Notes under the pieces: generated by a model
The model's input: only the letters and a program-made list of their open reading frames with translations
Databases searched by the model: none
What the model was told of the DNA's origin: nothing
Assembly (NCBI RefSeq): GCF_018130825.1
Contig: NZ_JAFCJS010000002.1
Span: 124,001 to 188,000 of the forward strand
Reading direction: 5' to 3'
Length of the DNA: 64,000 nt
Source: Bradyrhizobium liaoningense
GTDB taxonomy: Bacteria; Pseudomonadota; Alphaproteobacteria; Rhizobiales; Xanthobacteraceae
Position numbers and translations under genes: made by a program
Shown: piece after piece, positions 1 to 64,000 of the stretch
Layout of the letters: the number at the start of each line of letters is the position of its first letter
How positions within the stretch are numbered: position 1 is the stretch's first letter

Positions 1-386
1 AGGTGTCCATGCGCCGCAGTTCGACTCGCAATACTGTTTTTGGCGCAGTCTCTGCGTGAACTTGATGATCATGTTTATTCAAAGTGGAGGAGGGGCGGGC
101 TTTTGGTCGCCGAATCTACCTCCACGCGAACGCCGGTATGCAGCCGAATTTCGCGGTGCTCTGGCCGTAGTGTAGTCTCAGGGTGTTGCGGACACCGGAA
201 TCGCAAGTCGCCGCGTGAGCGTCGGGGAGCGAGCAGAGCAGCGCGTCAATCCAATCCAATATTGCACTGCGACATAGGCATCGATCGTATTAGAGAAATT
301 TCGAAAGGTCCGTCCTGCGCTGGGGGAAATAGCAGCACGTTCCAGGCGTTAATGTGTTTAGGGGGGCGCGGGCTGAGGAGCGCCCA
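1..386. other. Left-edge stretch without a recognisable gene
   Basis: No convincing coding region is seen before the response regulator at 387. The open frame running through 40-405 on the plus strand has no family resemblance, has odd composition and runs out of frame into the regulator gene. The segment presumably carries the promoter of the regulator, but I could not identify a convincing -35/-10 pair. Confidence 0.4.
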
Positions 387-1031
387 ATGCGACGTACTAA
401 CGTAGTCATTGCAGACCGGCATCCGGTCGTCCTGCAGGGACTGAGTAACGTGCTCAGTACCGCGGCGGACTTCAACATCATTGCGTCTTGTAGCGACACT
501 GCAAGCTGCATCCAGGCGATTCGTAACTTGGCGCCCGACATCGCGATTGTTGATCCCGCGATGCCCGAACTCGCCGCGCTGATAGTTCTCTCCGTCAATT
601 CAGAAAATCGTTCGACGCATTTGGTGTTTTTCGCCTCGAGTGAAGATTGCGGATTGCTTTTGGATGCCCCCTTTGCCTGCAGCATCGTCCTGAAGGATAC
701 GGAGCCAGAAGCGCTGGTGCAGTCGTTGCGGCACATCGCCAATGGCCGAGGTCTGCTGCCGATGATGTCATCCGGTTCGATCGCATCGCAGGAGCAGGGC
801 GCGAATTCGGACAAGATTGTGACATATCTGACGGACCGCGAGCGTCAGATCATGCGTCTGGTATGCGAAGGATTGTCGAATAAGGAAATCGGGCGGCGGC
901 TGGGCGTTTCCGTCGGCACCATCAAAGTGCACCTTCACAACATTTTTCAAAAACTTGAAATCAGCAATCGAACAGAGCTCGCGGCAATAGCTATCGCGCA
1001 AGATGATCGTGCGTCAGGTGGAGAGCACTAG
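387..1031 (+). CDS. LuxR/NarL-family response regulator
   Basis: A 214-residue two-component response regulator. Residues 1-115 form a receiver domain with the acidic residue D10, the phosphoacceptor D56 in IVDPAMPE, and a conserved lysine in IVLKDTEP. Residues about 145-205 form a LuxR-type helix-turn-helix (LTDREREIM-like opening, then EGLSNKEIGRRLGVS and TIKVHLHNIFQKL), the hallmark of NarL/FixJ regulators. The start at 387 is chosen because GAGGAG lies at 375-380; an in-frame upstream ATG at 354 has no such site. The acid pocket has ADRHP where DDHP is common, so one of the two usual acidic residues is missing. No histidine kinase gene is adjacent, so it is an orphan here and its target genes are unknown. 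Confidence 0.85.
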   Translation: MRRTNVVIADRHPVVLQGLSNVLSTAADFNIIASCSDTASCIQAIRNLAPDIAIVDPAMPELAALIVLSVNSENRSTHLVFFASSEDCGLLLDAPFACSIVLKDTEPEALVQSLRHIANGRGLLPMMSSGSIASQEQGANSDKIVTYLTDRERQIMRLVCEGLSNKEIGRRLGVSVGTIKVHLHNIFQKLEISNRTELAAIAIAQDDRASGGEH

Positions 1032-1513
1032 GAGAATCGTCGCGGTCCGCCAATCCCGGTCGCGCCTCCCACTGCAATGAGCACGGATGGGCTGGTCCGA
1101 CTCGAAAGAATCTCGCGATCGCGCCCGAAGGCAAAGTCTGCGTCGCGCGCACGACAGGCCCCGACATCGGCGGCCGCTGCGCCATCGCAAGCTGAATGGG
1201 GTAATCCGTCAGGACCGTCAGTTCATCCGGAATGGCAGTCAATGCAAGGAGAGAGAGGGGTATTGATTCATCATCTGCGGCTCTGGGTCGATCGAAGTGG
1301 TCCGCTGTCAGGTAAAGCGTCGTCGCGGGCTATAGCGAACGGCTCGAGATAGCATCGCAGAAATATGCCGATTGGAACTCGGCAACTGCGGAGCGGCGGC
1401 CCTGGCCTTTCCTTCCTGCCCCCCCAGTGGTCAGGGCCGTTCTCCGTCTCGGCCTTTCCGGCAGGGCGGATAATTCTGTGGTTGAGATGAAGGCCAGTAT
1501 GGGGCGCAGCTAG
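1032..1513. other. Intergenic stretch, no gene recognised
   Basis: This 480-base stretch lies between the response regulator and a small hypothetical gene. Short open frames exist on both strands (for example 991-1242 minus and 1271-1624 minus), but none resembles a known family and none has a good ribosome binding site. A loose inverted repeat, GGCCCTG paired with CAGGGCC, spans about 1398-1438 with a long loop and is not convincing as a terminator. Confidence 0.35.
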
Positions 1514-1768
1514 ATGTCCCTCGAGTTTCACCGTGCCGTCGACGATATGGAAATCTGGAGCGCGACTGGCGACGGCTTTTCGTTCGTTATCACGTATGAG
1601 AGCCCGGCTGGCGCCGGTTTTCATGGACGCGCAGGCTATGTGGCGTCATGGCGGCCGCTCTATGGGGGGAACGGCGCGATCAAGATCGGTGGTTCGGCGT
1701 TTGTATCTCTTGCGGAGGCCGAGAAGGCCTGCAACACGATGCTTGGGCATCTGACGGGGGCTGGCTGA
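1514..1768 (+). CDS. Small hypothetical protein
   Basis: An 84-residue protein of unknown function. It is rich in aromatic and glycine residues (WSATGDGFSF, GRAGYVASWRPLYGG) and has a regular amphipathic C-terminal helix (SLAEAEKACNTML), which argues for a real folded protein. It resembles small hypothetical proteins I associate with Bradyrhizobium, but no function can be given. The ribosome binding site is weak. It is convergent with the truncated reductase gene at 1680-1856, whose junk tail overlaps its 3' end. This suggests that a deletion or rearrangement brought the two together. Confidence 0.55.
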   Translation: MSLEFHRAVDDMEIWSATGDGFSFVITYESPAGAGFHGRAGYVASWRPLYGGNGAIKIGGSAFVSLAEAEKACNTMLGHLTGAG

Positions 1769-1856
1769 GTTGAAGAGCGGGTGAAGCCGGCGCGAGCCTG
1801 CGCACAATGGCCAAGCCGATACCACGGCTGCCGCCGGTGACGAGGATGTTACGCAT
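1680..1856 (-). pseudogene. Truncated SDR (ketoreductase-like) remnant
   Basis: Read from 1856 on the minus strand, the first 22 codons give MRNILVTGGSRGIGLAIVRR, the start of a short-chain dehydrogenase with the cofactor-binding TGGSRGIG motif. After about position 1791 the frame loses all resemblance and stops at 1680, giving only 58 residues against about 250 for the family. The ATG overlaps the end of the upstream acyl ligase (stop at 1849) by 8 bases, as expected for a translationally coupled fifth gene of that operon. It is therefore best read as the 5' stump of a FabG-like reductase lost by deletion. Confidence 0.75.
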
Positions 1857-3240
1857 CGGTGCGCGCCAGTTTTCCCGCTGCCGTGACCTCGAGTCGCTCG
1901 ACGAAACGGATCACCGCGGGTACCTTCCATGCTGCCAGGCCGTCCTTGCATTGGCTGAGTATCTCTGCGCGGATGGCCTCGTGGCGCTTCTCATCGGTGC
2001 CGCCCGCGAGGATGACGTCGGCAACCACGATGGCGCCCGTGATCGGGCTCTTGCGCGATCGCGCCCGCGACATTCGAACACAGGCGTGACGGTTGATCAC
2101 AGCCTCCACCTCTTCCGGATGCACCTTCAACCCGCCGATGTTGATAATGCCGCCTCGCCGGCCGACGAAATGGTATCGTTCGCCGCGCAACTCGACGATA
2201 TCGCCAGTATCGACGAAGCCCTCCGCGTCGGCGAGCGGCGGCGCATCGGCGCCGACATAGGCGCGCGCAGTACGCTTGGAGCGGATCCGCAACGAGCCCT
2301 CGACGACCTTCATCTCTACCCCGTCCCGATTTCGTCCGATCAGGTGGGCAGGAAACCCCTCGCGCCCGTCGTCGACGCTAAACCCAACTCCGGCTTCGGT
2401 TGAGGCATAGGCATGACCGATCGACGCGTGCGGATATGCCTGGGCCAGGCTGTCGAGCACGGCCTGGTCGGCGATTTCGCCGGACAAGCGGATATAGCGC
2501 GGCGAAAAATTGGCGGCCGCGCCGCTCATCAGGAGCTTGCGCCAGTGCGACGGCGTGCCGGAGATGTGGCTGACGCCGCCCGCGCGCAGCCGCTCCACAT
2601 GGGCCGCGATGGTTTCCCCGGGCTCGGATAGCACCATCGATCCACCGCCGATCACGGCGCGCAGGAGGATTTGCAGGCCGCCATAGCGGCGGATATCGTA
2701 GAACGTTGCCCAGGTGGCGTCACTGTGACGCGCAGGCCCCTCGGCGATTATCGCGCCGGCGAGCCCGTCGAGTGTGTGTCGGACGATTTTCGGCAACCCC
2801 GACGTCCCCGATGTCAGCATCAACCATTCGGTTGCGTGGTCCACCGTCGGTCTCGTGTCCGTCCGATCGGGCAGGTCGATGCCGATAATAGTGCATTTTC
2901 CCGCACGCGATCCGGATAGCGGTCGATCGGTGACGATGGTGTCGATCCCGGCCTGTTCGACCAGAGCCTGCAGGCGCTCCCAATCGAGATCGGGCGGGCA
3001 TAGAAGCATGCGGCGTGCGACGCCGTCGAGCTCGATCATTGCAAGCGCGGAGAACAGCTGTCTCGATGTCGCAAGCAGCACCGAGCGGCCGGACAACTCG
3101 TTGCATTCGCCGGCGAGGCAGCTGTGCTCGACCATGTCGGTCAGCGATACACTGTGCCGGGCGTCGGAAATGGTGCGGTCCTTCGCTCCCTGGCCGAGGT
3201 AGCGGCGCAGCGCGATGATGTCAGGCGGGAACATTCTCAT
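1849..3240 (-). CDS. AMP-forming acyl/aryl ligase (ANL superfamily)
   Basis: A 463-residue adenylate-forming enzyme that would activate a carboxylic acid as acyl-AMP and pass it to CoA or a carrier protein. Visible core motifs in order are the phosphate-binding loop LTSGTSGLPKIV, the STEAGVGF motif, the hinge region DTGDIVELRGERYHFVGRRG, and the C-terminal catalytic lysine in AAGKLARTD. It is shorter than typical acyl-CoA synthetases (500-600 residues), with a compact N-terminal domain. The start at 3240 (or the adjacent ATG at 3234) overlaps the end of the carrier-protein gene, implying translational coupling and suggesting that this carrier protein is its partner. The reported open frame extends to 3333, but that part overlaps the carrier protein out of frame. 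Substrate unknown. Confidence 0.85.
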   Translation of the reverse strand: MRMFPPDIIALRRYLGQGAKDRTISDARHSVSLTDMVEHSCLAGECNELSGRSVLLATSRQLFSALAMIELDGVARRMLLCPPDLDWERLQALVEQAGIDTIVTDRPLSGSRAGKCTIIGIDLPDRTDTRPTVDHATEWLMLTSGTSGLPKIVRHTLDGLAGAIIAEGPARHSDATWATFYDIRRYGGLQILLRAVIGGGSMVLSEPGETIAAHVERLRAGGVSHISGTPSHWRKLLMSGAAANFSPRYIRLSGEIADQAVLDSLAQAYPHASIGHAYASTEAGVGFSVDDGREGFPAHLIGRNRDGVEMKVVEGSLRIRSKRTARAYVGADAPPLADAEGFVDTGDIVELRGERYHFVGRRGGIINIGGLKVHPEEVEAVINRHACVRMSRARSRKSPITGAIVVADVILAGGTDEKRHEAIRAEILSQCKDGLAAWKVPAVIRFVERLEVTAAGKLARTDA

Positions 3241-3466
3241 AGGCTCTGACAAACTCACCGAGGGTAGACGGGAAGGCTGCGTCCTCGGCAATAGTGAAGG
3301 GATCAATACCGAGCTCGTCCTCCAGCCGCGCAACCAGGATAGCGAAGGCCAGCGAATCGAAGCCGGTTTCGTTCAGGGACAGGTCGTCCTGAAGAGGTGG
3401 AAGCGTGACTTGCTGTTCTTCGGAGATCTGCTTCATCGCGGAGAAAATCTTCGTTCTGACCGACAT
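3221..3466 (-). CDS. Acyl carrier protein 1 (free-standing)
   Basis: An 81-residue phosphopantetheine-binding carrier protein. The attachment site is S38 in the canonical GFDSLAF motif, followed by a helix ARLEDELGIDPF typical of carrier-protein helices. The start at 3466 is preceded by GAGGTG. The gene lies between two adenylate-forming ligases (ends overlap with the one at 1849-3240), so it probably accepts an acyl or aminoacyl group from one of them. It is too short to contain any other domain. It differs clearly from carrier protein 2 at 5409-5678, so the two probably carry different building blocks. Confidence 0.9.
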   Translation of the reverse strand: MSVRTKIFSAMKQISEEQQVTLPPLQDDLSLNETGFDSLAFAILVARLEDELGIDPFTIAEDAAFPSTLGEFVRAYENVPA

Positions 3467-3501
3467 GGTACACACCTCACATTTCGGCTTCGGAGCCAAT
3501 G

Positions 3502-5412
3502 TTAGAGCCTGATTTCGCCCTCGACGATGCGCGCGTAGACGGCCCGGTCGATCGAACGATAGCGACCGGTCACCGGATCGCGCACGAACAGCGGATCTCC
3601 CACGACCGAAGGATCGAACCCCTCGTAGATCAATCGCTGCTTCTTCTTCCTGAAAGTGTCGGTCGTATCCAGCGCGGGGCATAACCTGACGAAAGCCGGG
3701 ATCGCGTAAGGCGGCAAGCGATGCGAGAGGTATTCGCTGAACATTCCGAGGTCGAAATTTTGGTCCACCATCAGGGCCGCCATGCCGACGCGGCCGTCGG
3801 CCCCGGACACCGCAACTCCATAGGTCGAAGCGTCGAGAACGCCGGGGCAGTCGGCTATTGCATCGTTCACTTCGCTGGTCGCGACGTTCTCGCCCTTCCA
3901 GCGAAAGGTATCGCCGACGCGGTCGATGAAGTGGAGGTAGCCCTGCGCGTCGCGCATCATCAGATCTCCACTGCGGAACCAGGCATCCCCCCTTTCGAAT
4001 ACGTCGCGCAAGACCTTCTTCTTGGTCTCGGCGGGATCCGTGTAGCCCTCGAAAGGGCGGCCGTCGGAATTGGCCTCGCCGATACGTCCGACGGCCTCGC
4101 CGGTCTCGCCGGGGGCGCACGCGATGCATAGCCCCGCCTCGTTACGGATCGGGCCGCCGCTGTCGGCGTCGACCTTGACGAGCGAGGTCGGAAAGCGATG
4201 CGCCAGAACCGGCGGTATCCGGCCGATCGCGCCCGGCTTTCCGTCCACGTTGAACAGCGAAAAATTGCCTTCGGTTGCAGCATAGAATTCGAGGATCTGC
4301 GGAATCGCGAACCGGTTGGCGAACATCTCCCAGATGTCGCGGCGCAACCCGTTCCCGACAGCCAGCCGCAGCCGGTGCCGCGTCTCTTGTTCAGATACTG
4401 GCGCCTTCAGCAAATACCGGCAGAGCTCGCCAATGTACTGGAAGACGGTACAGTCGAAACGCTCGATGTCGCGCCAGAAGCCGCCGGCGGAAAATTTCTC
4501 CGCAATCGCGACAGAACCGCCCGCGCAGAGCATGCTGCAGGGAGCCGCGACGCCACCCACGGAGTGATGGAGCGGCAGGCAATCGTAGAGACGATCGTCG
4601 GTGGACGCGTCCGTCAGTCCGGCAAACCACCCACCCCAGGCGAGAACGCGACGATGACTGACGTTCGCCGCCTTCGGCAAGCCGGTGGTGCCCGAGGTGT
4701 AAATGAGGAGCGCGCGCCCATCGATCGTGACGTCGCCGCGTTCGTCGGAGGACAGCGGTCGTGGTTCGAAGGCGGAGAGCGCCGCATCCAGATCGTTGCG
4801 TCGATCGCCTGTGCCAAGGCTCCAGCATTGCGGCACGCGGTGCAGGTGGGGACGCGCGCCCTCGAAGGCGTCCACGCAATCGGCAGCGAGGATGAGGTGA
4901 TCGGCATCAGCGACGTCGATACAATGGGCGAGCGACCGGCCGACCAGCCTGGTGTTGATCAGCGCCACCGTTCCGCCGACGCTGCTGATACCGAGCCAGC
5001 AGGCGAGGTAGTCCGGGCGGTTCGGTGCCAGCAGGCAGACGGTGCGACCGGCATGAAGGCCAAGGTGCAGTGCCCAACGCGCATAGCGGTTGATCCGGTT
5101 GGTGAGCTCGCCGTAGGTGAAGGATTGGCCATCCGAGAGCAAGGCGGCACGCCCGGGCTGCCGTTGTGCCCAGTCCTCGATGATGTCGGCGAACAAGCGA
5201 TGCGGCTGGGCTTCGAGCCGTGCGGTCAGTGCGATGGCTTGCAGCCAGGTCTTGGCGGCGGAGCGCCGCGGAGCGTCGCGTCTGGTCGCGCTCTCGATCA
5301 CGGCTTTGTTTGCGAGTTGATCATGCGGCCGGGCTGGATCGGTATCCTCGCGCACCCGGGCGAAGCGGCTTGCCTGGTTCTCGAAGCGCAATCTTTGTTC
5401 AACTGGCTTCAT
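3502..5412 (-). CDS. Very-long-chain/FATP-type acyl-CoA (or acyl-ACP) synthetase
   Basis: A 636-residue adenylate-forming enzyme. Motifs are LLIYTSGTTGLPKAANVSH (phosphate-binding loop), EFYAATEGN (a motif typical of the FATP/ACSVL branch), DAWFRSGDLMMRDAQGYL, FIDRVGDTFRWKGENVAT and a C-terminal TFRKKKQRLIYEGFDP, all characteristic of very-long-chain acyl-CoA synthetases such as FadD6 and FATP. About 50 N-terminal residues are extra. The ATG at 5412 overlaps the stop of carrier protein 2 as ATGA, so the two are translated together and the ligase may load that carrier protein instead of, or as well as, CoA. It likely supplies a fatty acyl group to the cluster product; the chain length cannot be judged from sequence. 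Confidence 0.88.
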   Translation of the reverse strand: MKPVEQRLRFENQASRFARVREDTDPARPHDQLANKAVIESATRRDAPRRSAAKTWLQAIALTARLEAQPHRLFADIIEDWAQRQPGRAALLSDGQSFTYGELTNRINRYARWALHLGLHAGRTVCLLAPNRPDYLACWLGISSVGGTVALINTRLVGRSLAHCIDVADADHLILAADCVDAFEGARPHLHRVPQCWSLGTGDRRNDLDAALSAFEPRPLSSDERGDVTIDGRALLIYTSGTTGLPKAANVSHRRVLAWGGWFAGLTDASTDDRLYDCLPLHHSVGGVAAPCSMLCAGGSVAIAEKFSAGGFWRDIERFDCTVFQYIGELCRYLLKAPVSEQETRHRLRLAVGNGLRRDIWEMFANRFAIPQILEFYAATEGNFSLFNVDGKPGAIGRIPPVLAHRFPTSLVKVDADSGGPIRNEAGLCIACAPGETGEAVGRIGEANSDGRPFEGYTDPAETKKKVLRDVFERGDAWFRSGDLMMRDAQGYLHFIDRVGDTFRWKGENVATSEVNDAIADCPGVLDASTYGVAVSGADGRVGMAALMVDQNFDLGMFSEYLSHRLPPYAIPAFVRLCPALDTTDTFRKKKQRLIYEGFDPSVVGDPLFVRDPVTGRYRSIDRAVYARIVEGEIRL

Positions 5413-5678
5413 CCCGACCCGGATCCGAGCTGGTTGAGGATCATCCGCTCCATCGCCTTCACCGATTGGAAGTTCTCGGGCGTGATCTCGAGTTGGGGAA
5501 GGATGAGATCGAACTCGGCTTCGACCTTGAGCATCAACTCGACCATGCCCATCGAGCTCAGCCCAATGTCCACGAGTCGCGACTCCGGGTGGACCTCGGC
5601 GATGATTGCGTTCTGCTGGAGGACGCTCCTGACGACCGATAGGACGCGGTTCTGAACGTTGACGGCAAAGTCGTGCAT
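5409..5678 (-). CDS. Acyl carrier protein 2 (free-standing)
   Basis: An 89-residue phosphopantetheine-binding protein. The attachment serine is S42 in VDIGLSSMGMVEL, in which Ser-Ser-Met replaces the usual Asp-Ser-Leu; Asp to Ser before the attachment serine is uncommon but occurs in specialised carrier proteins. The start at 5678 has AGGAG 10 bases upstream; the open frame extending to 5900 reads into the divergent promoter region and is not real. It is the first gene of the minus operon, divergent from the acyl-CoA-dehydrogenase-like gene, and coupled by ATGA overlap to the synthetase at 3502-5412. It is one of two candidates for the partner of the amino acid:[carrier protein] ligase at 7172-8176. 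Confidence 0.88.
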   Translation of the reverse strand: MHDFAVNVQNRVLSVVRSVLQQNAIIAEVHPESRLVDIGLSSMGMVELMLKVEAEFDLILPQLEITPENFQSVKAMERMILNQLGSGSG

Positions 5679-5920
5679 TTCAGCCGGTCTCCTGCCGTGG
5701 CCAGGCGTGATCACATGGAGGCGACGATACCCAACTGTACCTTCGGCCAACAGCTCTGCTTCCGAGGTACCTCGCCCGGGAGCGGAAGAGTCCTGACACC
5801 CACTTCTGCGCCAAGGACGCGGTGAGGGAAGTGGGCTACTTGTCGCTTTTGATCGGAATTCGTCTCGACCCGGCTTGCATCGTTCAATCATGACAACCAC
5901 GAAGCGGGAGGCTCTGGCCC
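5679..5920. promoter_or_regulatory. Divergent promoter region of the biosynthetic cluster
   Basis: A 242-base gap separates the two divergent operons, so both promoters should lie here. I see ribosome binding sites for both (AGGAG for the carrier protein, GGGAGG for the dehydrogenase) but no convincing sigma-54 or sigma-70 element and no clear operator palindrome. The location is inferred from gene layout. Confidence 0.5.
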
Positions 5921-7147
5921 ATGACTGTGCAGGAAGTTCAGTTCCGCAACAGCGCCACCGAAACTGGTCGAATTACCTTCTCTCCCGACTACCCCTCGTT
6001 CCAACAGCGAACGGCAAATGTCGTGGAGGTCGCCGCGGCGGAGGCAGAAGCGGTCGATCGCGAGGCGCGCTTCCCGCGGAAGGCGATCGACGCGGCGCGG
6101 AAGGAAAGACTTCTGGGAGTTCAGATTCCGATCGAGTTCGGCGGGGAAAGCGCAGCCATCTCCGAGGTCGCGGATATGTGCTACGCGCTCGGCCGCGCCT
6201 GCGCCTCGGTCGGAATGATCTTCGCGATGCATCAGACCAAGGTCGCGTGCCTGGTTCGCCACGGCGCGGACAGTTCGTGGCACGAAAATCTCATGCGACG
6301 CGTGGCTGCCGAGCAGCTGCTGCTGGCATCATCGACCACGGAAGGGCAGAACGGCGGAAACATTCGCTTCAGCTCGGCCGCGGTGGAACGCGCGGGCACC
6401 GAGATTTCGCTGCTGCGCGACGCGACGGTGATTTCCTACGGCGCGGAGGCGGACGGCATCATCACCGTCGCTCGTCGCTCCGAATCCGCTGCCGGATCTG
6501 ATCAGGTGCTGCTGGCCATCACCCGTGATGACTATACCCTGGAGCGCACTCTGGGGTGGGAGACGCTCGGCATGCGCGGGACCTGCAGCGCAGGCTTCAA
6601 GCTGAATTTCAGGGGGACTTCAGACCAGATATTCCCCGTGGCATACGAAAAGATCCATGCGCAGACGATGACGCCCGTCGCTCATCTGTGCTGGTCCTCG
6701 GTCTGGGCGGGAATCGCGGCAGCCGCGGTGGATCGGGCACAGCTGTTCGTCCGCAAGGCCGCTCGCGGGTCGGGCGGCAATATGCCTCCTGCCGCGGCGC
6801 ACTTCACCGCCGCCAGGATGACCCTGACGAAATTGCGGGCCGTCATCGCGGCGAATCTGCAGTTCTATGAAGCTCGTGGGCAGGACGTGCGCGCGCTGTC
6901 GTCCGTTGACTTCCAGTCCTCGATCAATCTCCTCAAGGTGGAGGCCTCCGAGCTTGCGGTTGCGACCGTCATGCACGCGATGCGCACCTGCGGCCTGTCC
7001 GGTTACCGCAACGACACCGACGTGAGTATCGGCCGCCACCTGCGGGACGTGCTTTCCGCTCCGATCATGATCAACAACGATCGCATCCTCGCCAATATTG
7101 GCCCCGCCACGCTCATGAGCACGGTTCCAGACTCTCTGTGCGATTGA
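5921..7147 (+). CDS. Acyl-CoA dehydrogenase-like flavoprotein
   Basis: A 408-residue member of the acyl-CoA dehydrogenase superfamily (alpha-helical N domain with FGGESAAISEVADMCYALGR, middle beta domain around residues 140-240, C-terminal helical bundle). The usual C-terminal block with the catalytic glutamate (YEGTS) is not present; at the matching place (about residues 378-390) the protein has LSAPIMINNDRIL. It may therefore use another base or catalyse a different flavin reaction, as some carrier-protein-acting relatives do. GGGAGG precedes the start. It heads the operon containing the amino acid:[carrier protein] ligase, which suggests that it oxidises an aminoacyl or acyl group held on a carrier protein. 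The identity of the substrate is inference. Confidence 0.85.
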   Translation: MTVQEVQFRNSATETGRITFSPDYPSFQQRTANVVEVAAAEAEAVDREARFPRKAIDAARKERLLGVQIPIEFGGESAAISEVADMCYALGRACASVGMIFAMHQTKVACLVRHGADSSWHENLMRRVAAEQLLLASSTTEGQNGGNIRFSSAAVERAGTEISLLRDATVISYGAEADGIITVARRSESAAGSDQVLLAITRDDYTLERTLGWETLGMRGTCSAGFKLNFRGTSDQIFPVAYEKIHAQTMTPVAHLCWSSVWAGIAAAAVDRAQLFVRKAARGSGGNMPPAAAHFTAARMTLTKLRAVIAANLQFYEARGQDVRALSSVDFQSSINLLKVEASELAVATVMHAMRTCGLSGYRNDTDVSIGRHLRDVLSAPIMINNDRILANIGPATLMSTVPDSLCD

Positions 7148-7171
7148 GTTTCTTCTGAAAGGAAAGGCCTG

Positions 7172-8176
7172 ATGAAGTTCGCCATTGTTGAAGCACCGGC
7201 GCTCTCCACTCAACCTGCAGCCGATCCGTTGGACCATCTCGCCGATGCGCTGTTCCACGAGATGGGGTCTCCCGGCGTCTATGGCCGTACCGCGCTCTAC
7301 GAAGACGTCGTGGAGCGGATTGCCGCGGTGATCTCACGGAATCGCGACCCGAACACCGAGGTGATGCGTTTTCCACCCGTCATGAATCGCGCCCAGCTCG
7401 AGAGGTCGGGTTACCTGAAGAGCTTTCCCAATCTGCTCGGCTGCGTCTGTGGCTTGCACGGCATGGAAAGTGAGATTGACGCGGCGGTCAGCCGCTTCGA
7501 TGCCGGCGGCGACTGGACCACGTCGCTATCGCCCGCCGATCTCGTTCTGTCGCCGGCCGCCTGCTATCCGGTCTATCCGATCGCGGCGAGCCGGGGGCCC
7601 GTGCCGGCCGGCGGCTGGACCTTCGACGTGGCCGCCGACTGTTTCCGCCGCGAACCGTCGCGCCATCTCGACCGGCTGCAGTCGTTCCGAATGCGGGAAT
7701 TCGTCTGCATCGGTAGTGCGGATCACGTCTCGGCGTTCCGGGAACGTTGGATCATACGTGCGCAGAATCTTGCTCGGGATCTCGGGCTGACCTTCAGGGT
7801 CGACCATGCCAACGACCCGTTCTTCGGCCGGGTCGGCCAGATGATGGCGGTAAGCCAGAAGCAGCTTTCGCTGAAGTTCGAACTGCTGGTGCCGCTGCGC
7901 TCCGAGGAGCAACCGACCGCCTGCATGAGCTTCAACTACCACCGGGATCATTTCGGCACGACCTGGGGCATCGTCGATGCAGCCTCCAAGCCGGCCCACA
8001 CGGCCTGCGTGGCGTTCGGAATGGATCGTCTGGCCGTCGCCATGTTCCATACCCACGGCAAAGACGTCGACTGGTGGCCGACCGCAGTGCGCGAGCTGCT
8101 GGGCTTCGCGCCGACCGACGGCCGAGCACCTTCAGCAAGCGAGGAGGTCCGATGCGCCAGGGAAGTCGGGAGCTAG
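7172..8176 (+). CDS. Amino acid:[carrier protein] ligase (class II aaRS homologue)
   Basis: A 334-residue truncated homologue of class II (seryl-type) aminoacyl-tRNA synthetases that lacks a tRNA-binding domain. Motif 2 is visible as SFRMREFVCIG (residues 171-181) and motif 3 as FGMDRLAVAMF (282-292). Residues C131, E176 and C279 fall exactly at the zinc-ligand positions I recall for the Bradyrhizobium enzyme Bll0957. That family activates a small amino acid (glycine or alanine) with ATP and transfers it to the phosphopantetheine arm of a stand-alone carrier protein instead of to tRNA. Two such carrier proteins are encoded just upstream on the other strand. Its 3' end overlaps the start of the PLP enzyme. 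The amino acid used here is not certain. Confidence 0.9.
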   Translation: MKFAIVEAPALSTQPAADPLDHLADALFHEMGSPGVYGRTALYEDVVERIAAVISRNRDPNTEVMRFPPVMNRAQLERSGYLKSFPNLLGCVCGLHGMESEIDAAVSRFDAGGDWTTSLSPADLVLSPAACYPVYPIAASRGPVPAGGWTFDVAADCFRREPSRHLDRLQSFRMREFVCIGSADHVSAFRERWIIRAQNLARDLGLTFRVDHANDPFFGRVGQMMAVSQKQLSLKFELLVPLRSEEQPTACMSFNYHRDHFGTTWGIVDAASKPAHTACVAFGMDRLAVAMFHTHGKDVDWWPTAVRELLGFAPTDGRAPSASEEVRCAREVGS

Positions 8177-9510
8177 CCCGGGGCAGGAGAGCCGAAGAGC
8201 CAGCGACCATGAGAAGAGAGACTGTCGCCGTTCATGGCGGCTTCGAAGATGATCCGGCAACGAAGGCTGTTGCCGTGCCAATCTACCAGACGGCCTCCTA
8301 TGCATTCGACAGCGCCGACCATGGAGCGGCGCTCTTCAACCTCGAAGTCGACGGCTTCCGTTATACCCGGATCGGCAATCCAACAAACGCCGTGCTGGAG
8401 AAGCGCGTTGCCGCCCTTGAAGGAGGCATCGAGGCACTCAGCGTCGCCTGTGGGCAGGCTGCGGTGAACTATGCGGTGGTCAACATCGCGGAAATGGGCT
8501 CCAATATCGTCTCGATTCCGCAGCTCTACGGCACCACCCATACGCTGTTCGCGCACATCCTGCCGCGGCAGGGCATTGATGTCCGCTTTTCGGAAGACGA
8601 CCGGCCGGAAAGTGTCGAAAGGCTGATCGACGACGACACACGCGCGGTTTTCTGTGAGAGCGTGGGAAATCCGGCCGGAAACGTCTGCGACATCCAGGCA
8701 ATGGCGGAGGTCGCGCACCGGCACGGTGTCCCACTGATCGTCGACAACACCGTGCCGACACCGATGCTGCTCAGGCCGATCGAATACGGCGCTGACATCG
8801 TTGTGGAGTCGCTGACGAAATTCATGGGCGGGCATGGCACGACGCTCGGTGGAATTATCATCGACGGCGGCAGATTCCCCTGGACCGAGCATCGCCGGCG
8901 CTTTCCGATGATGAACGAGCCGGAGAAATCGTACCACGGGCTGGTCTTCACCGACCGCTACGGCGCCGCTGCTTACATTGCGCGTTGCCGCGCCGTTTCG
9001 CAAAGGACCACCGGCGCCGTGCTGGCGCCGATGAACGCCTTCCTGCTGCTTCAGGGCATCGAGACCGTCGCGCTCCGGATCGAGCGGCATGTCGAGAATG
9101 GCGCCAAGGTCGCGCGATTCTTGCGCGATGACGGCCGTGTCGGGTGGGTGAATTATGCGGGCTTTCCCGACAGCCCCTATTTTGCGCTGACGCAGAAGTA
9201 TCTGGACGGTCGAGCGTGTTCGCTGTTGACCTTTGGCGTCGCCGGAGGCTTCGAGGCGGGCAAGCGGTTCTACGACAGGCTCAAGCTCTGCAAGCGGCTG
9301 GTCAACATTGGCGATGCGAAAACGCTCGCCTGCCACCCCGCGTCGACGACGCACCGGCAGATGTCCGTCGAGGAACAGGAGAAAGCCGGCGTGCGGCCCG
9401 AGATGATCAGGCTGAGCGTCGGAATCGAGCACATCGACGACATCCTCGCGGATCTCGATCAGGCGCTCTGCGCAGCGAGCGTTTCGTCAAACGTGAAGGC
9501 ATTCGGATGA
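8152..9510 (+). CDS. O-acylhomoserine sulfhydrylase-like PLP enzyme
   Basis: A Cys/Met-metabolism PLP enzyme closest in pattern to O-acetylhomoserine (thiol)-lyases: PIYQTASYAFDSADH, RIGNPTN, and the Schiff-base lysine in SLTKFMGGHGTTLGG (K223 from this start). Such enzymes replace the acyloxy group at the gamma carbon of O-acylhomoserine with a sulfur or other nucleophile. The start at 8152 is chosen because GAGGAGG lies 4 bases upstream; it overlaps the preceding gene by 25 bases and gives 452 residues. The alternative ATG at 8209 gives 433 residues, closer to the family norm, but has no good binding site. Its stop overlaps the MetA-like gene as ATGA, so the two enzymes likely act in sequence. 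Confidence 0.88.
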   Translation: MRQGSRELARGRRAEEPATMRRETVAVHGGFEDDPATKAVAVPIYQTASYAFDSADHGAALFNLEVDGFRYTRIGNPTNAVLEKRVAALEGGIEALSVACGQAAVNYAVVNIAEMGSNIVSIPQLYGTTHTLFAHILPRQGIDVRFSEDDRPESVERLIDDDTRAVFCESVGNPAGNVCDIQAMAEVAHRHGVPLIVDNTVPTPMLLRPIEYGADIVVESLTKFMGGHGTTLGGIIIDGGRFPWTEHRRRFPMMNEPEKSYHGLVFTDRYGAAAYIARCRAVSQRTTGAVLAPMNAFLLLQGIETVALRIERHVENGAKVARFLRDDGRVGWVNYAGFPDSPYFALTQKYLDGRACSLLTFGVAGGFEAGKRFYDRLKLCKRLVNIGDAKTLACHPASTTHRQMSVEEQEKAGVRPEMIRLSVGIEHIDDILADLDQALCAASVSSNVKAFG

Positions 9511-10649
9511 CTGTCTTAATCGATATCGATTCACACGATCACCACCTCTTCTCCAGAGCGCCGCGCGGCGCCTGTGCGACGGCGTCGCAAGGAAACCGGG
9601 GAGAGTGTCTGGACATCGGGCTCATCAACAACATGTCGGATGCCGCCCTGATGTCGACCGAGCGGCAGCTGTTCGATCTGCTCGATGCGGCTGCCGGACG
9701 ACTGTGCGTCAGGCTGCACTTTTATGCGATGGCGGCGACGCCCCGTTCGGAATGGGGACGCGATTACGTGGGTCGATACTACCGTGGCATCGATGATCTG
9801 CTGAACAGGAGCCTGGATGGCGTGATCATCACGGGCGCCGAACCCAGGGCCGCCAGCCTCACGGAAGAGCCATATTGGAGCACCTTCACCGAGATCGCCG
9901 ACTGGGCGACCGAGAATACCGTGTCGTCGGTATTTTCCTGCCTGGCTGTCCATGGGGCCGTCCTGCACCGGGACGGCGTTGTGCGCCACAAGCTGCCTGG
10001 CAAATGCTTCGGTGTCTTCGCTCAAACGAAGACGAGACATCATCCCTTGATGCAGGATGTTCCGAGGACCTTCGGGATACCGCACGCCCGTTGGAACGAG
10101 GTGCAGGAGGAGGATCTCTCGGACTGCGGATATTCAGTTCTCACTTGGTCGGCGGAGGCCGGGGTCGACTGCTTCGTCAAGCAGCAGAAGAACAGCCTAT
10201 TCGTCCATTTCCAGGGCCACCCGGAATACGAAACCCAGAGCCTGCTGGGTGAATATCGGAGGGATATGGGGCGTTTCCTCCGGGGAGAGAACGAAGTCTG
10301 TCCGACGATACCGAGAGGCTACCTGAACGAGGGCGCGGAAAAGATGCTGATCGCTTTCCGACAGAAGGCCCTTTCGGACAGAAACCCGGAGCTTTTCGCT
10401 GATTTTCCAGCCGATCAGCTGGCGAAGGACCTGAGCAACGTCTGGCGTCTTCCGGCCCAGCGCATATACCGCAACTGGTTGCGCTACATCGTCACGCAGC
10501 GACGCGCACACTCGATGCGAGAAGCAGCTCTCGCTGCAGCCGGAATTCCGGCCCGTCGCCACGGACGCAAGTTGGTTGTCGCTCGATCCGCTCGCCTGGC
10601 GCGCTCGCCAAACCAGGGGACCATGAGGCGGCTCGGATACAACGAGTGA
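9507..10649 (+). CDS. MetA-like homoserine O-acyltransferase
   Basis: A 380-residue homologue of homoserine O-succinyltransferase/acetyltransferase (MetA). The acyl-enzyme cysteine is C145 in FSCLAVHGAV, and H238 and E240 in QGHPEYE complete the triad; the N-terminal block IGLINNMSDAALMSTERQ is the family signature. It would make O-succinyl- or O-acetylhomoserine, the substrate of the PLP enzyme encoded immediately upstream with ATGA overlap. It has about 70 residues more than typical MetA (about 310), in a basic C-terminal tail. Placement in a carrier-protein cluster instead of a met locus suggests a dedicated precursor supply, although general methionine synthesis cannot be excluded. Confidence 0.87.
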   Translation: MTVLIDIDSHDHHLFSRAPRGACATASQGNRGECLDIGLINNMSDAALMSTERQLFDLLDAAAGRLCVRLHFYAMAATPRSEWGRDYVGRYYRGIDDLLNRSLDGVIITGAEPRAASLTEEPYWSTFTEIADWATENTVSSVFSCLAVHGAVLHRDGVVRHKLPGKCFGVFAQTKTRHHPLMQDVPRTFGIPHARWNEVQEEDLSDCGYSVLTWSAEAGVDCFVKQQKNSLFVHFQGHPEYETQSLLGEYRRDMGRFLRGENEVCPTIPRGYLNEGAEKMLIAFRQKALSDRNPELFADFPADQLAKDLSNVWRLPAQRIYRNWLRYIVTQRRAHSMREAALAAAGIPARRHGRKLVVARSARLARSPNQGTMRRLGYNE

Positions 10650-10692
10650 GAGTCTAGATAATGATCCGCTGCCGTGAGATAGGAACAAGCGC

Positions 10693-11131
10693 GAGACGCC
10701 CGACCGCTTCCCGCGCTTTGGCTATATGCTCGAGCACGACCAGGCACCTGTCGGCGCTCTGCTGTTGATCCACACCGCAAGGAACGAGGGCGGTGGTGCC
10801 TCCATCCGCTGCAATCTCTCCAGCTGTGTCGCGCTGGCGATGGCCGCGCCTTTCCGTTCGTGCTGCAGCCGATGCGGATCCGTCGCATCAGGCTGCCGGT
10901 GATGCAATTGATCTATTGCGCCGATCTGGCCGACTACGTCGTTTGCGCCGGCGCTATGGGGCGCTTCCTGGTTCGACGCGGCTGGATGTCGATTGCTCTC
11001 GATGCCAATGGCCCCGTGACCGGCCTCCTCGGCATCTACAGGGAGCCGATCGGCCGGAAGTACTTCAAGGGTCCGCATTGCCCTGGCTTGCCGATCTGTC
11101 CGACTCGGAGCTGGTGATCTACGGGCCGTGA
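10693..11131 (+). pseudogene. Frameshifted acetyltransferase-like (GNAT) pseudogene
   Basis: Three short stretches in different frames read as consecutive parts of one protein. From 10693 comes FPRFGYMLEHDQAPVGALLL and SIRCNLSS. From about 10860 in another frame come FLVRRGWMSIALDANGP and GRKYFKGPH. The last stretch, LADLSDSELVIYGP with a stop at 11131, is in a third frame. The pattern fits GNAT-type acyltransferases seen in rhizobia. The N-terminus and a central part are missing and at least two frameshifts are needed, so it is a decayed gene. It marks the right edge of the biosynthetic cluster. Confidence 0.6.
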
Positions 11132-11406
11132 CTTCGTCGTTCCATGACAGTTCCAAACGGGGCGCCAGCAAGTTCAATGCGGGTGTCGATCAGATGCTCC
11201 GCGCGCCGGTGGCGGGCAAACGCCTCCATCGCCCCTCAGGGCGCCATAAGAATTCGCTATGGCGGCAGAGGACAGTCGTGCTTCCCCTGTCATCAAACGT
11301 AAATCTATTTTTTACCGTCGGCCGCAGCAAAAAATTCCAAGGGCAAGACCACCGAAGTGGCACAGTTCGCGGGCGCATCATTTTGTGGCAGCAATGGAGC
11401 GGGCTA
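11132..11406. other. Upstream region of importer operon B
   Basis: No gene is recognised between the acetyltransferase remnant and the binding-protein gene. The segment holds the NAC-type palindrome at 11243-11263 and presumably the promoter of the importer operon. AT-rich sequence at 11284-11340 (TAAATCTATTTTTTACCG) is a plausible promoter area but no clear -35/-10 pair is claimed. Confidence 0.5.
11243..11263. promoter_or_regulatory. NAC-type LysR operator (ATA-N9-TAT palindrome), site 1
   Basis: The site is GCCATA, nine bases, TATGGC, a perfect 6-base inverted repeat containing ATA-N9-TAT, the published NAC binding consensus. It lies 143 bases before the binding-protein start. The same palindrome, with matching flanks (CGCCATAAG before, TATGGCGGCAG after), recurs at 18400-18420. 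The NAC-like regulator gene is at 17402-18340. Confidence 0.75.
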
Positions 11407-12594
11407 ATGACGATCGAGTTGAGCCGACGGGGATTTTGCATCGGAACCGCTCTGGTTGGGCTCCAGACGATGTCCTCCGCCGCCTTCGCGGCCCGAAGTG
11501 AAGACGGGACAGTGAGGCTTGGTCTCGTTGCGCCCATGAGCGGCCCGAACGCCCGGTATGGGGCGTTTTCGATGCGCGGCGCCCAGATGGCCGCGAAGGA
11601 AATCAACGACGCCGGCGGCGTCGGCGGACGCAAGATCAACGTCATGCCCGGGGACAGTCAGGGTACGCCGGTCGAGGGCGTTTCTGCGACCCGCCGTCTG
11701 ATCGACCAGGACCGGGTCGACTTCATCATCGGCGATGTCTCGAGCTCGGTCACGCTGGCCATGCAGCCGGTCGCCGAGGACGCCGGCATGCTTCTACTCA
11801 ATGCGGCCTCGTCGAATCCGATGATCACCTACAAGGCGGGCGTCGGCGGCTTCAAATGGTCCTTCCGCAACTATCCGACCGACGAGAACCGCGCACTGCT
11901 CGTGCTGCAGTACGCGGCCGAAAAGAAGGGCTTCACCAAATACGCCGTGCTCTCGGTCGACAGCGATTACGGCCGCGCCGCCATCCAGTTCACCAAGAAA
12001 TACCTGCCGCGCTTCAAGAGCGCGATCCTGACGGAAGACTACTACAAGGAGGGCGAGGTGGATTTCCGCAGCGTGCTCTCCAAGATCCGCGACTCCGGCG
12101 CCCAGGCCATCATCATGTACGGCAATGCCGATTCCTCGCCCATCGTCGGGCGCCAGATGATGGAAGTCGGAATCGCAGGCAAGATCCCGCTGATCGGCAA
12201 CGCCGAGTTCAATACGGCGAGCACCATCAAGGCGGCGCCGAAGGCGATGGAGGGCGCGATCGAGGCTGCAGCGTGGCTTCCGGCGTACGACTCTCCGAAG
12301 AGCAAGGCTTTCGTCGAAAAATTCACTGCCGAATATCGCGAAGCTCCCAACAATCACGCTTACGTGCATTGGGAGACGGTGCATCTCCTCGCCAAGGCGA
12401 TCGAGCAGGCCAAGAGCGTCGATCGAGAGAAAGTCCGCGCCGCGCTCTCTGGCATCAAATATGATAGCGCGGTCGGCGAGGTCACCTTCGACGATCACAA
12501 CCAGGCACGCCTGCCGATGATCCTCCTCGAGATCGAGGGCGGCAAGCCCGTGATCAAGGGCGCCTACAAGGCCGAGATCGACTACCCCAAGTAA
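11407..12594 (+). CDS. livK: Branched-chain amino acid-type ABC substrate-binding protein (Tat signal)
   Basis: A 395-residue periplasmic type-I binding protein (LivJ/LivK family). The N-terminus has a twin-arginine motif SRRGFCIG followed by a hydrophobic stretch and an AFA-A cleavage-like site, so it is probably exported folded. The mature part opens with VRLGLVAPMSGPNARYGAF, the usual first strand and loop of the family, and ends with a C-terminal lobe containing VGEVTFDDHNQA. It would capture an amino acid, amide or similar small molecule and deliver it to the permeases encoded directly downstream. The ligand is not evident. The start at 11407 is chosen because the signal peptide begins there; upstream in-frame codons are unrelated. 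Confidence 0.88.
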   Translation: MTIELSRRGFCIGTALVGLQTMSSAAFAARSEDGTVRLGLVAPMSGPNARYGAFSMRGAQMAAKEINDAGGVGGRKINVMPGDSQGTPVEGVSATRRLIDQDRVDFIIGDVSSSVTLAMQPVAEDAGMLLLNAASSNPMITYKAGVGGFKWSFRNYPTDENRALLVLQYAAEKKGFTKYAVLSVDSDYGRAAIQFTKKYLPRFKSAILTEDYYKEGEVDFRSVLSKIRDSGAQAIIMYGNADSSPIVGRQMMEVGIAGKIPLIGNAEFNTASTIKAAPKAMEGAIEAAAWLPAYDSPKSKAFVEKFTAEYREAPNNHAYVHWETVHLLAKAIEQAKSVDREKVRAALSGIKYDSAVGEVTFDDHNQARLPMILLEIEGGKPVIKGAYKAEIDYPK

Positions 12595-12606
12595 GAACGG
12601 TGGCCC

Positions 12607-13479
12607 ATGTTCTACACGATCATCGAGCAGGTCGTTAACGGCATCGTTTCCGGATCGGTCTACGCGATCGTTGCCGTCGGCATGACGATGATCTTCGGCG
12701 TCCTGCGTGCGATCAACTTCGCTCATGGCGAATACTACATGCTCGGGACGTTCGGGGCCTGGTTTGCGATCGACTATTTCGATCTGCCCTATCCGGTCGC
12801 GGTCGTGATCGGCGTGGTTGCGACGGCGGCCATTGCCGTCGTCGTCGGCAACTTTGTGATGCAGAGGATCGTGGGAGCGCCGGCGGAGGCTGGCGTTCTC
12901 GCCACGCTCGGCGTCGCCCTGATCCTGCAGAACGCGGTGATCCTGGTCTTCGGCGGCAGCTACAAGTTCTTCTCCGGCGGCTATATCGAGCCGGTGAGCG
13001 TTTTGGGCTTCACCCTGGCCGAACAGCGCATCCTGATCATCATCGTCGGCCTCATCGTGTTCGTCGGGCTCGAGCTGATGGTGACCTACAGCCGGATGGG
13101 CAAGGCCATGCGCGCGGTCTCCCAGAACATCGAGTGCTGCGCAGTGGTCGGTATCGACGTTCGCCACATCGCGCTGTGGACGTTCATCGTCGGTGCCTGT
13201 CTTGCCGCGCTCTCGGGCGTGCTGACCGCGCCGGTGAACGTGAGCGTCTATGGCGGCATGGGCGAGCTGATCACCTTCAAGACGCTGCCGATCATCATCA
13301 TGGGCGGGCTTGGCAACGTGCGCGGCACGTTCGTCGCTGCCATGATCCTCGGTATCGCCGAGAGCCTGGTCGCGACTTACGTCGGCCTGCAATTCCGCGA
13401 CACGGTCGGCTTCGCAACCCTGATGCTGGTGCTGATGTGGCGTCCGCACGGGCTCTTTTCCGCGCAGGCGCGCTTCTAG
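12607..13479 (+). CDS. livH: LivH-type ABC permease
   Basis: A 290-residue inner-membrane permease of the branched-chain amino acid importer family. It begins with VNGIVSGSVYAIVAVGMTMIFGV and AINFAHGEYYMLG, the conserved first membrane segments of LivH, and has about eight hydrophobic segments. Near the C-terminus it has PIIIMGGLGNVRGTF, matching the cytoplasmic coupling region that contacts the ATPase. It follows the binding protein by 12 bases and precedes LivM, in the standard order binding protein-H-M-G-F. Confidence 0.92.
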   Translation: MFYTIIEQVVNGIVSGSVYAIVAVGMTMIFGVLRAINFAHGEYYMLGTFGAWFAIDYFDLPYPVAVVIGVVATAAIAVVVGNFVMQRIVGAPAEAGVLATLGVALILQNAVILVFGGSYKFFSGGYIEPVSVLGFTLAEQRILIIIVGLIVFVGLELMVTYSRMGKAMRAVSQNIECCAVVGIDVRHIALWTFIVGACLAALSGVLTAPVNVSVYGGMGELITFKTLPIIIMGGLGNVRGTFVAAMILGIAESLVATYVGLQFRDTVGFATLMLVLMWRPHGLFSAQARF

Positions 13480-13496
13480 AGATGCGGTGGTGACAG

Positions 13497-14510
13497 GTGA
13501 GCGAGATCGCCCGAGAGCCGAACATGACGTCCGCTGAACTCACGGCCGCAACGACGGGGCGGGACCTTCGCGTTCCCTTCGGCGTCGCGCTCGTGGTGCT
13601 GGCATGTGTCGCGCCGCTGTTCCTCGGCAATTATCCCCTGCACGCAATGATCATCGCGCTGATCTTCCTCCTGCCGGCGCACGGGCTCAACCTGCTGCTC
13701 GGTTACACCGGCCTGCTGTCGCTGGCGCAGGCGGCGTTCTTCGGCATCGGCGCCTACACGTCCGCGCTGCTCGCGGTGCATTTCGGCACACCTTTCTATG
13801 TGAACTTCCTGGCAGCGGGACTGATGGCCGGCGCGATCGCGCTGCCGCTCGGCATTCCGGCGCTGAGGCTGCGTGCGACGTCGTTCGTGATGTGTACGCT
13901 GGGCTTCGTCATCATCGGCCAAGCCATCGCCAAGAACTGGATCAGCCTGACGCGCGGCGACATGGGCTTGGCGGCGATTCCAAAACCTTATTTTGCGCTG
14001 GGGCCGGCTTCGTTCACCGTCTCCGGCACGGTCGGCTTCTACTATCTGGTCCTCGCCATCGCCGCGATCGCCACGCTGGTCGCCTTCCTCATCGTCCGTT
14101 CGCCGGCCGGACGAAACATGATCGCCATCCGCGAGAACGAGACGCTGGCGGAATCCGTCGGTATCCCCACCTGGCACTACAAGCTGGTGGTGTTCATGAT
14201 CAGCGCCACGTTCGCCGGTCTCGGCGGCAGCCTCTATGCGCACTACCTCACCGTCGTCAGCCCGCTCACGTTCCAGATGTACTACTCGACCACGATGCTG
14301 ATCATCGTGCTCGGCGGCGGCGCCGGGACCATTTCGGGCGTCATCTTCGGCAGCCTGTTGTTCGTCGGTCTCACCGAAGCGCTGCGCGTCACGCCGGAGC
14401 TGCGCATGATCGCCTATGGCTTCTTCCTGCTTGGGCTCGTGTTCTGGTTTCCGAGCGGATTCGCGCCGCTGATCGGCCGCTTCTGGTCTTTCCTTGAGAG
14501 GCGCAAATGA
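13497..14510 (+). CDS. livM: LivM-type ABC permease
   Basis: A 337-residue second permease of the same importer. LLPAHGLNLLLGYTGLLSLAQAAFFGIGAYTSA at about residues 60-90 in two adjoining motifs (LNLLLGYTGLLSLAQ, FFGIGAYTSALL) is diagnostic of LivM, and LGGGAGTISGVIFGSLL is the coupling region. The start is given as GTG at 13497; an ATG at 13524 is an alternative. The 3' end overlaps the ATPase gene as ATGA. Confidence 0.92.
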   Translation: MSEIAREPNMTSAELTAATTGRDLRVPFGVALVVLACVAPLFLGNYPLHAMIIALIFLLPAHGLNLLLGYTGLLSLAQAAFFGIGAYTSALLAVHFGTPFYVNFLAAGLMAGAIALPLGIPALRLRATSFVMCTLGFVIIGQAIAKNWISLTRGDMGLAAIPKPYFALGPASFTVSGTVGFYYLVLAIAAIATLVAFLIVRSPAGRNMIAIRENETLAESVGIPTWHYKLVVFMISATFAGLGGSLYAHYLTVVSPLTFQMYYSTTMLIIVLGGGAGTISGVIFGSLLFVGLTEALRVTPELRMIAYGFFLLGLVFWFPSGFAPLIGRFWSFLERRK

Positions 14511-15277
14511 CCGGCCTTCCGATCCTCGACATCTCCGGTCTCTGCAAGTCCTACGGTGCCGTCCGCGCCGTCGATGGCGTCGATCTGCACGTGGGCCGCG
14601 GCGAGATCTGCGGGCTCATCGGCCCCAATGGCTCGGGCAAGTCGACCTTCTTCGATTGCGTGACGGGGCTCGCGAAACCCAGCGCCGGTGCCGTGAAGCT
14701 CGACGGCCAGGACATCACGGGCTGGTCGCTGAACGACATCGCCCGTGAGGGCCGCATGCTCAGGTCGTTCCAGAAGACCGTGGTGTTCTCAGCGCTCGAT
14801 ATCGAGGAGAACCTCGTCATCGCCGGCCAGATGTTCACCTTTCCCGGTATCTCGTCGACGTTCGGGATTGGATCGGCGGCCCGCAACCGCGTCGCGGCGC
14901 TGCGGGAACGGGCGCGCGAGCTGATCAAGATCGCCGGCCTCTGGGACGTGCGCTTCCAGCCGGCGGGCAAGCTGTCCGGCGGCCAGCAGAAGCTGATCCA
15001 GTTCGCCTCGATGCTGATGCCGGAGCCGAAGCTCATCCTGCTCGACGAGCCGATGGCCGGCATCAACCCCAAGCTGATCGAACGCGTGGTCGAGAGCATC
15101 CGCCTCGCCAACACCTCCTTCGGTGTCAGCTTCCTCATCATCGAGCACAACATCGATGTGGTGACGAGCCTCTGCAAGCGCGTGGTCGTGCTCGACCAGG
15201 GCCGCAAGCTTGCGGAGGGAAGTCCGGAGGATATCGTCCAGAACCAGGCGGTGCGGGAGGCCTATCTCGGTGGCTGA
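14507..15277 (+). CDS. livG: LivG-type ABC ATPase
   Basis: A 256-residue ATP-binding subunit. Walker A is GPNGSGKST (residues 39-47), the signature is KLSGGQQKLIQFA, Walker B is LILLDEPMAGINP, and the switch histidine is in IIEHNIDVV. The long insert after Walker A and the NPKL motif are typical of LivG. ATGA overlap with livM and an 8-base overlap with livF show a tightly coupled operon. Confidence 0.93.
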   Translation: MTGLPILDISGLCKSYGAVRAVDGVDLHVGRGEICGLIGPNGSGKSTFFDCVTGLAKPSAGAVKLDGQDITGWSLNDIAREGRMLRSFQKTVVFSALDIEENLVIAGQMFTFPGISSTFGIGSAARNRVAALRERARELIKIAGLWDVRFQPAGKLSGGQQKLIQFASMLMPEPKLILLDEPMAGINPKLIERVVESIRLANTSFGVSFLIIEHNIDVVTSLCKRVVVLDQGRKLAEGSPEDIVQNQAVREAYLGG

Positions 15278-16010
15278 ACCATCTCTCTCGATCAAGGGAT
15301 TGCGCGCGGGCTACGGCTCGCTCGATATTCTCAACGGCGTCGATCTCGACGTTCCGCAGGGGCAGTTCGTCGCGCTGATGGGACCGAACGGCGCCGGCAA
15401 GTCGACGCTGCTGAAGACGCTCTATGGCATGACGACCATCAAGGGTGGCAATATCAACTGGCAAGGCAAGGACATCACGGCCTTGAAGTCGCGCGCGATC
15501 TTGGCCGAAGGCATTTCATGGGTGCCGCAGGGACGCTGCAATTTCCCGGTGATGACGGTCGACGAAAATCTGCAGATGGCCGCCTATACGCTGCGCGACA
15601 GCCAGGTGAAGGCGGAGCGGGACTATGTCTACGACCTGTTCCCGATCCTGAAGACACGGCGCAATACGCTTGCCGGAAACATGTCCGGCGGCGAGCAGCA
15701 ATTGCTGGAAGTGGCGATGGCCGTGCTGCAACGGCCGAAGATCCTGCTGGTCGACGAGCCGTCCGTGGGACTTTCGCCGAGCGCAATCGGCATCGTCTTC
15801 GACGAGCTGCTTCGTATCAACGCGACCGGTCAGACCATTCTGCTGGTCGAGCAGAACACCAAGAAGGCCATGGAGGTCGCTCAGCGCGCGGTCATCCTGC
15901 GTCTCGGCAAGGTGATCTGGGATGGCCGGCCGGCAGATATTACCCACGACGAGCTGGGCGAACTGTTCCTCACGGGCCGCATGCGCGGCGAGACCGAGGT
16001 CGAGCACTAG
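15270..16010 (+). CDS. livF: LivF-type ABC ATPase
   Basis: A 246-residue ATP-binding subunit, partner of LivG. Walker A is GPNGAGKST, the signature is NMSGGEQQLLEVAMA, Walker B is ILLVDEPSVGLSP, and the switch region is LLVEQNTKKAME. The GTG start at 15270 is chosen because GGGAGG lies nine bases upstream and it overlaps the livG stop by 8 bases; an upstream in-frame start would overlap livG by 68 bases. Confidence 0.92.
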   Translation: MAEPSLSIKGLRAGYGSLDILNGVDLDVPQGQFVALMGPNGAGKSTLLKTLYGMTTIKGGNINWQGKDITALKSRAILAEGISWVPQGRCNFPVMTVDENLQMAAYTLRDSQVKAERDYVYDLFPILKTRRNTLAGNMSGGEQQLLEVAMAVLQRPKILLVDEPSVGLSPSAIGIVFDELLRINATGQTILLVEQNTKKAMEVAQRAVILRLGKVIWDGRPADITHDELGELFLTGRMRGETEVEH

Positions 16011-16069
16011 CTATCACGGCGTTCGCCGCGGACGCGCGCCCCATATTCGCAAACTGAAGGACGACAAAC

Positions 16070-17278
16070 GTGACGATTTTCGTGCCGGCTTCGCGCGTCT
16101 CGCGCATCAAGATCTCTCCGACCACGGCGGCGTCCGCCCGCGTTCGCGAGCTCAAGGCGGCGGGACGCGACATCATCGACATGGCGATCGGCGAGCCGGA
16201 TTTCGACACGCCCGATTACGTCAAGACGGCCGCGCATGAGGCGATCGATCGCGGCGAGACGAAATATACCGCGGTGAACGGCACCGTCGCCCTGCGCAAG
16301 GCGATCATAGCCGACTACAAGCGCCGCCTCGGCCTCGAATATGCCGACAACGAGATCTGCGTCGGTGGCGGCGCCAAGCAGATCCTGTTTCTCGCGCTCA
16401 TGGCGAGCGTGGAGGAAGGGGCGGAGGTCATCATCCCCGCACCCTATTGGGTCTCCTATCCCGACATGGTGATTGCCAATGACGGCAAGCCCGTCATCGT
16501 CCGCTGTTCGGAGAACCAGGGCTTCAAGTTGACGGCTGACGCGCTCGAGGCCGCCATCACGCCCAGAACACGCTGGCTGATCCTCAATGCGCCCTCGAAC
16601 CCGACAGGCGCGGCGTATTCGCGCTCGGACCTTCAGGCCCTCGGCGAGGTCCTGCTGCGCCATCCCAATGTGCTGGTACTGTCCGACGACATCTACGACC
16701 AGATCTGGTACCGCGACGAGCCGGCGACCACGCTGGCGGCTGCGGTGCCGGCGCTGAAGGAACGTGTTCTGCTCGCCAACGGCGTGTCCAAGACCTACGC
16801 CATGACCGGATGGCGGATCGGGTACGCGGCGGGTCCCGCGCCGCTGATCGCAGCCATCAACAAGCTGCAATCGCAGATCTCCTCGTGTCCCTCGTCGATC
16901 AGCCAGGCCGCGGCCGCCCATGCGCTCACCAGCGACCAGGCGTTCGTTCGCGACAGCGTCAAGCTCTACAAGGAACGTCGCGACTATGCTTGCGCGCGGC
17001 TGAATGCGATCCCGGGCCTGTCATGTCTGGTGCCGGACGGCGCGTTCTATCTCTACCCCGGCTGCGCCGGTGTCATCGGTAAGACCACGCCGGATGGCAA
17101 GGTCATCGAGAACGATCTCGATTTCGTGCTCTATTTGCTCGACGGAGTCGGTGTGGCGGCCGTGCAGGGTGCCGCCTATGGGCTCTCCCCGTATTTCCGC
17201 CTGTCGATCGCGACCTCGATGGAGGCGATCAAAGAGGCCTGCGACCGCATCGAGAAGGCCTGCCGCGCGCTTTCCTGA
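16070..17278 (+). CDS. Class I/II PLP-dependent aminotransferase
   Basis: A 402-residue fold-type I aminotransferase of the aspartate aminotransferase Ib group. The motifs GEPDFDTP, PYWVSYPDM, LILNAPSNPTGAAYS and the PLP lysine in NGVSKTYAMTGWRIGYA (K241) are all present, as is the C-terminal arginine region FRLSIATSMEAI. It begins with GTG at 16070 preceded by AAGGA, 59 bases after livF, so it probably belongs to the importer operon. It likely removes or adds an amino group on the imported compound. The substrate is unknown. Confidence 0.9.
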   Translation: MTIFVPASRVSRIKISPTTAASARVRELKAAGRDIIDMAIGEPDFDTPDYVKTAAHEAIDRGETKYTAVNGTVALRKAIIADYKRRLGLEYADNEICVGGGAKQILFLALMASVEEGAEVIIPAPYWVSYPDMVIANDGKPVIVRCSENQGFKLTADALEAAITPRTRWLILNAPSNPTGAAYSRSDLQALGEVLLRHPNVLVLSDDIYDQIWYRDEPATTLAAAVPALKERVLLANGVSKTYAMTGWRIGYAAGPAPLIAAINKLQSQISSCPSSISQAAAAHALTSDQAFVRDSVKLYKERRDYACARLNAIPGLSCLVPDGAFYLYPGCAGVIGKTTPDGKVIENDLDFVLYLLDGVGVAAVQGAAYGLSPYFRLSIATSMEAIKEACDRIEKACRALS

Positions 17279-17326
17279 GCGCGGCGAGCCGTGGATACGG
17301 CGAAAACCCTCTAAATCGACGAGAAT

Positions 17327-17344
17327 CCCATTGAAATCAATGGG
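17327..17344. promoter_or_regulatory. 8-base-arm palindrome upstream of the NAC-like regulator
   Basis: CCCATTGA, two bases, TCAATGGG forms a perfect inverted repeat 57 bases before the regulator start and 48 bases after the aminotransferase stop. It could be an autoregulatory operator or the hairpin of a terminator, but no run of T follows. It does not contain ATA-N9-TAT, so it differs from the two NAC-type sites. Confidence 0.45.
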
Positions 17345-17401
17345 CTAGATAAAGGATAGTGCGGCTCCCGACCTTCTTTCCAGGACGAGCATTCGGCCCC
17401 T

Positions 17402-18340
17402 ATGAGTGTCGATTTCAGGAAGCTGAAGAGCTTTGTCAAAGTCGTCGACGCCGGCAGCGTGTCGCGCGCCGCCGGCCTGTTGCGGACGGCTCAGCCCGCG
17501 CTGTCGCAGCAGATCGCTGCACTCGAGAGCCATTTCAAGCACAAGCTGCTTCTGCGCAGCAATCACGGCATCGTCCCGACCGAAGCGGGGCTCATTCTCT
17601 ACCGTCACGCCCAACTGCTGCTGAAGCAGATCGAGCAGGCGCAGATCGACATCGATCAATCGACGAAGGCGTTGGCTGGGCGTGTGTCGATCGGGCTCGC
17701 GACCTATTCAGCATCGAGCACGTTGTCGCTGCCGATCCTGAAGGAGATGTCCACGCTGCATCCCCAGATCATCGTCCACATCAACGACAGTTTCGGTCAT
17801 GTGCTGAGCGAGCTCATCATGACCGGCAAGATGGACATGGCGATGATCTACGGCTCCGGTCCGATCAAGGGCGTCAAGCTGCAGCCGCTGTTTCGGGAGG
17901 AGCTGTATCTGGTCTCCCGGGTGGAGCAGGGAGCGAAGAAGCAGGCCGATGAGCCGCTGGCGTTGTCGGCGCTCGCCGACGTCAAGCTGCTCTTGCCGAG
18001 CCAGGGCCATTTCCTGCGGCGATTGATCGATGAATCGCTGGCGCGGGCGCGGGTGACGCCGAACGTCGTCTCGGAGATCGAATCCGTGTCGGCGCTGGGA
18101 GCGGCGGTCACGGAAGGGCTCGGCTCGACCATCCTGCCGGCTTCGGTGGCGGCAAGCGCATCCAGCTTTGAGGGCGTCGAGGTCCGGCGGCTCGTCCGTC
18201 CCGCGATCGAAGCGACCGTTTCGCTTTGCGTGTCGGATCACCTGCCGCTCTCGGAGCCGGCGCTTGCGACTCGATCGGTGCTTCTTACGGTCGTGGAGAA
18301 GCTGATGCGCGGCCATCCACAAGGCATCCGCGCGGTCTAG
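17402..18340 (+). CDS. NAC-like LysR-family transcriptional regulator
   Basis: A 312-residue LysR regulator. The N-terminal helix-turn-helix spans residues 1-60 (GSVSRAAGLLRTAQPALSQQ). The whole sequence follows Klebsiella NAC closely by eye: FVKVVDAGS, TAQPALSQQIAALE, GIVPTEAGLILYRHAQ, MDMAMIYGSGPIKG, EIESVSALGAAVTEG and STILPAS. NAC-type proteins control nitrogen-scavenging genes and some respond to nitrogen status; the close resemblance makes nitrogen-linked control likely. Two NAC-consensus palindromes, at 11243 and 18400, sit before the importer and hydantoinase operons that surround it, so these are its probable targets. An inducer, if any, is not evident. Confidence 0.9.
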   Translation: MSVDFRKLKSFVKVVDAGSVSRAAGLLRTAQPALSQQIAALESHFKHKLLLRSNHGIVPTEAGLILYRHAQLLLKQIEQAQIDIDQSTKALAGRVSIGLATYSASSTLSLPILKEMSTLHPQIIVHINDSFGHVLSELIMTGKMDMAMIYGSGPIKGVKLQPLFREELYLVSRVEQGAKKQADEPLALSALADVKLLLPSQGHFLRRLIDESLARARVTPNVVSEIESVSALGAAVTEGLGSTILPASVAASASSFEGVEVRRLVRPAIEATVSLCVSDHLPLSEPALATRSVLLTVVEKLMRGHPQGIRAV

Positions 18341-18399
18341 CCGCCGCTGACCGCGTATCCATTGCAGGGACAAGATGTGTCCAACGCCGATCGCTGCAC

Positions 18400-18420
18400 G
18401 CCATAAGCAAAACCTATGGC
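18400..18420. promoter_or_regulatory. NAC-type LysR operator (ATA-N9-TAT palindrome), site 2
   Basis: GCCATA, nine bases (AGCAAAACC), TATGGC. The arms and flanks match site 1 at 11243-11263 while the inner nine bases mostly differ, as expected for a dimer-binding operator. It lies between the regulator stop and the hydantoinase A start, 154 bases before the latter. Confidence 0.75.
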
Positions 18421-18574
18421 GGCAGACCGGAGTTGTGTTGGCCAGCGGCGGGTGCATTTCCTACCGTCGAAGACATCGTCGAACCCGGCGTTCCCGATTC
18501 AAGCCTTGATCGCACGGTTCAGCAGGCAGCTCGAAAATGCTTCGTCCTGCACGGCGATCGCTTCGAGGACAAAG

Positions 18575-20641
18575 ATGGCCAAGCTCGCATTCGATACCGG
18601 GGGAACTTTCACCGATTTCGCGCTGCTCGACGACAAAGGTGAATTGCATCTCCACAAGGTGCTGAGCACGCCGCACAATCCCGCCGAAGCCGTGGTCCGC
18701 GGTGTGTCCGATCTGCTCGAGCAGTTTGGTGATGTCGTCGATCTCGATAAGATCCAGGTGCTCGGCGCGACTACCGTGGTCACCAATGCCGTGCTGGAGC
18801 GCAAGGGCGTCAAGACCGGCTTTATCTCGACCGCCGGTTTCCAGGACATGCTGCGTATCCGCAATGAAGGGCGCTACGATCTCTACGACCTCAATCTGAA
18901 ATATCCGGATCCCCTGGTGACGCGCGCGAACAGCTTCGGCGCGGTCGAGCGCATTTCCGCTGACGGCGAAGTCATCACGGCGCTGGAGGAGGAGACGGTC
19001 CGTGGGATCGCCGGCCGGCTGCGCCAGGAGGGTATCAAGTCCGTCGCCGTCTGCCTGCTGCATGCCTACAAATATCCGACCCACGAACAGCGCATTGCAG
19101 CCCTGCTGCGCGAGGAGGATCCTGATATCTTCGTCTCGCTCTCCTCCGAGGTCTGCCCGGAAGTGCGCGAGTTCGATCGCGCTTCGACCACCGTCGTCAA
19201 CGCCTATACGCGGCCGCAGATGTCGGGACACGTCGCTCACCTCGAGCGCGAATTCGCCGTCAAGGGTATAGATCGCCAGGTACTCTGGATGACGTCATCG
19301 GGGGGCCTCGTGCCGAGCAGCCGCGCCGCCGAGCTGCCGGTGCGCCTGATCGAGTCGGGACCCGCCGCAGGCGCGGTCGCCGCCGCCGAGTTCGGTCGCA
19401 TCGCCGGAGAGGGCAGCGTGCTGTCCTTCGACATGGGGGGCACCACGGCAAAGCTGTGCCTGATTCCGAATGGTGAGCCGACGGTCGGCACCGATCTCGA
19501 AGTCGCGCATTATCACCGCTTCCGCAAGGGCTCGGGCTTCCCGCTGAAGATCCAGTCGATCCGCATGATCGAGATTGGGGCTGGCGGCGGCTCCATTGCC
19601 GCGAAGAATCCGCTTGGCCTGCTCGACGTCGGACCGCGTTCGGCCGGCGCGATGCCGGGACCGGCGGCCTATCAGCGCGGCGGCACCGAGCCGACCGTCA
19701 CCGATGCCGATATTCTGCTCGGCTATATGGGCACCGGGTCCTTCGTCGGAGGCTCATTCAAGGTATCGAAAGACGCCGCGCTCGCGGCGATGACGAAGCT
19801 CGCATCCTCGCTCGACGTCAGTGTTCCCCGCTGCGCCTTCGGCATCCACGATCTCGTCAATGAATCCATGAGCAAGGCCGCGGCCGTGCATGCGACCGAT
19901 CTCGGCGTCGATCCGCGCAGCCTGCCGATGGTCGCGTTCGGCGGCGCGGGGCCGGTGCATGCCTATGGCATCGCGCGCAAGCTCGGCATCAAGCGCATCA
20001 TCTGTCCGACGGGGGCCGGCGTCACTTCGGCGATCGGCCTGCTGATCGCTCCGGTCGCCGTCGATCTGTCGGTGAGCTTTCCGATGCAGGTCGACAATTG
20101 GGATTTCGCCGCGATGGATCGCCTGCTCGGAGATCTCGCCGCCCAGGGCGCTGAAGTCGTCCGTGCCGCGGGCGTTGCACCGGAGACCATCACCAACACT
20201 TACACCGTCGACATGCGTCACGTCGGGCAGGGCCACGAGATTACCGTCGCCCTGCCGGATCGCAGCTTGCCGCCCAAGCAGTTCCACGAACAGCTGCTCG
20301 CCAATTTCTTCAAGCTCTACCGCGAGCTATTCGGTCGGACCGTGGCAGGCTCATCGGTCGAGGTGATCACCTGGCGCCTGCGCGCCGGCGGCCAGAAGGA
20401 TCAGGTGACGCGGCCGCACGCGCGCCATGCTGCCGAGGCGAAGAAGGGGACCCGTCCGGTCTATTTCAGCGAGCATGGGGACTTCGTCGAAACGCCGGTG
20501 TACGAGCACTACAAGCTGCCGGTCGGCGAGGAGATCAGGGGGCCGGCCATCGTCGAGCAGCGCGAGTCCACTGCGGTGGTCGGACCGAGCGGTACCGCTC
20601 ACGTCGACATTAACGGCAATCTCGTGATCAATATCGCCTGA
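18575..20641 (+). CDS. hyuA: Hydantoinase/oxoprolinase subunit A (pair 1)
   Basis: A 688-residue HyuA-type subunit. It opens with AFDTGGTFTDFALLDDKGE, the N-terminal ATP/phosphate-binding signature, contains SFDMGGTTAKLCLI and IEIGAGGGSIA in the middle, and VAFGGAGPVHAYGIARKLGI further on. With subunit B it forms ATP-dependent cyclic-amide hydrolases or carboxylases (N-methylhydantoinase, 5-oxoprolinase, acetophenone carboxylase families). The start at 18575 has GAGGA six bases upstream; the open frame reaching back to 18416 crosses the operator and is not coding. Followed after 13 bases by the B subunit. The substrate is presumably the compound imported by the neighbouring transporter. Confidence 0.9.
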   Translation: MAKLAFDTGGTFTDFALLDDKGELHLHKVLSTPHNPAEAVVRGVSDLLEQFGDVVDLDKIQVLGATTVVTNAVLERKGVKTGFISTAGFQDMLRIRNEGRYDLYDLNLKYPDPLVTRANSFGAVERISADGEVITALEEETVRGIAGRLRQEGIKSVAVCLLHAYKYPTHEQRIAALLREEDPDIFVSLSSEVCPEVREFDRASTTVVNAYTRPQMSGHVAHLEREFAVKGIDRQVLWMTSSGGLVPSSRAAELPVRLIESGPAAGAVAAAEFGRIAGEGSVLSFDMGGTTAKLCLIPNGEPTVGTDLEVAHYHRFRKGSGFPLKIQSIRMIEIGAGGGSIAAKNPLGLLDVGPRSAGAMPGPAAYQRGGTEPTVTDADILLGYMGTGSFVGGSFKVSKDAALAAMTKLASSLDVSVPRCAFGIHDLVNESMSKAAAVHATDLGVDPRSLPMVAFGGAGPVHAYGIARKLGIKRIICPTGAGVTSAIGLLIAPVAVDLSVSFPMQVDNWDFAAMDRLLGDLAAQGAEVVRAAGVAPETITNTYTVDMRHVGQGHEITVALPDRSLPPKQFHEQLLANFFKLYRELFGRTVAGSSVEVITWRLRAGGQKDQVTRPHARHAAEAKKGTRPVYFSEHGDFVETPVYEHYKLPVGEEIRGPAIVEQRESTAVVGPSGTAHVDINGNLVINIA

Positions 20642-20654
20642 GGACCACGTATCC

Positions 20655-22337
20655 ATGTCCGTGAACGCCGCCGATTTCAACGATCCGATCAACCTCCAGG
20701 TGATGTGGAACAGGTTGATCTTCATCGCCGACCAGGCCGACATCGTGCTCGGCCGGACCGCGTTCTCGCCGATCGTGCGCGAGAACCACGACTATGTGAC
20801 CGTGCTGCTGGACAGCCGGGGCCGCGCGCTCGCGCAGTGCACCTGGTCGATCCCGGTGTTCATCACCTCGCTGCCGGTTGCCGCGCAGAAATACTTCCTG
20901 CCGAAGTTTCCGGCGGAGACGTTGCAGGAGGGCGACGTCCTTGCCACCAACGACCCGGAGATCGGCACCGGCCATCTTCCCGACGTGACGATGATCACGC
21001 CGATCTTCAAGAAGGGCAAGGTCGTGGCCTATGCCGGCTCGATCGCGCATCTGCCGGATATCGGCGGCGCTCCCCTGCATTCGGAAGCTAGCGACATCTT
21101 CGAGGAGGGCATTCGCTTTCCGATCGTGAAGCTGCACAAGGCGGGCGTTCCCAACCAGGATGTGCTCGACATCATCGCGGCCTCCGTTCGCCTCCCGACC
21201 GAGGTGATGGGCGATCTCGAATCCATGGTCGCCGCCAACAACGTCATGGGGCGCGAGCTTCTGAAATTTCTCGATGAGTACGATCTCGACAGCATCGACG
21301 AACTCGCGGACGCCATCCATACGCGCTCCGAGGCCCAAACGCGAAAGGCCATCCGGCAGTGGCCGAACGGGACGTATTCCGCCGAGGTCCTGCTCGACGG
21401 CTATGACACCGACGTGAGACTCAAAGCATCGGTCATCGTGCGCGACGATTCCATCCACGTCGACTACGCCGGGACGTCCGACCAGATCCTTCACTCGATC
21501 AATTGCCGCACCAACTACCGCTACGCCCATTCGGTCTATGCGCTGAAGTGCCTGCTCGATCCGGACACGCCGAACAACGAGGGTTGCATCACCCCGATCA
21601 CCGACGAGGCGCCGCTTGGTTCCATTCTCAATCCGCAGCAATGGACGGCGGGCAATTCGCGAAACCTGATCGGGCACGTCATTCCATCGTTGATCTTCAA
21701 GGCGCTGGAGAGTGTGGTGCCCGACAAGGTCATGGGTGACAGCGGCGGTGCGCCGATCTGGGCCGCCAATTGCGTCGGCCGGCGGGATGACGGCTCGCAA
21801 TACGGTTCGGTGCAGAACTTCCACGGCGGGCAGGGCGCGCGCGCCGAGTTCGACGGCCTCGACACGCTGAGCTTCCCGTCCAATTGCAGGGTCACCGCCA
21901 TCGAGATGTTCGAGATCGCCGTGCCGGCGCTTGTCGAATGCAAGGAGTTGATTCCGGACTCCGGCGGCGCCGGCAAGAGCCGGGGCGGTCTCGGCCAGCA
22001 CGTCGTGCTGCGCAACCTCGGCCGCAACCCGATGAACATCTACCTTGCCTCCGAGCGGGTGCGTCATCCCTGCTTCGGTGTGGTCGGCGGTCAGTCCGGC
22101 AGCGCGGGCAAGGTGTATAAGAACTGCGAACCGCAATTTCCGAAGGGCAAGGTCGTCTTGAAGACCGGGGACCGCCTCGAAGTCGAAACGCCCGGTGGTG
22201 GTGGCTGGGGCAAAACGTCGGAACGCTCTGTTGCATCGATCGAGCTCGATCTTGCGGAGGGGTTGATCACACCGCAGGCTGCGCGGCAGTTTTACGGCTA
22301 TCAAGGCTCAAGCCTGGCGGCGACTGCCGCCGAATAG
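20655..22337 (+). CDS. hyuB: Hydantoinase/oxoprolinase subunit B (pair 1)
   Basis: A 560-residue HyuB-type subunit with the usual N-terminal block (LQVMWNRLIFIADQADIVLGRTAFSPIVRE split over two motifs), LATNDPEIGTGHLPDVTMI, the glycine-rich DSGGAGKSRGG, and the C-terminal TPGGGGWGKTSER. It pairs with subunit A upstream. GAGGA precedes the start. Length is normal for the family. Confidence 0.9.
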   Translation: MSVNAADFNDPINLQVMWNRLIFIADQADIVLGRTAFSPIVRENHDYVTVLLDSRGRALAQCTWSIPVFITSLPVAAQKYFLPKFPAETLQEGDVLATNDPEIGTGHLPDVTMITPIFKKGKVVAYAGSIAHLPDIGGAPLHSEASDIFEEGIRFPIVKLHKAGVPNQDVLDIIAASVRLPTEVMGDLESMVAANNVMGRELLKFLDEYDLDSIDELADAIHTRSEAQTRKAIRQWPNGTYSAEVLLDGYDTDVRLKASVIVRDDSIHVDYAGTSDQILHSINCRTNYRYAHSVYALKCLLDPDTPNNEGCITPITDEAPLGSILNPQQWTAGNSRNLIGHVIPSLIFKALESVVPDKVMGDSGGAPIWAANCVGRRDDGSQYGSVQNFHGGQGARAEFDGLDTLSFPSNCRVTAIEMFEIAVPALVECKELIPDSGGAGKSRGGLGQHVVLRNLGRNPMNIYLASERVRHPCFGVVGGQSGSAGKVYKNCEPQFPKGKVVLKTGDRLEVETPGGGGWGKTSERSVASIELDLAEGLITPQAARQFYGYQGSSLAATAAE

Positions 22338-22344
22338 GTGAATC

Positions 22345-23148
22345 ATGGGGCTACTCGACGGAAAAGTCGCACTCGTCACGGGGGCAGGCACGGGGATCGG
22401 GCGGGAGACCGCGATCCTGCTGGCCCAGGAGGGGGCAACCGTTGTCCTGACCGGGCGCCGCATCGCGCCGCTTCAGGCGGTCGTGTCCGTCATCGAGAAG
22501 GCGGGCGGCAAGGCCACCGCTCGCGCGCTCGACGTGGCCTCGCGTGAGGCGATCATCGAGACGGTGGCCTGGGTCAAGGGTAACGTCGGATCGATCGACA
22601 TCCTCGTCAACAATGCCGGCAGTGCCAGCAAGGTGTTGAACGCGCGGTTCATCACCGAGGCCGAGTGGAACGCCACGGTCAACGTCAATCTCACGGCGGT
22701 GTTCAATCTGACCCAGGCCGTGCTCGACGACATGATCGCCAGGAAGGAAGGTACGATCATCACGGTGTCCTCGCTCGCGGTGGTCAATCCGAACCTGCTC
22801 GGCGGTGCCGCCTACGGCGCAGCCAAGGCCGGCGTGAAGAACTTCATGACTTTCCTGCACAATACGTTCCGCAATCAGGGCATCCGCGCGACGACGATCC
22901 TGCCGGGCGAGACCGACACGCCGATCATGGACAATCGTGCAAGACCGCCTTTGGACAGCGAACGCGCTGTTATGCTCAATCCGCACGACGTCGCGCGCGC
23001 AGTGCTGCTCTGCGCCAGCCTGCAAAAGGGCGCGATGATTCCCGAACTGCACATCTGCCCGACCTTCATGCGGGATACATCCGTGGATATCGAGACGGCC
23101 CGCTGGGTCGGCGCGCCCGCAGGTCTTGCCGACAAGCCGAAAAGCTAG
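22345..23148 (+). CDS. SDR-family oxidoreductase
   Basis: A 267-residue short-chain dehydrogenase. The cofactor site is TGAGTGIGRETA, the structural motif is NNAGSA, and the catalytic pair is Y157 and K161 in AYGAAKAG; the catalytic serine is in TVSSLAVV. It lies 7 bases after hyuB. It would oxidise or reduce an alcohol/carbonyl in the catabolic route of this operon; cofactor preference is not resolved. Confidence 0.9.
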   Translation: MGLLDGKVALVTGAGTGIGRETAILLAQEGATVVLTGRRIAPLQAVVSVIEKAGGKATARALDVASREAIIETVAWVKGNVGSIDILVNNAGSASKVLNARFITEAEWNATVNVNLTAVFNLTQAVLDDMIARKEGTIITVSSLAVVNPNLLGGAAYGAAKAGVKNFMTFLHNTFRNQGIRATTILPGETDTPIMDNRARPPLDSERAVMLNPHDVARAVLLCASLQKGAMIPELHICPTFMRDTSVDIETARWVGAPAGLADKPKS

Positions 23149-23161
23149 AGAAGAGGATCCC

Positions 23162-23863
23162 ATGAACGGAGCCAACTTGCGCGAGCGCCTTGCCAGGGGC
23201 GAGGCGGTCACCATGTTCACGCCGCACCATGCCTCATCGGGACTGGCGGTGCGCCTGGTCGAGCTCGGTGCGGACGCCATCTTCGTCGATTGCGAGCACG
23301 GCACCTGGAGCTTCGAGGACGTGCGGGTGACAGCGCAGGCCATCCGCGGTGCCGGCGGCGCCGCAATCGTCCGCCCGCATTCCCATGAGCGGCCGGTGCT
23401 GATCCGTTATCTCAACGCCGGCGCCGACGGCTTGATGGTGCCGATGGTCGATACCGCAGAGCAGGCGCGGGCCATCGTCGATGCGGTGCGCTACGCCTGT
23501 CCCGCCGATTACGAGAAGCGGCTCGTCATCGCCATGATCGAGACGCCGAAGGCGATCGACGACATCGACGCGCTGGTCGCGGTCGATGGCATTGACGTCT
23601 TCTTCATCGGGCCCGGCGACCTCTCGCAGAACATGGGCTTTCCGCCGGCACCGCCATTCGGCCAGCCGCGGCCGCAGGCCGTGATGGAGCGGGTCGCGCA
23701 TGCCGTGAAGAAGATCCGTGCGGCCGGCAAAGTCGCCGGCACGCTCGTGACGTCGGACGAACTGCCTTCCCTGCTCGAACAAGGTGTGCGGTATTTCTAC
23801 ATCCACTCTGATCCGTTCCTGCGCGTCGGTCTGGCCGGCGTTAAGAGGCTGCTCGCCCGCTGA
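23162..23863 (+). CDS. HpcH/HpaI-family aldolase/citrate lyase-like enzyme
   Basis: A 233-residue class II (metal-dependent) aldolase of the HpcH/HpaI family. It shows FVDCEHGTWSFEDV, DGLMVPMVDTAEQAR, the metal-ligand glutamate in AMIETPKAIDDID and aspartate in FFIGPGDLSQNMG. Such enzymes cleave 4-hydroxy-2-oxo acids to pyruvate and an aldehyde. It is the last intact gene of the hydantoinase operon, so it could perform the terminal carbon-carbon cleavage. GAGGA precedes the start; the open frame reaching back to 23126 overlaps the SDR gene. Confidence 0.88.
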   Translation: MNGANLRERLARGEAVTMFTPHHASSGLAVRLVELGADAIFVDCEHGTWSFEDVRVTAQAIRGAGGAAIVRPHSHERPVLIRYLNAGADGLMVPMVDTAEQARAIVDAVRYACPADYEKRLVIAMIETPKAIDDIDALVAVDGIDVFFIGPGDLSQNMGFPPAPPFGQPRPQAVMERVAHAVKKIRAAGKVAGTLVTSDELPSLLEQGVRYFYIHSDPFLRVGLAGVKRLLAR

Positions 23864-23879
23864 TCGCGGATGTAGCGCC

Positions 23880-24023
23880 ATGTCGTGTGACGGCCGCCAT
23901 CTCGAATTGTCCAATCTCGTCGGCCGACGCGCACTAGTGACCGGGCCGTCGTGAGAGATCGGCCTTGCCATCGCCACGCGGCCTGGCCGAGTGAATGGAC
24001 ACCCCTTTTTGGCATGTTGACTG
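23880..24023 (+). pseudogene. SDR remnant with in-frame stop
   Basis: Reading from the ATG at 23880 gives LSNLVGRRALVTGPS, an in-frame TGA, then EIGLAIAT. This matches the N-terminal cofactor motif of a short-chain dehydrogenase (usual form RRALVTGSSxGIGxAIA). The resemblance ends after about position 23975 and the frame stops at 24023. It is the stump of a second SDR gene following the aldolase, so the operon was formerly longer. Confidence 0.65.
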
Positions 24024-24372
<349 letters not shown>

Positions 24373-25656
24373 ATGGAGGGCGATGCGAAATCGCACGGAC
24401 TGTGGGAGTTGACGGCGCCGCCAGCACCTCAGACTCAGCCATTGGCGGGCGAGATGGATGTCGATGTCGCCATCATCGGCGGCGGTTATACGGGATTGTC
24501 CGCGGCTGTTCACCTGGCCCAAAAAGGCGTCCGCGCCGTCGTGCTGGAAGCCTCCGAGATCGGCTTCGGCGGGTCCGGCCGCAACGTCGGTCTCGTCAAT
24601 GCGGGCATGTGGGTCATGCCTGACGTTTTGGTATCGACGTTGGGGCAGACTTTCGGCGAGCGCCTGATCGAGCTGTTGGGGCATGGGCCGAATGAGGTGT
24701 TCGATCTTATCGCCAGGCACGGCATCGACTGCGAGCCGGTGCATGCGGGCACGCTGCATTGCGCAGTCGGTCGCAGAGGATTGGAAGAGATCGAGACGCG
24801 CGCAAAGCAGTGGCAGCGGCGCGGTGCGCCCGTCGAAGTGCTCACCGCCGAAGAAACGCGCCGAAAGGTCGGCGGAGCCGACTATGCCGGGGCGCTGCTC
24901 GACAAGCGGGCCGGCACCATTCAGCCGCTGGCCTATGTCCGCGGCCTGGCACGAGCCGCGCTTGCGGCTGGCGCCCAGATCTTCACCCAGAGCCCCGTAC
25001 TCGCTGCAAGGGACGCCGGCGCCCGTTGGCAGGTCGACGCGAAAGCGGGAATCGTACGTGCAGATTGGGTGATCGTGTCGACCGATGCTTATGCGCGAGG
25101 ACCCTGGTCCCAGCTACGGAAGGAGCAGGTACATCTGCCCTACTTCAACTTCGCGACCAGGCCGCTGCCGGACAATCTGAAGGCGTCGATCCTGCCGGAA
25201 CGGCAGGGGGCCTGGGACACGCGGCAGGTACTCTCCTCGTTTCGCTTCGACCGTGCAGGCCGGCTCATTTTCGGCAGCGTCGGCGCACTCGAGGGGAGCG
25301 GTACGGCGATCCACAAGGCGTGGGCCATCCGCACGCTGCGCCGGATGTATCCGCAGCTCACCGCGGTCGAGTTCGAAGCCGCCTGGTTCGGTATGATCGG
25401 CATGACCTCCGACAACTTGCCGCGTTTTCACAAGCTCGCCCGCAACGTGATTGCCTTCAGCGGATATAATGGCCGGGGCATCGCACCGGGCACGGTCTTC
25501 GGGCGCCTGCTAGCATCCTATGTGCTCGGCCACGTCAGCGAGAAGGATCTCCCGCTTCCCGTCGCGGCGATCGAGGAGCCGCGATGGCGCGCCGCGCAGG
25601 AGGCGTTGTACCGTGTGGGCTCTCAGTTCGTTCATTTGACTGAATCACGGCTCTGA
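24373..25656 (+). CDS. FAD-dependent amine/amino-acid oxidoreductase (DAO family)
   Basis: A 427-residue flavoprotein of the DadA/gamma-glutamylputrescine oxidase type. The dinucleotide-binding motif VAIIGGGYTGLSAAVHLA starts at about residue 31, followed by VVLEASEIGFGGSGRN and the C-terminal FSGYNGRGIAPGTVFGRLLA that closes the FAD site. These enzymes oxidise secondary or primary amines of amino acids and polyamines. It precedes the second importer by 213 bases on the same strand. The start at 24373 has AAGGAG; the upstream extension to 24280 is not supported. The substrate is unknown. Confidence 0.87.
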   Translation: MEGDAKSHGLWELTAPPAPQTQPLAGEMDVDVAIIGGGYTGLSAAVHLAQKGVRAVVLEASEIGFGGSGRNVGLVNAGMWVMPDVLVSTLGQTFGERLIELLGHGPNEVFDLIARHGIDCEPVHAGTLHCAVGRRGLEEIETRAKQWQRRGAPVEVLTAEETRRKVGGADYAGALLDKRAGTIQPLAYVRGLARAALAAGAQIFTQSPVLAARDAGARWQVDAKAGIVRADWVIVSTDAYARGPWSQLRKEQVHLPYFNFATRPLPDNLKASILPERQGAWDTRQVLSSFRFDRAGRLIFGSVGALEGSGTAIHKAWAIRTLRRMYPQLTAVEFEAAWFGMIGMTSDNLPRFHKLARNVIAFSGYNGRGIAPGTVFGRLLASYVLGHVSEKDLPLPVAAIEEPRWRAAQEALYRVGSQFVHLTESRL

Positions 25657-25824
25657 TCGGTCGTTCGACGCCGTCACTCGCGGCAGTCGAGCCGGGCGAT
25701 CCTGCGCGCGGTCAGGATCGGTCCTCGCACGTCAATCATTGCAAGATGCGCAGCGGAGCTGCGCCGCCAGCCCGGTTGCTGCCTCTTTAGGCCGGCAAAT
25801 GCCGAGAATCTCCGCAAGCATCAT

Positions 25825-25862
25825 CGTGGAATTTATTGACGATAGGAAACTTTTGTTCCACG
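25825..25862. promoter_or_regulatory. Inverted repeat in promoter of importer operon C
   Basis: CGTGGAA at 25825-25831 and TTCCACG at 25856-25862 are perfect 7-base inverted arms separated by 24 bases, ending 7 bases before the ATPase ATG. A TTGACG hexamer lies between them (25836-25841). An operator for the XRE-cupin regulator at 30597 is possible; this is inference. No Shine-Dalgarno sequence is seen before the ATG. Confidence 0.4.
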
Positions 25863-25869
25863 CTGCGGT

Positions 25870-26649
25870 ATGGCTGACATTGCCGAGCACATCGAGAATC
25901 CCGGGTTCGTTCTGCAAACGCGGAATCTCACGCGCCAGTTCGATGGCTTCTTCGCCGTGAAGAACGTGAACTTCCGGCTTGCCCGTGACGGCGTGCACGC
26001 GGTCATCGGCCCCAACGGGGCCGGCAAGACGACGCTGTTCAATCTTCTGACCAAGCATCTGGCCCCGACCGGCGGCGTGATCCTGCACGAGGGCGAGGAC
26101 GTCACGCGCCTGAAAATGCCGGCGATGGCCAAACGCGGTGTGGTGCGCTCCTTTCAGATATCTGCGGTGTTCGCCGGCCTTACCGTGCAGGAGAACGTCG
26201 AAGTCGCGTTGCTGCGTAGCAGCGGCCTCGCATGGAACGTTCTCGGTCGTATATCGAAGCGTTCCGGCATCATCGAGCGCGCAGCCGCGTTGTTGCGTCG
26301 CTTTGGCCTTGCCGAGCACGCCACCACGATGGCGGGCAACCTCTCCTATGGGCGCAAGCGCGTGCTGGAGCTCGCTACGACGCTGGCGCTGGAGCCGAAG
26401 GTTCTCCTGCTCGACGAGCCAATGGCGGGATTGGGCCGGGAGGATATCGGCCGGGTTACAGCGCTCATCCAGGAGGCGCGGCAGGGCCGTACGGTGCTGC
26501 TGGTCGAGCACAATATGAATGTCGTTGCGGAGCTTGCCGACACGATCACCGTGATGGTGCGGGGTGAGATCCTGGCGGAAGGCCCCTATGACGACGTCGC
26601 CGCCAATCCGGTCGTGATCGCGGCTTACACGGGGCGTGCGCATGCTTGA
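25870..26649 (+). CDS. livG: LivG-type ABC ATPase (importer C)
   Basis: A 259-residue ATP-binding subunit. Walker A is GPNGAGKTT, Walker B is VLLLDEPMAGLGRED, and the switch is LLVEHNMNVVAEL. The signature region reads NLSYGRKRVLELATTLA, where Y replaces the second glycine position of the usual LSGGxxR; this is common among LivG proteins (LSYGxQR). It is first in an order G-F-HM-SBP, unlike importer B. It has no clear ribosome binding site, which could mean leaderless translation or a later start. Confidence 0.88.
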   Translation: MADIAEHIENPGFVLQTRNLTRQFDGFFAVKNVNFRLARDGVHAVIGPNGAGKTTLFNLLTKHLAPTGGVILHEGEDVTRLKMPAMAKRGVVRSFQISAVFAGLTVQENVEVALLRSSGLAWNVLGRISKRSGIIERAAALLRRFGLAEHATTMAGNLSYGRKRVLELATTLALEPKVLLLDEPMAGLGREDIGRVTALIQEARQGRTVLLVEHNMNVVAELADTITVMVRGEILAEGPYDDVAANPVVIAAYTGRAHA

Positions 26650-27343
26650 GGCGCTCAGCGTCCGCCGGCTCGAGGCCTGGTACGGCGAGTCCAAGGTCGT
26701 GCACGGCATGGATTTCTCCGTCGGCGCCGGCGAGGTAGTGGCGCTGCTCGGCCGCAACGGTGCGGGCAAGACGACGACGCTGAAGGCGATCATGGGGCTG
26801 CTCCAGAGGCGAGCAGGATCGATCCGCCTCGATGGTGAGGAGATCATTGGCGCGGCCCCCTTCGACGTCGCGCGCAAGGGCATTGCTTTCTGCCCGGAAG
26901 AGCGTGGCATTTTTGCCAGCCTCAGCGTGCGGGAAAATCTGCTGTTGCCACCGAAGATCGCCGAAGGCGGCATCGCACTCGACGAGGTCTTGAACCTCTT
27001 TCCAAATCTGAAGGAGCGGCTCGACAGTCAGGGCTCCAAGCTCTCTGGCGGCGAGCAGCAGATGCTGGCGCTCGCGCGCATCCTGCGTACCGGTGCGCGC
27101 ATCCTCCTGCTCGACGAGCCGACCGAGGGGCTCGCGCCGGTCATCATTCAGCAGATCGGCCGCATGCTGTCGCATCTGAAGAGGCTTGGCTTCACGATCC
27201 TCCTGGTCGAGCAGAACGCCGGATTCGTCTGCGGGCTGGCTGACCGCCACTACGTTGTCGAAATGGGGCGTGTCGTCGACGAGATAGCCGGTGACGAATT
27301 CGAGCGGCGGCTCGGTTCGGTCAACAGCTATCTCGGGCTCTGA
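26642..27343 (+). CDS. livF: LivF-type ABC ATPase (importer C)
   Basis: A 233-residue ATP-binding subunit. Walker A is GRNGAGKTT, the signature is KLSGGEQQMLALARIL, Walker B is ILLLDEPTEGLAP, and the switch region is LLVEQNAGFVCGL, all typical of LivF. The ATG at 26642 overlaps the end of livG by 8 bases; a GTG at 26636 is an alternative. Confidence 0.9.
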   Translation: MLEALSVRRLEAWYGESKVVHGMDFSVGAGEVVALLGRNGAGKTTTLKAIMGLLQRRAGSIRLDGEEIIGAAPFDVARKGIAFCPEERGIFASLSVRENLLLPPKIAEGGIALDEVLNLFPNLKERLDSQGSKLSGGEQQMLALARILRTGARILLLDEPTEGLAPVIIQQIGRMLSHLKRLGFTILLVEQNAGFVCGLADRHYVVEMGRVVDEIAGDEFERRLGSVNSYLGL

Positions 27344-27369
27344 CGCACGATGATGAGGAACGCTGGGAC

Positions 27370-29277
27370 ATGACGACGATCTTTGGCATTCCTTCGGCGG
27401 TGCTGTTCGGCCAATTGTTGCTCGGCCTCGTCAATGGCGCCTTCTACGCCATGCTCAGCCTTGGGTTGGCGGTCATCTTCGGCATGATGAACATCGTGAA
27501 CTTTGCCCATGGTGCGCAGTACATGATGGGGGCGATGCTGGCATGGCTGCTGCTCAACTTTCTCGGCATCGGCTACTGGTGGGCACTGATCATCGCGCCG
27601 CTGTTTGTCGGATTGACGGGCATCGTCGTCGAGCGATTCCTGCTGCGGCGGCTCTATGGGCTCGATCACCTCTATGGAATGCTGCTGACGTTCGGGTTGG
27701 CCTTGATGGTCCAGGGCGCGCTCAGCAACTGGTTCGGGTCGTCCGGCCAGCCTTATGCGATTCCCGCCGAGCTTTCCGGTGGCCGCAATCTCGGCTTCAT
27801 GTTCCTGCCGAACTACAGGGCCTGGGTCCTCGCCGCGTCGCTCATCGTTTGTCTGGGCACCTGGTACGTGGTCGAGCGGACGAGGCTTGGCGCCTATCTG
27901 CGCGCGGCGACCGAGAATCCAATGCTTGTTCAAGCGTTCGGGATCAGGGTGCCGCGCATGATCATGCTGACCTACGGCGCCGGAGTCGCGCTCGCGGCGC
28001 TGGCGGGCGTGCTGGCCGCGCCGGTCTACCAGGTCAGCCCGAGCATGGGGGCGGACCTGTTGATCGTGGTGTTCGCCGTTGTCGTGATCGGCGGCATGGG
28101 TTCGATCATGGGATCGATCGTGACCGGATTCCTCGTGGGGCTGATCGAAGGCCTGACCAAGGCCTTCTATCCCGAATTGTCGAGCACGATCGTCTTCCTG
28201 GTGATGGCCGTGGTGCTGATGCTGCGGCCGGCGGGATTGTTCGGCTCAAAGCTGGACAATGCCGGCGCTCCCCATCAGGCGGACGCCGTGATGCCGACAT
28301 CATCTCCCGGTGCGCAGATTTTCATCGTCCTGGCGCTCGCCGCAAGCCTGATCGCGGCGCCGCTCGTCATCTATCCAGGCTTCATGATGAAGGCGATGAT
28401 CTTCGCGCTGTTCGCCTGCGCCTTCAATCTGATCGCTGGCTATGGACGTCTGGTGTCTTTCGGGCACGCGATGTTTCTGGGCTCGGCCGGCTACGTCTGC
28501 GGGCATGCGGCCAAGGTGTGGGGATTGACGCCGGAGCTTGCGATCCTGACCGGGACCGGGACGGCGGCGTTGCTCGGGCTGGTGTCGGGCTGGCTCGCGA
28601 TCCGCCGCAGCGGAATCTACTTCGCCATGGTGACGCTTGCGTTTGCGCAGATGGTCTATTTCGTCGCGTTGCAGGCTCCCTTCACGGGTGGTGAAAACGG
28701 CTTGCAGGGCGTTCCGCGCGGCACGCTGTTCGGGCGGATCGATCTGTCCAATCCCGTCAATCTCTACGTCTTCGTGACGGTGATCTTTCTCGGCGGCTTC
28801 GTCCTGATCATGCGGCTGGTCGACTCGCCGTTCGGCCGTGTGCTGAGGGCGATCAGCAATCACGAGGCCCGCGCGCAGTCGCTCGGTTTCGAGATCGACC
28901 ATTACAAATGCGTCGCGTTCACCCTGTCGGCCGCCCTGGCGGGCCTTGCCGGGTCGACCAAAGCGATCGTCACCCAGATTGCCAGTCTCACCGATGCGCA
29001 TTGGTCGATGTCGGGCGAAGTCCTGCTCATGACGTTTCTCGGCGGTGTCGGCACGCTCCTGGGGCCAGTGATCGGCGCGTTCGTGGTCGTCGCCATGCAG
29101 AACTATCTGGCCGGCCTCGGCCAATGGGTCGCGGTGATCCACGGGTTGATCTTCGCGGTCTGCGTTCTTGCGTTCCGCCGCGGCATCGTTGGCGAGGTCG
29201 CGGCGTGGTGGCGCCGGCGCAAACCGCATGGCGCCGGTCCGGCGCCCAGCCCCGTGCAGGCTGTGTCCGGCAAGTGA
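27370..29277 (+). CDS. Fused LivH-LivM permease
   Basis: A 635-residue membrane protein that combines both permeases in one chain. Residues about 1-295 are LivH-like (LGLAVIFGMMNIVNFAHGAQYMM in two adjoining motifs, VVIGGMGSIMGSIVTGFLVG). Residues about 310-620 are LivM-like (FNLIAGYGRLVSFGHAMFLG, MTFLGGVGTLLGPVIGAF). A polar linker near residues 295-310 (KLDNAGAPHQADAV) joins the halves. There is no internal stop or frameshift. Fusion of the two permeases fixes their 1:1 ratio; it is known in some Liv-type systems but is absent from the other two Liv importers of this window. Confidence 0.9.
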   Translation: MTTIFGIPSAVLFGQLLLGLVNGAFYAMLSLGLAVIFGMMNIVNFAHGAQYMMGAMLAWLLLNFLGIGYWWALIIAPLFVGLTGIVVERFLLRRLYGLDHLYGMLLTFGLALMVQGALSNWFGSSGQPYAIPAELSGGRNLGFMFLPNYRAWVLAASLIVCLGTWYVVERTRLGAYLRAATENPMLVQAFGIRVPRMIMLTYGAGVALAALAGVLAAPVYQVSPSMGADLLIVVFAVVVIGGMGSIMGSIVTGFLVGLIEGLTKAFYPELSSTIVFLVMAVVLMLRPAGLFGSKLDNAGAPHQADAVMPTSSPGAQIFIVLALAASLIAAPLVIYPGFMMKAMIFALFACAFNLIAGYGRLVSFGHAMFLGSAGYVCGHAAKVWGLTPELAILTGTGTAALLGLVSGWLAIRRSGIYFAMVTLAFAQMVYFVALQAPFTGGENGLQGVPRGTLFGRIDLSNPVNLYVFVTVIFLGGFVLIMRLVDSPFGRVLRAISNHEARAQSLGFEIDHYKCVAFTLSAALAGLAGSTKAIVTQIASLTDAHWSMSGEVLLMTFLGGVGTLLGPVIGAFVVVAMQNYLAGLGQWVAVIHGLIFAVCVLAFRRGIVGEVAAWWRRRKPHGAGPAPSPVQAVSGK

Positions 29278-29316
29278 GCTTGAAGTGGATTCTTGTGCAA
29301 TAAAGAGGAGCGGCAA

Positions 29317-30543
29317 TTGAAGATGCATCGGCGATTCATGCGGGGACTTGCAGCGCTCTCCGTCCTCGGTTCTCTCGGTCAGGCGGGAACGGCGTTCGCG
29401 CAAGCCAGCGACGACATCGTCAAGCTCGGCGTGCTGACGGACATGTCTGGCCAGTATTCGGACATGAACGGTCCGGGTTCGCTGCTTGCCGCGCGAATGG
29501 CCGTCACCGATTTCGGCGGGACCGTGCTCGGCAAGCCGGTCGAGGTGGTCGGCGCCGACCACCAGCAGAAGGCCGATGTCGGTCTCGGCATTGCGCGGCA
29601 GTGGATCGAAAGCGAGAAGGTCGACGCCATCGTCGACGTCACCAACAGCGCCATTGCGCTGGCGGTTCAGCAGTTGACGCGAGAGACCAACAGGATCGCA
29701 CTGTTTTCCTCGCCGGGTACGACCGATCTCACGGGCAAGGCGTGCTCACCGACCGGATTTCAGTGGGTCTACGACAACTACTCCAATGTCGTCGGTCCGG
29801 TCAGGACCTTGATCGAGAAGGGCAACGACACCTTCTTCATCATCACCGCTGACTTCGCGTTCGGACATTCGCTCGAGAAGATCGCGATCGACGCAATCAA
29901 GGCCAATGGCGGTAAGCTCGTCGGTTCCGTGCGCCACCCCTTCGGCGCCAACGATCTCTCGGCTTTCCTGCTGCCGGCCCAGGCGTCGAAGGCCAAGGTG
30001 ATCCTGCTGGCAACTGCGGGCAAGGATCTGACAACGGCCATCAAGCAGGCCAGCGAATTCGGGATCACCGCAGGCGGCCAGATCCTCAGCGCTCCGGTGG
30101 TGTTTCTGACCGACATTCATGCGCTCGGTCTCTCCAGCGCGCAGGGCATGTCGTTCCTTGAGGGCTTCTACTGGAATCAGAACGACGAAACCCGTGCCTT
30201 CGCCAAGCGCGTCTTCGAGGTACGCAAGACCATGCCGACCGCGCTGCAGGCGGGCGTCTATTCGGAAGTGTTGCACTATCTCAAGGCGGTGCAGGCCGCG
30301 GGGACGGACGAAGCCAAGGCTGTCGCCGCCAAGATGCGTGAGCTGCCTGTCAACGACTTCTTTGCCAAGAACGGCAAGGTCCGGGAGGACGGGCGGATGG
30401 TCCATGATATGCTGCTCGTCCAGGTCAAGAAGCCTTCCGAATCGAAGGGGCCGTGGGACTATTATAATGTTGTGGCAAGTGCGCCGGGGGATCAGGTATT
30501 CCTTCCACTCAGCCAGAGCGAGTGTTCGCTCGTGAAGAAATGA
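29317..30543 (+). CDS. Branched-chain amino acid-type ABC substrate-binding protein (importer C)
   Basis: A periplasmic binding protein of about 408 residues. A basic N-terminus and hydrophobic segment (FMRGLAALSVLGSLG) end in TAFAQAS, a normal Sec signal. The mature part starts with VKLGVLTDMSGQYSDMNG. The start is decided by GAGGAG at 29305-29310, six bases before a TTG at 29317; the ATG at 29323 is 12 bases away and is the alternative. It closes the importer operon. The ligand is unknown; the neighbouring enzymes suggest a modified amino acid or amine. Confidence 0.86.
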   Translation: MKMHRRFMRGLAALSVLGSLGQAGTAFAQASDDIVKLGVLTDMSGQYSDMNGPGSLLAARMAVTDFGGTVLGKPVEVVGADHQQKADVGLGIARQWIESEKVDAIVDVTNSAIALAVQQLTRETNRIALFSSPGTTDLTGKACSPTGFQWVYDNYSNVVGPVRTLIEKGNDTFFIITADFAFGHSLEKIAIDAIKANGGKLVGSVRHPFGANDLSAFLLPAQASKAKVILLATAGKDLTTAIKQASEFGITAGGQILSAPVVFLTDIHALGLSSAQGMSFLEGFYWNQNDETRAFAKRVFEVRKTMPTALQAGVYSEVLHYLKAVQAAGTDEAKAVAAKMRELPVNDFFAKNGKVREDGRMVHDMLLVQVKKPSESKGPWDYYNVVASAPGDQVFLPLSQSECSLVKK

Positions 30544-30596
30544 ACCCCCGCCACGGGCGGCGTGACCAGCGCCGTCCGTGACGGTCCCGAGAAGGA

Positions 30597-31271
30597 ATGG
30601 CCGTGGCCAAGAAAGCGACCAAACCCCGCATCAGCGCCGCGGCGCAGCTCGCGCCGTCGGTGCCGGCCCGGTTTTCCGCGCCACGGCCGGCCAAGGAGGA
30701 TACGTCCGTCGATCTCGGCCAGCGCTTGAAGCGCATGCGTTTCGACAACGGCTGGACGCTGGAAGACGTCAGCCAGCGCACCGGCGTATCGCGTTCGACC
30801 CTCTCAAAGATCGAGAATGGCCAGATGTCGCCGACATACGATGTGCTGCAGAAGATTGTTCGCGGCACCGGGCTCGACATTGTCGAGCTGTTCGACACGC
30901 GCCAGCAGAGCGCTCCGTTCGGGCGCTGCAGCATCACGCGCCGTGGCGAGGGCAGATCCCATCAGACGGCGACCTATCACTATGAATTGCTCGCGACTGA
31001 TCTCGCGCACAAGCAGATCCTGCCGTTCAAGTCGCGGGTGGTCGCGCGGAGCCTGGACGAATTTCCAAACTGGGTGCGCCATCAGGGCGAGGAGTTCCTC
31101 TGCGTGCTCTCCGGCCGCATCCAGCTTCACACGGAGTTCTACGCGCCCGTCATTCTCGAGGCCGGCGACAGCGCTTACTTCGACAGCAAGATGGGACATG
31201 CGATCATTTCTCTGAGCAGAGTGGACGCAGAGATCATCTGGACCTGCACGGGCATCGCGTCGATCGAATAG
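30597..31271 (+). CDS. XRE-family regulator with C-terminal cupin
   Basis: A 224-residue regulator. Residues about 38-95 form an XRE helix-turn-helix (LGQRLKRMRFDNGWTLEDVS, RTGVSRSTLSKIENGQMSPT), preceded by a basic disordered tail. Residues about 150-220 form a cupin barrel (HQGEEFLCVLSGRIQLHTEF, LEAGDSAYFDSKMGHAI), which in this family senses small molecules such as amino acids or polyamines. It lies between the importer and the cyclodeaminase-like gene, so it probably controls this locus, possibly through the inverted repeat at 25825-25862. Confidence 0.9.
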   Translation: MAVAKKATKPRISAAAQLAPSVPARFSAPRPAKEDTSVDLGQRLKRMRFDNGWTLEDVSQRTGVSRSTLSKIENGQMSPTYDVLQKIVRGTGLDIVELFDTRQQSAPFGRCSITRRGEGRSHQTATYHYELLATDLAHKQILPFKSRVVARSLDEFPNWVRHQGEEFLCVLSGRIQLHTEFYAPVILEAGDSAYFDSKMGHAIISLSRVDAEIIWTCTGIASIE

Positions 31272-31287
31272 ATGAAGTGAGGAAATC

Positions 31288-32253
31288 TTGTTGCGTTACT
31301 ATACGGCAGCCGAGGTAGAAGTCGGCCTCGACTATGTCAGGCTGATCGACGCTCTCGCCGAATCCTTTCGACGCGGCGGCGAGGCGATGCCGGTTCGACA
31401 GAGCTACGAGCTTGGAACGCCCGACAAGCCGGGACATCTGCTGACCATGCCGGCCTGGGAGCGCGGGAAGGCGCTCGGGGTGAAGCTCGTCACGGTGTTT
31501 CCTGCCAATGCCGACCGCGGGATCGGCTCGGTATCGTCGCTCTATACCTTGTTCGACGGGGCAACGGGACAGCCTCGCGCCATGATCGATGGCGAAGCGC
31601 TGACCAACCGGCGTACCGCAGCCGCCTCTGCCCTGGCTTCGCGATATCTGTCGCGATCGAACAGCAATACGCTGCTCGTCATAGGAACCGGCCGCATCGC
31701 GGCCAGCCTGCCTGCGGCGCATCGCGCCGTACGTCCGATCGAACGCGTGCTTGTCTGGGGGCGCAATTCGGAACGTGCGCGGGGCTTCGCCGACACGTTC
31801 TCCCGCCAGGGATTCGCCGCCGAGCCCGTCGCCGATCTGACGGAGGCTTTGGCTCGGGCGGACATCGTCAGCTGTGCCACGACGTCCACCGAGCCGATCG
31901 TGCTGGGTCGGTATTTGCGGCCCGGGACACATCTTGACCTCGTCGGCGCGTTCACGCCGAACATGCGCGAGAGCGACGACGAAGCGATCTGCCGCAGCCG
32001 CGTGTTTGTCGATACGTATGGCGGCGCGCTCGCCGAAGCAGGCGATCTGCTCCAACCGATTGCTGCGCACCGCTGGCAGGCCGACAAGATCTGCGGTGAT
32101 CTGCATGAGCTGACGAGTGGCGCGCGACCGGGGCGCCTCGATGAGAGCGAGATCACGATCTTCAAGTCGGTCGGCGCGGCATCCGAGGATCTTGCGGCGG
32201 CCTCGCTGCTCGTCGGTGGATGGGATTCCGTAGCGGGCGGTGCGGCGCCATAA
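31288..32253 (+). CDS. Ornithine cyclodeaminase/mu-crystallin family protein
   Basis: A 321-residue NAD(P)-dependent enzyme of the OCD family. Typical elements are GKALGVKLVTVFPANADRG, GEALTNRRTAAASALASRYL and the Rossmann motif VIGTGRIAASL, then DLVGAFTPNMRE. Members deaminate ornithine to proline, reduce cyclic imines, or make alanine-type amino acids; the specific activity cannot be told. It starts with TTG at 31288 preceded by GAGGAAA. Its place after an importer and an amine oxidase suggests reduction of a cyclic imine produced in the same route. Confidence 0.88.
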   Translation: MLRYYTAAEVEVGLDYVRLIDALAESFRRGGEAMPVRQSYELGTPDKPGHLLTMPAWERGKALGVKLVTVFPANADRGIGSVSSLYTLFDGATGQPRAMIDGEALTNRRTAAASALASRYLSRSNSNTLLVIGTGRIAASLPAAHRAVRPIERVLVWGRNSERARGFADTFSRQGFAAEPVADLTEALARADIVSCATTSTEPIVLGRYLRPGTHLDLVGAFTPNMRESDDEAICRSRVFVDTYGGALAEAGDLLQPIAAHRWQADKICGDLHELTSGARPGRLDESEITIFKSVGAASEDLAAASLLVGGWDSVAGGAAP

Positions 32254-32279
32254 GCCGGGTCGCCTCGAAAGGAAGGGCA

Positions 32280-35200
32280 ATGCCGACCATCGAAAAACCG
32301 GGCTTCTGCACGTTGTGTCGATCGCGCTGCGGTACCATAAACGTCATCGAGAATGACCGGCTCGTCGCTGTCAGGCCCGATCCCTCACACCCCACTGGCA
32401 AGGCGTTGTGCCCGAAGGGGCGGGCTGCGCCGGAGATTGCGCATTCGGCGCGTCGGCTGAAAACCCCGTTGCGGCGAACGGCGCCGAAGGGCGCTGCGAA
32501 TCCCGGTTTCGTGCCGATCACCTGGGACGAGGCGCTGACTGAAATCGCGGACAAGCTTGCGCGCTACCGTGCCGAGACGGGACCGGAGTCGGTCGCATTC
32601 GCCATTACATCCGGCTCGTCGTCGTCAACCTCGGACAGCCTCGACTGGATTCAGCGCTTTGTTCGCGGCTTTGGAAGCCCCAATACGGTCTTCTCGACGG
32701 AGATATGCAACTGGCACAAGGACCACGCCCACGCCTTTACGTTCGGCTGTGGTCTGCCGCCTGCCGACTATCGGCATTCGGATCTGATCCTGCTGTGGGG
32801 GCACAATCCCGCCAACGTCTGGTTGGCGCAAGCCGAGGCGATCGCAGAAGCACGGAAGAAGGGCGCTAGGCTCGTTGCGATCGATCCCCGGCGCAACGGA
32901 TCATCACGCGATGCCGATCTCTGGCTGCGCATCAGGCCGGGGACCGATGCAGCGCTCGCCCTCGGGCTTGCCCGCTGGCTGATCGTCAATCGCGCATATG
33001 ACGCCGAGTTCGTCCGCCACTGGACCAACGCCGCGTTTCTGGTGCGCGAGGATGATGGACGGTTTCTGCGCCCGGCTGATGTCGGCCTGTCAGGCGAGGG
33101 CTATCTGGTCTGGTCATCGCGCTCCGATCAGCTGGCGGCGGCCGAGGACGGACTCACTGAAGCCGCGCTCGAAGGCTGTTTTGAGATCGCGGCGGCCGAC
33201 AGGACCATCGCATGCAGGACCGCATTCGATCATTATTTCGGTGCGACTCAGGCCTACGATCCGGCAACCGTCGAACAGATCACTGGCATTCCGGCAGCCG
33301 AGGTGGAGCAGCTTGCTCGCGCCATCGCCGATGCCAAATCGATCTGCTACCATGGCTGGACCGGCGTCGGGCAGCACACCAACGCCTCGCAGACCGAGCG
33401 CGCGATCGCGACGCTCTACGCGCTGACAGGCCATTTCGACGCGCCAGGCGGCAACGTCCGCATGCCGGCTCTGCCGGCTCCTGCGCTGCATTCGATCTCG
33501 ATGATCGAGCCTGAGACCCGCGTGCGCGCACTTGGTCTTGCCGAGCGGCCGCTTGGTCCGCCGGCCGATGGTTGGATCACGTCGACCGATTTTTATGACG
33601 CGGCCCTGATCGGCAAGCCCTATCGGATTCGCGCGCTGTTTGCCTTCGGTTCGAACATGCTGGTATCGCATCCGGCGCCTGACCGTGGCCGCGAGGCGTT
33701 GAAGGCGCTCGATTTCCAGGTTCACTGCGATCTGTTTCTCAATCCGACCGCGGAAATGGCCGACATCGTGTTGCCGGTCTCCAGTCCGTGGGAGCACGAG
33801 GCGCTGCGGCTCGGGTTCGAAATCTCGCCGGAGGCGCAGGAGCTGGTTCAGCTGCGGAACCCGATGATTCCGCGTCAGGGCGATGCGCGCTCGGACATGT
33901 GGATCGTCTTTCAGCTAGCGCGCCGCCTGGACATGGGAGAATTGTTCTTCGACGGCGACATCGAGAAGGGCTTTGCGCATCTGCTGGCGCCTCTGGGGCT
34001 GACTCTTAAGGCCCTGCGTGCGGCGCCTGAAGGCATCCGAGTGCCGCTAAAGCACGATCATCGAAAATATCGCCGCAGCGGATTTGCGACCCAAACGGGC
34101 AAGGCCGAGCTCTATTCTGAGCTGTTGCACCGCTACGGCTATCCGGCGGTGCCGCGCTTTGTCGAACCTGCCGAGCACCGCAACGACAGCTTCCCGCTCA
34201 CGCTGTTTTCAGCCAATAGCGGCCATTTCTGTCACAGCCAGCACCGTGGTATCATCGCCTTGCGTCGCAAGCGCGTGGAGCCGACAGCGGAAATTCATCC
34301 CGCGCTCGCGCGCCGTAAGGGAATTGACGCCGGTGCCTGGATGACGGTGTGCACCCGCAAGGGCAGGATCAGGATGCGGGCGGCGTTCAACGATGCGCTG
34401 GCAGAGGATGTCGTAGCCAGCGATTACGGTTGGTGGCAGCCATCTCCAGATCTCGGTCTGCCCGGCTATCTGCCCGACGGCACGCTACCTATCGGATCGA
34501 GCTTCAACGCCGTGATCTCCGAAGACGAGCGCGATCCGCTCAGCGGGGCGTTGGCGCTTCGTTCGTTCGCCTGCGATGTGGAATGCTGCGAAAACCGGGC
34601 TTGGGCCGGCTGGAGATCCTTTGCGGTCGCCGGGCGCCGCGAGATCACCGGAGATGTCGTCGAGCTGACCTTGCGACCGAGCGATGGCGGTTTGCTGGCG
34701 CCGTTCCGGCCCGGCCAATATGTCGGCTTTCGCGTGGAGGGCGCCAGCAGGTGCTATTCGCTGATCGGCGCGGCCATCGCGGAGCCCGACGCCTATCGCA
34801 TTGCCGTACGGCACATCGAAGGCGGATTGGTTTCGGGAGCGATCAGATCCCGACTCGCGCCCGGCGACCATGTCGAGCTGGAAGCGCCGAGGGGAGGGTT
34901 CGTTCTTCCACTGCGCAACGAATTTCCGATCGTGCTGATCGCCGGCGGCATCGGCATCACGCCGTTCTTGTCCTATTTGGAAACCTTGCAGAGCGATAGT
35001 GACGAGCCCGAGATCACGCTGCACTATGGTTGCCGTAGGGGCTCAAGCCAGCCGTTCCGCGAACGGCTGGAGGTGCTGCGACAGCGGCTGCCGAACCTGA
35101 CGGTGATTACCTATCTTAGCCAGCCTACAGACAATGATCGCTTCGATCGCGAGGGGCGTTTCACCGCCTATGATATCGAGCCGGATCTCCTGCGCCGCCG

Positions 35201-35597
35201 CGCGCGATTTTACATGTGCGCGTCCGACTCGATGATGCGCGACGTCAGGGATGGCCTGAAAGCTCGGGGCGTACCGGATTTCGAGATTTTTTCCGAACGG
35301 TTCCACTCGCCTGTCCTGGCGATGCCGGACGATCAATCGCCCCGACGGATCACTTTTGTCCGCTCCGGAAAAACTGTGACCTGGCTTCCGCAAAATCCGG
35401 CAGGCGGCATTTTGGCTGTAGCGGAACAAGCGGGTCTTTCGCTGCCGAGCGGATGTCGCGTCGGCCAATGCGAAAATTGTTGTGTGTCCATCAAGGAGGG
35501 CCGCGTACGTCATCTGATCGACAGCCCTGATTTGGAAGAAGGGCACTGTCTAACCTGTCAGGCGATTCCTCTGACCGATCTCATTTTAGATGCCTAG
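32280..35597 (+). CDS. Molybdopterin oxidoreductase fused to FAD/NAD reductase and [2Fe-2S] ferredoxin
   Basis: An 1105-residue three-part fusion. Residues 1-60 carry a [4Fe-4S] site (C10, C13, C17, C44), followed by a bis-molybdopterin oxidoreductase domain to about 740. C143 in STEICNWHKD is the probable Mo ligand, as in the polysulfide/thiosulfate reductase-like branch. Residues about 775-1000 are a ferredoxin-NADP reductase-type module (FAD motif RCYSLIG at 824, nucleotide motif AGGIGITPFLSY). Residues about 1020-1105 are a plant-type ferredoxin with C1059, C1064, C1067 and a last cysteine at 1093. No signal peptide, so cytoplasmic. The enzyme should pass electrons between NAD(P)H and the Mo site in one chain. 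Substrate unknown; assimilatory nitrate reductase is one alternative. Confidence 0.85.
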   Translation: MPTIEKPGFCTLCRSRCGTINVIENDRLVAVRPDPSHPTGKALCPKGRAAPEIAHSARRLKTPLRRTAPKGAANPGFVPITWDEALTEIADKLARYRAETGPESVAFAITSGSSSSTSDSLDWIQRFVRGFGSPNTVFSTEICNWHKDHAHAFTFGCGLPPADYRHSDLILLWGHNPANVWLAQAEAIAEARKKGARLVAIDPRRNGSSRDADLWLRIRPGTDAALALGLARWLIVNRAYDAEFVRHWTNAAFLVREDDGRFLRPADVGLSGEGYLVWSSRSDQLAAAEDGLTEAALEGCFEIAAADRTIACRTAFDHYFGATQAYDPATVEQITGIPAAEVEQLARAIADAKSICYHGWTGVGQHTNASQTERAIATLYALTGHFDAPGGNVRMPALPAPALHSISMIEPETRVRALGLAERPLGPPADGWITSTDFYDAALIGKPYRIRALFAFGSNMLVSHPAPDRGREALKALDFQVHCDLFLNPTAEMADIVLPVSSPWEHEALRLGFEISPEAQELVQLRNPMIPRQGDARSDMWIVFQLARRLDMGELFFDGDIEKGFAHLLAPLGLTLKALRAAPEGIRVPLKHDHRKYRRSGFATQTGKAELYSELLHRYGYPAVPRFVEPAEHRNDSFPLTLFSANSGHFCHSQHRGIIALRRKRVEPTAEIHPALARRKGIDAGAWMTVCTRKGRIRMRAAFNDALAEDVVASDYGWWQPSPDLGLPGYLPDGTLPIGSSFNAVISEDERDPLSGALALRSFACDVECCENRAWAGWRSFAVAGRREITGDVVELTLRPSDGGLLAPFRPGQYVGFRVEGASRCYSLIGAAIAEPDAYRIAVRHIEGGLVSGAIRSRLAPGDHVELEAPRGGFVLPLRNEFPIVLIAGGIGITPFLSYLETLQSDSDEPEITLHYGCRRGSSQPFRERLEVLRQRLPNLTVITYLSQPTDNDRFDREGRFTAYDIEPDLLRRRARFYMCASDSMMRDVRDGLKARGVPDFEIFSERFHSPVLAMPDDQSPRRITFVRSGKTVTWLPQNPAGGILAVAEQAGLSLPSGCRVGQCENCCVSIKEGRVRHLIDSPDLEEGHCLTCQAIPLTDLILDA

Positions 35598-35607
35598 TGG
35601 ATGAAAT

Positions 35608-35630
35608 GCAGCGTCGTACAAGCACGCTGC
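35608..35630. terminator. Hairpin between convergent genes
   Basis: GCAGCGT (35608-35614) pairs with ACGCTGC (35624-35630) around a nine-base loop. It lies between the convergent ends of the molybdopterin fusion (35597) and hydantoinase A (35679), where a bidirectional terminator is expected. No T-run follows on either strand, so intrinsic termination is not certain. Confidence 0.45.
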
Positions 35631-35678
35631 CTGAAGAATCTCTCGAATTCGTAACGGCTACGATCAGAGAATGTCGGA

Positions 35679-37757
35679 TCAGGCCGCTCCACTTTCCGAG
35701 CCGGTCATCGGCGCATGACCCCGGACGACGAGCTGACCCGTCTCGTCGCGAGTGAACATCTGGTCAGGCGGCACGAACGTTGTCGTCGTGGCTTCTTCGA
35801 CGAGCGCCGGGCCCGGAGTCAGCGATCCGATCGGAAGTAGGTTTCGGTCATAGACGTTGCAGGCGACCCAATCATTCTCCCTTGCCAGGAAAATGAAGCG
35901 TTGGCCCTTGAGAGCGTTGTCGAGCGTATCTTGCGGGTTGCCCTGGATCTTCGGCAGGGCGATCACTTCGCTGAGCATCTCGGTCTGCAGATGAAGCGTC
36001 GTGATCTCGGCTGTTGCGGTCATCAACGCGAACGAAAATGCCTTCTGATGGGTGGCATGGAAACTGGACAATAATTCCTCGGCGCTGCCGCCGGAAATGG
36101 TCACGGAGACGCTATGCTCTTGGCCTCTATATCGCATCTCGGCATAATGATGGAATTTCAATCTGGCTGTGCTGGTTCCGGCGAAATATTCGATGGCCTC
36201 CTGTTCGAGCTCCGCAAACAATTGCGCAATCGAATCCATTTCATGCTCGCTGACCGTCTTTAACACTGTCCGCCTGATGTCAGCGCGCGGCCGCGCAGCA
36301 AGCATTCCCCAGGCCGAAAAGATACCGGGATGCGTGGGAATCACGGTCCGTTTGGCATTCAGTTCTCGCCCGAGGCTGGCAGCCAGCAACGGTCCCGCGC
36401 CTCCGGATACGATCAAAACGAGATCGCGCGGATCGTGTCCCCGCTGTATGGTGATCAACTTCAGTGCGTTGATCATGGACTCTTCGGTCACCTTGACGAT
36501 CGCGAGCGCGGCCTGTTCGACGGGGAGCTTCATCGGCAGGGAGACACGGGCGATCGCCGCACGCGCACGATCGACGTCGAGCGGCATGCGGCCGTCGGCG
36601 AAGGTGAGCGGGTCCAGAATTCCGAGAGCCAGTTTGGCGTCCGTCACCGTCGGGTCGGCGCCACCTCTGCCGTAACAGGCAGGTCCTGGGTTCGATCCCG
36701 CGCTTTGAGGGCCGACCCGCAGCCTGCCGCTCGAGTCGAGCCAGGCTATCGAGCCCCCGCCGGCGCCGACCTCTACGATATCAACGACCGGGACTTGAAT
36801 GGTGTAACCAGGGGAGCTTCGGGTCTTCTCGAGGCGATATTCTGCGTCGACCTTGGGCTGTCCCGCCTTGATCAGGGAGCATTTCGCGGTCGTGCCGCCG
36901 ACGTCCAGGTACAGAATATCGGTTTCGCCGATCTCCGATCCGATACGCGCCGCGCCGGCCACGCCGCCGGATGGACCGGATTCGACCAGTGTGAGGGGAG
37001 CTGTTACCACCTGTTCGAAGCTTGCGACGCCGCCGTTCGATTGCATCGCATAGGTGGGGCAATTTATCCCCTTCCTTTCCAGCGCGGTACCGAGGTTGTC
37101 GAAGTAATTTCTGATGATGGGCTGAACATAGGCATTGAGCGCGACCGTGTTGGATCGCTCGTATTCGCGCCACTGCCGCGAGATTTCGTGGCTGGCACAA
37201 ACTGAAATCCCAGGCAGCTCCTTGCGCAGCAGTTCCGCGCATTGCTTCTCGTGGGCGGGATTGGCGTAGCTATGAAGGAAGATGATCGCGACAGCAGCAA
37301 CCTGCTGCTCGCGGCATTGCCGGGCGCAGCGCGCGACATCTTCCTGGTCCAAGGTGTGCAGGACCTCGCCTGACGCGCTCATGCGCTCTCGCACTTCGAA
37401 CCGCAGATGGCGCGGTACGAAGGGCGCCGGAGTCCTGGTACGCAAATTATACAGATCGGGTCGGTTGCCCCTGCCGATTTCGAGCACGTCACGGAAACCA
37501 GCCGTCGTAATCAGCGCAGTCTTGACGCCTTTGCGCTCGGTTATGGCGTTGATGACGGTTGTGCCGCCGTGAACGAAGAAGCCGATGGCGTCGACGCCCA
37601 ATCCGGATCGCTCGGCCATGGCGATGGTGTCTAGTACCCCGACGGATTGATCATCGACGGTTGTCAGGCTCTTCGAGAAGACGACTGCACCACTGGTGTC
37701 GTCATAGGCGATCAGGTCGGTAAAAGTGCCGCCCACATCCGTGGCAAGGCGAATCAT
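35679..37757 (-). CDS. hyuA: Hydantoinase/oxoprolinase subunit A (pair 2)
   Basis: A 692-residue HyuA-type subunit: LATDVGGTFTDLIAYDDTSG at the N-terminus, YLDVGGTTAKCSLIK and IVEVGAGGGSIAWLDSSGR in the middle, IVSGGAGPLLAASLGREL later. The start at 37757 is chosen because AGGGG lies upstream and the gene then follows hyuB by 22 bases; the frame extends to 37811 but that would overlap hyuB. It is the last gene of the long minus-strand array; the order is B then A, the reverse of pairs 1 and 3. Confidence 0.9.
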   Translation of the reverse strand: MIRLATDVGGTFTDLIAYDDTSGAVVFSKSLTTVDDQSVGVLDTIAMAERSGLGVDAIGFFVHGGTTVINAITERKGVKTALITTAGFRDVLEIGRGNRPDLYNLRTRTPAPFVPRHLRFEVRERMSASGEVLHTLDQEDVARCARQCREQQVAAVAIIFLHSYANPAHEKQCAELLRKELPGISVCASHEISRQWREYERSNTVALNAYVQPIIRNYFDNLGTALERKGINCPTYAMQSNGGVASFEQVVTAPLTLVESGPSGGVAGAARIGSEIGETDILYLDVGGTTAKCSLIKAGQPKVDAEYRLEKTRSSPGYTIQVPVVDIVEVGAGGGSIAWLDSSGRLRVGPQSAGSNPGPACYGRGGADPTVTDAKLALGILDPLTFADGRMPLDVDRARAAIARVSLPMKLPVEQAALAIVKVTEESMINALKLITIQRGHDPRDLVLIVSGGAGPLLAASLGRELNAKRTVIPTHPGIFSAWGMLAARPRADIRRTVLKTVSEHEMDSIAQLFAELEQEAIEYFAGTSTARLKFHHYAEMRYRGQEHSVSVTISGGSAEELLSSFHATHQKAFSFALMTATAEITTLHLQTEMLSEVIALPKIQGNPQDTLDNALKGQRFIFLARENDWVACNVYDRNLLPIGSLTPGPALVEEATTTTFVPPDQMFTRDETGQLVVRGHAPMTGSESGAA

Positions 37758-37779
37758 GCCGTGGACCCCTGGCCAAGCG

Positions 37780-39471
37780 TCATTGCTGTCTTCCGTAAAT
37801 GCGCTGTGCATCTTCCCGCGAGATCAGTCCGCTCTCGATGTCGGCTGTCACCATTGCGGGGGCCCGGTCCGATGGTGCTCCCCAACCGCCGCCGCCGCCC
37901 GTCACGATCTTGATACGGTCGCCCTGGCCAACGGGTTTGGTCGGCGATCGTCCGAGCTTCAAGACGCCTCCGTCGGGCTTCACGATTTCAAGATAGTTGA
38001 CCGATCCGCACTTGCCGCCGTCCATTGGCCATGGCGGCGTGACCGTCCGCCCAAAGCCGCAATAGACCTCGGCGCGCTCGGCCAGGATCCGATATTCCCT
38101 CACCAGACCGTATCCGCCACGAAAGCGGCCGGCACCGACACCGCCTTCGACATTGAAGCCGTAGCGTTCGACCAGCAGCGGAAACTTGGCTTCGATCAGT
38201 TCGACGGAATAGTTGTAAGTATCGCCGTCGGTCAGCGCGATCAGCGCATTGGCGCCGTCCCTGTCGTGACAAGCGCCCCAGCCTCCGTGCTCGGGTTCGA
38301 TATGGACGAACAAGTCGCCGGCTTCATCATGTCCGGCGATGTAGGTGACACAGAGACTGGTATAGGAGCCGGCAGAAAATCGTTCGGGCAGGATCGGCGC
38401 CAGCGCCTTCCAGACCAGCTCGGAGGCATGCACTGACCCTTCATAATACCAGCCGGTCGGAGACGGTCGCTCGGCGGTAAACAGCGTGCCCTGCGGGGCC
38501 GAGATCGACAATGGGCGAAACCAACCTTCGTTCGAGGGTTCGTGGGGCGCGACCAGGGCTTTGAAGACGGTCTTCACTGCGGAGTGCAGTGCGCCGCGGG
38601 CGCAGTTGATCGGACCGGCGCATGCCGAGGGGCAGTCCGTGAAGTCGACCTCCATGCAGTCACCTGCGATACGGACCGCAACCCTGACCTCGATGGGAAG
38701 CGGACTGACGCCATCGCCGTCGATCACGTCGGTGGCGATGTATTCGCCATTCGGCAGCGATCGGATGAGTTCCCTGGCTCTGGTCTCAGAATCTCGCAGC
38801 AACTGATCGAACGAAGCGAGCAGTGTGTCGGCACCGTATCGGCCGACCACCTCCTGCAGCCTCTGGTCCGCGATCTGGACGGTGGCGAGCTGGGCATGGA
38901 GGTCGCCAATAGCCATGTCGGGAAGCCGGACGTTCTCGCGGATGATTTCGACGATGCTCTCGACCAATTGATCTCTTTCGGTGATCTTCACGCAGGGCAG
39001 TCGCAGCCCTTCCTGAAAGATCGAGGTCGCATCGGGCGGCAGGCTTCCCGGAATCGCGCCGCCGACGTCCAGCCAATGCGCGACATTGATGGCAAACGCG
39101 ATCAGTCGACCTTCGGCGAACACCGGACGCACCATCGCGAAATCACAGGCATGGGTGCCGCCGCGAAAAGGGTCGTTGGTGACGATCACATCGCCGGGAA
39201 AAATCGACGTGCCGAACCGGTCGATGACGCTGCGGATCTGCGCGCCGAACGTTCCGGTAAACAGCGTAATCCCGTTGGTCTGGGCGATGAGCTCGCCGTG
39301 CGCATTGCAGATGCCGCATGCGAAATCCAGCACCTCGTAGATCACCGGGCTCATGCTGGTCTTCGTCATCACGATCGCCATTTCATCGACGACGGAGAGC
39401 AGCTTGCCCTGGATGATTTCGTGCGTGACCGGATCGAACGACGCGGCAGAATCGATGGTTTCAATGGCCAA
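37780..39471 (-). CDS. hyuB: Hydantoinase/oxoprolinase subunit B (pair 2)
   Basis: A 563-residue HyuB-type subunit. It contains DPVTHEIIQGKLLSVVDEMA, VTNDPFRGGTHACDFAMV, VEGGVGAGRFRGGYG and the C-terminal VTGGGGGWGAPSDR. The start is a TTG at 39471, six bases after the stop of the molybdenum hydroxylase large subunit, so it is cotranscribed with it. It pairs with the A subunit downstream. Confidence 0.9.
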   Translation of the reverse strand: MAIETIDSAASFDPVTHEIIQGKLLSVVDEMAIVMTKTSMSPVIYEVLDFACGICNAHGELIAQTNGITLFTGTFGAQIRSVIDRFGTSIFPGDVIVTNDPFRGGTHACDFAMVRPVFAEGRLIAFAINVAHWLDVGGAIPGSLPPDATSIFQEGLRLPCVKITERDQLVESIVEIIRENVRLPDMAIGDLHAQLATVQIADQRLQEVVGRYGADTLLASFDQLLRDSETRARELIRSLPNGEYIATDVIDGDGVSPLPIEVRVAVRIAGDCMEVDFTDCPSACAGPINCARGALHSAVKTVFKALVAPHEPSNEGWFRPLSISAPQGTLFTAERPSPTGWYYEGSVHASELVWKALAPILPERFSAGSYTSLCVTYIAGHDEAGDLFVHIEPEHGGWGACHDRDGANALIALTDGDTYNYSVELIEAKFPLLVERYGFNVEGGVGAGRFRGGYGLVREYRILAERAEVYCGFGRTVTPPWPMDGGKCGSVNYLEIVKPDGGVLKLGRSPTKPVGQGDRIKIVTGGGGGWGAPSDRAPAMVTADIESGLISREDAQRIYGRQQ

Positions 39472-39477
39472 AATGCG

Positions 39478-41853
39478 TCACTTTCGATTCGGTGCAGCCG
39501 TGCCGTGGGGTCGTACCAGATTGTCGACCCAGGCCTCGGCGATGTGGGGGAGGCTGAGCTCACCCTTGCGGTCGAGCAGCAGTTCGAGCACCCGCGGCGG
39601 CGTCAGCGGCAGTTCCTGGACACGCTTTCCGGTTGCGTTCGCCACCGCGCAGGCGATGGTCGCGCCGACGTTCAGGATCGGCACCTCTCCGGCACCTTTG
39701 GTGCCGAGCGGCCCGACCGACGGCGCGCCTTCGTACAGGCTGATCTCGACCGGCACGACGTCGAGCGCCAGCGGCAGGCGGTACGTCTCGAAGCCGTTCT
39801 GGCAGACGCGTCCATTTGTACCGATCGTCACCTCTTCGTGCAGGGCATAACCCAGGCCTTGCACGACGCCGCCCTGAATCTGGCCATGGATCGCGCGCGG
39901 ATTCAACGCGCGGCCGACATCCTGCACGACGCGATAGTTCAGCACCTCGACATGTCCCGTGTCGGGATCGACGGCGACATCACAGTCATGGACCGCGAAC
40001 ACCGGGATATCGATCGCGTCGATGAAGTGTCCGGCGACACAACCGGGCATCGCCGGCACGCCGGCGCCCGTGAAGGCGCCAGTGCCGGAAACCGGACCGA
40101 GTTGGGCCTGTGCGCGGGTTGCGACGTCAGCGATCGTACGACCAGAGCCGGGCGCGCCGGCGATCTCGATCCGCCCCCGGCGCATCATGAGGTCCTCGGG
40201 CGCCGCTTCGATCATCTCCGAGGCGACCTTCAGCAGCTTGGTTCGCACCTCGTGCGCTGCCGAAAGGCTCGCCGCGCCGAGCGACACTGTGGTGCGACCG
40301 CCGCCGACACCGACGTCGTAGCCGGCCGCGTCGGTATCGGCCGCGCGCACCACGACGTCGTCGGGCTCGAGGCCGAGCGTGCCGGCGACGATCTGGGGAA
40401 GGCTCTGCATCATCGAGCCGGAACCGATCTCGACACCCGATGTCACGAGCGTGGCTGTCCCGTCGGCGTTCATGTTGACGGTCGCGGCTGAGGGGCCGAC
40501 GAACACGAACCAGGTGCCGACCGTGGTGGCGCGTCCGAACAATCGGCCATCGGCCAGCGTGTGGGAGGGCGCGGCCGCTTCGCGCAGCGTATCCATCCGG
40601 TCGAGCATCGGGCCGAGCACGTTGCCCTCGAACACCTGGCCGGTGGCGCCGAGGTCGCCGTCGCCGAGCACGTTGCGGCGGCGGAAGGAGAGGGGATCCA
40701 TGCCGATCCGCGCTGCGATCTCGTCGGTGTGCCGCTCCAGCGCGAAGGTGCAATAGACGCCATTGCAGCAGCGGAAGGCACCGTTCGGTGCGGTGTTGGT
40801 GTAGACCGCGCGCGAGACCAGGCGCGTCGACCCGAGCCGGTAGTTTCCGCCAAGCGTATGGGCGGTCATGGTGGTCAGGAAGATCTGCTCGCCGCCATAG
40901 GCGCCGCAATCCATCAGGACGACCGCCTCGCGTCCGACGATCTCGCCATCGCCCGTCACCGCCGAGCGAATGCGAATCTCGGCGTTCTCGCGGAACAGGC
41001 AGGTCAGCATCTCCTCTTCGCGCGAATTGATAAGCCGCACCGGTTGTCCGCTGGCGCGAGCGAGCAGGGCCGCGAATGGTTCGATGGCGAGATCGAATTT
41101 GAGGCCGAAGGCCCCGCCCACCGGCGGCACTGTGACCCGCACTCGCGAGGGAGCAACGCCGAGGATCCGCGCGGTCGCATTGCGGATGGTCCAGGGAACC
41201 TGGGTCGAGGTCTCGATATGGAATCGTCCGTCCTCATAGCTCGCGATGACAGCGCGCGGCTCGAAAGCGACATGGTTCTGGCGGCCAACGCGAAAACTGC
41301 TCTCGACGATCTCGACGTCGGGCCTTGCGAAGGCGGCGTCGACGTCGCCGCGGATCACCGTTGCCTCCCAGGCCACGTTGCCCGCCCGCGCGCCGCCTTC
41401 AAACAGCACCTCGTAGTCGCGCCAGTCGGGATGAACCAGCGGCGCGGCCGGTGCGAGGGATTCCGCCATGGTGAGCACTGCCGGCAGCCGCGCGATCTCG
41501 ACATCGATCGCCGCAAGCGCAGCCTGCGCCTGTGCAAGCGTGTCGGCTGCGATCGCCGCCAGCGGCTCGCCGTCATAGCGGATCACGTCGCGGGCAAATA
41601 GCGGGTGGTCGGCGATACCGATCCCGATCTTGCCGGGGGCATCCGCCGCGGTGACGATCGCGCGCACGCCGGGCATGCGCGCGGCGCGCGACGTGTCGAG
41701 GTGGACGATGCGCCCCGAGGCCACGTTGGCGCGCAGTACAGCGGCGTGCAGCATCCCGGGCAGGTAGCGATCCATGGTGTAGCGCGTCCGGCCGCGCAGC
41801 TTGTCACGCGCATCGCGGCGGCGGAAATCCATGGTGGCAGCGATTTCGGACAT
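39478..41853 (-). CDS. Molybdenum hydroxylase large subunit (xanthine dehydrogenase family)
   Basis: A 791-residue Mo-cofactor subunit of a three-component hydroxylase (CoxL/XdhB-like). Visible blocks are GRTRYTMDRYLPGMLHAAVL, FEPRAVIASYEDG, VPPVGGAFGLKFDL, NGAFRCCNGVYCTFALER, GVGGGRTTVS and a C-terminal KGAGEVPILNVGATIACAVA with the catalytic glutamate. The active-site loop is not AYRCSFR, so it is not a form I CO dehydrogenase. Such enzymes hydroxylate N-heterocycles or aldehydes. The start at 41853 is preferred for its GAGGG site; an ATG at 41871 overlaps the small subunit stop as ATGA. Followed by hyuB and hyuA, which could open the lactam it generates. Confidence 0.88.
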   Translation of the reverse strand: MSEIAATMDFRRRDARDKLRGRTRYTMDRYLPGMLHAAVLRANVASGRIVHLDTSRAARMPGVRAIVTAADAPGKIGIGIADHPLFARDVIRYDGEPLAAIAADTLAQAQAALAAIDVEIARLPAVLTMAESLAPAAPLVHPDWRDYEVLFEGGARAGNVAWEATVIRGDVDAAFARPDVEIVESSFRVGRQNHVAFEPRAVIASYEDGRFHIETSTQVPWTIRNATARILGVAPSRVRVTVPPVGGAFGLKFDLAIEPFAALLARASGQPVRLINSREEEMLTCLFRENAEIRIRSAVTGDGEIVGREAVVLMDCGAYGGEQIFLTTMTAHTLGGNYRLGSTRLVSRAVYTNTAPNGAFRCCNGVYCTFALERHTDEIAARIGMDPLSFRRRNVLGDGDLGATGQVFEGNVLGPMLDRMDTLREAAAPSHTLADGRLFGRATTVGTWFVFVGPSAATVNMNADGTATLVTSGVEIGSGSMMQSLPQIVAGTLGLEPDDVVVRAADTDAAGYDVGVGGGRTTVSLGAASLSAAHEVRTKLLKVASEMIEAAPEDLMMRRGRIEIAGAPGSGRTIADVATRAQAQLGPVSGTGAFTGAGVPAMPGCVAGHFIDAIDIPVFAVHDCDVAVDPDTGHVEVLNYRVVQDVGRALNPRAIHGQIQGGVVQGLGYALHEEVTIGTNGRVCQNGFETYRLPLALDVVPVEISLYEGAPSVGPLGTKGAGEVPILNVGATIACAVANATGKRVQELPLTPPRVLELLLDRKGELSLPHIAEAWVDNLVRPHGTAAPNRK

Positions 41854-41867
41854 GGGGTAGCCCTCGA

Positions 41868-42326
41868 TCATTTTGCGGCAAGTGCGGACAGCGCAGCGTC
41901 GACGATGCGCTCATACCCGGTGCAACGGCAGATGTTGCCGCTCAGCGCAGCGCGGACGTCGTCGCGCGTTGCTTCCGGGGAGGTCGCCAGAAGATGTGTC
42001 AGGGTCACCACCATGCCCGGGAAGCACATGCCGCATTGGACTGCATCGCAGGCTTCGAGCGCGACCTGGATTGCGGTCGGCGCACCTCCAGTGCCAAGAC
42101 CTTCGACGGTCCGGATATCAGAACCTTCGGCAAGCGCTGCCGGAATCAGGCATGATGGGGTCGGTTTGTCGTCGACCAGCACCATGCAGGCACCGCAAAA
42201 GCCTTCGCGGCACACCGGCTTGGTGCCGGTGAGATAGAATTCCTCGCGCAGGATGTCGACCAGTGGAGTTACGGGATCGGCGGCTGATGCGCGGCGGTCA
42301 CCATTCACGGTCAGGCTCAGGGCCAT
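41868..42326 (-). CDS. Molybdenum hydroxylase [2Fe-2S] small subunit
   Basis: A 152-residue iron-sulfur subunit (CoxS-like) with two clusters. The ferredoxin-type site is CREGFCGACMVLVDD with a fourth cysteine in TPSCLIP, and the second site is QCGMCFPGM plus GNICRCTGYERI. It carries electrons from the Mo subunit to the flavin subunit. The start at 42326 is chosen because GGAGGTG lies just upstream; the frame reaches 42341. Confidence 0.92.
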   Translation of the reverse strand: MALSLTVNGDRRASAADPVTPLVDILREEFYLTGTKPVCREGFCGACMVLVDDKPTPSCLIPAALAEGSDIRTVEGLGTGGAPTAIQVALEACDAVQCGMCFPGMVVTLTHLLATSPEATRDDVRAALSGNICRCTGYERIVDAALSALAAK

Positions 42327-42347
42327 GTTCACCTCCAGCAATCTCGT

Positions 42348-43223
42348 TCAGGCGCCAAGCGCCGTGGCAGTCGCTCGCCGGACGAGGCCAGGCAGTACGC
42401 TGACGCGATACCATGGGGGAGCCTCGACGCTGTCGCGGCCGGCGAATTCATCAGCCAGATCGGCGGCGATATCCGCGGCCCGCGAGGGGTCGAGTAGGCG
42501 GTCAAGCAGAGCCGTTTCGAGCCGTTCCCAGCGGCGTGCGATCGTTTCGACCGAACCGATCGCGATCCGCGCCGCGCGTACATGGTTCGTCGCATCGACA
42601 TCCAGGGACAGGCTCACGATGGCGACTGGATAGTCGCCAGCCTTACGTAATGGCAGTCGCGCATGCGCAGTCTTGTGCCGGGATCGCGGCACCACGATCT
42701 TGGTAAGCAGCCGGCCTGGTGCCAATGCCGATCGCTGCGCCAAGAACGCCTCGAGGCTCATGCGTTCGTGGCCGCTTCGGCTCGAGACCTCAATTTGGGC
42801 ATCGAGGCAGAGCAGGGCGGGCACGCAATCTGCCGCGGAAAAGTCCGATGTCGCCAGATTACCGCCGATCGTTGCCATCGCGCGGATCGCCGGGTTCGCA
42901 GAGCGGCCCGCGGCCGCCGTGAGGACCGCGAACTCGGGCAGATCGGCCAAAGCCGAGGCCAGTGCGGCGTGCGTGACTGCTGCACCGATTTCGATCGCAT
43001 CGGGGCCGATCCGAATCTCGGTCAGCTCGGGAATTTTCCCGATCGCAACATAGCAGCCCTTGAGCGGTTGATGCCGGATCGGCGCGCGCATGATCCAGGT
43101 GCCCCCGGCAAAGGCCGCGCCTTCCGGGCCGTAGTCGTTCAGCGCGTCGAGGGCGGCGGCCAATGACGATGCGATATGGAATGTTCCAGTCGCATTGCCT
43201 TGTGCGGGAGTACAAGTTGTCAT
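42348..43223 (-). CDS. Molybdenum hydroxylase FAD subunit
   Basis: A 291-residue FAD-binding subunit (CoxM-like). The flavin motifs are AAFAGGTWIMR and ATIGGNLATSDFSAADCVPAL. It accepts electrons from the iron-sulfur subunit encoded next. ATGA overlap at 43220-43223 with the upstream permease gene shows that the hydroxylase and importer are one transcription unit. The large open frame back to 43520 is an overlap shadow. Confidence 0.9.
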   Translation of the reverse strand: MTTCTPAQGNATGTFHIASSLAAALDALNDYGPEGAAFAGGTWIMRAPIRHQPLKGCYVAIGKIPELTEIRIGPDAIEIGAAVTHAALASALADLPEFAVLTAAAGRSANPAIRAMATIGGNLATSDFSAADCVPALLCLDAQIEVSSRSGHERMSLEAFLAQRSALAPGRLLTKIVVPRSRHKTAHARLPLRKAGDYPVAIVSLSLDVDATNHVRAARIAIGSVETIARRWERLETALLDRLLDPSRAADIAADLADEFAGRDSVEAPPWYRVSVLPGLVRRATATALGA

Positions 43224-44233
43224 CGGCGTCGCTCCAGTCGCAGGCGATCGAGCAGCACACCGATGATGACGATGGCGCCGAGCACGACCATCTGGATGTA
43301 ACCGTCGATGCGGGTGAGATTCATGCCGTTGGACAGGATCGTGACGAACAGGGCACCGAGCACGGCGGTGCCGACCCCGCCGCGTCCGCCTGCCAGGCTC
43401 GTTCCGCCGACCACGGCACCGGCGATGGCCTGCAATGACAACGAGCCACCGAGATTCGGCTCGCCCGAGCCGGTGCGCGCGGTCATCATGATCGCGCCGA
43501 GCGCGGCGAGCGTCGAGCACAGCACATAAGTGCCGATTAGGATCCGCTTGACCGGCAGACCGGCGACCGTCGCGGCGCGTGGGTTGGTCCCGATGATGTA
43601 GAGTGAGCGGCCGAACACCGTGCGGCCGAGCATCAGATGCAGCACCAGGCCAATGGCCAGCGTGATGACAATGGCTGCCGGGATGCCAAAAATATTGCCG
43701 CTGTAAAAGAGCTGCGAGAACAGTTTGGGCACCCCCTGGACCGGACGCCCGGCGGACAGGGTGGTGGCGACGCCGATCGCTATGTTGTAGCTACCCAGCG
43801 TCGCGACGAAGGGGCTAACGCCAAGCAGCGCGATGACCACGCCATTGAACAGGCCGCAGGCGATGCCGAGGCCGAAGCCGGCGCCGAGCCCCGCGAGCAG
43901 GACGGTGGACGGATCATGGCCGGCTGCCGTGGCGCCGGCCATGGCCAACGCGGTGCCGACACTGACCATTGAAACGGCCGGCCCAAGCGCGAGGTCGAAG
44001 CCGCGGGTGAGGATCACCACGGTCTGGGCCATGGCAAACAGCGCCAGATAGCTGGTCTGCTGCGCGATATTAAGCAGATTGGCCGGGGAGAGCACGCTGC
44101 GATCGACGGCGGCAAAGCCGAGCAGCAGCACAACCAGCGCGATCGGCAGGACCGCGCGCCACAGCCATTCGCTCGAAAACGAATTCTTGCGGTTGGTCTG
44201 CTCGGTTGTCATGGACAATTCCAGGTCAGACAC
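43220..44233 (-). CDS. RbsC-type ABC permease 2
   Basis: A 337-residue permease of the ribose/simple sugar importer type, with about ten membrane segments. Features are ILTRGFDLALGPAVSMVSVG, the conserved coupling block AGAVVGGTSLAGGRGGVGTA, and LDRLRLERRR at the C-terminus. The GTG at 44233 overlaps the preceding permease stop by 8 bases; an ATG at 44212 is an alternative. With permease 1 it would form a heterodimeric channel. Such importers also move nucleosides, purines and other non-sugar compounds. Confidence 0.88.
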   Translation of the reverse strand: MSDLELSMTTEQTNRKNSFSSEWLWRAVLPIALVVLLLGFAAVDRSVLSPANLLNIAQQTSYLALFAMAQTVVILTRGFDLALGPAVSMVSVGTALAMAGATAAGHDPSTVLLAGLGAGFGLGIACGLFNGVVIALLGVSPFVATLGSYNIAIGVATTLSAGRPVQGVPKLFSQLFYSGNIFGIPAAIVITLAIGLVLHLMLGRTVFGRSLYIIGTNPRAATVAGLPVKRILIGTYVLCSTLAALGAIMMTARTGSGEPNLGGSLSLQAIAGAVVGGTSLAGGRGGVGTAVLGALFVTILSNGMNLTRIDGYIQMVVLGAIVIIGVLLDRLRLERRR

Positions 44234-45245
44234 GGGCCTTGCTCCGTCGGCTCATTTCATCCAGCGCCACAGCTGCCACCATGATGACGCCGAGGAAGAC
44301 CGGTTGCAGGCGGGAGTCGACATGCAGCAGGTTGAGCGCATTGCCGAGAATGGTCAGGAACAGCGCGCTGATGGCCACAATCTCGACGCGGCCGACACCG
44401 CCTCGCAAGGAGACGCCGCCGATCACGGCCGCAGCGATCGACTGCAGCATCATGCGGTCGCCACCAAAGCTAGCCTGGCCGGAGCCAACCTGTGCGGTGA
44501 GCAGGATACCGGTGAGGGCTGCCAGCACGCTTGACACGGCGTAGGTGCCGACGATGTGGCGCTGGATCGACACGCCTGAGACGACGGCGGCATCGACATT
44601 GCCGCCGATCGCATAGACATAGCGGCCGAACAGCGTGCGCCGCTGTATGAACATCATCACGGCAATGACGGCAAGCGCAGCATAGACAGCGGTCGGCAGG
44701 CCGAACAGCTGTGCGCGCCCAAATCCCTTCACGAAGCTGTCGGGCATGCCGTAGACAGGGATGCCGCTCGTGATCATGAGACCGACGCCGGCGGTCGCCG
44801 ACATCGTGCCGAGCGTGACCACGAAGCCGGAGACCTTCAGCTTCGCGACGCAGAAGCCGTTGACGAGCCCGACCACGAGTCCGCAGCCGATCCCTGCGGC
44901 GGCCCCGCTTGCGATGATCAGGGCGGTGTTGCCCGGGAATGCCGCGGCGGTCGCCGCCATGGTCTTGGCGGTCACCACGCTTGCCAGCGCGACGACCGCG
45001 CCGACCGAAAGGTCGAAGCCGCCCGCGACGATCACCAGCGCCTGGCCGCAGGCGACGATCGCCAGCAACGATGCGTTGCGCAGGATGTTGAGGATATTGA
45101 TGAGGCCGTAGAACTGGGAATCGACGGCCGACATGCCCGCGACGAGGGCGACCAGCAGCGCCGGCAGGAATCCGATGCGGCCGACGATCGATCGGCCGAG
45201 GCTTGTCGACCGTCGAGGCATCCCGGCGGTCACAACCGTGCTCAT
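44226..45245 (-). CDS. RbsC-type ABC permease 1
   Basis: A 339-residue paralogue of the downstream permease with the same motifs: VIVAGGFDLSVGAVVALASV, then QSIAAAVIGGVSLRGGVG as the coupling block. The ATG at 45245 overlaps the ATPase stop as ATGA. Two distinct permeases instead of one homodimer is a common variant of the ribose-type importer. Confidence 0.9.
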   Translation of the reverse strand: MSTVVTAGMPRRSTSLGRSIVGRIGFLPALLVALVAGMSAVDSQFYGLINILNILRNASLLAIVACGQALVIVAGGFDLSVGAVVALASVVTAKTMAATAAAFPGNTALIIASGAAAGIGCGLVVGLVNGFCVAKLKVSGFVVTLGTMSATAGVGLMITSGIPVYGMPDSFVKGFGRAQLFGLPTAVYAALAVIAVMMFIQRRTLFGRYVYAIGGNVDAAVVSGVSIQRHIVGTYAVSSVLAALTGILLTAQVGSGQASFGGDRMMLQSIAAAVIGGVSLRGGVGRVEIVAISALFLTILGNALNLLHVDSRLQPVFLGVIMVAAVALDEMSRRSKARV

Positions 45246-46780
45246 GCGACCTCCGCGACAAGATGCTCTCTAAAGAAGCTCGCCAGCACGCTCTGCTCGG
45301 TCTTCTCGGCACCCGTCAGCTCTGCGGCGATGCGGCCGTGGTGCATGACGTAAAGTCGGTTCGACAGCGCCAGCACCTCCGGCAGCTCCGACGACACCAC
45401 GATCACGGCGGCGCCGGCTTCGACCAGGCGCTTCATGAATTCGTAAACCCCGAGCTTAGCGCCGACGTCGATACCGACGCTCGGCTCATCGAACAGGAAC
45501 ACGGTCAGCTCGCGCGTCAGCGCGCGGCCGAGCATCACTTTCTGACGGTTGCCGCCGGACAGGGCGCCGGCGGTCCGCTCGATGTTCGGCGGCCTGAGCT
45601 GCAACTGCTCCATGACGCCTTGGATCGTGGTGCGTTCCACCGCCTGCCGCAGCACGCCGAAGCGGGCGAAGGCGGGCAGATCGAGCACGGTCATCGATGC
45701 GTTCTCGCGAATCGGGCGCGACAGCGCGAGCCCTTCGGCGACCCGGTTGGCAGGGAAGTAGGCGACGCCATTCTTCAGGCTTCGCCGTGGCGCGGGGAAT
45801 TCGTAAGGCAGGCCATCGATCCGGATCGTGCCGGAGACGATCGGTTCGATTCCGTAGATGGCGCGGATCAGCTCGGACTTGCCGCAGCCAACGAGGCCGG
45901 CGACGCCGGTGATCTCACCGGCGCGGGCGTGGAAGTTCACGTCGCGCACGCTTCCGTCTGCCAGTGTCAGGTTCTCGACGTCGACCATGACCTTGTCCGG
46001 CTTGTGAGTGATGGTCGGAAACAGCAGGTCGATTTTGCGGCCCGTCATCAGCTCGACCAGCTCGCTGTCGGTCGAGGTCGCGGCGTCGAGGGTGCGGATG
46101 TGGCGGCCATCGCGCAGCACGGTCACGCGGTCGGCGAGTGCGCGGATCTCACGCATGCGATGCGAGACGTAGATCAGCCCGATATTCTGGCTCTTCAGGC
46201 GAGCGATCAGCTCAAACAGCCGGCCGGTCTCGCGCTCGGTCAGCGACGCCGTCGGCTCGTCGAGGATGAGTAGGCGAACGCGGCTGAGTAGAGCCTTGGC
46301 GATCTCGGTCATCTGCTGGTGCGCTCGCGAGAGGTCGTCGACCCGCTGCGAGGGATCGAGATCGAAGCCGAGCTCATCGATCAACGCGGTTGCACGCTTG
46401 CGCATCTCGCCGGCATGCAATACGCCGCCGCGCGTGACCTCGCGGCCGAGGAACAGGTTCTCCTCCACCGTGAGGCTTGGAACGAGCGAGAACTCCTGAA
46501 ACACCGGACTGATGCCGATCGCCCGGGCCCGCTGCGGCGTAAGATGGCGGATTTCCTCACCGCCGAAATGGAATGTGCCCTCGTCGGGCGGGAATGTCCC
46601 TGACACGACGTTGATCAGGGTCGATTTGCCGGCACCGTTCTCACCGAACAGCACGTGCAACTCGCCGGCATGGACATCGAGATCGACCCGGTCGAGCGCA
46701 CGAACACCGGTGAATCGCTTCGAGATGCCGCGCAAGGCGAGCAAGGGTTCGGCCGGCTTCAGGTCGGTATCGACGTCCAT
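45242..46780 (-). CDS. RbsA-type ABC ATPase (two nucleotide-binding domains)
   Basis: A 512-residue ATPase with tandem ATP-binding domains, as in RbsA/XylG. The first half has Walker A FGENGAGKST, signature DDLSRAHQQMTEIAKALL and Walker B LLILDEPTASLTE. The second half has GLVGCGKSEL, ALSGGNRQKVMLGRALT and FLFDEPSVGIDVGAK. The first-domain signature LSRAHQQ departs from LSxGxxQ, as is common in this family. The start at 46780 is chosen by the onset of homology; the long frame to 47584 is a shadow of the binding protein. Confidence 0.9.
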   Translation of the reverse strand: MDVDTDLKPAEPLLALRGISKRFTGVRALDRVDLDVHAGELHVLFGENGAGKSTLINVVSGTFPPDEGTFHFGGEEIRHLTPQRARAIGISPVFQEFSLVPSLTVEENLFLGREVTRGGVLHAGEMRKRATALIDELGFDLDPSQRVDDLSRAHQQMTEIAKALLSRVRLLILDEPTASLTERETGRLFELIARLKSQNIGLIYVSHRMREIRALADRVTVLRDGRHIRTLDAATSTDSELVELMTGRKIDLLFPTITHKPDKVMVDVENLTLADGSVRDVNFHARAGEITGVAGLVGCGKSELIRAIYGIEPIVSGTIRIDGLPYEFPAPRRSLKNGVAYFPANRVAEGLALSRPIRENASMTVLDLPAFARFGVLRQAVERTTIQGVMEQLQLRPPNIERTAGALSGGNRQKVMLGRALTRELTVFLFDEPSVGIDVGAKLGVYEFMKRLVEAGAAVIVVSSELPEVLALSNRLYVMHHGRIAAELTGAEKTEQSVLASFFREHLVAEVA

Positions 46781-46842
46781 CTGGTCTCCGCGGGCGTTGG
46801 ATGAGGCGGGAGCGCAGGTCTCCCGCCTCGATGATTTGCGGG

Positions 46843-47940
46843 TTACTTGGCCTTGACCGAATAGACCGGCTTCCAGCTGCCCGGTGCCAGCACGAGGTCC
46901 ATTTGCAGTTTCGGAACGGTGGTCTTGTCGACGGCTGACGCCAGCGGCTGGGCGAGGCTCATCACCGGCTTCTTTTCGATCAGGCGCACGGCCTGGTCGA
47001 CCGAGACGGCGCCTTCGCCGACCGGGTACTGCGTCGCAAAGGCAAGGACGTCGCCGCGGTTCAGCGCGTCGAGCATCGCTTGGTTCTCGTAAGAGGACAT
47101 GATCTTCATGTCGCTGCGGCCGGCTTCGGCGACCGCACCGATAGCGGCTTCCGCGGTCGGGGCGGTGCCCCAGATCACGTTCATGTTTGGATAGGCCTGG
47201 AGCGCGTCCTGGATCAGCTGTAGCTGGACCGCAACGCCGGAGTCGCCGAACTTCTCGGCCAGGACCTTGGCGTTGGGGTTCTTCGCCACCGCTTTCTTGA
47301 AGCCTTCGTTGAAGGACTCCGCCCAGCCCGAGCCGGCCGGCCCGGGGAAGGTCACGATGTTGAGCTTGTCGCCGGGCTTGGCCTGCGCGAGCAGACCCGC
47401 GCCGGTAACTTCGCCCATGGCGACGAAGTCGACATAGATCGCGGCAGGCAGGGCATTCGGCGGCAGCGGGTTGGCGACGCCGACCACGGGCACACCCTTG
47501 GCCTTGGCCTCCTCGAACTTCTTGCTGAGACCTGCACCCGAGATGGCGCCGACGATGATCGCGTCGGGACTGCTCGCCATGCAATCATCGAACTGCGAGA
47601 GCTGCTTGGGCAGGTTCTCGTAGCCGCCGGCTTCATAGAGCGTCATGTTGACGTTCAATGCCTCGGCCTGCTTGACGATGCCATAAGCAACCGCGACCCA
47701 GAAACTGTCCTTCATATGCGGAAACAGGACGCAGAGCTTGTAGGGCTTCTCGGCCTTGGTCAAAGCCGTGTACTCGGCCGGCTTCGGTGTGCCTGAGGAG
47801 GCATCGTAGACCTTCATGGGGAACCATGGCGTCTCGGCCGCGGCGGGCGCCATCGCGGCGAAGGCGAGGCCTGCGGCGATGCCGAGGGTGGAGCAGATCG
47901 GCCGAAAATGCTCGATCGAAAGGCACGTCGCATGAGTCAT
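46843..47940 (-). CDS. TorT-like periplasmic binding protein
   Basis: A 365-residue type-I periplasmic binding protein with a signal peptide (GIAAGLAFAAMAPAAAETP). By eye it follows E. coli TorT, the TMAO-sensing binding protein: ETPWFPMKVYDASSGTP, PYKLCVLFPHMKDSFWVAVA, LYEAGGYENLPKQLSQFDDC and a C-terminus SWKPVYSVKAK. TorT works with the TorS kinase, not with a transporter, yet here the gene directly precedes an RbsA/RbsC importer, so it is probably the importer's ligand-binding subunit. AGGAGG precedes the start at 47940. The ligand may be an N-methylated or related polar compound, but this is inference from resemblance only. Confidence 0.82.
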   Translation of the reverse strand: MTHATCLSIEHFRPICSTLGIAAGLAFAAMAPAAAETPWFPMKVYDASSGTPKPAEYTALTKAEKPYKLCVLFPHMKDSFWVAVAYGIVKQAEALNVNMTLYEAGGYENLPKQLSQFDDCMASSPDAIIVGAISGAGLSKKFEEAKAKGVPVVGVANPLPPNALPAAIYVDFVAMGEVTGAGLLAQAKPGDKLNIVTFPGPAGSGWAESFNEGFKKAVAKNPNAKVLAEKFGDSGVAVQLQLIQDALQAYPNMNVIWGTAPTAEAAIGAVAEAGRSDMKIMSSYENQAMLDALNRGDVLAFATQYPVGEGAVSVDQAVRLIEKKPVMSLAQPLASAVDKTTVPKLQMDLVLAPGSWKPVYSVKAK

Positions 47941-48046
47941 AGCTCTATCCTCCTGGTTCGAATGAAAGGTGAGGGCCGACGGCTTCGGTTCCTCTGTTGC
48001 ATGCAACCGCCACGCCGCCCGTGGGCGACGCAGTCGTCGACGGGGA

Positions 48047-50008
48047 TCAGCCCGTTGCCCACTTTGCGACCGAGCGCCGCTCGAAGACTTCGCGGAACTG
48101 GCGTGTGGATTCGGGAAGGAGGGCGCCGCTGCCCCAGTCGAGGATCACGGCGTGCTGGCGGATGACATCGAGGGCATCGATCTCGCCGCTGCGGAAGCGC
48201 CGCGCGACAAGTTCCGGATCGAGCCTGGCCTTCGCGACCCGCTCCACCCTGATCCTGGCGCGGAGTGCGTCGGTTTCGGTCTTGTCCACCTCGTACTCGC
48301 AGAGTTCGGCGTCGATGATCTGCACGACGACGCCGTAGTCCTTTGCGGCGCGCTCGACTGAGACGTAGTCGTCCTTGATGTCCTCGATCACGAGGCGCGG
48401 GTCGCGGTCGAGCGGATCACCGAAGCCGCCGCCACCTGCGGTCGGTCGGGAGAAAACGTCGCCTTCGCCAATCGGCACGTCGGAAAAGATCGAGCCGAGC
48501 CGTTCTTCGCGCGTGCTGTCCTTGCGCTTCAATGTCAGCCCGTGCGGCATGGAAGGCAGGCCGCCTTCGATGCCCCACACCACGGCGCGTTCGCGGTCGC
48601 AGATGTAGGAGATCACGGTCTTCTCGGCCTGCAGCATCCGCGAGGTCTTCATCACGCCGGCGCCGCCGCGCCATTTGCCGGGGCCGGGTGAGTCCTTCAG
48701 GATCTCGCATTTAGTGGTCAGGATCGGATTGGCGCGCTCCTGGCCCTCGACCGGCTGCGACATCAGTCCAGTACCGAAGCAGGCGGTGGTGACGTTGCTG
48801 CCGTCCTTGCCGTTGCGACCGCCCCAACCGCCCGGCAGCCAGTCGTAGAACATGAAGATCGGCTTGTCGGCGCTACGGCCATCGAACCCGCCGGTGAGCA
48901 GATATTCGAGATTGAAGGCGCAGGCGAGCGCACGCTCGGGCATTAGCTTCGACCACATCTCGTAGATCGAGTTCATGATCTTCTCGAACGGCATCAGGAA
49001 GCCGGTGACCGCGATCGGCCACTTCGCATCGACGATCGAGCCTTCAGGAGCGATGATCTCGAAGCAGCGATAGAAACCGGAGTTGAGCGGCAGGTCGGGG
49101 AAGAAGGTCTTCATGCCGGCTGCGACGGCCGAGAAGGTTGCGCCAAAGGCTGAGTTGTAGATCGAGCCGATGGTCGGATGGCTGCCCGTGAAGTCGTAGA
49201 TCGCCTTGTCGCCCTTGATCGTCATCTTGATGCGGATCGGGATCATGCCTTCGCCGCCCGCCGGATCGCGATCGATGAAGTCGACCGTCTCCCATTCACC
49301 GTCGGGCAGCGCGGCGATGCGCTGGCGCGCGGAGCGCTCGACATAGTCCTGGACTGCGGCCAGACCGGCCTCGACCGTATCGCGGCCGTATTTGTTGACG
49401 AGGCGGAGGATCTCGCGTCCGCAGACGGCAGTGGCCTCGGCCTGCGCCTGGATATCGCCGATGATGGAGGCGGGATCGCGCGTGTTGGACGCGATCAAAT
49501 GCGCGACGTCCTTGCAGAAGCGTCCCTTGTCGAACAGCCGGACTGGCGTGATGCGCAGGCCTTCACGAAACATGTCGCGCGCCGCGACGTCGAACGAGCC
49601 GGGTACACTGCCGCCCATGTCGGACCAATGACCGTTGGACTGGCTGAAGGCGATGATCTTGCCGTCGGCGAAGATCGGCCGGATCAGCCGCACATCGGAG
49701 AAGTGGGTGCCGCCCGCATAAGGATCGTTGATTGCGAACACGTCGCCCTCGTGCATGTCGCCCTCGAAGTGGCGCATGACGTCCTGGCAGGTGAAGTGCA
49801 GCGTGCCGACATGGACGGCGATGTCCTGATTGCCCTGCGCTGCGCATTCTCCCTTGGCGTCGTGCAGGGCGCTGGAGAAGTCACGATTGTAGATCACGAA
49901 GGAGTAGCAGGTGCGCAGCACCTGCTCGCCCATCTGGTCGACGCTGGTGATGAAGGAGTTTTTCAGAACCTCGAAGGTCACGGGGTCGAGCGGAAGATCT
50001 CCGGCCAT
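48047..50008 (-). CDS. hyuB: Hydantoinase/oxoprolinase subunit B (pair 3)
   Basis: A 653-residue HyuB-type subunit, longer than pairs 1 and 2 by about 90 residues. It has PVTFEVLKNSFITSVDQMG, FAINDPYAGGTHFSDVRLI, SPGPGKWRGGAGVM and PTAGGGGFGDPLDR, after which about 90 residues (DYGVVVQIIDAELCEYE onward) form the C-terminal extension seen in N-methylhydantoinase B/acetone-carboxylase-like members. It starts 3 bases after the stop of subunit A. Confidence 0.9.
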   Translation of the reverse strand: MAGDLPLDPVTFEVLKNSFITSVDQMGEQVLRTCYSFVIYNRDFSSALHDAKGECAAQGNQDIAVHVGTLHFTCQDVMRHFEGDMHEGDVFAINDPYAGGTHFSDVRLIRPIFADGKIIAFSQSNGHWSDMGGSVPGSFDVAARDMFREGLRITPVRLFDKGRFCKDVAHLIASNTRDPASIIGDIQAQAEATAVCGREILRLVNKYGRDTVEAGLAAVQDYVERSARQRIAALPDGEWETVDFIDRDPAGGEGMIPIRIKMTIKGDKAIYDFTGSHPTIGSIYNSAFGATFSAVAAGMKTFFPDLPLNSGFYRCFEIIAPEGSIVDAKWPIAVTGFLMPFEKIMNSIYEMWSKLMPERALACAFNLEYLLTGGFDGRSADKPIFMFYDWLPGGWGGRNGKDGSNVTTACFGTGLMSQPVEGQERANPILTTKCEILKDSPGPGKWRGGAGVMKTSRMLQAEKTVISYICDRERAVVWGIEGGLPSMPHGLTLKRKDSTREERLGSIFSDVPIGEGDVFSRPTAGGGGFGDPLDRDPRLVIEDIKDDYVSVERAAKDYGVVVQIIDAELCEYEVDKTETDALRARIRVERVAKARLDPELVARRFRSGEIDALDVIRQHAVILDWGSGALLPESTRQFREVFERRSVAKWATG

Positions 50009-50011
50009 GGT

Positions 50012-52039
50012 TCATTCCTTCACGCGGATGATGATGTTCAGATATTTGTCGACCTCGGCGCTGGCGCCGGGCGGCACGACGGTGGTGGCGTCGACCTGCT
50101 CGACGATCGCAGGGCCTTGGAAGGAGAAGCCGCAGGGCAGGTCGTCGCGGGCATAGACGGGCGTATCGAGCCCGTTGCCCTCGAACCACACCCTGCGGCG
50201 GCTGACCGGCTCAGGGATCACGCCGGTCGGCTTGTGGACGGCGAATTCGGCCTTGGGCACGACGCCGATTGCTTTCAGGTTCAGCCGGAAGAAGCTCACG
50301 GGCGAATCGTCGCGGCGGAAATTGTATTCGCGCTTGTGCTCGGCATGGAAACTCTGGACCAGGTCGGAGATCGAGCCGATCGGGCGCGGTGCCTGGACCG
50401 CGAGCGACCGCCATTGGCCGCGATACATCATGTCGATCGATCGCTGCAGCACAATGTCGCCCTCTGCAACGCCCTCGTGGGTGAGCCGGGTGAGCGCTTC
50501 CTTCTCCAGCGCGATGAACTGTGCTTCGATATCGGCGGAGTCGGCCTCGTCAGCGCCGACCATGCAGCTCTGCGAGAAGTCGTGCTGCATGTCGACCAGC
50601 AGGCAGCCGAGCGCTGAAGTGACGCCGGGATTTGGCGGCACGATCACGACGGGGATCGCAAGCTCGCGCGCCACGTCGACGCCATGCAGGGCGCCGGCGC
50701 CGCCAAAGGCGACCAGCGCAAAATCGCGCGGATCATAGCCGCGACTGATCGAGATCAGCCGGACCGCGTCCGACATGTTGGCATTGGCGACCTTGACGAT
50801 CGCGTCGGCCGCCTCATGCAGGCCGAGGCCGAACGGCTTTGCGACGCCTTCCTCGACGGCCTGCCGGGCAAGGGCGGGATCGAGCTTGACCTTGCCGCCG
50901 GCGAGATCGGTGCCGAGCCGGCCCAGCGTGACGTTGGCGTCGGTGTTGGTTGGCTGGGTGTTGCCGTTGCCGTAGCAGGCGGGGCCCGGATAGGCGCCGG
51001 CCGATTGCGGGCCGTTGCGCAAGGAGCCCGCCGGATCGGTCCAGGCCAGCGAGCCACCGCCGGCGCCGATGGTGAGCACCTCGATCGAGGCAAAGCGGAT
51101 CGGATAGCCGAACTCGATATACCAATCCTTGGTGATGCGCGACTGGCCCTCATAGGCCAGCGATACGTCGGTCGAGGTGCCCCCCATGTCGAGGCCGATC
51201 GAATTGGGATAGCCGCAGAGGCCGGCGATGTAGCGGCTGGCGATGGCGCCTGCGGCAATGCCGGAGCCGGCGAGGCGGGCGGCGAAGTCCTTCACGGAGG
51301 CCGGCGTCATGACGCCGCCGCCGGTGTGGAGCAGCAGGAGATCGCGGGTGTATCCTTCATCGGCGAGGCGGTCGCCGAGCCGGCTCGTGTAGCTGACGAC
51401 GACCGGGCTCACGACGGCATTGGCTACTGTCGTCGAAAAGCGTTCGTGCTCGAAGATCTCGGGCAGGACTTGCGAGGAGATCGAGACGGGGACGTCGGGC
51501 ATCTCAGCGAGCAGGATATCGCGCATGGCGCGTTCATTGGCGCCGTTGAGATAGGCGTTCATGAAGCATACGGCGACCGCGGCGACGCCCCGGCGCTTGA
51601 GAATCCGCGCGACGTTGCGCGCGGCTTCGACGTCGAGCGGCTCGATCACCGCGCCGCCTGCATCAACCCGTTCGGGCACAGTCAAACGGTCGCGTCGCGG
51701 CACGTAAGGGCGCACAACGTCCTTGTAGGTATCCCAGAGATCTTCCTTGTTGGCGCGCCGGATTTCGATCACGTCGCGGAAGCCCTGGGTCGTCACCACG
51801 GCGGTGCGCGGCAGCCTGCGTGTGATCAGCGCGTTGGTCGCAACCGTGGTGCCGTGCGAAAACAGGGCCACCTTGGAAAGATCGATGCCGGCCTTGGATA
51901 CGCCGCCCATGATCCCTTCGATCGGGTCGCGCGTGGACGAAGTCTTCTCGATGCGGATGAGGCCGGTCGCCTCGTCCATGATGCAGATGTCGGTGAAAGT
52001 CCCCCCGACATCGACGGCCACACGAAGGTTCTGCATCAT
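50012..52039 (-). CDS. hyuA: Hydantoinase/oxoprolinase subunit A (pair 3)
   Basis: A 675-residue HyuA-type subunit. VAVDVGGTFTDICIMDEATG is the N-terminal nucleotide-binding signature; GLDMGGTSTDVSLAYEGQS and LTIGAGGGSLAWTDPAGS follow; VAFGGAGALHGVDVARELAI is the later glycine-rich block. It is the first structural gene downstream of an AraC regulator and precedes its B subunit by 3 bases. The second codon is also ATG (52036), so the exact start is ambiguous by one residue. Confidence 0.9.
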   Translation of the reverse strand: MMQNLRVAVDVGGTFTDICIMDEATGLIRIEKTSSTRDPIEGIMGGVSKAGIDLSKVALFSHGTTVATNALITRRLPRTAVVTTQGFRDVIEIRRANKEDLWDTYKDVVRPYVPRRDRLTVPERVDAGGAVIEPLDVEAARNVARILKRRGVAAVAVCFMNAYLNGANERAMRDILLAEMPDVPVSISSQVLPEIFEHERFSTTVANAVVSPVVVSYTSRLGDRLADEGYTRDLLLLHTGGGVMTPASVKDFAARLAGSGIAAGAIASRYIAGLCGYPNSIGLDMGGTSTDVSLAYEGQSRITKDWYIEFGYPIRFASIEVLTIGAGGGSLAWTDPAGSLRNGPQSAGAYPGPACYGNGNTQPTNTDANVTLGRLGTDLAGGKVKLDPALARQAVEEGVAKPFGLGLHEAADAIVKVANANMSDAVRLISISRGYDPRDFALVAFGGAGALHGVDVARELAIPVVIVPPNPGVTSALGCLLVDMQHDFSQSCMVGADEADSADIEAQFIALEKEALTRLTHEGVAEGDIVLQRSIDMMYRGQWRSLAVQAPRPIGSISDLVQSFHAEHKREYNFRRDDSPVSFFRLNLKAIGVVPKAEFAVHKPTGVIPEPVSRRRVWFEGNGLDTPVYARDDLPCGFSFQGPAIVEQVDATTVVPPGASAEVDKYLNIIIRVKE

Positions 52040-52203
52040 GCGTCTTCCTTTCCGGCAAGCGTTTCGCCGATCATAGGCAGACCGGCGGCTTGGGCGCTTG
52101 ACGCTGAGTGCAGGAAGATTTGTGCGAGAGAGCGAACCTCGCCCGTGCCTGGATCGACGGCTGGTTGCCTAAGGATCGGCCAGACCGGTGCGGCGTGGGG
52201 CCG

Positions 52204-53163
52204 TCAGGACGTCGGGATGCGTGAGGCCGCGCGTGCTTCGCTCGGGGTGCACCCGAACCGGCCGCGATAATTCCGGCTGAATTGCGCCTGGTCGGCGAAT
52301 CCCCATTGATAGGCGATTTCTGAAATGCTCTTGCGGCAGTTGGGATCGCGCAACAGGGTGTCGCACATCGACAGACGCTGGTTGCGGATATAGGCGCAGA
52401 CCGTCAGGCCTTCGCCTTCGAAGATCTGGTGCAGGTATCGAAGCGAGATGCCGCAGCCGTCGGCAATGGTCTGCGGCGTCAGTCGCATGTCTTCGAGGCG
52501 GGTTCGGATGAAATGCTCGCAGCGGAGCAGATGGCCGTTACGAACGGAGGACGAGTGGCCGGTCAGGACGCGGTCGTCGGATTCGATGGCCATCGTGAGG
52601 AGCTCGACGAGGTGCTTGCCCATCAACGTGCGCGCCATCTCGTCCATTTCGCTGATGCGTTCGCCGGCAAGGCGCAGCGTGTCGACGAACAAGGCGCCGA
52701 CGCTGCGGCTTGCATCGAACTGAAGCGTCGCGAGACGTTCGGGGCGCGAGATGCGCGCACGCAGGACTGCGCTGGGAATCTTCAGAACCCACAGCGCCGT
52801 CCGATCCTGATGGCTGAATTCGTATGGCAGATGGCTGCGTTCGATCAGGAATGCGCCTGGCCGACAGTGCACGACCTTGTTGTCCTGCTCGAAGCGGATT
52901 TCGGCGAGCTCCGGCACCGTGATCAGGAAGGATTCTTCGCGCTCGCTCTGGAGATGCCGTTCATGGCGTTTGTAGAGCAAGCCATTTGCGATGTTGCGGG
53001 ATACTGCAACGGGCCCCATCGACAAGGCGCCGAGGCGCGCATCGAAATCGCGGCCGCTCGGGAAGCGCAAGTCCAGTGAGAAATAGGTCCTGGAGACGAT
53101 GTCCTGCCAGTATTGCTGCCGGCTATGCGCTGGAATGTCGTTGGTCGCGTAACTGACTTGCAT
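52204..53163 (-). CDS. AraC-family transcriptional regulator
   Basis: A 319-residue regulator. Residues about 1-190 are an AraC ligand-binding-like domain of the type found in regulators of aromatic and amine catabolism. The C-terminal double helix-turn-helix has TIADGCGISLRYLHQIFEGE and SISEIAYQWGFADQAQFSRN, ending in RFGCTPSEAR. It lies 164 bases upstream of the hydantoinase A gene on the same strand and is its most likely regulator. Confidence 0.9.
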   Translation of the reverse strand: MQVSYATNDIPAHSRQQYWQDIVSRTYFSLDLRFPSGRDFDARLGALSMGPVAVSRNIANGLLYKRHERHLQSEREESFLITVPELAEIRFEQDNKVVHCRPGAFLIERSHLPYEFSHQDRTALWVLKIPSAVLRARISRPERLATLQFDASRSVGALFVDTLRLAGERISEMDEMARTLMGKHLVELLTMAIESDDRVLTGHSSSVRNGHLLRCEHFIRTRLEDMRLTPQTIADGCGISLRYLHQIFEGEGLTVCAYIRNQRLSMCDTLLRDPNCRKSISEIAYQWGFADQAQFSRNYRGRFGCTPSEARAASRIPTS

Positions 53164-53268
53164 TGCTGCGCTCCCCGCTGCCGGCTGCTTCTCCGGCGGC
53201 CAGGCCCTTGGTGAGTGTGGCGAGGGCGGCCGGATGACGTCAAGTCGAATAAGGCGGAATCAGATATT

Positions 53269-54234
53269 TCAGATTTCGATCCTCTCCTCGGCGTGATGCC
53301 GGTGGTCGACGCTGATTGGCGGTCGGCCGGGACCCACGCCCGCTACCGCAAAGCGCATGAAATCCCGGAATGCCTTTGCGGCTTCCGACAGCTTGATGTC
53401 GCGGCGCCAGGCGAGACCGATGTCCATGGTCGGTATCTCGTCCTCGATCACCCGGGTCTCGATCCGCTGGCCTTCCAGCGACCAGGGCCGGTAGATCAGG
53501 TCCGAGAGGATTGCGATGCCCATTCCGCCGGCGACCATGGAGCGCACGGCCTCGACCGAAGACGTGCGGAAGATGGTCTTTGGCTCGAGTAAAGCGTTGT
53601 TCCAATAGCGCATGGAGGTGTGCTTGGCTTCGTCCACGGTGAGCATGACGTAGGGATAGGTCGCGACTTCGGCGAGGCGGACGTGCTCGGCGCGGGTGAG
53701 CGGATGATCGGGAGCGAGCCACAGGCGGCGGGGCGAGCGCAACAACGTTTCGCTACCGAGCATCGCGTTGTCGCGCAGGTTCGAGACCAGCATGACCGCG
53801 AGATCGAGAGCGCCATCGACAAGCGCACGTTCGAGGACGTCGCGCGGGGCCTCGAACAGCTCGACCGTGATGCCCGGGAAGCTCGCCTGAAAACGCATCT
53901 GGTGGCGAGGCAGGAAATAGCCGGACACGGTGTAGGTGACACCGATACGGACGGTCCCAAAGAGCGGGCCCGCGGACATGTGCGTGCTGCGGACCGCCTC
54001 GGCCACGGCTGCCAGTATCTGCCGGCCCTGGGACAGGAAGCGGCTGCCTTCCATGGTCACGGTGACGCCGTTGGGCGCGCGCTCGAGGAGGCGCGTGCAG
54101 ATGGTCGCTTCGAGTTGCTGAATCGCCGCCGTGACCGCGGATTGCGAGACGTTGAGCTCCATGGCCGCCTGGCTGATGCGGCCGGTTTCGGCCGCGGCGA
54201 CGAAATAGCGAATCTGTTTCAGTGAAACTGACAT
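53269..54234 (-). CDS. LysR-family regulator (paralogue of the one at 63669)
   Basis: A 321-residue LysR regulator. The helix-turn-helix is in residues 1-60 (GRISQAAMELNVSQSAVTAA), then the effector-binding domain from about residue 92 (GTVRIGVTYTVSGYFLP). It shares much of its length with the partial LysR gene at the right edge of the window (ETGR, NVSQSAVTA / NVTQSAVTA, NGVTVT / NGVTLT, YTVSGYFLP / YTIAGYFLP). It sits downstream of the Pxp operon and upstream of the AraC gene on the same strand, with a strong terminator hairpin in front of it, so it is transcribed separately. The open frame reaching 54417 crosses the promoter. Confidence 0.9.
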   Translation of the reverse strand: MSVSLKQIRYFVAAAETGRISQAAMELNVSQSAVTAAIQQLEATICTRLLERAPNGVTVTMEGSRFLSQGRQILAAVAEAVRSTHMSAGPLFGTVRIGVTYTVSGYFLPRHQMRFQASFPGITVELFEAPRDVLERALVDGALDLAVMLVSNLRDNAMLGSETLLRSPRRLWLAPDHPLTRAEHVRLAEVATYPYVMLTVDEAKHTSMRYWNNALLEPKTIFRTSSVEAVRSMVAGGMGIAILSDLIYRPWSLEGQRIETRVIEDEIPTMDIGLAWRRDIKLSEAAKAFRDFMRFAVAGVGPGRPPISVDHRHHAEERIEI

Positions 54235-54404
54235 CGCGGTTGATCCGATGTTTGCACAAGTCGTGCGCAGTTGAGCGTTGCTCCTCAGCCCAGTGACATC
54301 CGCTGCAACTCTCGTGCCGAGGTCGGAAAGATGACGGTCGCGCCACGTTAGATTTAGGGGTTGATCACGGACAGCCGCAGGTTTGAGGATCGCGCCATCC
54401 GCGG

Positions 54405-54432
54405 GCACCTCGGCCATAGTCGGCCGAGGTGC
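54405..54432. terminator. Strong hairpin after the Pxp operon
   Basis: GCACCTCGGCC (54405-54415) and GGCCGAGGTGC (54422-54432) form a perfect 11-base-pair stem with a six-base loop. It lies 27 bases beyond the PxpC stop and before the LysR gene, all on the minus strand, so it most likely ends the Pxp operon. No T-run follows. Confidence 0.65.
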
Positions 54433-54458
54433 GGCAAATGTCGTGCAATCTGCGCGGG

Positions 54459-55436
54459 TTACGTCAGCGCGTTGCGCAGCCTGCCAAGCAACTCCGCACG
54501 GCTCTTACGTGCTGCCAGGGCCTGATCCATCCCAACCTTGACGAACCGCACCGGCGTATTGGGCTGGAGCTGGCCGATGAGATCCATGTCCGCGGAGATG
54601 ACCGTACCGACCATGAAGTAGCCGCCGCCCGAGACCGCGTCGCGATGCAGCACGATGGGCTCGGTGCCGCCGGGAACCTGGATCGAACCGTAGGGATAGC
54701 AGGCGTCGGTGATGTTGGACGGATCGGAGCCGGCGCCGAATGGCGGCTCGCGCGGCACGAATTGAAGCGCCTTACCGCCCTTGAAGCGGTAGCCGATGCG
54801 ATCCGCCTCCGGTGCGACCTTCCACGTGTCAGCGAAGAAGTCGTCGCCGGCCGCCTCCGTAATGCGGTGCCAGTAGAGGCCCGGCATGACGCGCAGCTCT
54901 GTCGGCATCGCCGTTGGCTGGCCGCGCAGCTCACTCGCGACCACGCGTCCGTCCTTGACGGAGGCCGCAGCCTTGCCAACCGGCAGCTCGTCGCCGGCCT
55001 CGAGCTTGCGCCCCTTGAATCCACCGAGCGCGCCGAGCGCGTAAGTCGAGCGCGAGCCGAGGACGACCGGCACGTCGATGCCGCCGGCCACCGCGATATA
55101 GCCGCGCGCGCCCTGTTTGAGGAAATCGAAGGAGAGGACCTGGCCGCGTTTGACCTTGAAACTCGTCCAGGTTTCGCGCGGTTTGCCATCGAGCTTCGGC
55201 GGCAGTTGGGCGCCGGTGATCGCGACGGTCGCATCTTCGGTGAATTCGAGCTCCGGTCCCATGAAGACCGCTTCGAGGACGGCCGCACCTTCCTCGTTGC
55301 CAACAAGGAGATTGGCGGCGACGAGCGCGTGACGGTCCATGCCGCCAGAGAGGGGGATGCCGATGTGATAGTAGCCTGGACGCCCGAGGTCCTGGACGGT
55401 GGTCGCAAGACCCGGCTTCAAAACCTTAATGGCCAT
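54459..55436 (-). CDS. pxpC: PxpC-like biotin-dependent carboxyltransferase family subunit
   Basis: A 325-residue protein of the 5-oxoprolinase subunit C/urea carboxylase carboxyltransferase family (formerly allophanate hydrolase subunit 2-like). Signatures are IKVLKPGLATTVQDLGRPGY, GIPLSGGMDRHALVAANLLV, GYIAVAGGIDVP and SGGGYFMVGTVISADMD. With PxpB and PxpA it forms 5-oxoprolinase in other bacteria; its fold is that of a biotin carboxyltransferase. The start at 55436 overlaps the PxpB stop by 11 bases. Confidence 0.9.
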   Translation of the reverse strand: MAIKVLKPGLATTVQDLGRPGYYHIGIPLSGGMDRHALVAANLLVGNEEGAAVLEAVFMGPELEFTEDATVAITGAQLPPKLDGKPRETWTSFKVKRGQVLSFDFLKQGARGYIAVAGGIDVPVVLGSRSTYALGALGGFKGRKLEAGDELPVGKAAASVKDGRVVASELRGQPTAMPTELRVMPGLYWHRITEAAGDDFFADTWKVAPEADRIGYRFKGGKALQFVPREPPFGAGSDPSNITDACYPYGSIQVPGGTEPIVLHRDAVSGGGYFMVGTVISADMDLIGQLQPNTPVRFVKVGMDQALAARKSRAELLGRLRNALT

Positions 55437-56301
55437 GGAGAACTCCATCGAGCTTACGGTTGTAGGCATCAATGTCGCGGTTGAACTCGGTCAGCGAGAA
55501 CGAGACGTCGCGGATGACGGGCGCGAAGCGTCCGGCGTCGACATCGGCGACCGCCGCGTCATAGGCCGTTCGGTCGATCGGCTTCCATTTGACGATGTCG
55601 CCTGGCCGGAACAGACACATGAAGTCGCGCAAATAGCTGATCTTCTGGTTGGGGTCGTAGATCGGCATCGGCGTGATGCCGAACATCTGGTAGCCGCCCG
55701 CTCCGCGCACCGAGTAGATGCAGGAGAAGCATCCTCCATGACCGATGGTGAGCTTTGGCGTATCGGTGCGCGGGCGCAGGTATTTCGGCGCCTGGATCTG
55801 CCGCTGGCGTTCGACCATCTGGTAGAGGAAGGGCAGGCCGGCCACGAAGCCGACCATGGAGACGAACCAGGGGGCGCTGGAGTGCGCCTTGATGAAGGCG
55901 TCGACGCCGTCGAGGCCATTGATCTGCGCGGCGTATTCGAGATCGGTGCCGTTCGGATTCTGATGGCGTTCCCGGAAGCGCATCAGGGTCTCATGCGTCC
56001 AGGGATCGTTGTAGAGCACGGGGATTTCGATAATTCGCGTCTTGATCACCGGCTCGGACTTTTCGGACGCGGTGTCCAGCCGTTTCAATTCCGCGAGGAG
56101 ATCATCGGGCTTGATCTGATCGGGATCGAACTTGACCTGATAGGACGCGTTCGCCGGGCAGATCTCGGTCACGCCCTTGATCCTGGCGTCGCGCACTGCG
56201 TTGGTGATGAAGAGGCTCTTGAAGAAGGCCTCGAGCGACATTGCCTCGCCGACCTCGGCGAAGATATGCTCATCGCCGCCGAAGGAAAATCGAGTTTGCA
56301 T
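55426..56301 (-). CDS. pxpB: PxpB-like carboxyltransferase/5-oxoprolinase subunit
   Basis: A 291-residue homologue of 5-oxoprolinase subunit B (KipI-like), with an N-terminal extension of about 60 residues before the family core. The core has VLYNDPWTHETLM, VGFVAGLPFLYQM, GHGGCFSCIYSVRGAGGYQM (diverged from the usual GSVGIGGxQTGIYP) and ITPMPIYDPNQKISYLRDFM. The FVAGFPYL-like block is clear while the cap motif is atypical. AGGAGG precedes the start at 56301. It overlaps the PxpC gene and is next to the biotin carboxylase, as expected for a carboxyltransferase half. Confidence 0.85.
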   Translation of the reverse strand: MQTRFSFGGDEHIFAEVGEAMSLEAFFKSLFITNAVRDARIKGVTEICPANASYQVKFDPDQIKPDDLLAELKRLDTASEKSEPVIKTRIIEIPVLYNDPWTHETLMRFRERHQNPNGTDLEYAAQINGLDGVDAFIKAHSSAPWFVSMVGFVAGLPFLYQMVERQRQIQAPKYLRPRTDTPKLTIGHGGCFSCIYSVRGAGGYQMFGITPMPIYDPNQKISYLRDFMCLFRPGDIVKWKPIDRTAYDAAVADVDAGRFAPVIRDVSFSLTEFNRDIDAYNRKLDGVLHGH

Positions 56302-56344
56302 GGCTAGCAGCCTCCTGTTGTGGGCGGGGCGGATTTTCTCGCGT

Positions 56345-57745
56345 TCATAGGGTAGCTCTTGCGGCCGGTGACGCCTGGTCCGTGGCGAGGGTCGACGCAT
56401 GGAGCTCCAGCCACGGTTCGAGCCAGGCGGTATGGAATCGTCCGGCCTGCACGTCGGCGTTGCCGGCGAGCGCCTGATGCAGCGGTTTCGTCGTGGCGAG
56501 GCCTTCGACGCTGAGCTCGGCGAGCGCACGCGAGAGCTTTCGTATTGCGCTCGGCCGATCCTTGTCGTGCACGATCAGTTTGCCCAGCAGGCTGTCGTAG
56601 AATGGAGGCACGGTGTAGCCCTGATAGAGCATGCTATCGAAGCGCACGCCGTCGCCGCCAGGGATGCTGAGCGCGCTCACCGTGCCCGGGTTGGGCATGA
56701 AATTCCTGGCGGGATCCTCGGCATTGATGCGAACCTCGATCGAATGCCCGGTTACGCGCAGGTCGTCCTGGCGGATGCGCAGGGGCTCGCCGCCCGCAAT
56801 CCGGATCATCTCGCGAACGAGATCGATGCCCGTCACCATTTCGGTCACGGGATGCTCGACCTGGATGCGGGTATTCATCTCCAGAAAATAGAACTCGTGG
56901 GTCCTGTCGTCATAGAGATACTCGAGCGTCCCGGCGCCGCGATAATTGACCGCCCTGGCCAGCGCGACCGCAGACGCGCAGAGCTTTTCACGGATGGCCG
57001 GCGCCAGCGACGGTGAGGGAGCCTCTTCCCAGACCTTCTGGCGGCGGCGCTGCAACGAACATTCGCGCTCGAAGCAATGGATGACGTCGTATCCGTCGCC
57101 AAGCACCTGCACCTCGATGTGCCGCGCGCCTTCGATGAGTTTCTCGACATAGAGTCCGCCGTCACCGAAGGCCGCGAGCGCTTCGGCCTGCGCCTGCGGC
57201 ATCAGATGATTGAACTCGTCCGCCGACCGCGCAATGCGTATACCGCGCCCGCCGCCACCGGCGGCCGCCTTGATCATGACGGGAAAGCCGGTGGTCTCCA
57301 CCAATGCGAAGGCGGCTTCTGCCGACTCGAGGCGCCCCCGACTGCCGGGAACGGTTGGCACCCCGGCTGCAGCAGCGGCCTCACGTGCCGCGACCTTGTC
57401 GCCCATGAGCCGGATCGATTGTGCGGTCGGGCCGACGAAAGTCAGATGCGCCGCCTCGACGGTGGCCGCGAATTCGGCATTTTCCGCCAGAAAGCCATAG
57501 CCGGGATGGACAGCATCGGCCCCGGTGGTCTTGGCCGCGGCGAGGATGGTCGCCTGGTTGAGATAGGACTTGGATGCCTGTGGCGGACCGATTTCGATCG
57601 ACTCGTCAGCGAGCCTGACCGCGAGCGAGTCTTTGTCGGCCTTGCTGTAGACCTGAACGGTCGCAATGCCGAGCTCGCGCGCCGCGCGATTGATACGCAC
57701 GGCGATTTCGCCGCGATTGGCTATGAGCAGCTTCTTGATGGCCAT
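56345..57745 (-). CDS. accC: Biotin carboxylase (AccC-like)
   Basis: A 466-residue biotin carboxylase with KKLLIANRGEIAVRINRAAR at the N-terminus, HPGYGFLAENAEFA, the glycine-rich ATP loop KAAAGGGGRGIRIA, FLEMNTRIQVEHPVTEM and EVRINAEDPARNFMP. It carboxylates biotin on the carrier encoded just upstream using ATP and bicarbonate. Its gene sits between the carrier and PxpB, so it is probably dedicated to this operon and not to fatty acid synthesis. No strong ribosome binding site. Confidence 0.92.
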   Translation of the reverse strand: MAIKKLLIANRGEIAVRINRAARELGIATVQVYSKADKDSLAVRLADESIEIGPPQASKSYLNQATILAAAKTTGADAVHPGYGFLAENAEFAATVEAAHLTFVGPTAQSIRLMGDKVAAREAAAAAGVPTVPGSRGRLESAEAAFALVETTGFPVMIKAAAGGGGRGIRIARSADEFNHLMPQAQAEALAAFGDGGLYVEKLIEGARHIEVQVLGDGYDVIHCFERECSLQRRRQKVWEEAPSPSLAPAIREKLCASAVALARAVNYRGAGTLEYLYDDRTHEFYFLEMNTRIQVEHPVTEMVTGIDLVREMIRIAGGEPLRIRQDDLRVTGHSIEVRINAEDPARNFMPNPGTVSALSIPGGDGVRFDSMLYQGYTVPPFYDSLLGKLIVHDKDRPSAIRKLSRALAELSVEGLATTKPLHQALAGNADVQAGRFHTAWLEPWLELHASTLATDQASPAARATL

Positions 57746-57762
57746 GAAGGGAACGGGCGGTC

Positions 57763-58005
57763 TCAGACGTCGATTTCGGCGATGGGCTGGCCGGCCATCA
57801 CGGCTTCCTCGTTCTCAGCCAGGAACCGCAGGATCTTGCCGGTAATGCCGGCCTTCACCTCGTTGAATGACTTCATCACCTCGATGAGGCCGATCGTGTC
57901 GCCATCGGCGACGACGTCACCGTCGCTCTTGTAGTCGGGTTTGTCGGGCGCGGGTTTGCGGTAGAAGATGCCCGGAAGCGGCGAGAAGATTTGCTGTGTT
58001 GTCAT
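57763..58005 (-). CDS. accB: Biotin carboxyl carrier protein (AccB-like)
   Basis: An 80-residue biotinyl domain. The biotinylated lysine is K45 in LIEVMKSFNEV, and IFSPLPGIFYRKP and FLAENEEAVMAGQPIAEID are the flanking strands. It lacks the long N-terminal Ala/Pro-rich arm of housekeeping AccB, fitting a dedicated carrier. AGGAGG precedes the start six bases away. It lies 17 bases before the biotin carboxylase. Confidence 0.92.
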   Translation of the reverse strand: MTTQQIFSPLPGIFYRKPAPDKPDYKSDGDVVADGDTIGLIEVMKSFNEVKAGITGKILRFLAENEEAVMAGQPIAEIDV

Positions 58006-58048
58006 GGTGTCCTCCTGATGTCCGTGCTTGGGCTCTCGGTGCGCCGGC

Positions 58049-58777
58049 TCAGGGCGCGGTCAGATAGGGGCGGACCGCCTCGCGAACCGCCTCGGCGATG
58101 GCGACGGCGTTGGGGGTATCGGAGTGGATGCAGATTGAATCGGCGCCGACCACAATGTCGTTTCCTGCCACGGAGCGTGTCTTGCCTTCATTGACGGCTC
58201 TTGCGCAGCGGGAAGCCGCGTCGGTCGGATCCTTGGCCTCGTGCTCGCGCGTGATGATCAGGCTGCCGTCGGCATTGTAGTCGAGATCGGCGTAGTACTC
58301 GGCCACGAAGGTATGGCCACGCCGTTCGTAGACTTTCTGGTGCAGTGTGCCCTTCATGCCGAGCAATGGCACCTTATAGACGTCGGCAGCGTCCGCCACC
58401 GCCTCGGCGATCTCTTCGTTGCGTGAGGCCATCCCGTAGAGCGCACCATGCGGCTTGATGTGATTCAGCGCCATGTTCTCAGCATCCAGAAACGCCTTGA
58501 GTGCGCCGATCTGATAGAGCAGGCAATTGGCCAGCTCCTCACGGCTGATCTTCATTTCCCTGCGACCGAACCCCTGCAAGTCCGGCAGCGAGGGGTGCGC
58601 GCCGACCTTGACGCCGAACTCCTTGGCTAGCCGCACGGTCTTGCGCATGTGGTTGAAGTCCGAGGCATGAAAGCCGCACGCGACGTTCGCGACGTCGATG
58701 TGAGGCATCAGTGCCTTGTCGTCGCCCATCTTGTAGAGGCCGTAGGCCTCGCCCATGTCGCAGTTGATCACGACCAT
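58049..58777 (-). CDS. pxpA: PxpA-like LamB/YcsF family amidohydrolase subunit
   Basis: A 242-residue member of the LamB/YcsF family (5-oxoprolinase subunit A). NCDMGEAYGLYKMGDDKA, NVACGFHASDFNHMRKTV, KVGAHPSLPDLQGFGRREM and HIKPHGALYGM are the metal- and substrate-site blocks. The usual HAGDP is HASDF here, which may point to a substrate other than 5-oxoproline. It is the first enzyme gene after the importer in this operon. Confidence 0.9.
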   Translation of the reverse strand: MVVINCDMGEAYGLYKMGDDKALMPHIDVANVACGFHASDFNHMRKTVRLAKEFGVKVGAHPSLPDLQGFGRREMKISREELANCLLYQIGALKAFLDAENMALNHIKPHGALYGMASRNEEIAEAVADAADVYKVPLLGMKGTLHQKVYERRGHTFVAEYYADLDYNADGSLIITREHEAKDPTDAASRCARAVNEGKTRSVAGNDIVVGADSICIHSDTPNAVAIAEAVREAVRPYLTAP

Positions 58778-58861
58778 CTCCTAATTTCCTCCCAACAGCG
58801 CTTGCGTCGATCCGAGGTGAAACCTCCCGGGGGCTCGCCCCTCGGGAGGCGCGTTGTCGGC

Positions 58862-60049
58862 TTACTTGGACACCAGATAATCCAGCGGGATCTTTTCCGA
58901 GATCGTCCACTGATCGATTACGCGCGGCTTGCCGGCTTCCGTATCGACGATCAGGTAACGGCCCTGGTTCTGGTGGTGAATGTCCTTGGTGAACGTGCGC
59001 GGTCCGAACAGCGTCGGTTCGCTGGTCATCTTCTCGAGCTCGGCTACCACAGGCGCTGCCTCGGTCGACTTGGCGCGTTCGACCGCTTTGGCCCAGACGT
59101 CGATCAGGACATAGCCCGGATAGACATATTGGCTGGACGGATCACCGCCGGTGACTTCCTTATACTTCTTGTTGAACTCGTTGACCTTCGGGTTCGGATC
59201 GTCGCCGTAGACGGAGCCCTGCACGGGAACATAGAAGTTTGACAGGTCCGGCACGGCGTTCAGCCAATAGCTGCCGTCGACGCCGGATCCGTTGACGATC
59301 ATCGACTTGATGCCGGCGGCGCGGATCTGCTTGATGGCGGAGACGGCGCCCGGCATCATCGTGCAGAGCATGATTGCGTCGGGCTCCTTCGGCAGGCTCT
59401 TGATGCGCGTGATCTGCGAGGCGATCGAGGCGTCATCGTTCTTGAAGGTGTCGCTGCCGGCGAGCTTGGCTTCCTTCAGGCGTGGCAGCATCCAGTCGAA
59501 GCCGTCGCAGATTCCCTTGTTGTAGACGGTCCAGCTATCGAGCAGACGGTAAAAGGTACGTGCGTTCTTCTTTTCGTAGGCCCATTCCGCCATGGTTGCG
59601 CCCTGCACGGCCGCGAGCACCGACGCCGAGAACGAGAAGGGGCCCACGCCGGGAATGCCGGCCTTGATGGACTCAGCGCACAGGAAGAAGGAGACCTTTC
59701 CGGCGGCCTGTGCCTGGAGGGCCGCGGGCGCGCCGAAATCATAGTCACAGGAGACGATGACCAGGTCGGCGCCCTGGTCGAGCACGGCGAGGCCGGCCTT
59801 GGCGCCCTCGGCCTGATCGGTCTTGGTGTCGGCGAAGACGGGCTTGATCTTCTTGCCAAGCAGGCCGCCGGCCTTGTTGATCTCGTCGATCCGGATCAGC
59901 GCCGCATCCTGTGCCGGCTTGTCGTAGGCCTGCATGAAGCCGGATGCGGCCGTCGCGAATCCGACGACGATTTCGTTGGCCGCCTGGGCGGGGGTGAACC
60001 AGAGCGCGGATGCTCCGGCAAGAACGCCGAGTATTGATCTGAAACGCAT
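58862..60049 (-). CDS. Branched-chain amino acid-type ABC substrate-binding protein (importer E)
   Basis: A 395-residue periplasmic binding protein with a Sec signal peptide (ILGVLAGASALWFTPAQAAN). The mature part begins with EIVVGFATAASGFMQAYDKP. The paired EIVVG and GLLGKKIKPVFADTKTDQ blocks are those of the LivJ/LivK family. GAGGAG precedes the start. It lies between the permeases and PxpA, so it likely captures the compound processed by PxpABC and the biotin enzymes. Confidence 0.88.
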   Translation of the reverse strand: MRFRSILGVLAGASALWFTPAQAANEIVVGFATAASGFMQAYDKPAQDAALIRIDEINKAGGLLGKKIKPVFADTKTDQAEGAKAGLAVLDQGADLVIVSCDYDFGAPAALQAQAAGKVSFFLCAESIKAGIPGVGPFSFSASVLAAVQGATMAEWAYEKKNARTFYRLLDSWTVYNKGICDGFDWMLPRLKEAKLAGSDTFKNDDASIASQITRIKSLPKEPDAIMLCTMMPGAVSAIKQIRAAGIKSMIVNGSGVDGSYWLNAVPDLSNFYVPVQGSVYGDDPNPKVNEFNKKYKEVTGGDPSSQYVYPGYVLIDVWAKAVERAKSTEAAPVVAELEKMTSEPTLFGPRTFTKDIHHQNQGRYLIVDTEAGKPRVIDQWTISEKIPLDYLVSK

Positions 60050-60080
60050 GAGCCACTCCTCTAATTTGTGCGAAAGGACG

Positions 60081-61154
60081 TCAGTTCAGTTCCTTGAGGG
60101 CCGTCTGGGCGGGGCGCGCCAGGCGCCGCTGCAAGGGCCATCCGCGCCAGCGGAATTCCAGGTTGCGCGTCAATCCCGTCGGCAGGTACATCAAGATGGC
60201 GATCGTGACGATGCCGATCGCTATTTCCTGGACGCCGTTCGGAAGCGCAATCATGTGACCGCCGAAGCCGACGCCCTTCTCGAGGTTGCGGAACAGCTCG
60301 ATCAGCACCGACATCGCGACCACGCCGACGACCGCGCCGCTGAGGCTATACATGCCGCCGACCACCAGCATCGACAGGGTGATGAAGGTCGTTCGGAGAT
60401 AGAATGCGCCCGGATTGACGATGCTCAGGAAATGCGCGTAGAGCGCACCGGCAAGGCCGATGATGAACGCGCTGACGACGAAGGCGATCAGGCGTTCACG
60501 AACGATATCAATGCCGGAGGCGCTCGCCGCGATCGCTTCGTCACGTGTGGCACGCAGCGCCAGCCCCGAGCGCGAGATCGCATAGAGATAGGCGATTGCG
60601 ATGGCGACCGCCGCGCCGATCCATCCGGTCCAGACGTTCATAGTAGGGGGGATGCCGACGATCGAGCCTTGGCCACCGGTGACGGAATCCCAGTTCGAAT
60701 AGATGTTGTTGACGACACCGAGCAGACCGAAGGTCGCGATCGAGGCGGCAATGCCCGACAGGCGCATGATGATGCGCCCGACGATCAATGCGATCAGCGC
60801 CGCGAAGAGTCCGGAGATCGGTGTCGCGATCCACATCGGCAATTGCGTATGCAGCAGCCAGCCGGGAAGTCCCTTGAGCGTGATCGACTTCATCACCGGC
60901 GGGATGGTCAGCCACGCGGTCATGTAGGCGCCGAGGCACATGAAGCTGATGTGTCCGAACGACAGCAGGCCGGAATTGCCGACGAACACGTAGAGGCCGA
61001 CGACGATCATGATGTTGATGAACATCTCGACGATCGTGCGGTTGAAGGGCCGGCTGCCGAAATAATAGGTGAGGGCAGCCGCGACGAGCAGTGCCGCGAT
61101 CAGCACGATCGGCGTGACGATCGTTTGCCGGATGACGGAGGGCCGCTGCGACAT
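60081..61154 (-). CDS. livM: LivM-type ABC permease (importer E)
   Basis: A 357-residue permease. YVFVGNSGLLSFGHISFMCL is the LivM signature near residue 55, RDEAIAASASGIDI is the cytoplasmic EAA-like loop, and VVGGMYSLSGAVVGVVAM is the coupling block. A C-terminal basic tail follows (RWRGWPLQRRLARP). It begins three bases after the LivH stop. Confidence 0.9.
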   Translation of the reverse strand: MSQRPSVIRQTIVTPIVLIAALLVAAALTYYFGSRPFNRTIVEMFINIMIVVGLYVFVGNSGLLSFGHISFMCLGAYMTAWLTIPPVMKSITLKGLPGWLLHTQLPMWIATPISGLFAALIALIVGRIIMRLSGIAASIATFGLLGVVNNIYSNWDSVTGGQGSIVGIPPTMNVWTGWIGAAVAIAIAYLYAISRSGLALRATRDEAIAASASGIDIVRERLIAFVVSAFIIGLAGALYAHFLSIVNPGAFYLRTTFITLSMLVVGGMYSLSGAVVGVVAMSVLIELFRNLEKGVGFGGHMIALPNGVQEIAIGIVTIAILMYLPTGLTRNLEFRWRGWPLQRRLARPAQTALKELN

Positions 61155-61157
61155 CGA

Positions 61158-62072
61158 TCAGACTCTCTGCTTGGCGGATTTCGGCGCGAACAGGCCCTGC
61201 GGCCGCACCAGAAGGACGACGATGACCGCGCCGTAGACGAAGGCGTCGCGGAACACGCGCGCATCGTGCGGCAAGGTGGCCTGGAACACGACGCTCGCCG
61301 CACCGATCAGAAAGCCGGCGGCAACGGCGCCGGGAATGCTACCGAGGCCGCCGATCACGGTTGCGATGAACGCGATCAGCATCACGTTGGCGCCCATGCC
61401 GATGTCGGCGGTGCCGGAATTGGTGGCGAGGATCAGGCCGATCGCGGCTGCCAGCATGCCGCTGATGGCGAAGGCGAACAGTATCACCCCGTTGGCGCGG
61501 ACGCCGAGCATGCGCGCCATGGTGAAATTTTCGGCTGCTGCACGCATTTCCAGGCCATAGCGGGTGCGCTTCAGGAACAGCACCAGCGCGGCAAGAACGA
61601 TCAGCGTGATGACGATGGTCACGACCTGGAGTATCGGGATGTGGGCGCCCAGGAATTCGACCGGCAGGCCGAGGCTCGGCCACAGCGTGACCGATTTCGG
61701 CCGGCTCGAATACAGCATCAGCAGGAGGTGGCGGATGACGAAGCCGAGCGCGAATGACGCGATCATCATCGTCGCCGGATTGGCGTTGCGGAAGCGGCGG
61801 AAGACGATGAGCTCGGACAGAACCGACAGCGCAGCGCCGATCAGCAGCAGGAGCGGAATCAGCAGGTAGGACGGCAGTTGGCCGGCAAACACGATCGCCG
61901 CCGCATCGGTCGACGGCCACAGCATGGCGAACACGCAGAAGGCGATGAAGTCTCCATGCGCGAAGTTGACGAGCCGCATCACGCCGAAAATCAGCGCGAT
62001 GCCGAGCGCGCCGAGAGCATAGAGGCTGCCGAGGCTCAGCGCGTCGAAGACGACCTGGAGGACCGCTGTCAT
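61158..62072 (-). CDS. livH: LivH-type ABC permease (importer E)
   Basis: A 304-residue permease. VFDALSLGSLYALGALGIAL, FGVMRLVNFAHGDFIAF and VIGGLGSIPGAVAAGFLIG are the LivH signature blocks. It starts three bases after the LivF stop and is cotranscribed. Confidence 0.92.
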   Translation of the reverse strand: MTAVLQVVFDALSLGSLYALGALGIALIFGVMRLVNFAHGDFIAFCVFAMLWPSTDAAAIVFAGQLPSYLLIPLLLLIGAALSVLSELIVFRRFRNANPATMMIASFALGFVIRHLLLMLYSSRPKSVTLWPSLGLPVEFLGAHIPILQVVTIVITLIVLAALVLFLKRTRYGLEMRAAAENFTMARMLGVRANGVILFAFAISGMLAAAIGLILATNSGTADIGMGANVMLIAFIATVIGGLGSIPGAVAAGFLIGAASVVFQATLPHDARVFRDAFVYGAVIVVLLVRPQGLFAPKSAKQRV

Positions 62073-62075
62073 CTG

Positions 62076-62798
62076 TCAATGGTCTCCGAAGCCGAAATAG
62101 GCCTGCTTCAGCCGGTCGTCCTTGACCATGTCGGCGGCCGCACCCTCGAGTACGATACGGCCGCCCCGGATGAGAACCATCCGTCCGCCCGTCATGAGGG
62201 CACGCGTCGAGCTCTGCTCGACAATCAACAGGGTAAGCTTGCGCTGGGCGCGCAGCCGTACCAGGATCTCGTAGACTTGGTCGATGATCTTCGGCGCAAG
62301 GCCGAGCGAGGGCTCGTCGATCGCCATGATGCGGGGCGCGGCCATCAAGGCGCGACCGATGACGAGCATCTGTTGCTGGCCGCCGGAGAGCATCCCTGCC
62401 GGAGTATGGCGGCGCTCGGCCAGCATCGGGAATTCCTCGTAGACAGAGTCGAGGTCGTCGGCAATCTTCCTGCGGTCAGTCCGCATGCCGGTACCGACCT
62501 TCAGGTTTTCCTCGATCGTCAGACCGCCGAAGACGCTGCGCCCTTCGGGCACCAGCGAAAAGCCGCGTCGCGCGATATCCTCTGGCGAGGCGCCGGTTAC
62601 CTTCGCGCCGTCGACGGTGATGGAGCCCGATGCCGGCGGCACGACGCCGGCGATGGCGTTGAGCAAGGTCGACTTGCCCGCGCCGTTCGGGCCGGTCACG
62701 AACAGGACCTCGCCCTCATCGATATTGAGCGTGACGCCGCGCAGGGCCGTCAGGCGCCCATAGCTGACCGTGATGTCGTTGACCGCGAGCAGCGTCAT
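62076..62798 (-). CDS. livF: LivF-type ABC ATPase (importer E)
   Basis: A 240-residue ATP-binding subunit. Walker A is GPNGAGKST, the signature is MLSGGQQQMLVIGRALM, Walker B is IMAIDEPSLGLAP and the switch region is LLIVEQSSTRALM, with S where an asparagine is usual. The ATG at 62798 overlaps the livG stop as ATGA. The longer open frame to 63104 overlaps livG out of frame. Confidence 0.92.
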   Translation of the reverse strand: MTLLAVNDITVSYGRLTALRGVTLNIDEGEVLFVTGPNGAGKSTLLNAIAGVVPPASGSITVDGAKVTGASPEDIARRGFSLVPEGRSVFGGLTIEENLKVGTGMRTDRRKIADDLDSVYEEFPMLAERRHTPAGMLSGGQQQMLVIGRALMAAPRIMAIDEPSLGLAPKIIDQVYEILVRLRAQRKLTLLIVEQSSTRALMTGGRMVLIRGGRIVLEGAAADMVKDDRLKQAYFGFGDH

Positions 62799-63568
62799 GA
62801 CGCAACGGCCTCTTCGGCGGCAATCGGCGGAATCAAGTCGTCGCGCCGCGTGCCCATATAGGCGTGCCGCACCTCGTCGCTGCTGCGAATTTGCGCGGGA
62901 GGGCCGACTTCGATGATCTGTCCGGAATCGAGGACGAAGATGCGTTCGCAGAGTTCGAGAACGAGGCCGATATTGTGTTCGATCAGAAGCACGCCGACGT
63001 TCAGCTCTCGGGCGATCCGCCGGATGATGGCGGCCAGATCGTGGCTCTCGTGCTCCGACATTCCTGCTGCGGGCTCGTCGAGCAGGAGGTAGCGCGGCGT
63101 GCACATGATGGCGCGGCCGATCGCAACGCGACGTTCGTCCGTGTAGGGCAGGGCGCCCGCGACGGTGTTGGCGAGATGAGAAATGCCGAGCCAGGCCATG
63201 ACGCGATCGGCTTCGGCGATCGCGTCGCGGCGGGTCTGGCCAAGGCCGACGCCGGTCACCTCAAGGTTGTCGATGACCGGGAGATCACGGAAAAGTCGAC
63301 CTGATTGGAATGTGCGTGCAACACCCGTTTGTCTGAGCTTGTGCGCCGCAATGCCGTTGATCGGCTCGCCCTCCAGTTCCAAGGTGCCTGCACCGACCGG
63401 TTGGAAACCCGTGAGCACATTAATAAGGGTGGTCTTGCCGGCGCCGTTGGGACCAATCAGGCCGGTGATGCGCCCGCGCGGCACGGCAAGGGTCACGTCG
63501 AACAGCGCTTTCAAGCCTTCGAATTGGACGCTGACTTTGCGAGCGACCAACTCCAAGCCATCGGACAT
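62795..63568 (-). CDS. livG: LivG-type ABC ATPase (importer E)
   Basis: A 257-residue ATP-binding subunit. Walker A is GPNGAGKTT, the signature region is ALPYTDERRVAIGRAIM (LPYxxxR in place of LSYGxQR), Walker B is YLLLDEPAAGMSEHE and the switch is LLIEHNIGLVLEL. The changed signature motif is unusual but lies in a region where LivG proteins vary. First gene of the operon, divergent from the LysR gene at 63669. Confidence 0.9.
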   Translation of the reverse strand: MSDGLELVARKVSVQFEGLKALFDVTLAVPRGRITGLIGPNGAGKTTLINVLTGFQPVGAGTLELEGEPINGIAAHKLRQTGVARTFQSGRLFRDLPVIDNLEVTGVGLGQTRRDAIAEADRVMAWLGISHLANTVAGALPYTDERRVAIGRAIMCTPRYLLLDEPAAGMSEHESHDLAAIIRRIARELNVGVLLIEHNIGLVLELCERIFVLDSGQIIEVGPPAQIRSSDEVRHAYMGTRRDDLIPPIAAEEAVAS

Positions 63569-63630
63569 CTATCAGCGCCTTCTCACCCAAAAACCGATGG
63601 ATTGATTTTTCCGTTCCACCGGGGGATTGT

Positions 63631-63667
63631 AAAATTCGAAATATCGTTCACTGATATCGGAAATTTT
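63631..63667. promoter_or_regulatory. LysR-type operator dyad in the divergent promoter
   Basis: ATATC (63641-63645), seven bases, GATAT (63653-63657) is a perfect inverted repeat that contains the LysR T-N11-A pattern. It extends imperfectly outward to AAAATT at 63631 and AATTTT at 63662-63667, matching at 11 of 15 positions per arm. It lies between the divergent livG start (63568) and the LysR ATG (63669), ending one base before the latter, so it could serve both autoregulation and control of the importer-Pxp operon. Confidence 0.65.
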
Positions 63668-63668
63668 G

Positions 63669-64000
63669 ATGTCTCTGACGTTCCGTCAGGTTCGGCACTT
63701 TATTGCAACGGCCGAGACAGGGCGGGTGTCGGCTGCGGCGGCAGCTCTGAACGTGACGCAGTCGGCAGTCACGGCGTCCATCAAGGCGCTCGAAGCCGAG
63801 CTCGGGCGCAAATTATTCGATCGTCACTCAAACGGCGTGACGCTGACCTTTGACGGACAGGAGTTCTTGCAGCGCGCCCGGGCGATCGAGGCCAGTGTGT
63901 CGGACGCGATGCGGGGCCCGCATCGCTGGGGATCACAGGTCGACGGAACGGTCGACGTGGCGGTCAGCTATACGATCGCCGGATATTTCCTGCCGCCACT
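63669..64000 (+). CDS. LysR-family regulator, partial (cut by window end)
   Basis: The first 110 residues of a LysR regulator. The helix-turn-helix is ETGRVSAAAAALNVTQSAVT, followed by SIKALEAELGRKLFDRHSNG and the start of the effector domain (GTVDVAVSYTIAGYFLPP). It is divergent from the importer E-Pxp operon and is its likely regulator. Residues match the LysR at 53269-54234 in both domains. The 3' part lies outside the window. Confidence 0.9.
   Translation, partial: MSLTFRQVRHFIATAETGRVSAAAAALNVTQSAVTASIKALEAELGRKLFDRHSNGVTLTFDGQEFLQRARAIEASVSDAMRGPHRWGSQVDGTVDVAVSYTIAGYFLPP

What the first reader, a model, noticed from the sequence alone, without database searches (positions are those of the whole stretch)
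1680..10649. Compact amino acid:[carrier protein] ligase biosynthetic cluster
One divergent locus encodes two free carrier proteins, two adenylate-forming ligases, an acyl-CoA-dehydrogenase-like flavoprotein, an amino acid:[carrier protein] ligase, an O-acylhomoserine sulfhydrylase-like enzyme and a MetA-like acyltransferase. Seen directly: gene content, ATGA couplings, zinc-site residues C131/E176/C279. Known: aaRS-like ligases of this family load glycine or alanine on stand-alone carrier proteins. Inference: the product is a homoserine-derived or dehydro-amino-acid small molecule, possibly acylated by the FATP-type ligase. The homoserine pair recalls the logic of rhizobitoxine synthesis, where an O-acylhomoserine-type enzyme makes a gamma-substituted homoserine, but the desaturase RtxC is absent.
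Basis: partly seen in the sequence, partly recalled or inferred. Interest (0 to 1): 0.85.

Follow-up and report, generated by a model that had tools for sequence, protein, structure and literature searches.

The report
Carrier-protein amino acid biosynthesis cluster
A soil-bacterium gene cluster that should load an amino acid onto a small carrier protein proves to be one reduced copy of a larger, widely shared but uncharacterised pathway, which makes the unknown purpose of that loading step testable.

Summary
The eight genes are real and at the stated place: ANL1, CP1, FATP, CP2, divergent from ACAD, aaCL, MetY, MetA. All 18 named loci found with a close aaCL are Bradyrhizobium and keep this order. 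The cluster is not a complete unit. Fuller relatives run SDR-ANL1-CP1-FATP-CP2//ACAD-aaCL-MetY-MetA-GNAT-AT4-TPP; the window keeps only stubs of SDR and GNAT. The same genome holds a second, dispersed set of the genes at three loci. Over 265 genus genomes aaCL, ANL1 and MetA go together: 171 with all three, 83 with none, not corrected for kinship. Of 15 genomes of other families with the ANL1 ligase, 14 have aaCL and 13 a MetA. MetY-MetA therefore most likely belongs to the pathway. I read it as a carrier-protein assembly line that loads glycine (or a similar amino acid), oxidises it, builds an acyl partner and a homoserine-derived unit, and passes a product to an amine by a GNAT transferase; the acceptor is perhaps a surface glycan, since several distant copies lie among polysaccharide genes. 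Product and acceptor are inferred. The rhizobitoxine analogy is not supported.

The parts
354..1031 (+). NarL-type response regulator, candidate regulator
   Evidence: GerE and NarL-like profile hits, the NarL one below its cut-off; near full-length homologue (64-88%) beside the cluster in 9 of 18 loci, L052-L059 and L068
1514..1768 (+). 84-aa protein of unknown family
   Evidence: no Pfam or NCBIfam hit; homologue in 8 of 18 loci, one partial
1782..1856 (-). stub of the SDR (FabG-like reductase) that follows ANL1 in relatives
   Evidence: 25 codons, 72% identical to the SDR of the dispersed set
1849..3240 (-). ANL1, short adenylate-forming ligase (463 aa from ATG 3240; searches used 1849-3255)
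   Evidence: PF00501 and PF13193; none of the 25 best NCBIfam families shown reaches its cut-off; start checked
3221..3466 (-). CP1, free carrier protein (81 aa, GFDSL)
   Evidence: PF00550; sequence
3502..5412 (-). FATP-type acyl-CoA synthetase
   Evidence: NF006134 above cut-off
5409..5678 (-). CP2, free carrier protein (89 aa, GLSSM), presumed partner of aaCL
   Evidence: PF00550; a CP2 relative lies beside ACAD-aaCL in distant loci
5679..5920 (.). intergenic region between the two divergent arms, presumed promoters
5921..7147 (+). ACAD-like flavoprotein without the usual loop glutamate
   Evidence: PF02771 and PF00441; Ile or Val at that column in 22 of 22 aligned
7172..8176 (+). aaCL, amino acid:[carrier protein] ligase
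   Evidence: NF005479 above cut-off; matches Bll0957 (3mey) over residues 13-315
8209..9510 (+). MetY-like O-acylhomoserine sulfhydrylase
   Evidence: PF01053 and TIGR01326 above cut-off; PLP-lysine motif at K204
9507..10649 (+). MetA-like homoserine O-acyltransferase
   Evidence: NF003776 above cut-off; C145, H238, E240 invariant in 10 of 10 aligned
10690..11128 (+). broken remnant of the GNAT transferase gene
   Evidence: three fragments, 51-59% identical to the intact paralogue

Best explanation
SHOWN: the window cluster is a shortened paralogous copy of a gene set that recurs in several families of its order: CP2, ACAD, aaCL, ANL1, CP1, SDR, FATP, GNAT, MetY and MetA, often with AT4 (class IV aminotransferase), a TPP enzyme, an esterase and a cupin. 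INFERRED: these form one pathway. aaCL loads glycine (or a similar small amino acid) on CP2. The ACAD-like flavoprotein oxidises the bound amino acid by a route that does not use the usual loop glutamate. ANL1 loads an acyl acid on CP1 and the SDR reduces it; FATP activates a further acyl group. MetA acylates homoserine and MetY replaces the acyl group by a nucleophile, giving a gamma-substituted amino acid. The GNAT protein moves a carrier-bound group onto an amine, most likely of a surface-glycan amino sugar or its precursor. In the window copy the missing SDR and GNAT steps must come from the dispersed copies in the same genome, or the reduced cluster makes a simpler product.
For: Order kept in 18 of 18 close loci. 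Genus, 265 genomes: aaCL 176, ANL1 179, MetA 175, all three 171, none 83; cluster-type MetA (69% or more) in 40, and in 37 of these ANL1 (75% or more) lies 3.7-6.4 kb away. Order sample, 397 genomes: ANL1 in 26, aaCL in 93. Outside the genus 14 of 15 ANL1 genomes have aaCL and 13 of 15 a MetA. All 13 outside genomes with aaCL 57% identical or more have ANL1, against 1 of 69 with a more distant aaCL (threshold chosen after seeing the gap). Most genes in one locus: L084, L129, L131, L133, L136. MetA lies 3.8-6.6 kb from the core aaCL in at least 12 Bradyrhizobium genomes. Glycan genes near the set in 7 of 15 distant stretches, four genera. Polysaccharide deacetylase beside the dispersed MetY-MetA. 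Purifying selection. One clade of extended copies for aaCL, ANL1 and MetY. Published prediction that the related Atu2573 group amidates a cell-surface sugar (PMC2922099, passages).
Against: No product, substrate or phenotype is known. No glycan gene was recognised beside the cluster in the window, and I ran no control for how often such genes lie near any locus. The window copy lacks SDR, GNAT, AT4 and TPP. In 6 of 15 distant stretches aaCL is not present; five of those genomes have it elsewhere, G589 has neither aaCL nor MetA. The share of order genomes with a MetA but no ANL1 was not measured, and MetA is only 32-33% identical in two genomes, so that count is weak by itself. Genus co-occurrence is not corrected for kinship: the 83 genomes with none may be few clades. 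Structure models of GNAT and ACAD were poor.
Confidence: 0.5

Rival explanations
1. The cluster makes a secreted small molecule: MetA and MetY make a gamma-substituted homoserine that is acylated and carries a carrier-protein-derived group, without a glycan.
For: MetA keeps its catalytic residues and MetY its PLP-lysine motif. FUB7, which makes a carbon-carbon bond on a homoserine derivative (recalled), is among the structure matches of MetY. No glycan gene was recognised beside the cluster in the window.
Against: No exporter, desaturase or RtxA-type fusion among the cluster proteins. Glycan genes lie near the set in 7 of 15 distant stretches.
Confidence: 0.25
2. MetY-MetA is a methionine supply or salvage pair, or a bypass of an inhibited step, that merely shares the locus.
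For: Both enzymes look complete; MetY is 69% identical to the MetY of the other MetY-MetA pair in the genome. Genes that read like methionine-salvage genes lie near the core cassette in five loci.
Against: The pair lies between aaCL and GNAT in fuller relatives, occurs with aaCL and ANL1 in the genus, and is linked to aaCL in other families. The genome has seven proteins of the MetY superfamily.
Confidence: 0.15
3. The window cluster is a decaying relic without function.
For: SDR and GNAT are broken; AT4 and TPP are gone.
Against: The eight genes are open and constrained, dN/dS 0.00-0.27 in 40 comparisons. The GNAT fragments also show low ratios (about 0.18-0.31 against two relatives), so low ratios alone cannot exclude a recent loss of function.
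Confidence: 0.1

Closest known systems
Bll0957/Bll0958 of Bradyrhizobium diazoefficiens (amino acid:[carrier protein] ligase 1 and its neighbour)
   Same: aaCL matches Bll0957 over residues 13-315. bll0957 and bll0958, the latter annotated acyl-CoA dehydrogenase, stand in consecutive rows of a table (PMC10888616, passages).
   Different: The window copy adds ANL1, CP1, FATP, MetY and MetA in the same locus; the Bll0957-type core of this genome is a separate locus (L003).
Type I cassette CP-ACAD-aaCL-DUF1839-GH2 (Azospirillum, Rhizobium, Mycetohabitans; Atu2573/Atu2574 group of PMC2922099)
   Same: The CP-ACAD-aaCL triad in the same order in the 3 records opened of 94 plasmid records with a match.
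   Different: DUF1839, placed in the papain-like fold (PMC10318531, passages), and GH2 follow. Neither is found in the window or in 11 other type II loci tested; both are in L087 and L088, neither in L089 or L090. The distant aaCLs form a separate clade, 100/100.
Rhizobitoxine (rtx) pathway of Bradyrhizobium elkanii
   Same: Uses an O-acetylhomoserine-sulfhydrylase-type domain (PMC3222319, passages).
   Different: RtxA is a fusion with an aminotransferase, and RtxC is a desaturase; neither is among the cluster proteins.
BtrH-type acyl transfer in butirosin synthesis
   Same: Logic: a group on an acyl carrier protein is passed to an aminoglycoside (BtrH so named in PMC10318531, passage; details recalled).
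   Different: The transferase here is GNAT-like on weak evidence.

Membership tests
amino acid:[carrier protein] ligase (NF005479) | family profile above its curated cut-off | tested here: met
   475 bits, cut-off 357
amino acid:[carrier protein] ligase (NF005479) | Cys/Glu/Cys zinc site | tested here: met
   C131, E176, C279
amino acid:[carrier protein] ligase (NF005479) | stand-alone carrier protein beside the gene | tested here: met
   CP2, divergent from ACAD-aaCL, in the window and distant loci
amino acid:[carrier protein] ligase (NF005479) | loads an amino acid on the carrier protein | not testable with these tools
   needs protein chemistry
rhizobitoxine pathway | RtxA fusion of aminotransferase and sulfhydrylase domains | tested here: not met
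   MetY is a stand-alone 433-aa protein; PF01053 covers residues 4-420
rhizobitoxine pathway | desaturase RtxC in the cluster | tested here: not met
   none among the eight cluster proteins; the rest of the genome was not searched
homoserine O-acyltransferase MetA | Cys/His/Glu catalytic residues (roles recalled) | tested here: met
   C145, H238, E240 invariant in 10 of 10; aligned with 2h2w and 2ghr
homoserine O-acyltransferase MetA | Gly or Glu at the acyl-donor position (rule recalled) | tested here: not met
   Arg, Lys, Val or Ile in the 10 aligned rows; the donor is open
acyl-CoA dehydrogenase | catalytic glutamate in the C-terminal loop (motif recalled) | tested here: not met
   Ile or Val in 22 of 22; the best structure match, 7p98, also lacks it there, and a base elsewhere is not excluded
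type I aaCL cassette | DUF1839 and GH2 genes beside aaCL | tested here: not met
   no tblastn match in the 64-kb window

The most novel reading that the evidence does not exclude
A new class of carrier-protein assembly line, shared by several families of the order, joins an oxidised glycyl thioester made by a former aminoacyl-tRNA synthetase fold, a reduced acyl group and a gamma-substituted homoserine into one substituent and puts it on a surface glycan or another amine. The window carries a second, streamlined copy that makes a variant of it.
Probability: 0.35. Interest if true: 0.8.

Novelty: new variant of a known kind. Interest (0 to 1): 0.62.

Why it matters
[quoted passage not shown] Tying the ligase to a defined set of about ten to fourteen genes that occur together turns that question into gene deletions and metabolite comparisons in ordinary Bradyrhizobium strains.

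Tried and rejected
Eight genes as the complete unit: rejected, because fuller relatives keep SDR, GNAT, AT4 and TPP in the same runs.

MetY-MetA as plain methionine genes: lowered by co-occurrence and linkage, not excluded.

Cispentacin-type enzymes: AmcH and AmcB profiles are matched far below cut-off (51 against 370 bits, 34 against 80).

ACAD as an ordinary dehydrogenase or an oxygenase: left open. The model was too poor to use (mean pLDDT 37.9) and no fold search was run on it. TdaE (PMC8283759, passages) shows that an ACAD-like enzyme can be an oxygenase; an analogy only.

GNAT fold: weak model (mean pLDDT 57, pTM 0.43). Its 31 Foldseek matches at E <= 0.001 are, where the titles tell, acetyltransferases or N-myristoyltransferases, but TM-scores by query length are only 0.22-0.37. 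One of three GNAT proteins had a Pfam GNAT hit, below cut-off. Support, not proof.

Literature: searches listed no paper that, by title and start of abstract, describes this gene set. The library holds open-licence papers only; the founding paper (PMC2930448) is not held and is known here through citations and recall. Listed papers not named elsewhere in this report were seen as listings only.

Not measured: MetA frequency in order genomes without ANL1; frequency of glycan genes near random loci; a species tree.

Changes after re-checking: ANL1 start moved to 3240; the cause for G305 mended (a deletion, not a contig end); DUF1839 tested in more loci.
Full report
OBSERVATION. The zinc residues are at the stated positions; CP2/FATP and MetY/MetA are ATGA overlaps. 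ANL1 most likely starts at 3240 (463 aa); my searches used five more residues. aaCL matches Bll0957 (3mey) over residues 13-315. The window lies in an unnamed 8.08 Mb genome. The 18 loci that the genome-contig scan returned, of 40 stretches with a pattern, are all Bradyrhizobium; that scan sees close relatives only.

CONSERVATION AND MISSING GENES. The order is kept in 18 of 18 loci, with ANL1 broken in L059 and split in L055, and most of FATP missing in L066. By tblastn with the dispersed paralogues, the window holds 25 codons of an SDR just after ANL1 (1782-1856) and three fragments of a GNAT gene after MetA (10690-11128). Fuller versions (L060, L062, L063, L069, L110, L111) run SDR-ANL1-CP1-FATP-CP2//ACAD-aaCL-MetY-MetA-GNAT-AT4-TPP, some with a cupin nearby; L065 has its GNAT only as a 38% paralogue on the other strand. 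Other loci have lost TPP, AT4, SDR or GNAT in various combinations and in no fixed order. L053 ends too early to judge AT4 and TPP. The eight genes of the window are constrained: dN/dS 0.00-0.27 in 40 comparisons.

A SECOND, DISPERSED SET. The same genome has a core cassette CP2/ACAD/aaCL/GNAT (L003), a MetY-MetA pair with a polysaccharide deacetylase (L079; 69% and 44% identity to the window proteins), and FATP-CP1-ANL1-SDR (L094). In seven fetched Bradyrhizobium core loci, six of them chosen because searches showed the two genes close, MetY-MetA lies near the core cassette (L095-L100, L107). In at least 12 genomes the gap from aaCL to MetA is 3.8-6.6 kb.

CO-OCCURRENCE IN THE GENUS. Of the same 265 genomes, aaCL is in 176 (E <= 1e-20), ANL1 in 179 (E <= 1e-60), MetA in 175 (E <= 1e-60). 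All three are in 171, at least one in 182, none in 83. The two genomes with aaCL alone (G183, G236) have it only at the distant level (E about 1e-95). Cluster-type MetA (69% identity or more) is in 40 of 265; in 37 of the 40 ANL1 (75% or more) lies 3.7-6.4 kb away on the same contig. Of the other three, G242 and G387 agree in contig coordinates with L055 and L059, whose ANL1 is split or broken; in G305 the stretch from within SDR to within aaCL is missing (L109). None of this is corrected for kinship.

BEYOND THE GENUS. In an order sample of 397 genomes ANL1 occurs in 26 (E <= 1e-80) and aaCL in 93 (E <= 1e-20). Of the 15 ANL1 genomes outside the genus, from four families, 14 have aaCL and 13 a MetA (two of these at 32-33% identity, and no baseline for MetA was taken). 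All 13 outside genomes whose aaCL is at least 57% identical to the window's have ANL1; of the 69 with a more distant aaCL one (G652) has it; the threshold was set after seeing the gap between 57% and 55%. I fetched one stretch round ANL1 in each of the 15. CP1 and SDR flank ANL1 in 15 of 15; GNAT is in 12, aaCL in 9. Five of the six without aaCL have it elsewhere; G589 does not. L129 holds MetY, MetA, CP2, ACAD, aaCL, SDR, ANL1, CP1, GNAT, AT4 and FATP within about 15 kb. L084 with its neighbour stretch L142 holds the ten core genes. Recurrent further genes are AT4, a TPP enzyme, an Abhydrolase_3 esterase and a Cupin_3 protein.

TREES. The extended copies form one clade for aaCL (100/99, 21 rows), ANL1 (100/100, 19 rows) and MetY (100/99, 21 rows) (part of the output cut). 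For ANL1 the nearest row is a Bradyrhizobium core copy (100/94); for aaCL the place among the core copies is weakly supported (81/34); for MetY, with a midpoint root, the nearest row is another genus, L085 (98/96). The distant aaCLs (L087-L090, L114-L116) form a separate clade, 100/100. Of these L087, L088 and L114-L116 carry DUF1839 and GH2; L089 and L090 do not. None of the window and 11 other type II loci tested does.

FUNCTION. The glycan idea rests on context. A flippase-type protein, glycosyltransferases, a Wzz protein and a GINT1-like protein were identified by Pfam beside copies in L128, L130, L137 and L138. Relatives of these in L127, L129, L131 were seen by similarity or reading. That is 7 of 15 stretches in four genera, without a control. 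A polysaccharide deacetylase lies beside the dispersed MetY-MetA (its nearest NCBIfam model, HfsH, is below cut-off). In that group the putative transferase is DUF1839; here a GNAT-like protein stands in its place. The ACAD lacks the usual loop glutamate in 22 of 22, which fits an unusual oxidation of glycine, a residue without a beta carbon, but a base elsewhere is not excluded. MetA keeps its catalytic residues in 10 of 10, yet has neither Gly nor Glu at the donor position (rule recalled). Glycine is taken from what is reported for Bll0957 (recalled; the review lists Gly, Ala and Ser for the group).

VERDICT. A real, constrained cluster that is a reduced paralogous copy of a shared, uncharacterised gene set. 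That the set is one pathway is well supported; product and acceptor are inference.

Noticed in passing
L115 5497-11356 (Rhizobium gallicum plasmid pRgalIE4872c): The type I cassette CP-ACAD-aaCL-DUF1839-GH2 lies between nif genes and an ACC deaminase gene.
   Followed up: no
L095, L096, L098, L099, L100: Genes that read like methylthioadenosine phosphorylase or methylthioribose-1-phosphate isomerase lie near the core cassette; names are by my reading of the sequences.
   Followed up: no
L065 14927-15805 and L068 14902-15774: A distant GNAT paralogue (38-39%) lies on the other strand beside two extended clusters in which the usual GNAT was not found.
   Followed up: no
L089, L090: Two family-level loci with ACAD-aaCL (L089 also with a CP2 relative) showed neither the type II partner genes nor DUF1839/GH2 in the fetched 16 kb, so a third context may exist.
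   Followed up: partly
window 11299-16010: ORFs that read like a branched-chain amino acid ABC transporter follow the cluster; not scanned against a library.
   Followed up: no
G000:C12:1039800-1041389 (L143, L146): The best homologue in this genome of the TPP enzyme of L060 is only 39% identical and lies far from the pathway loci.
   Followed up: partly
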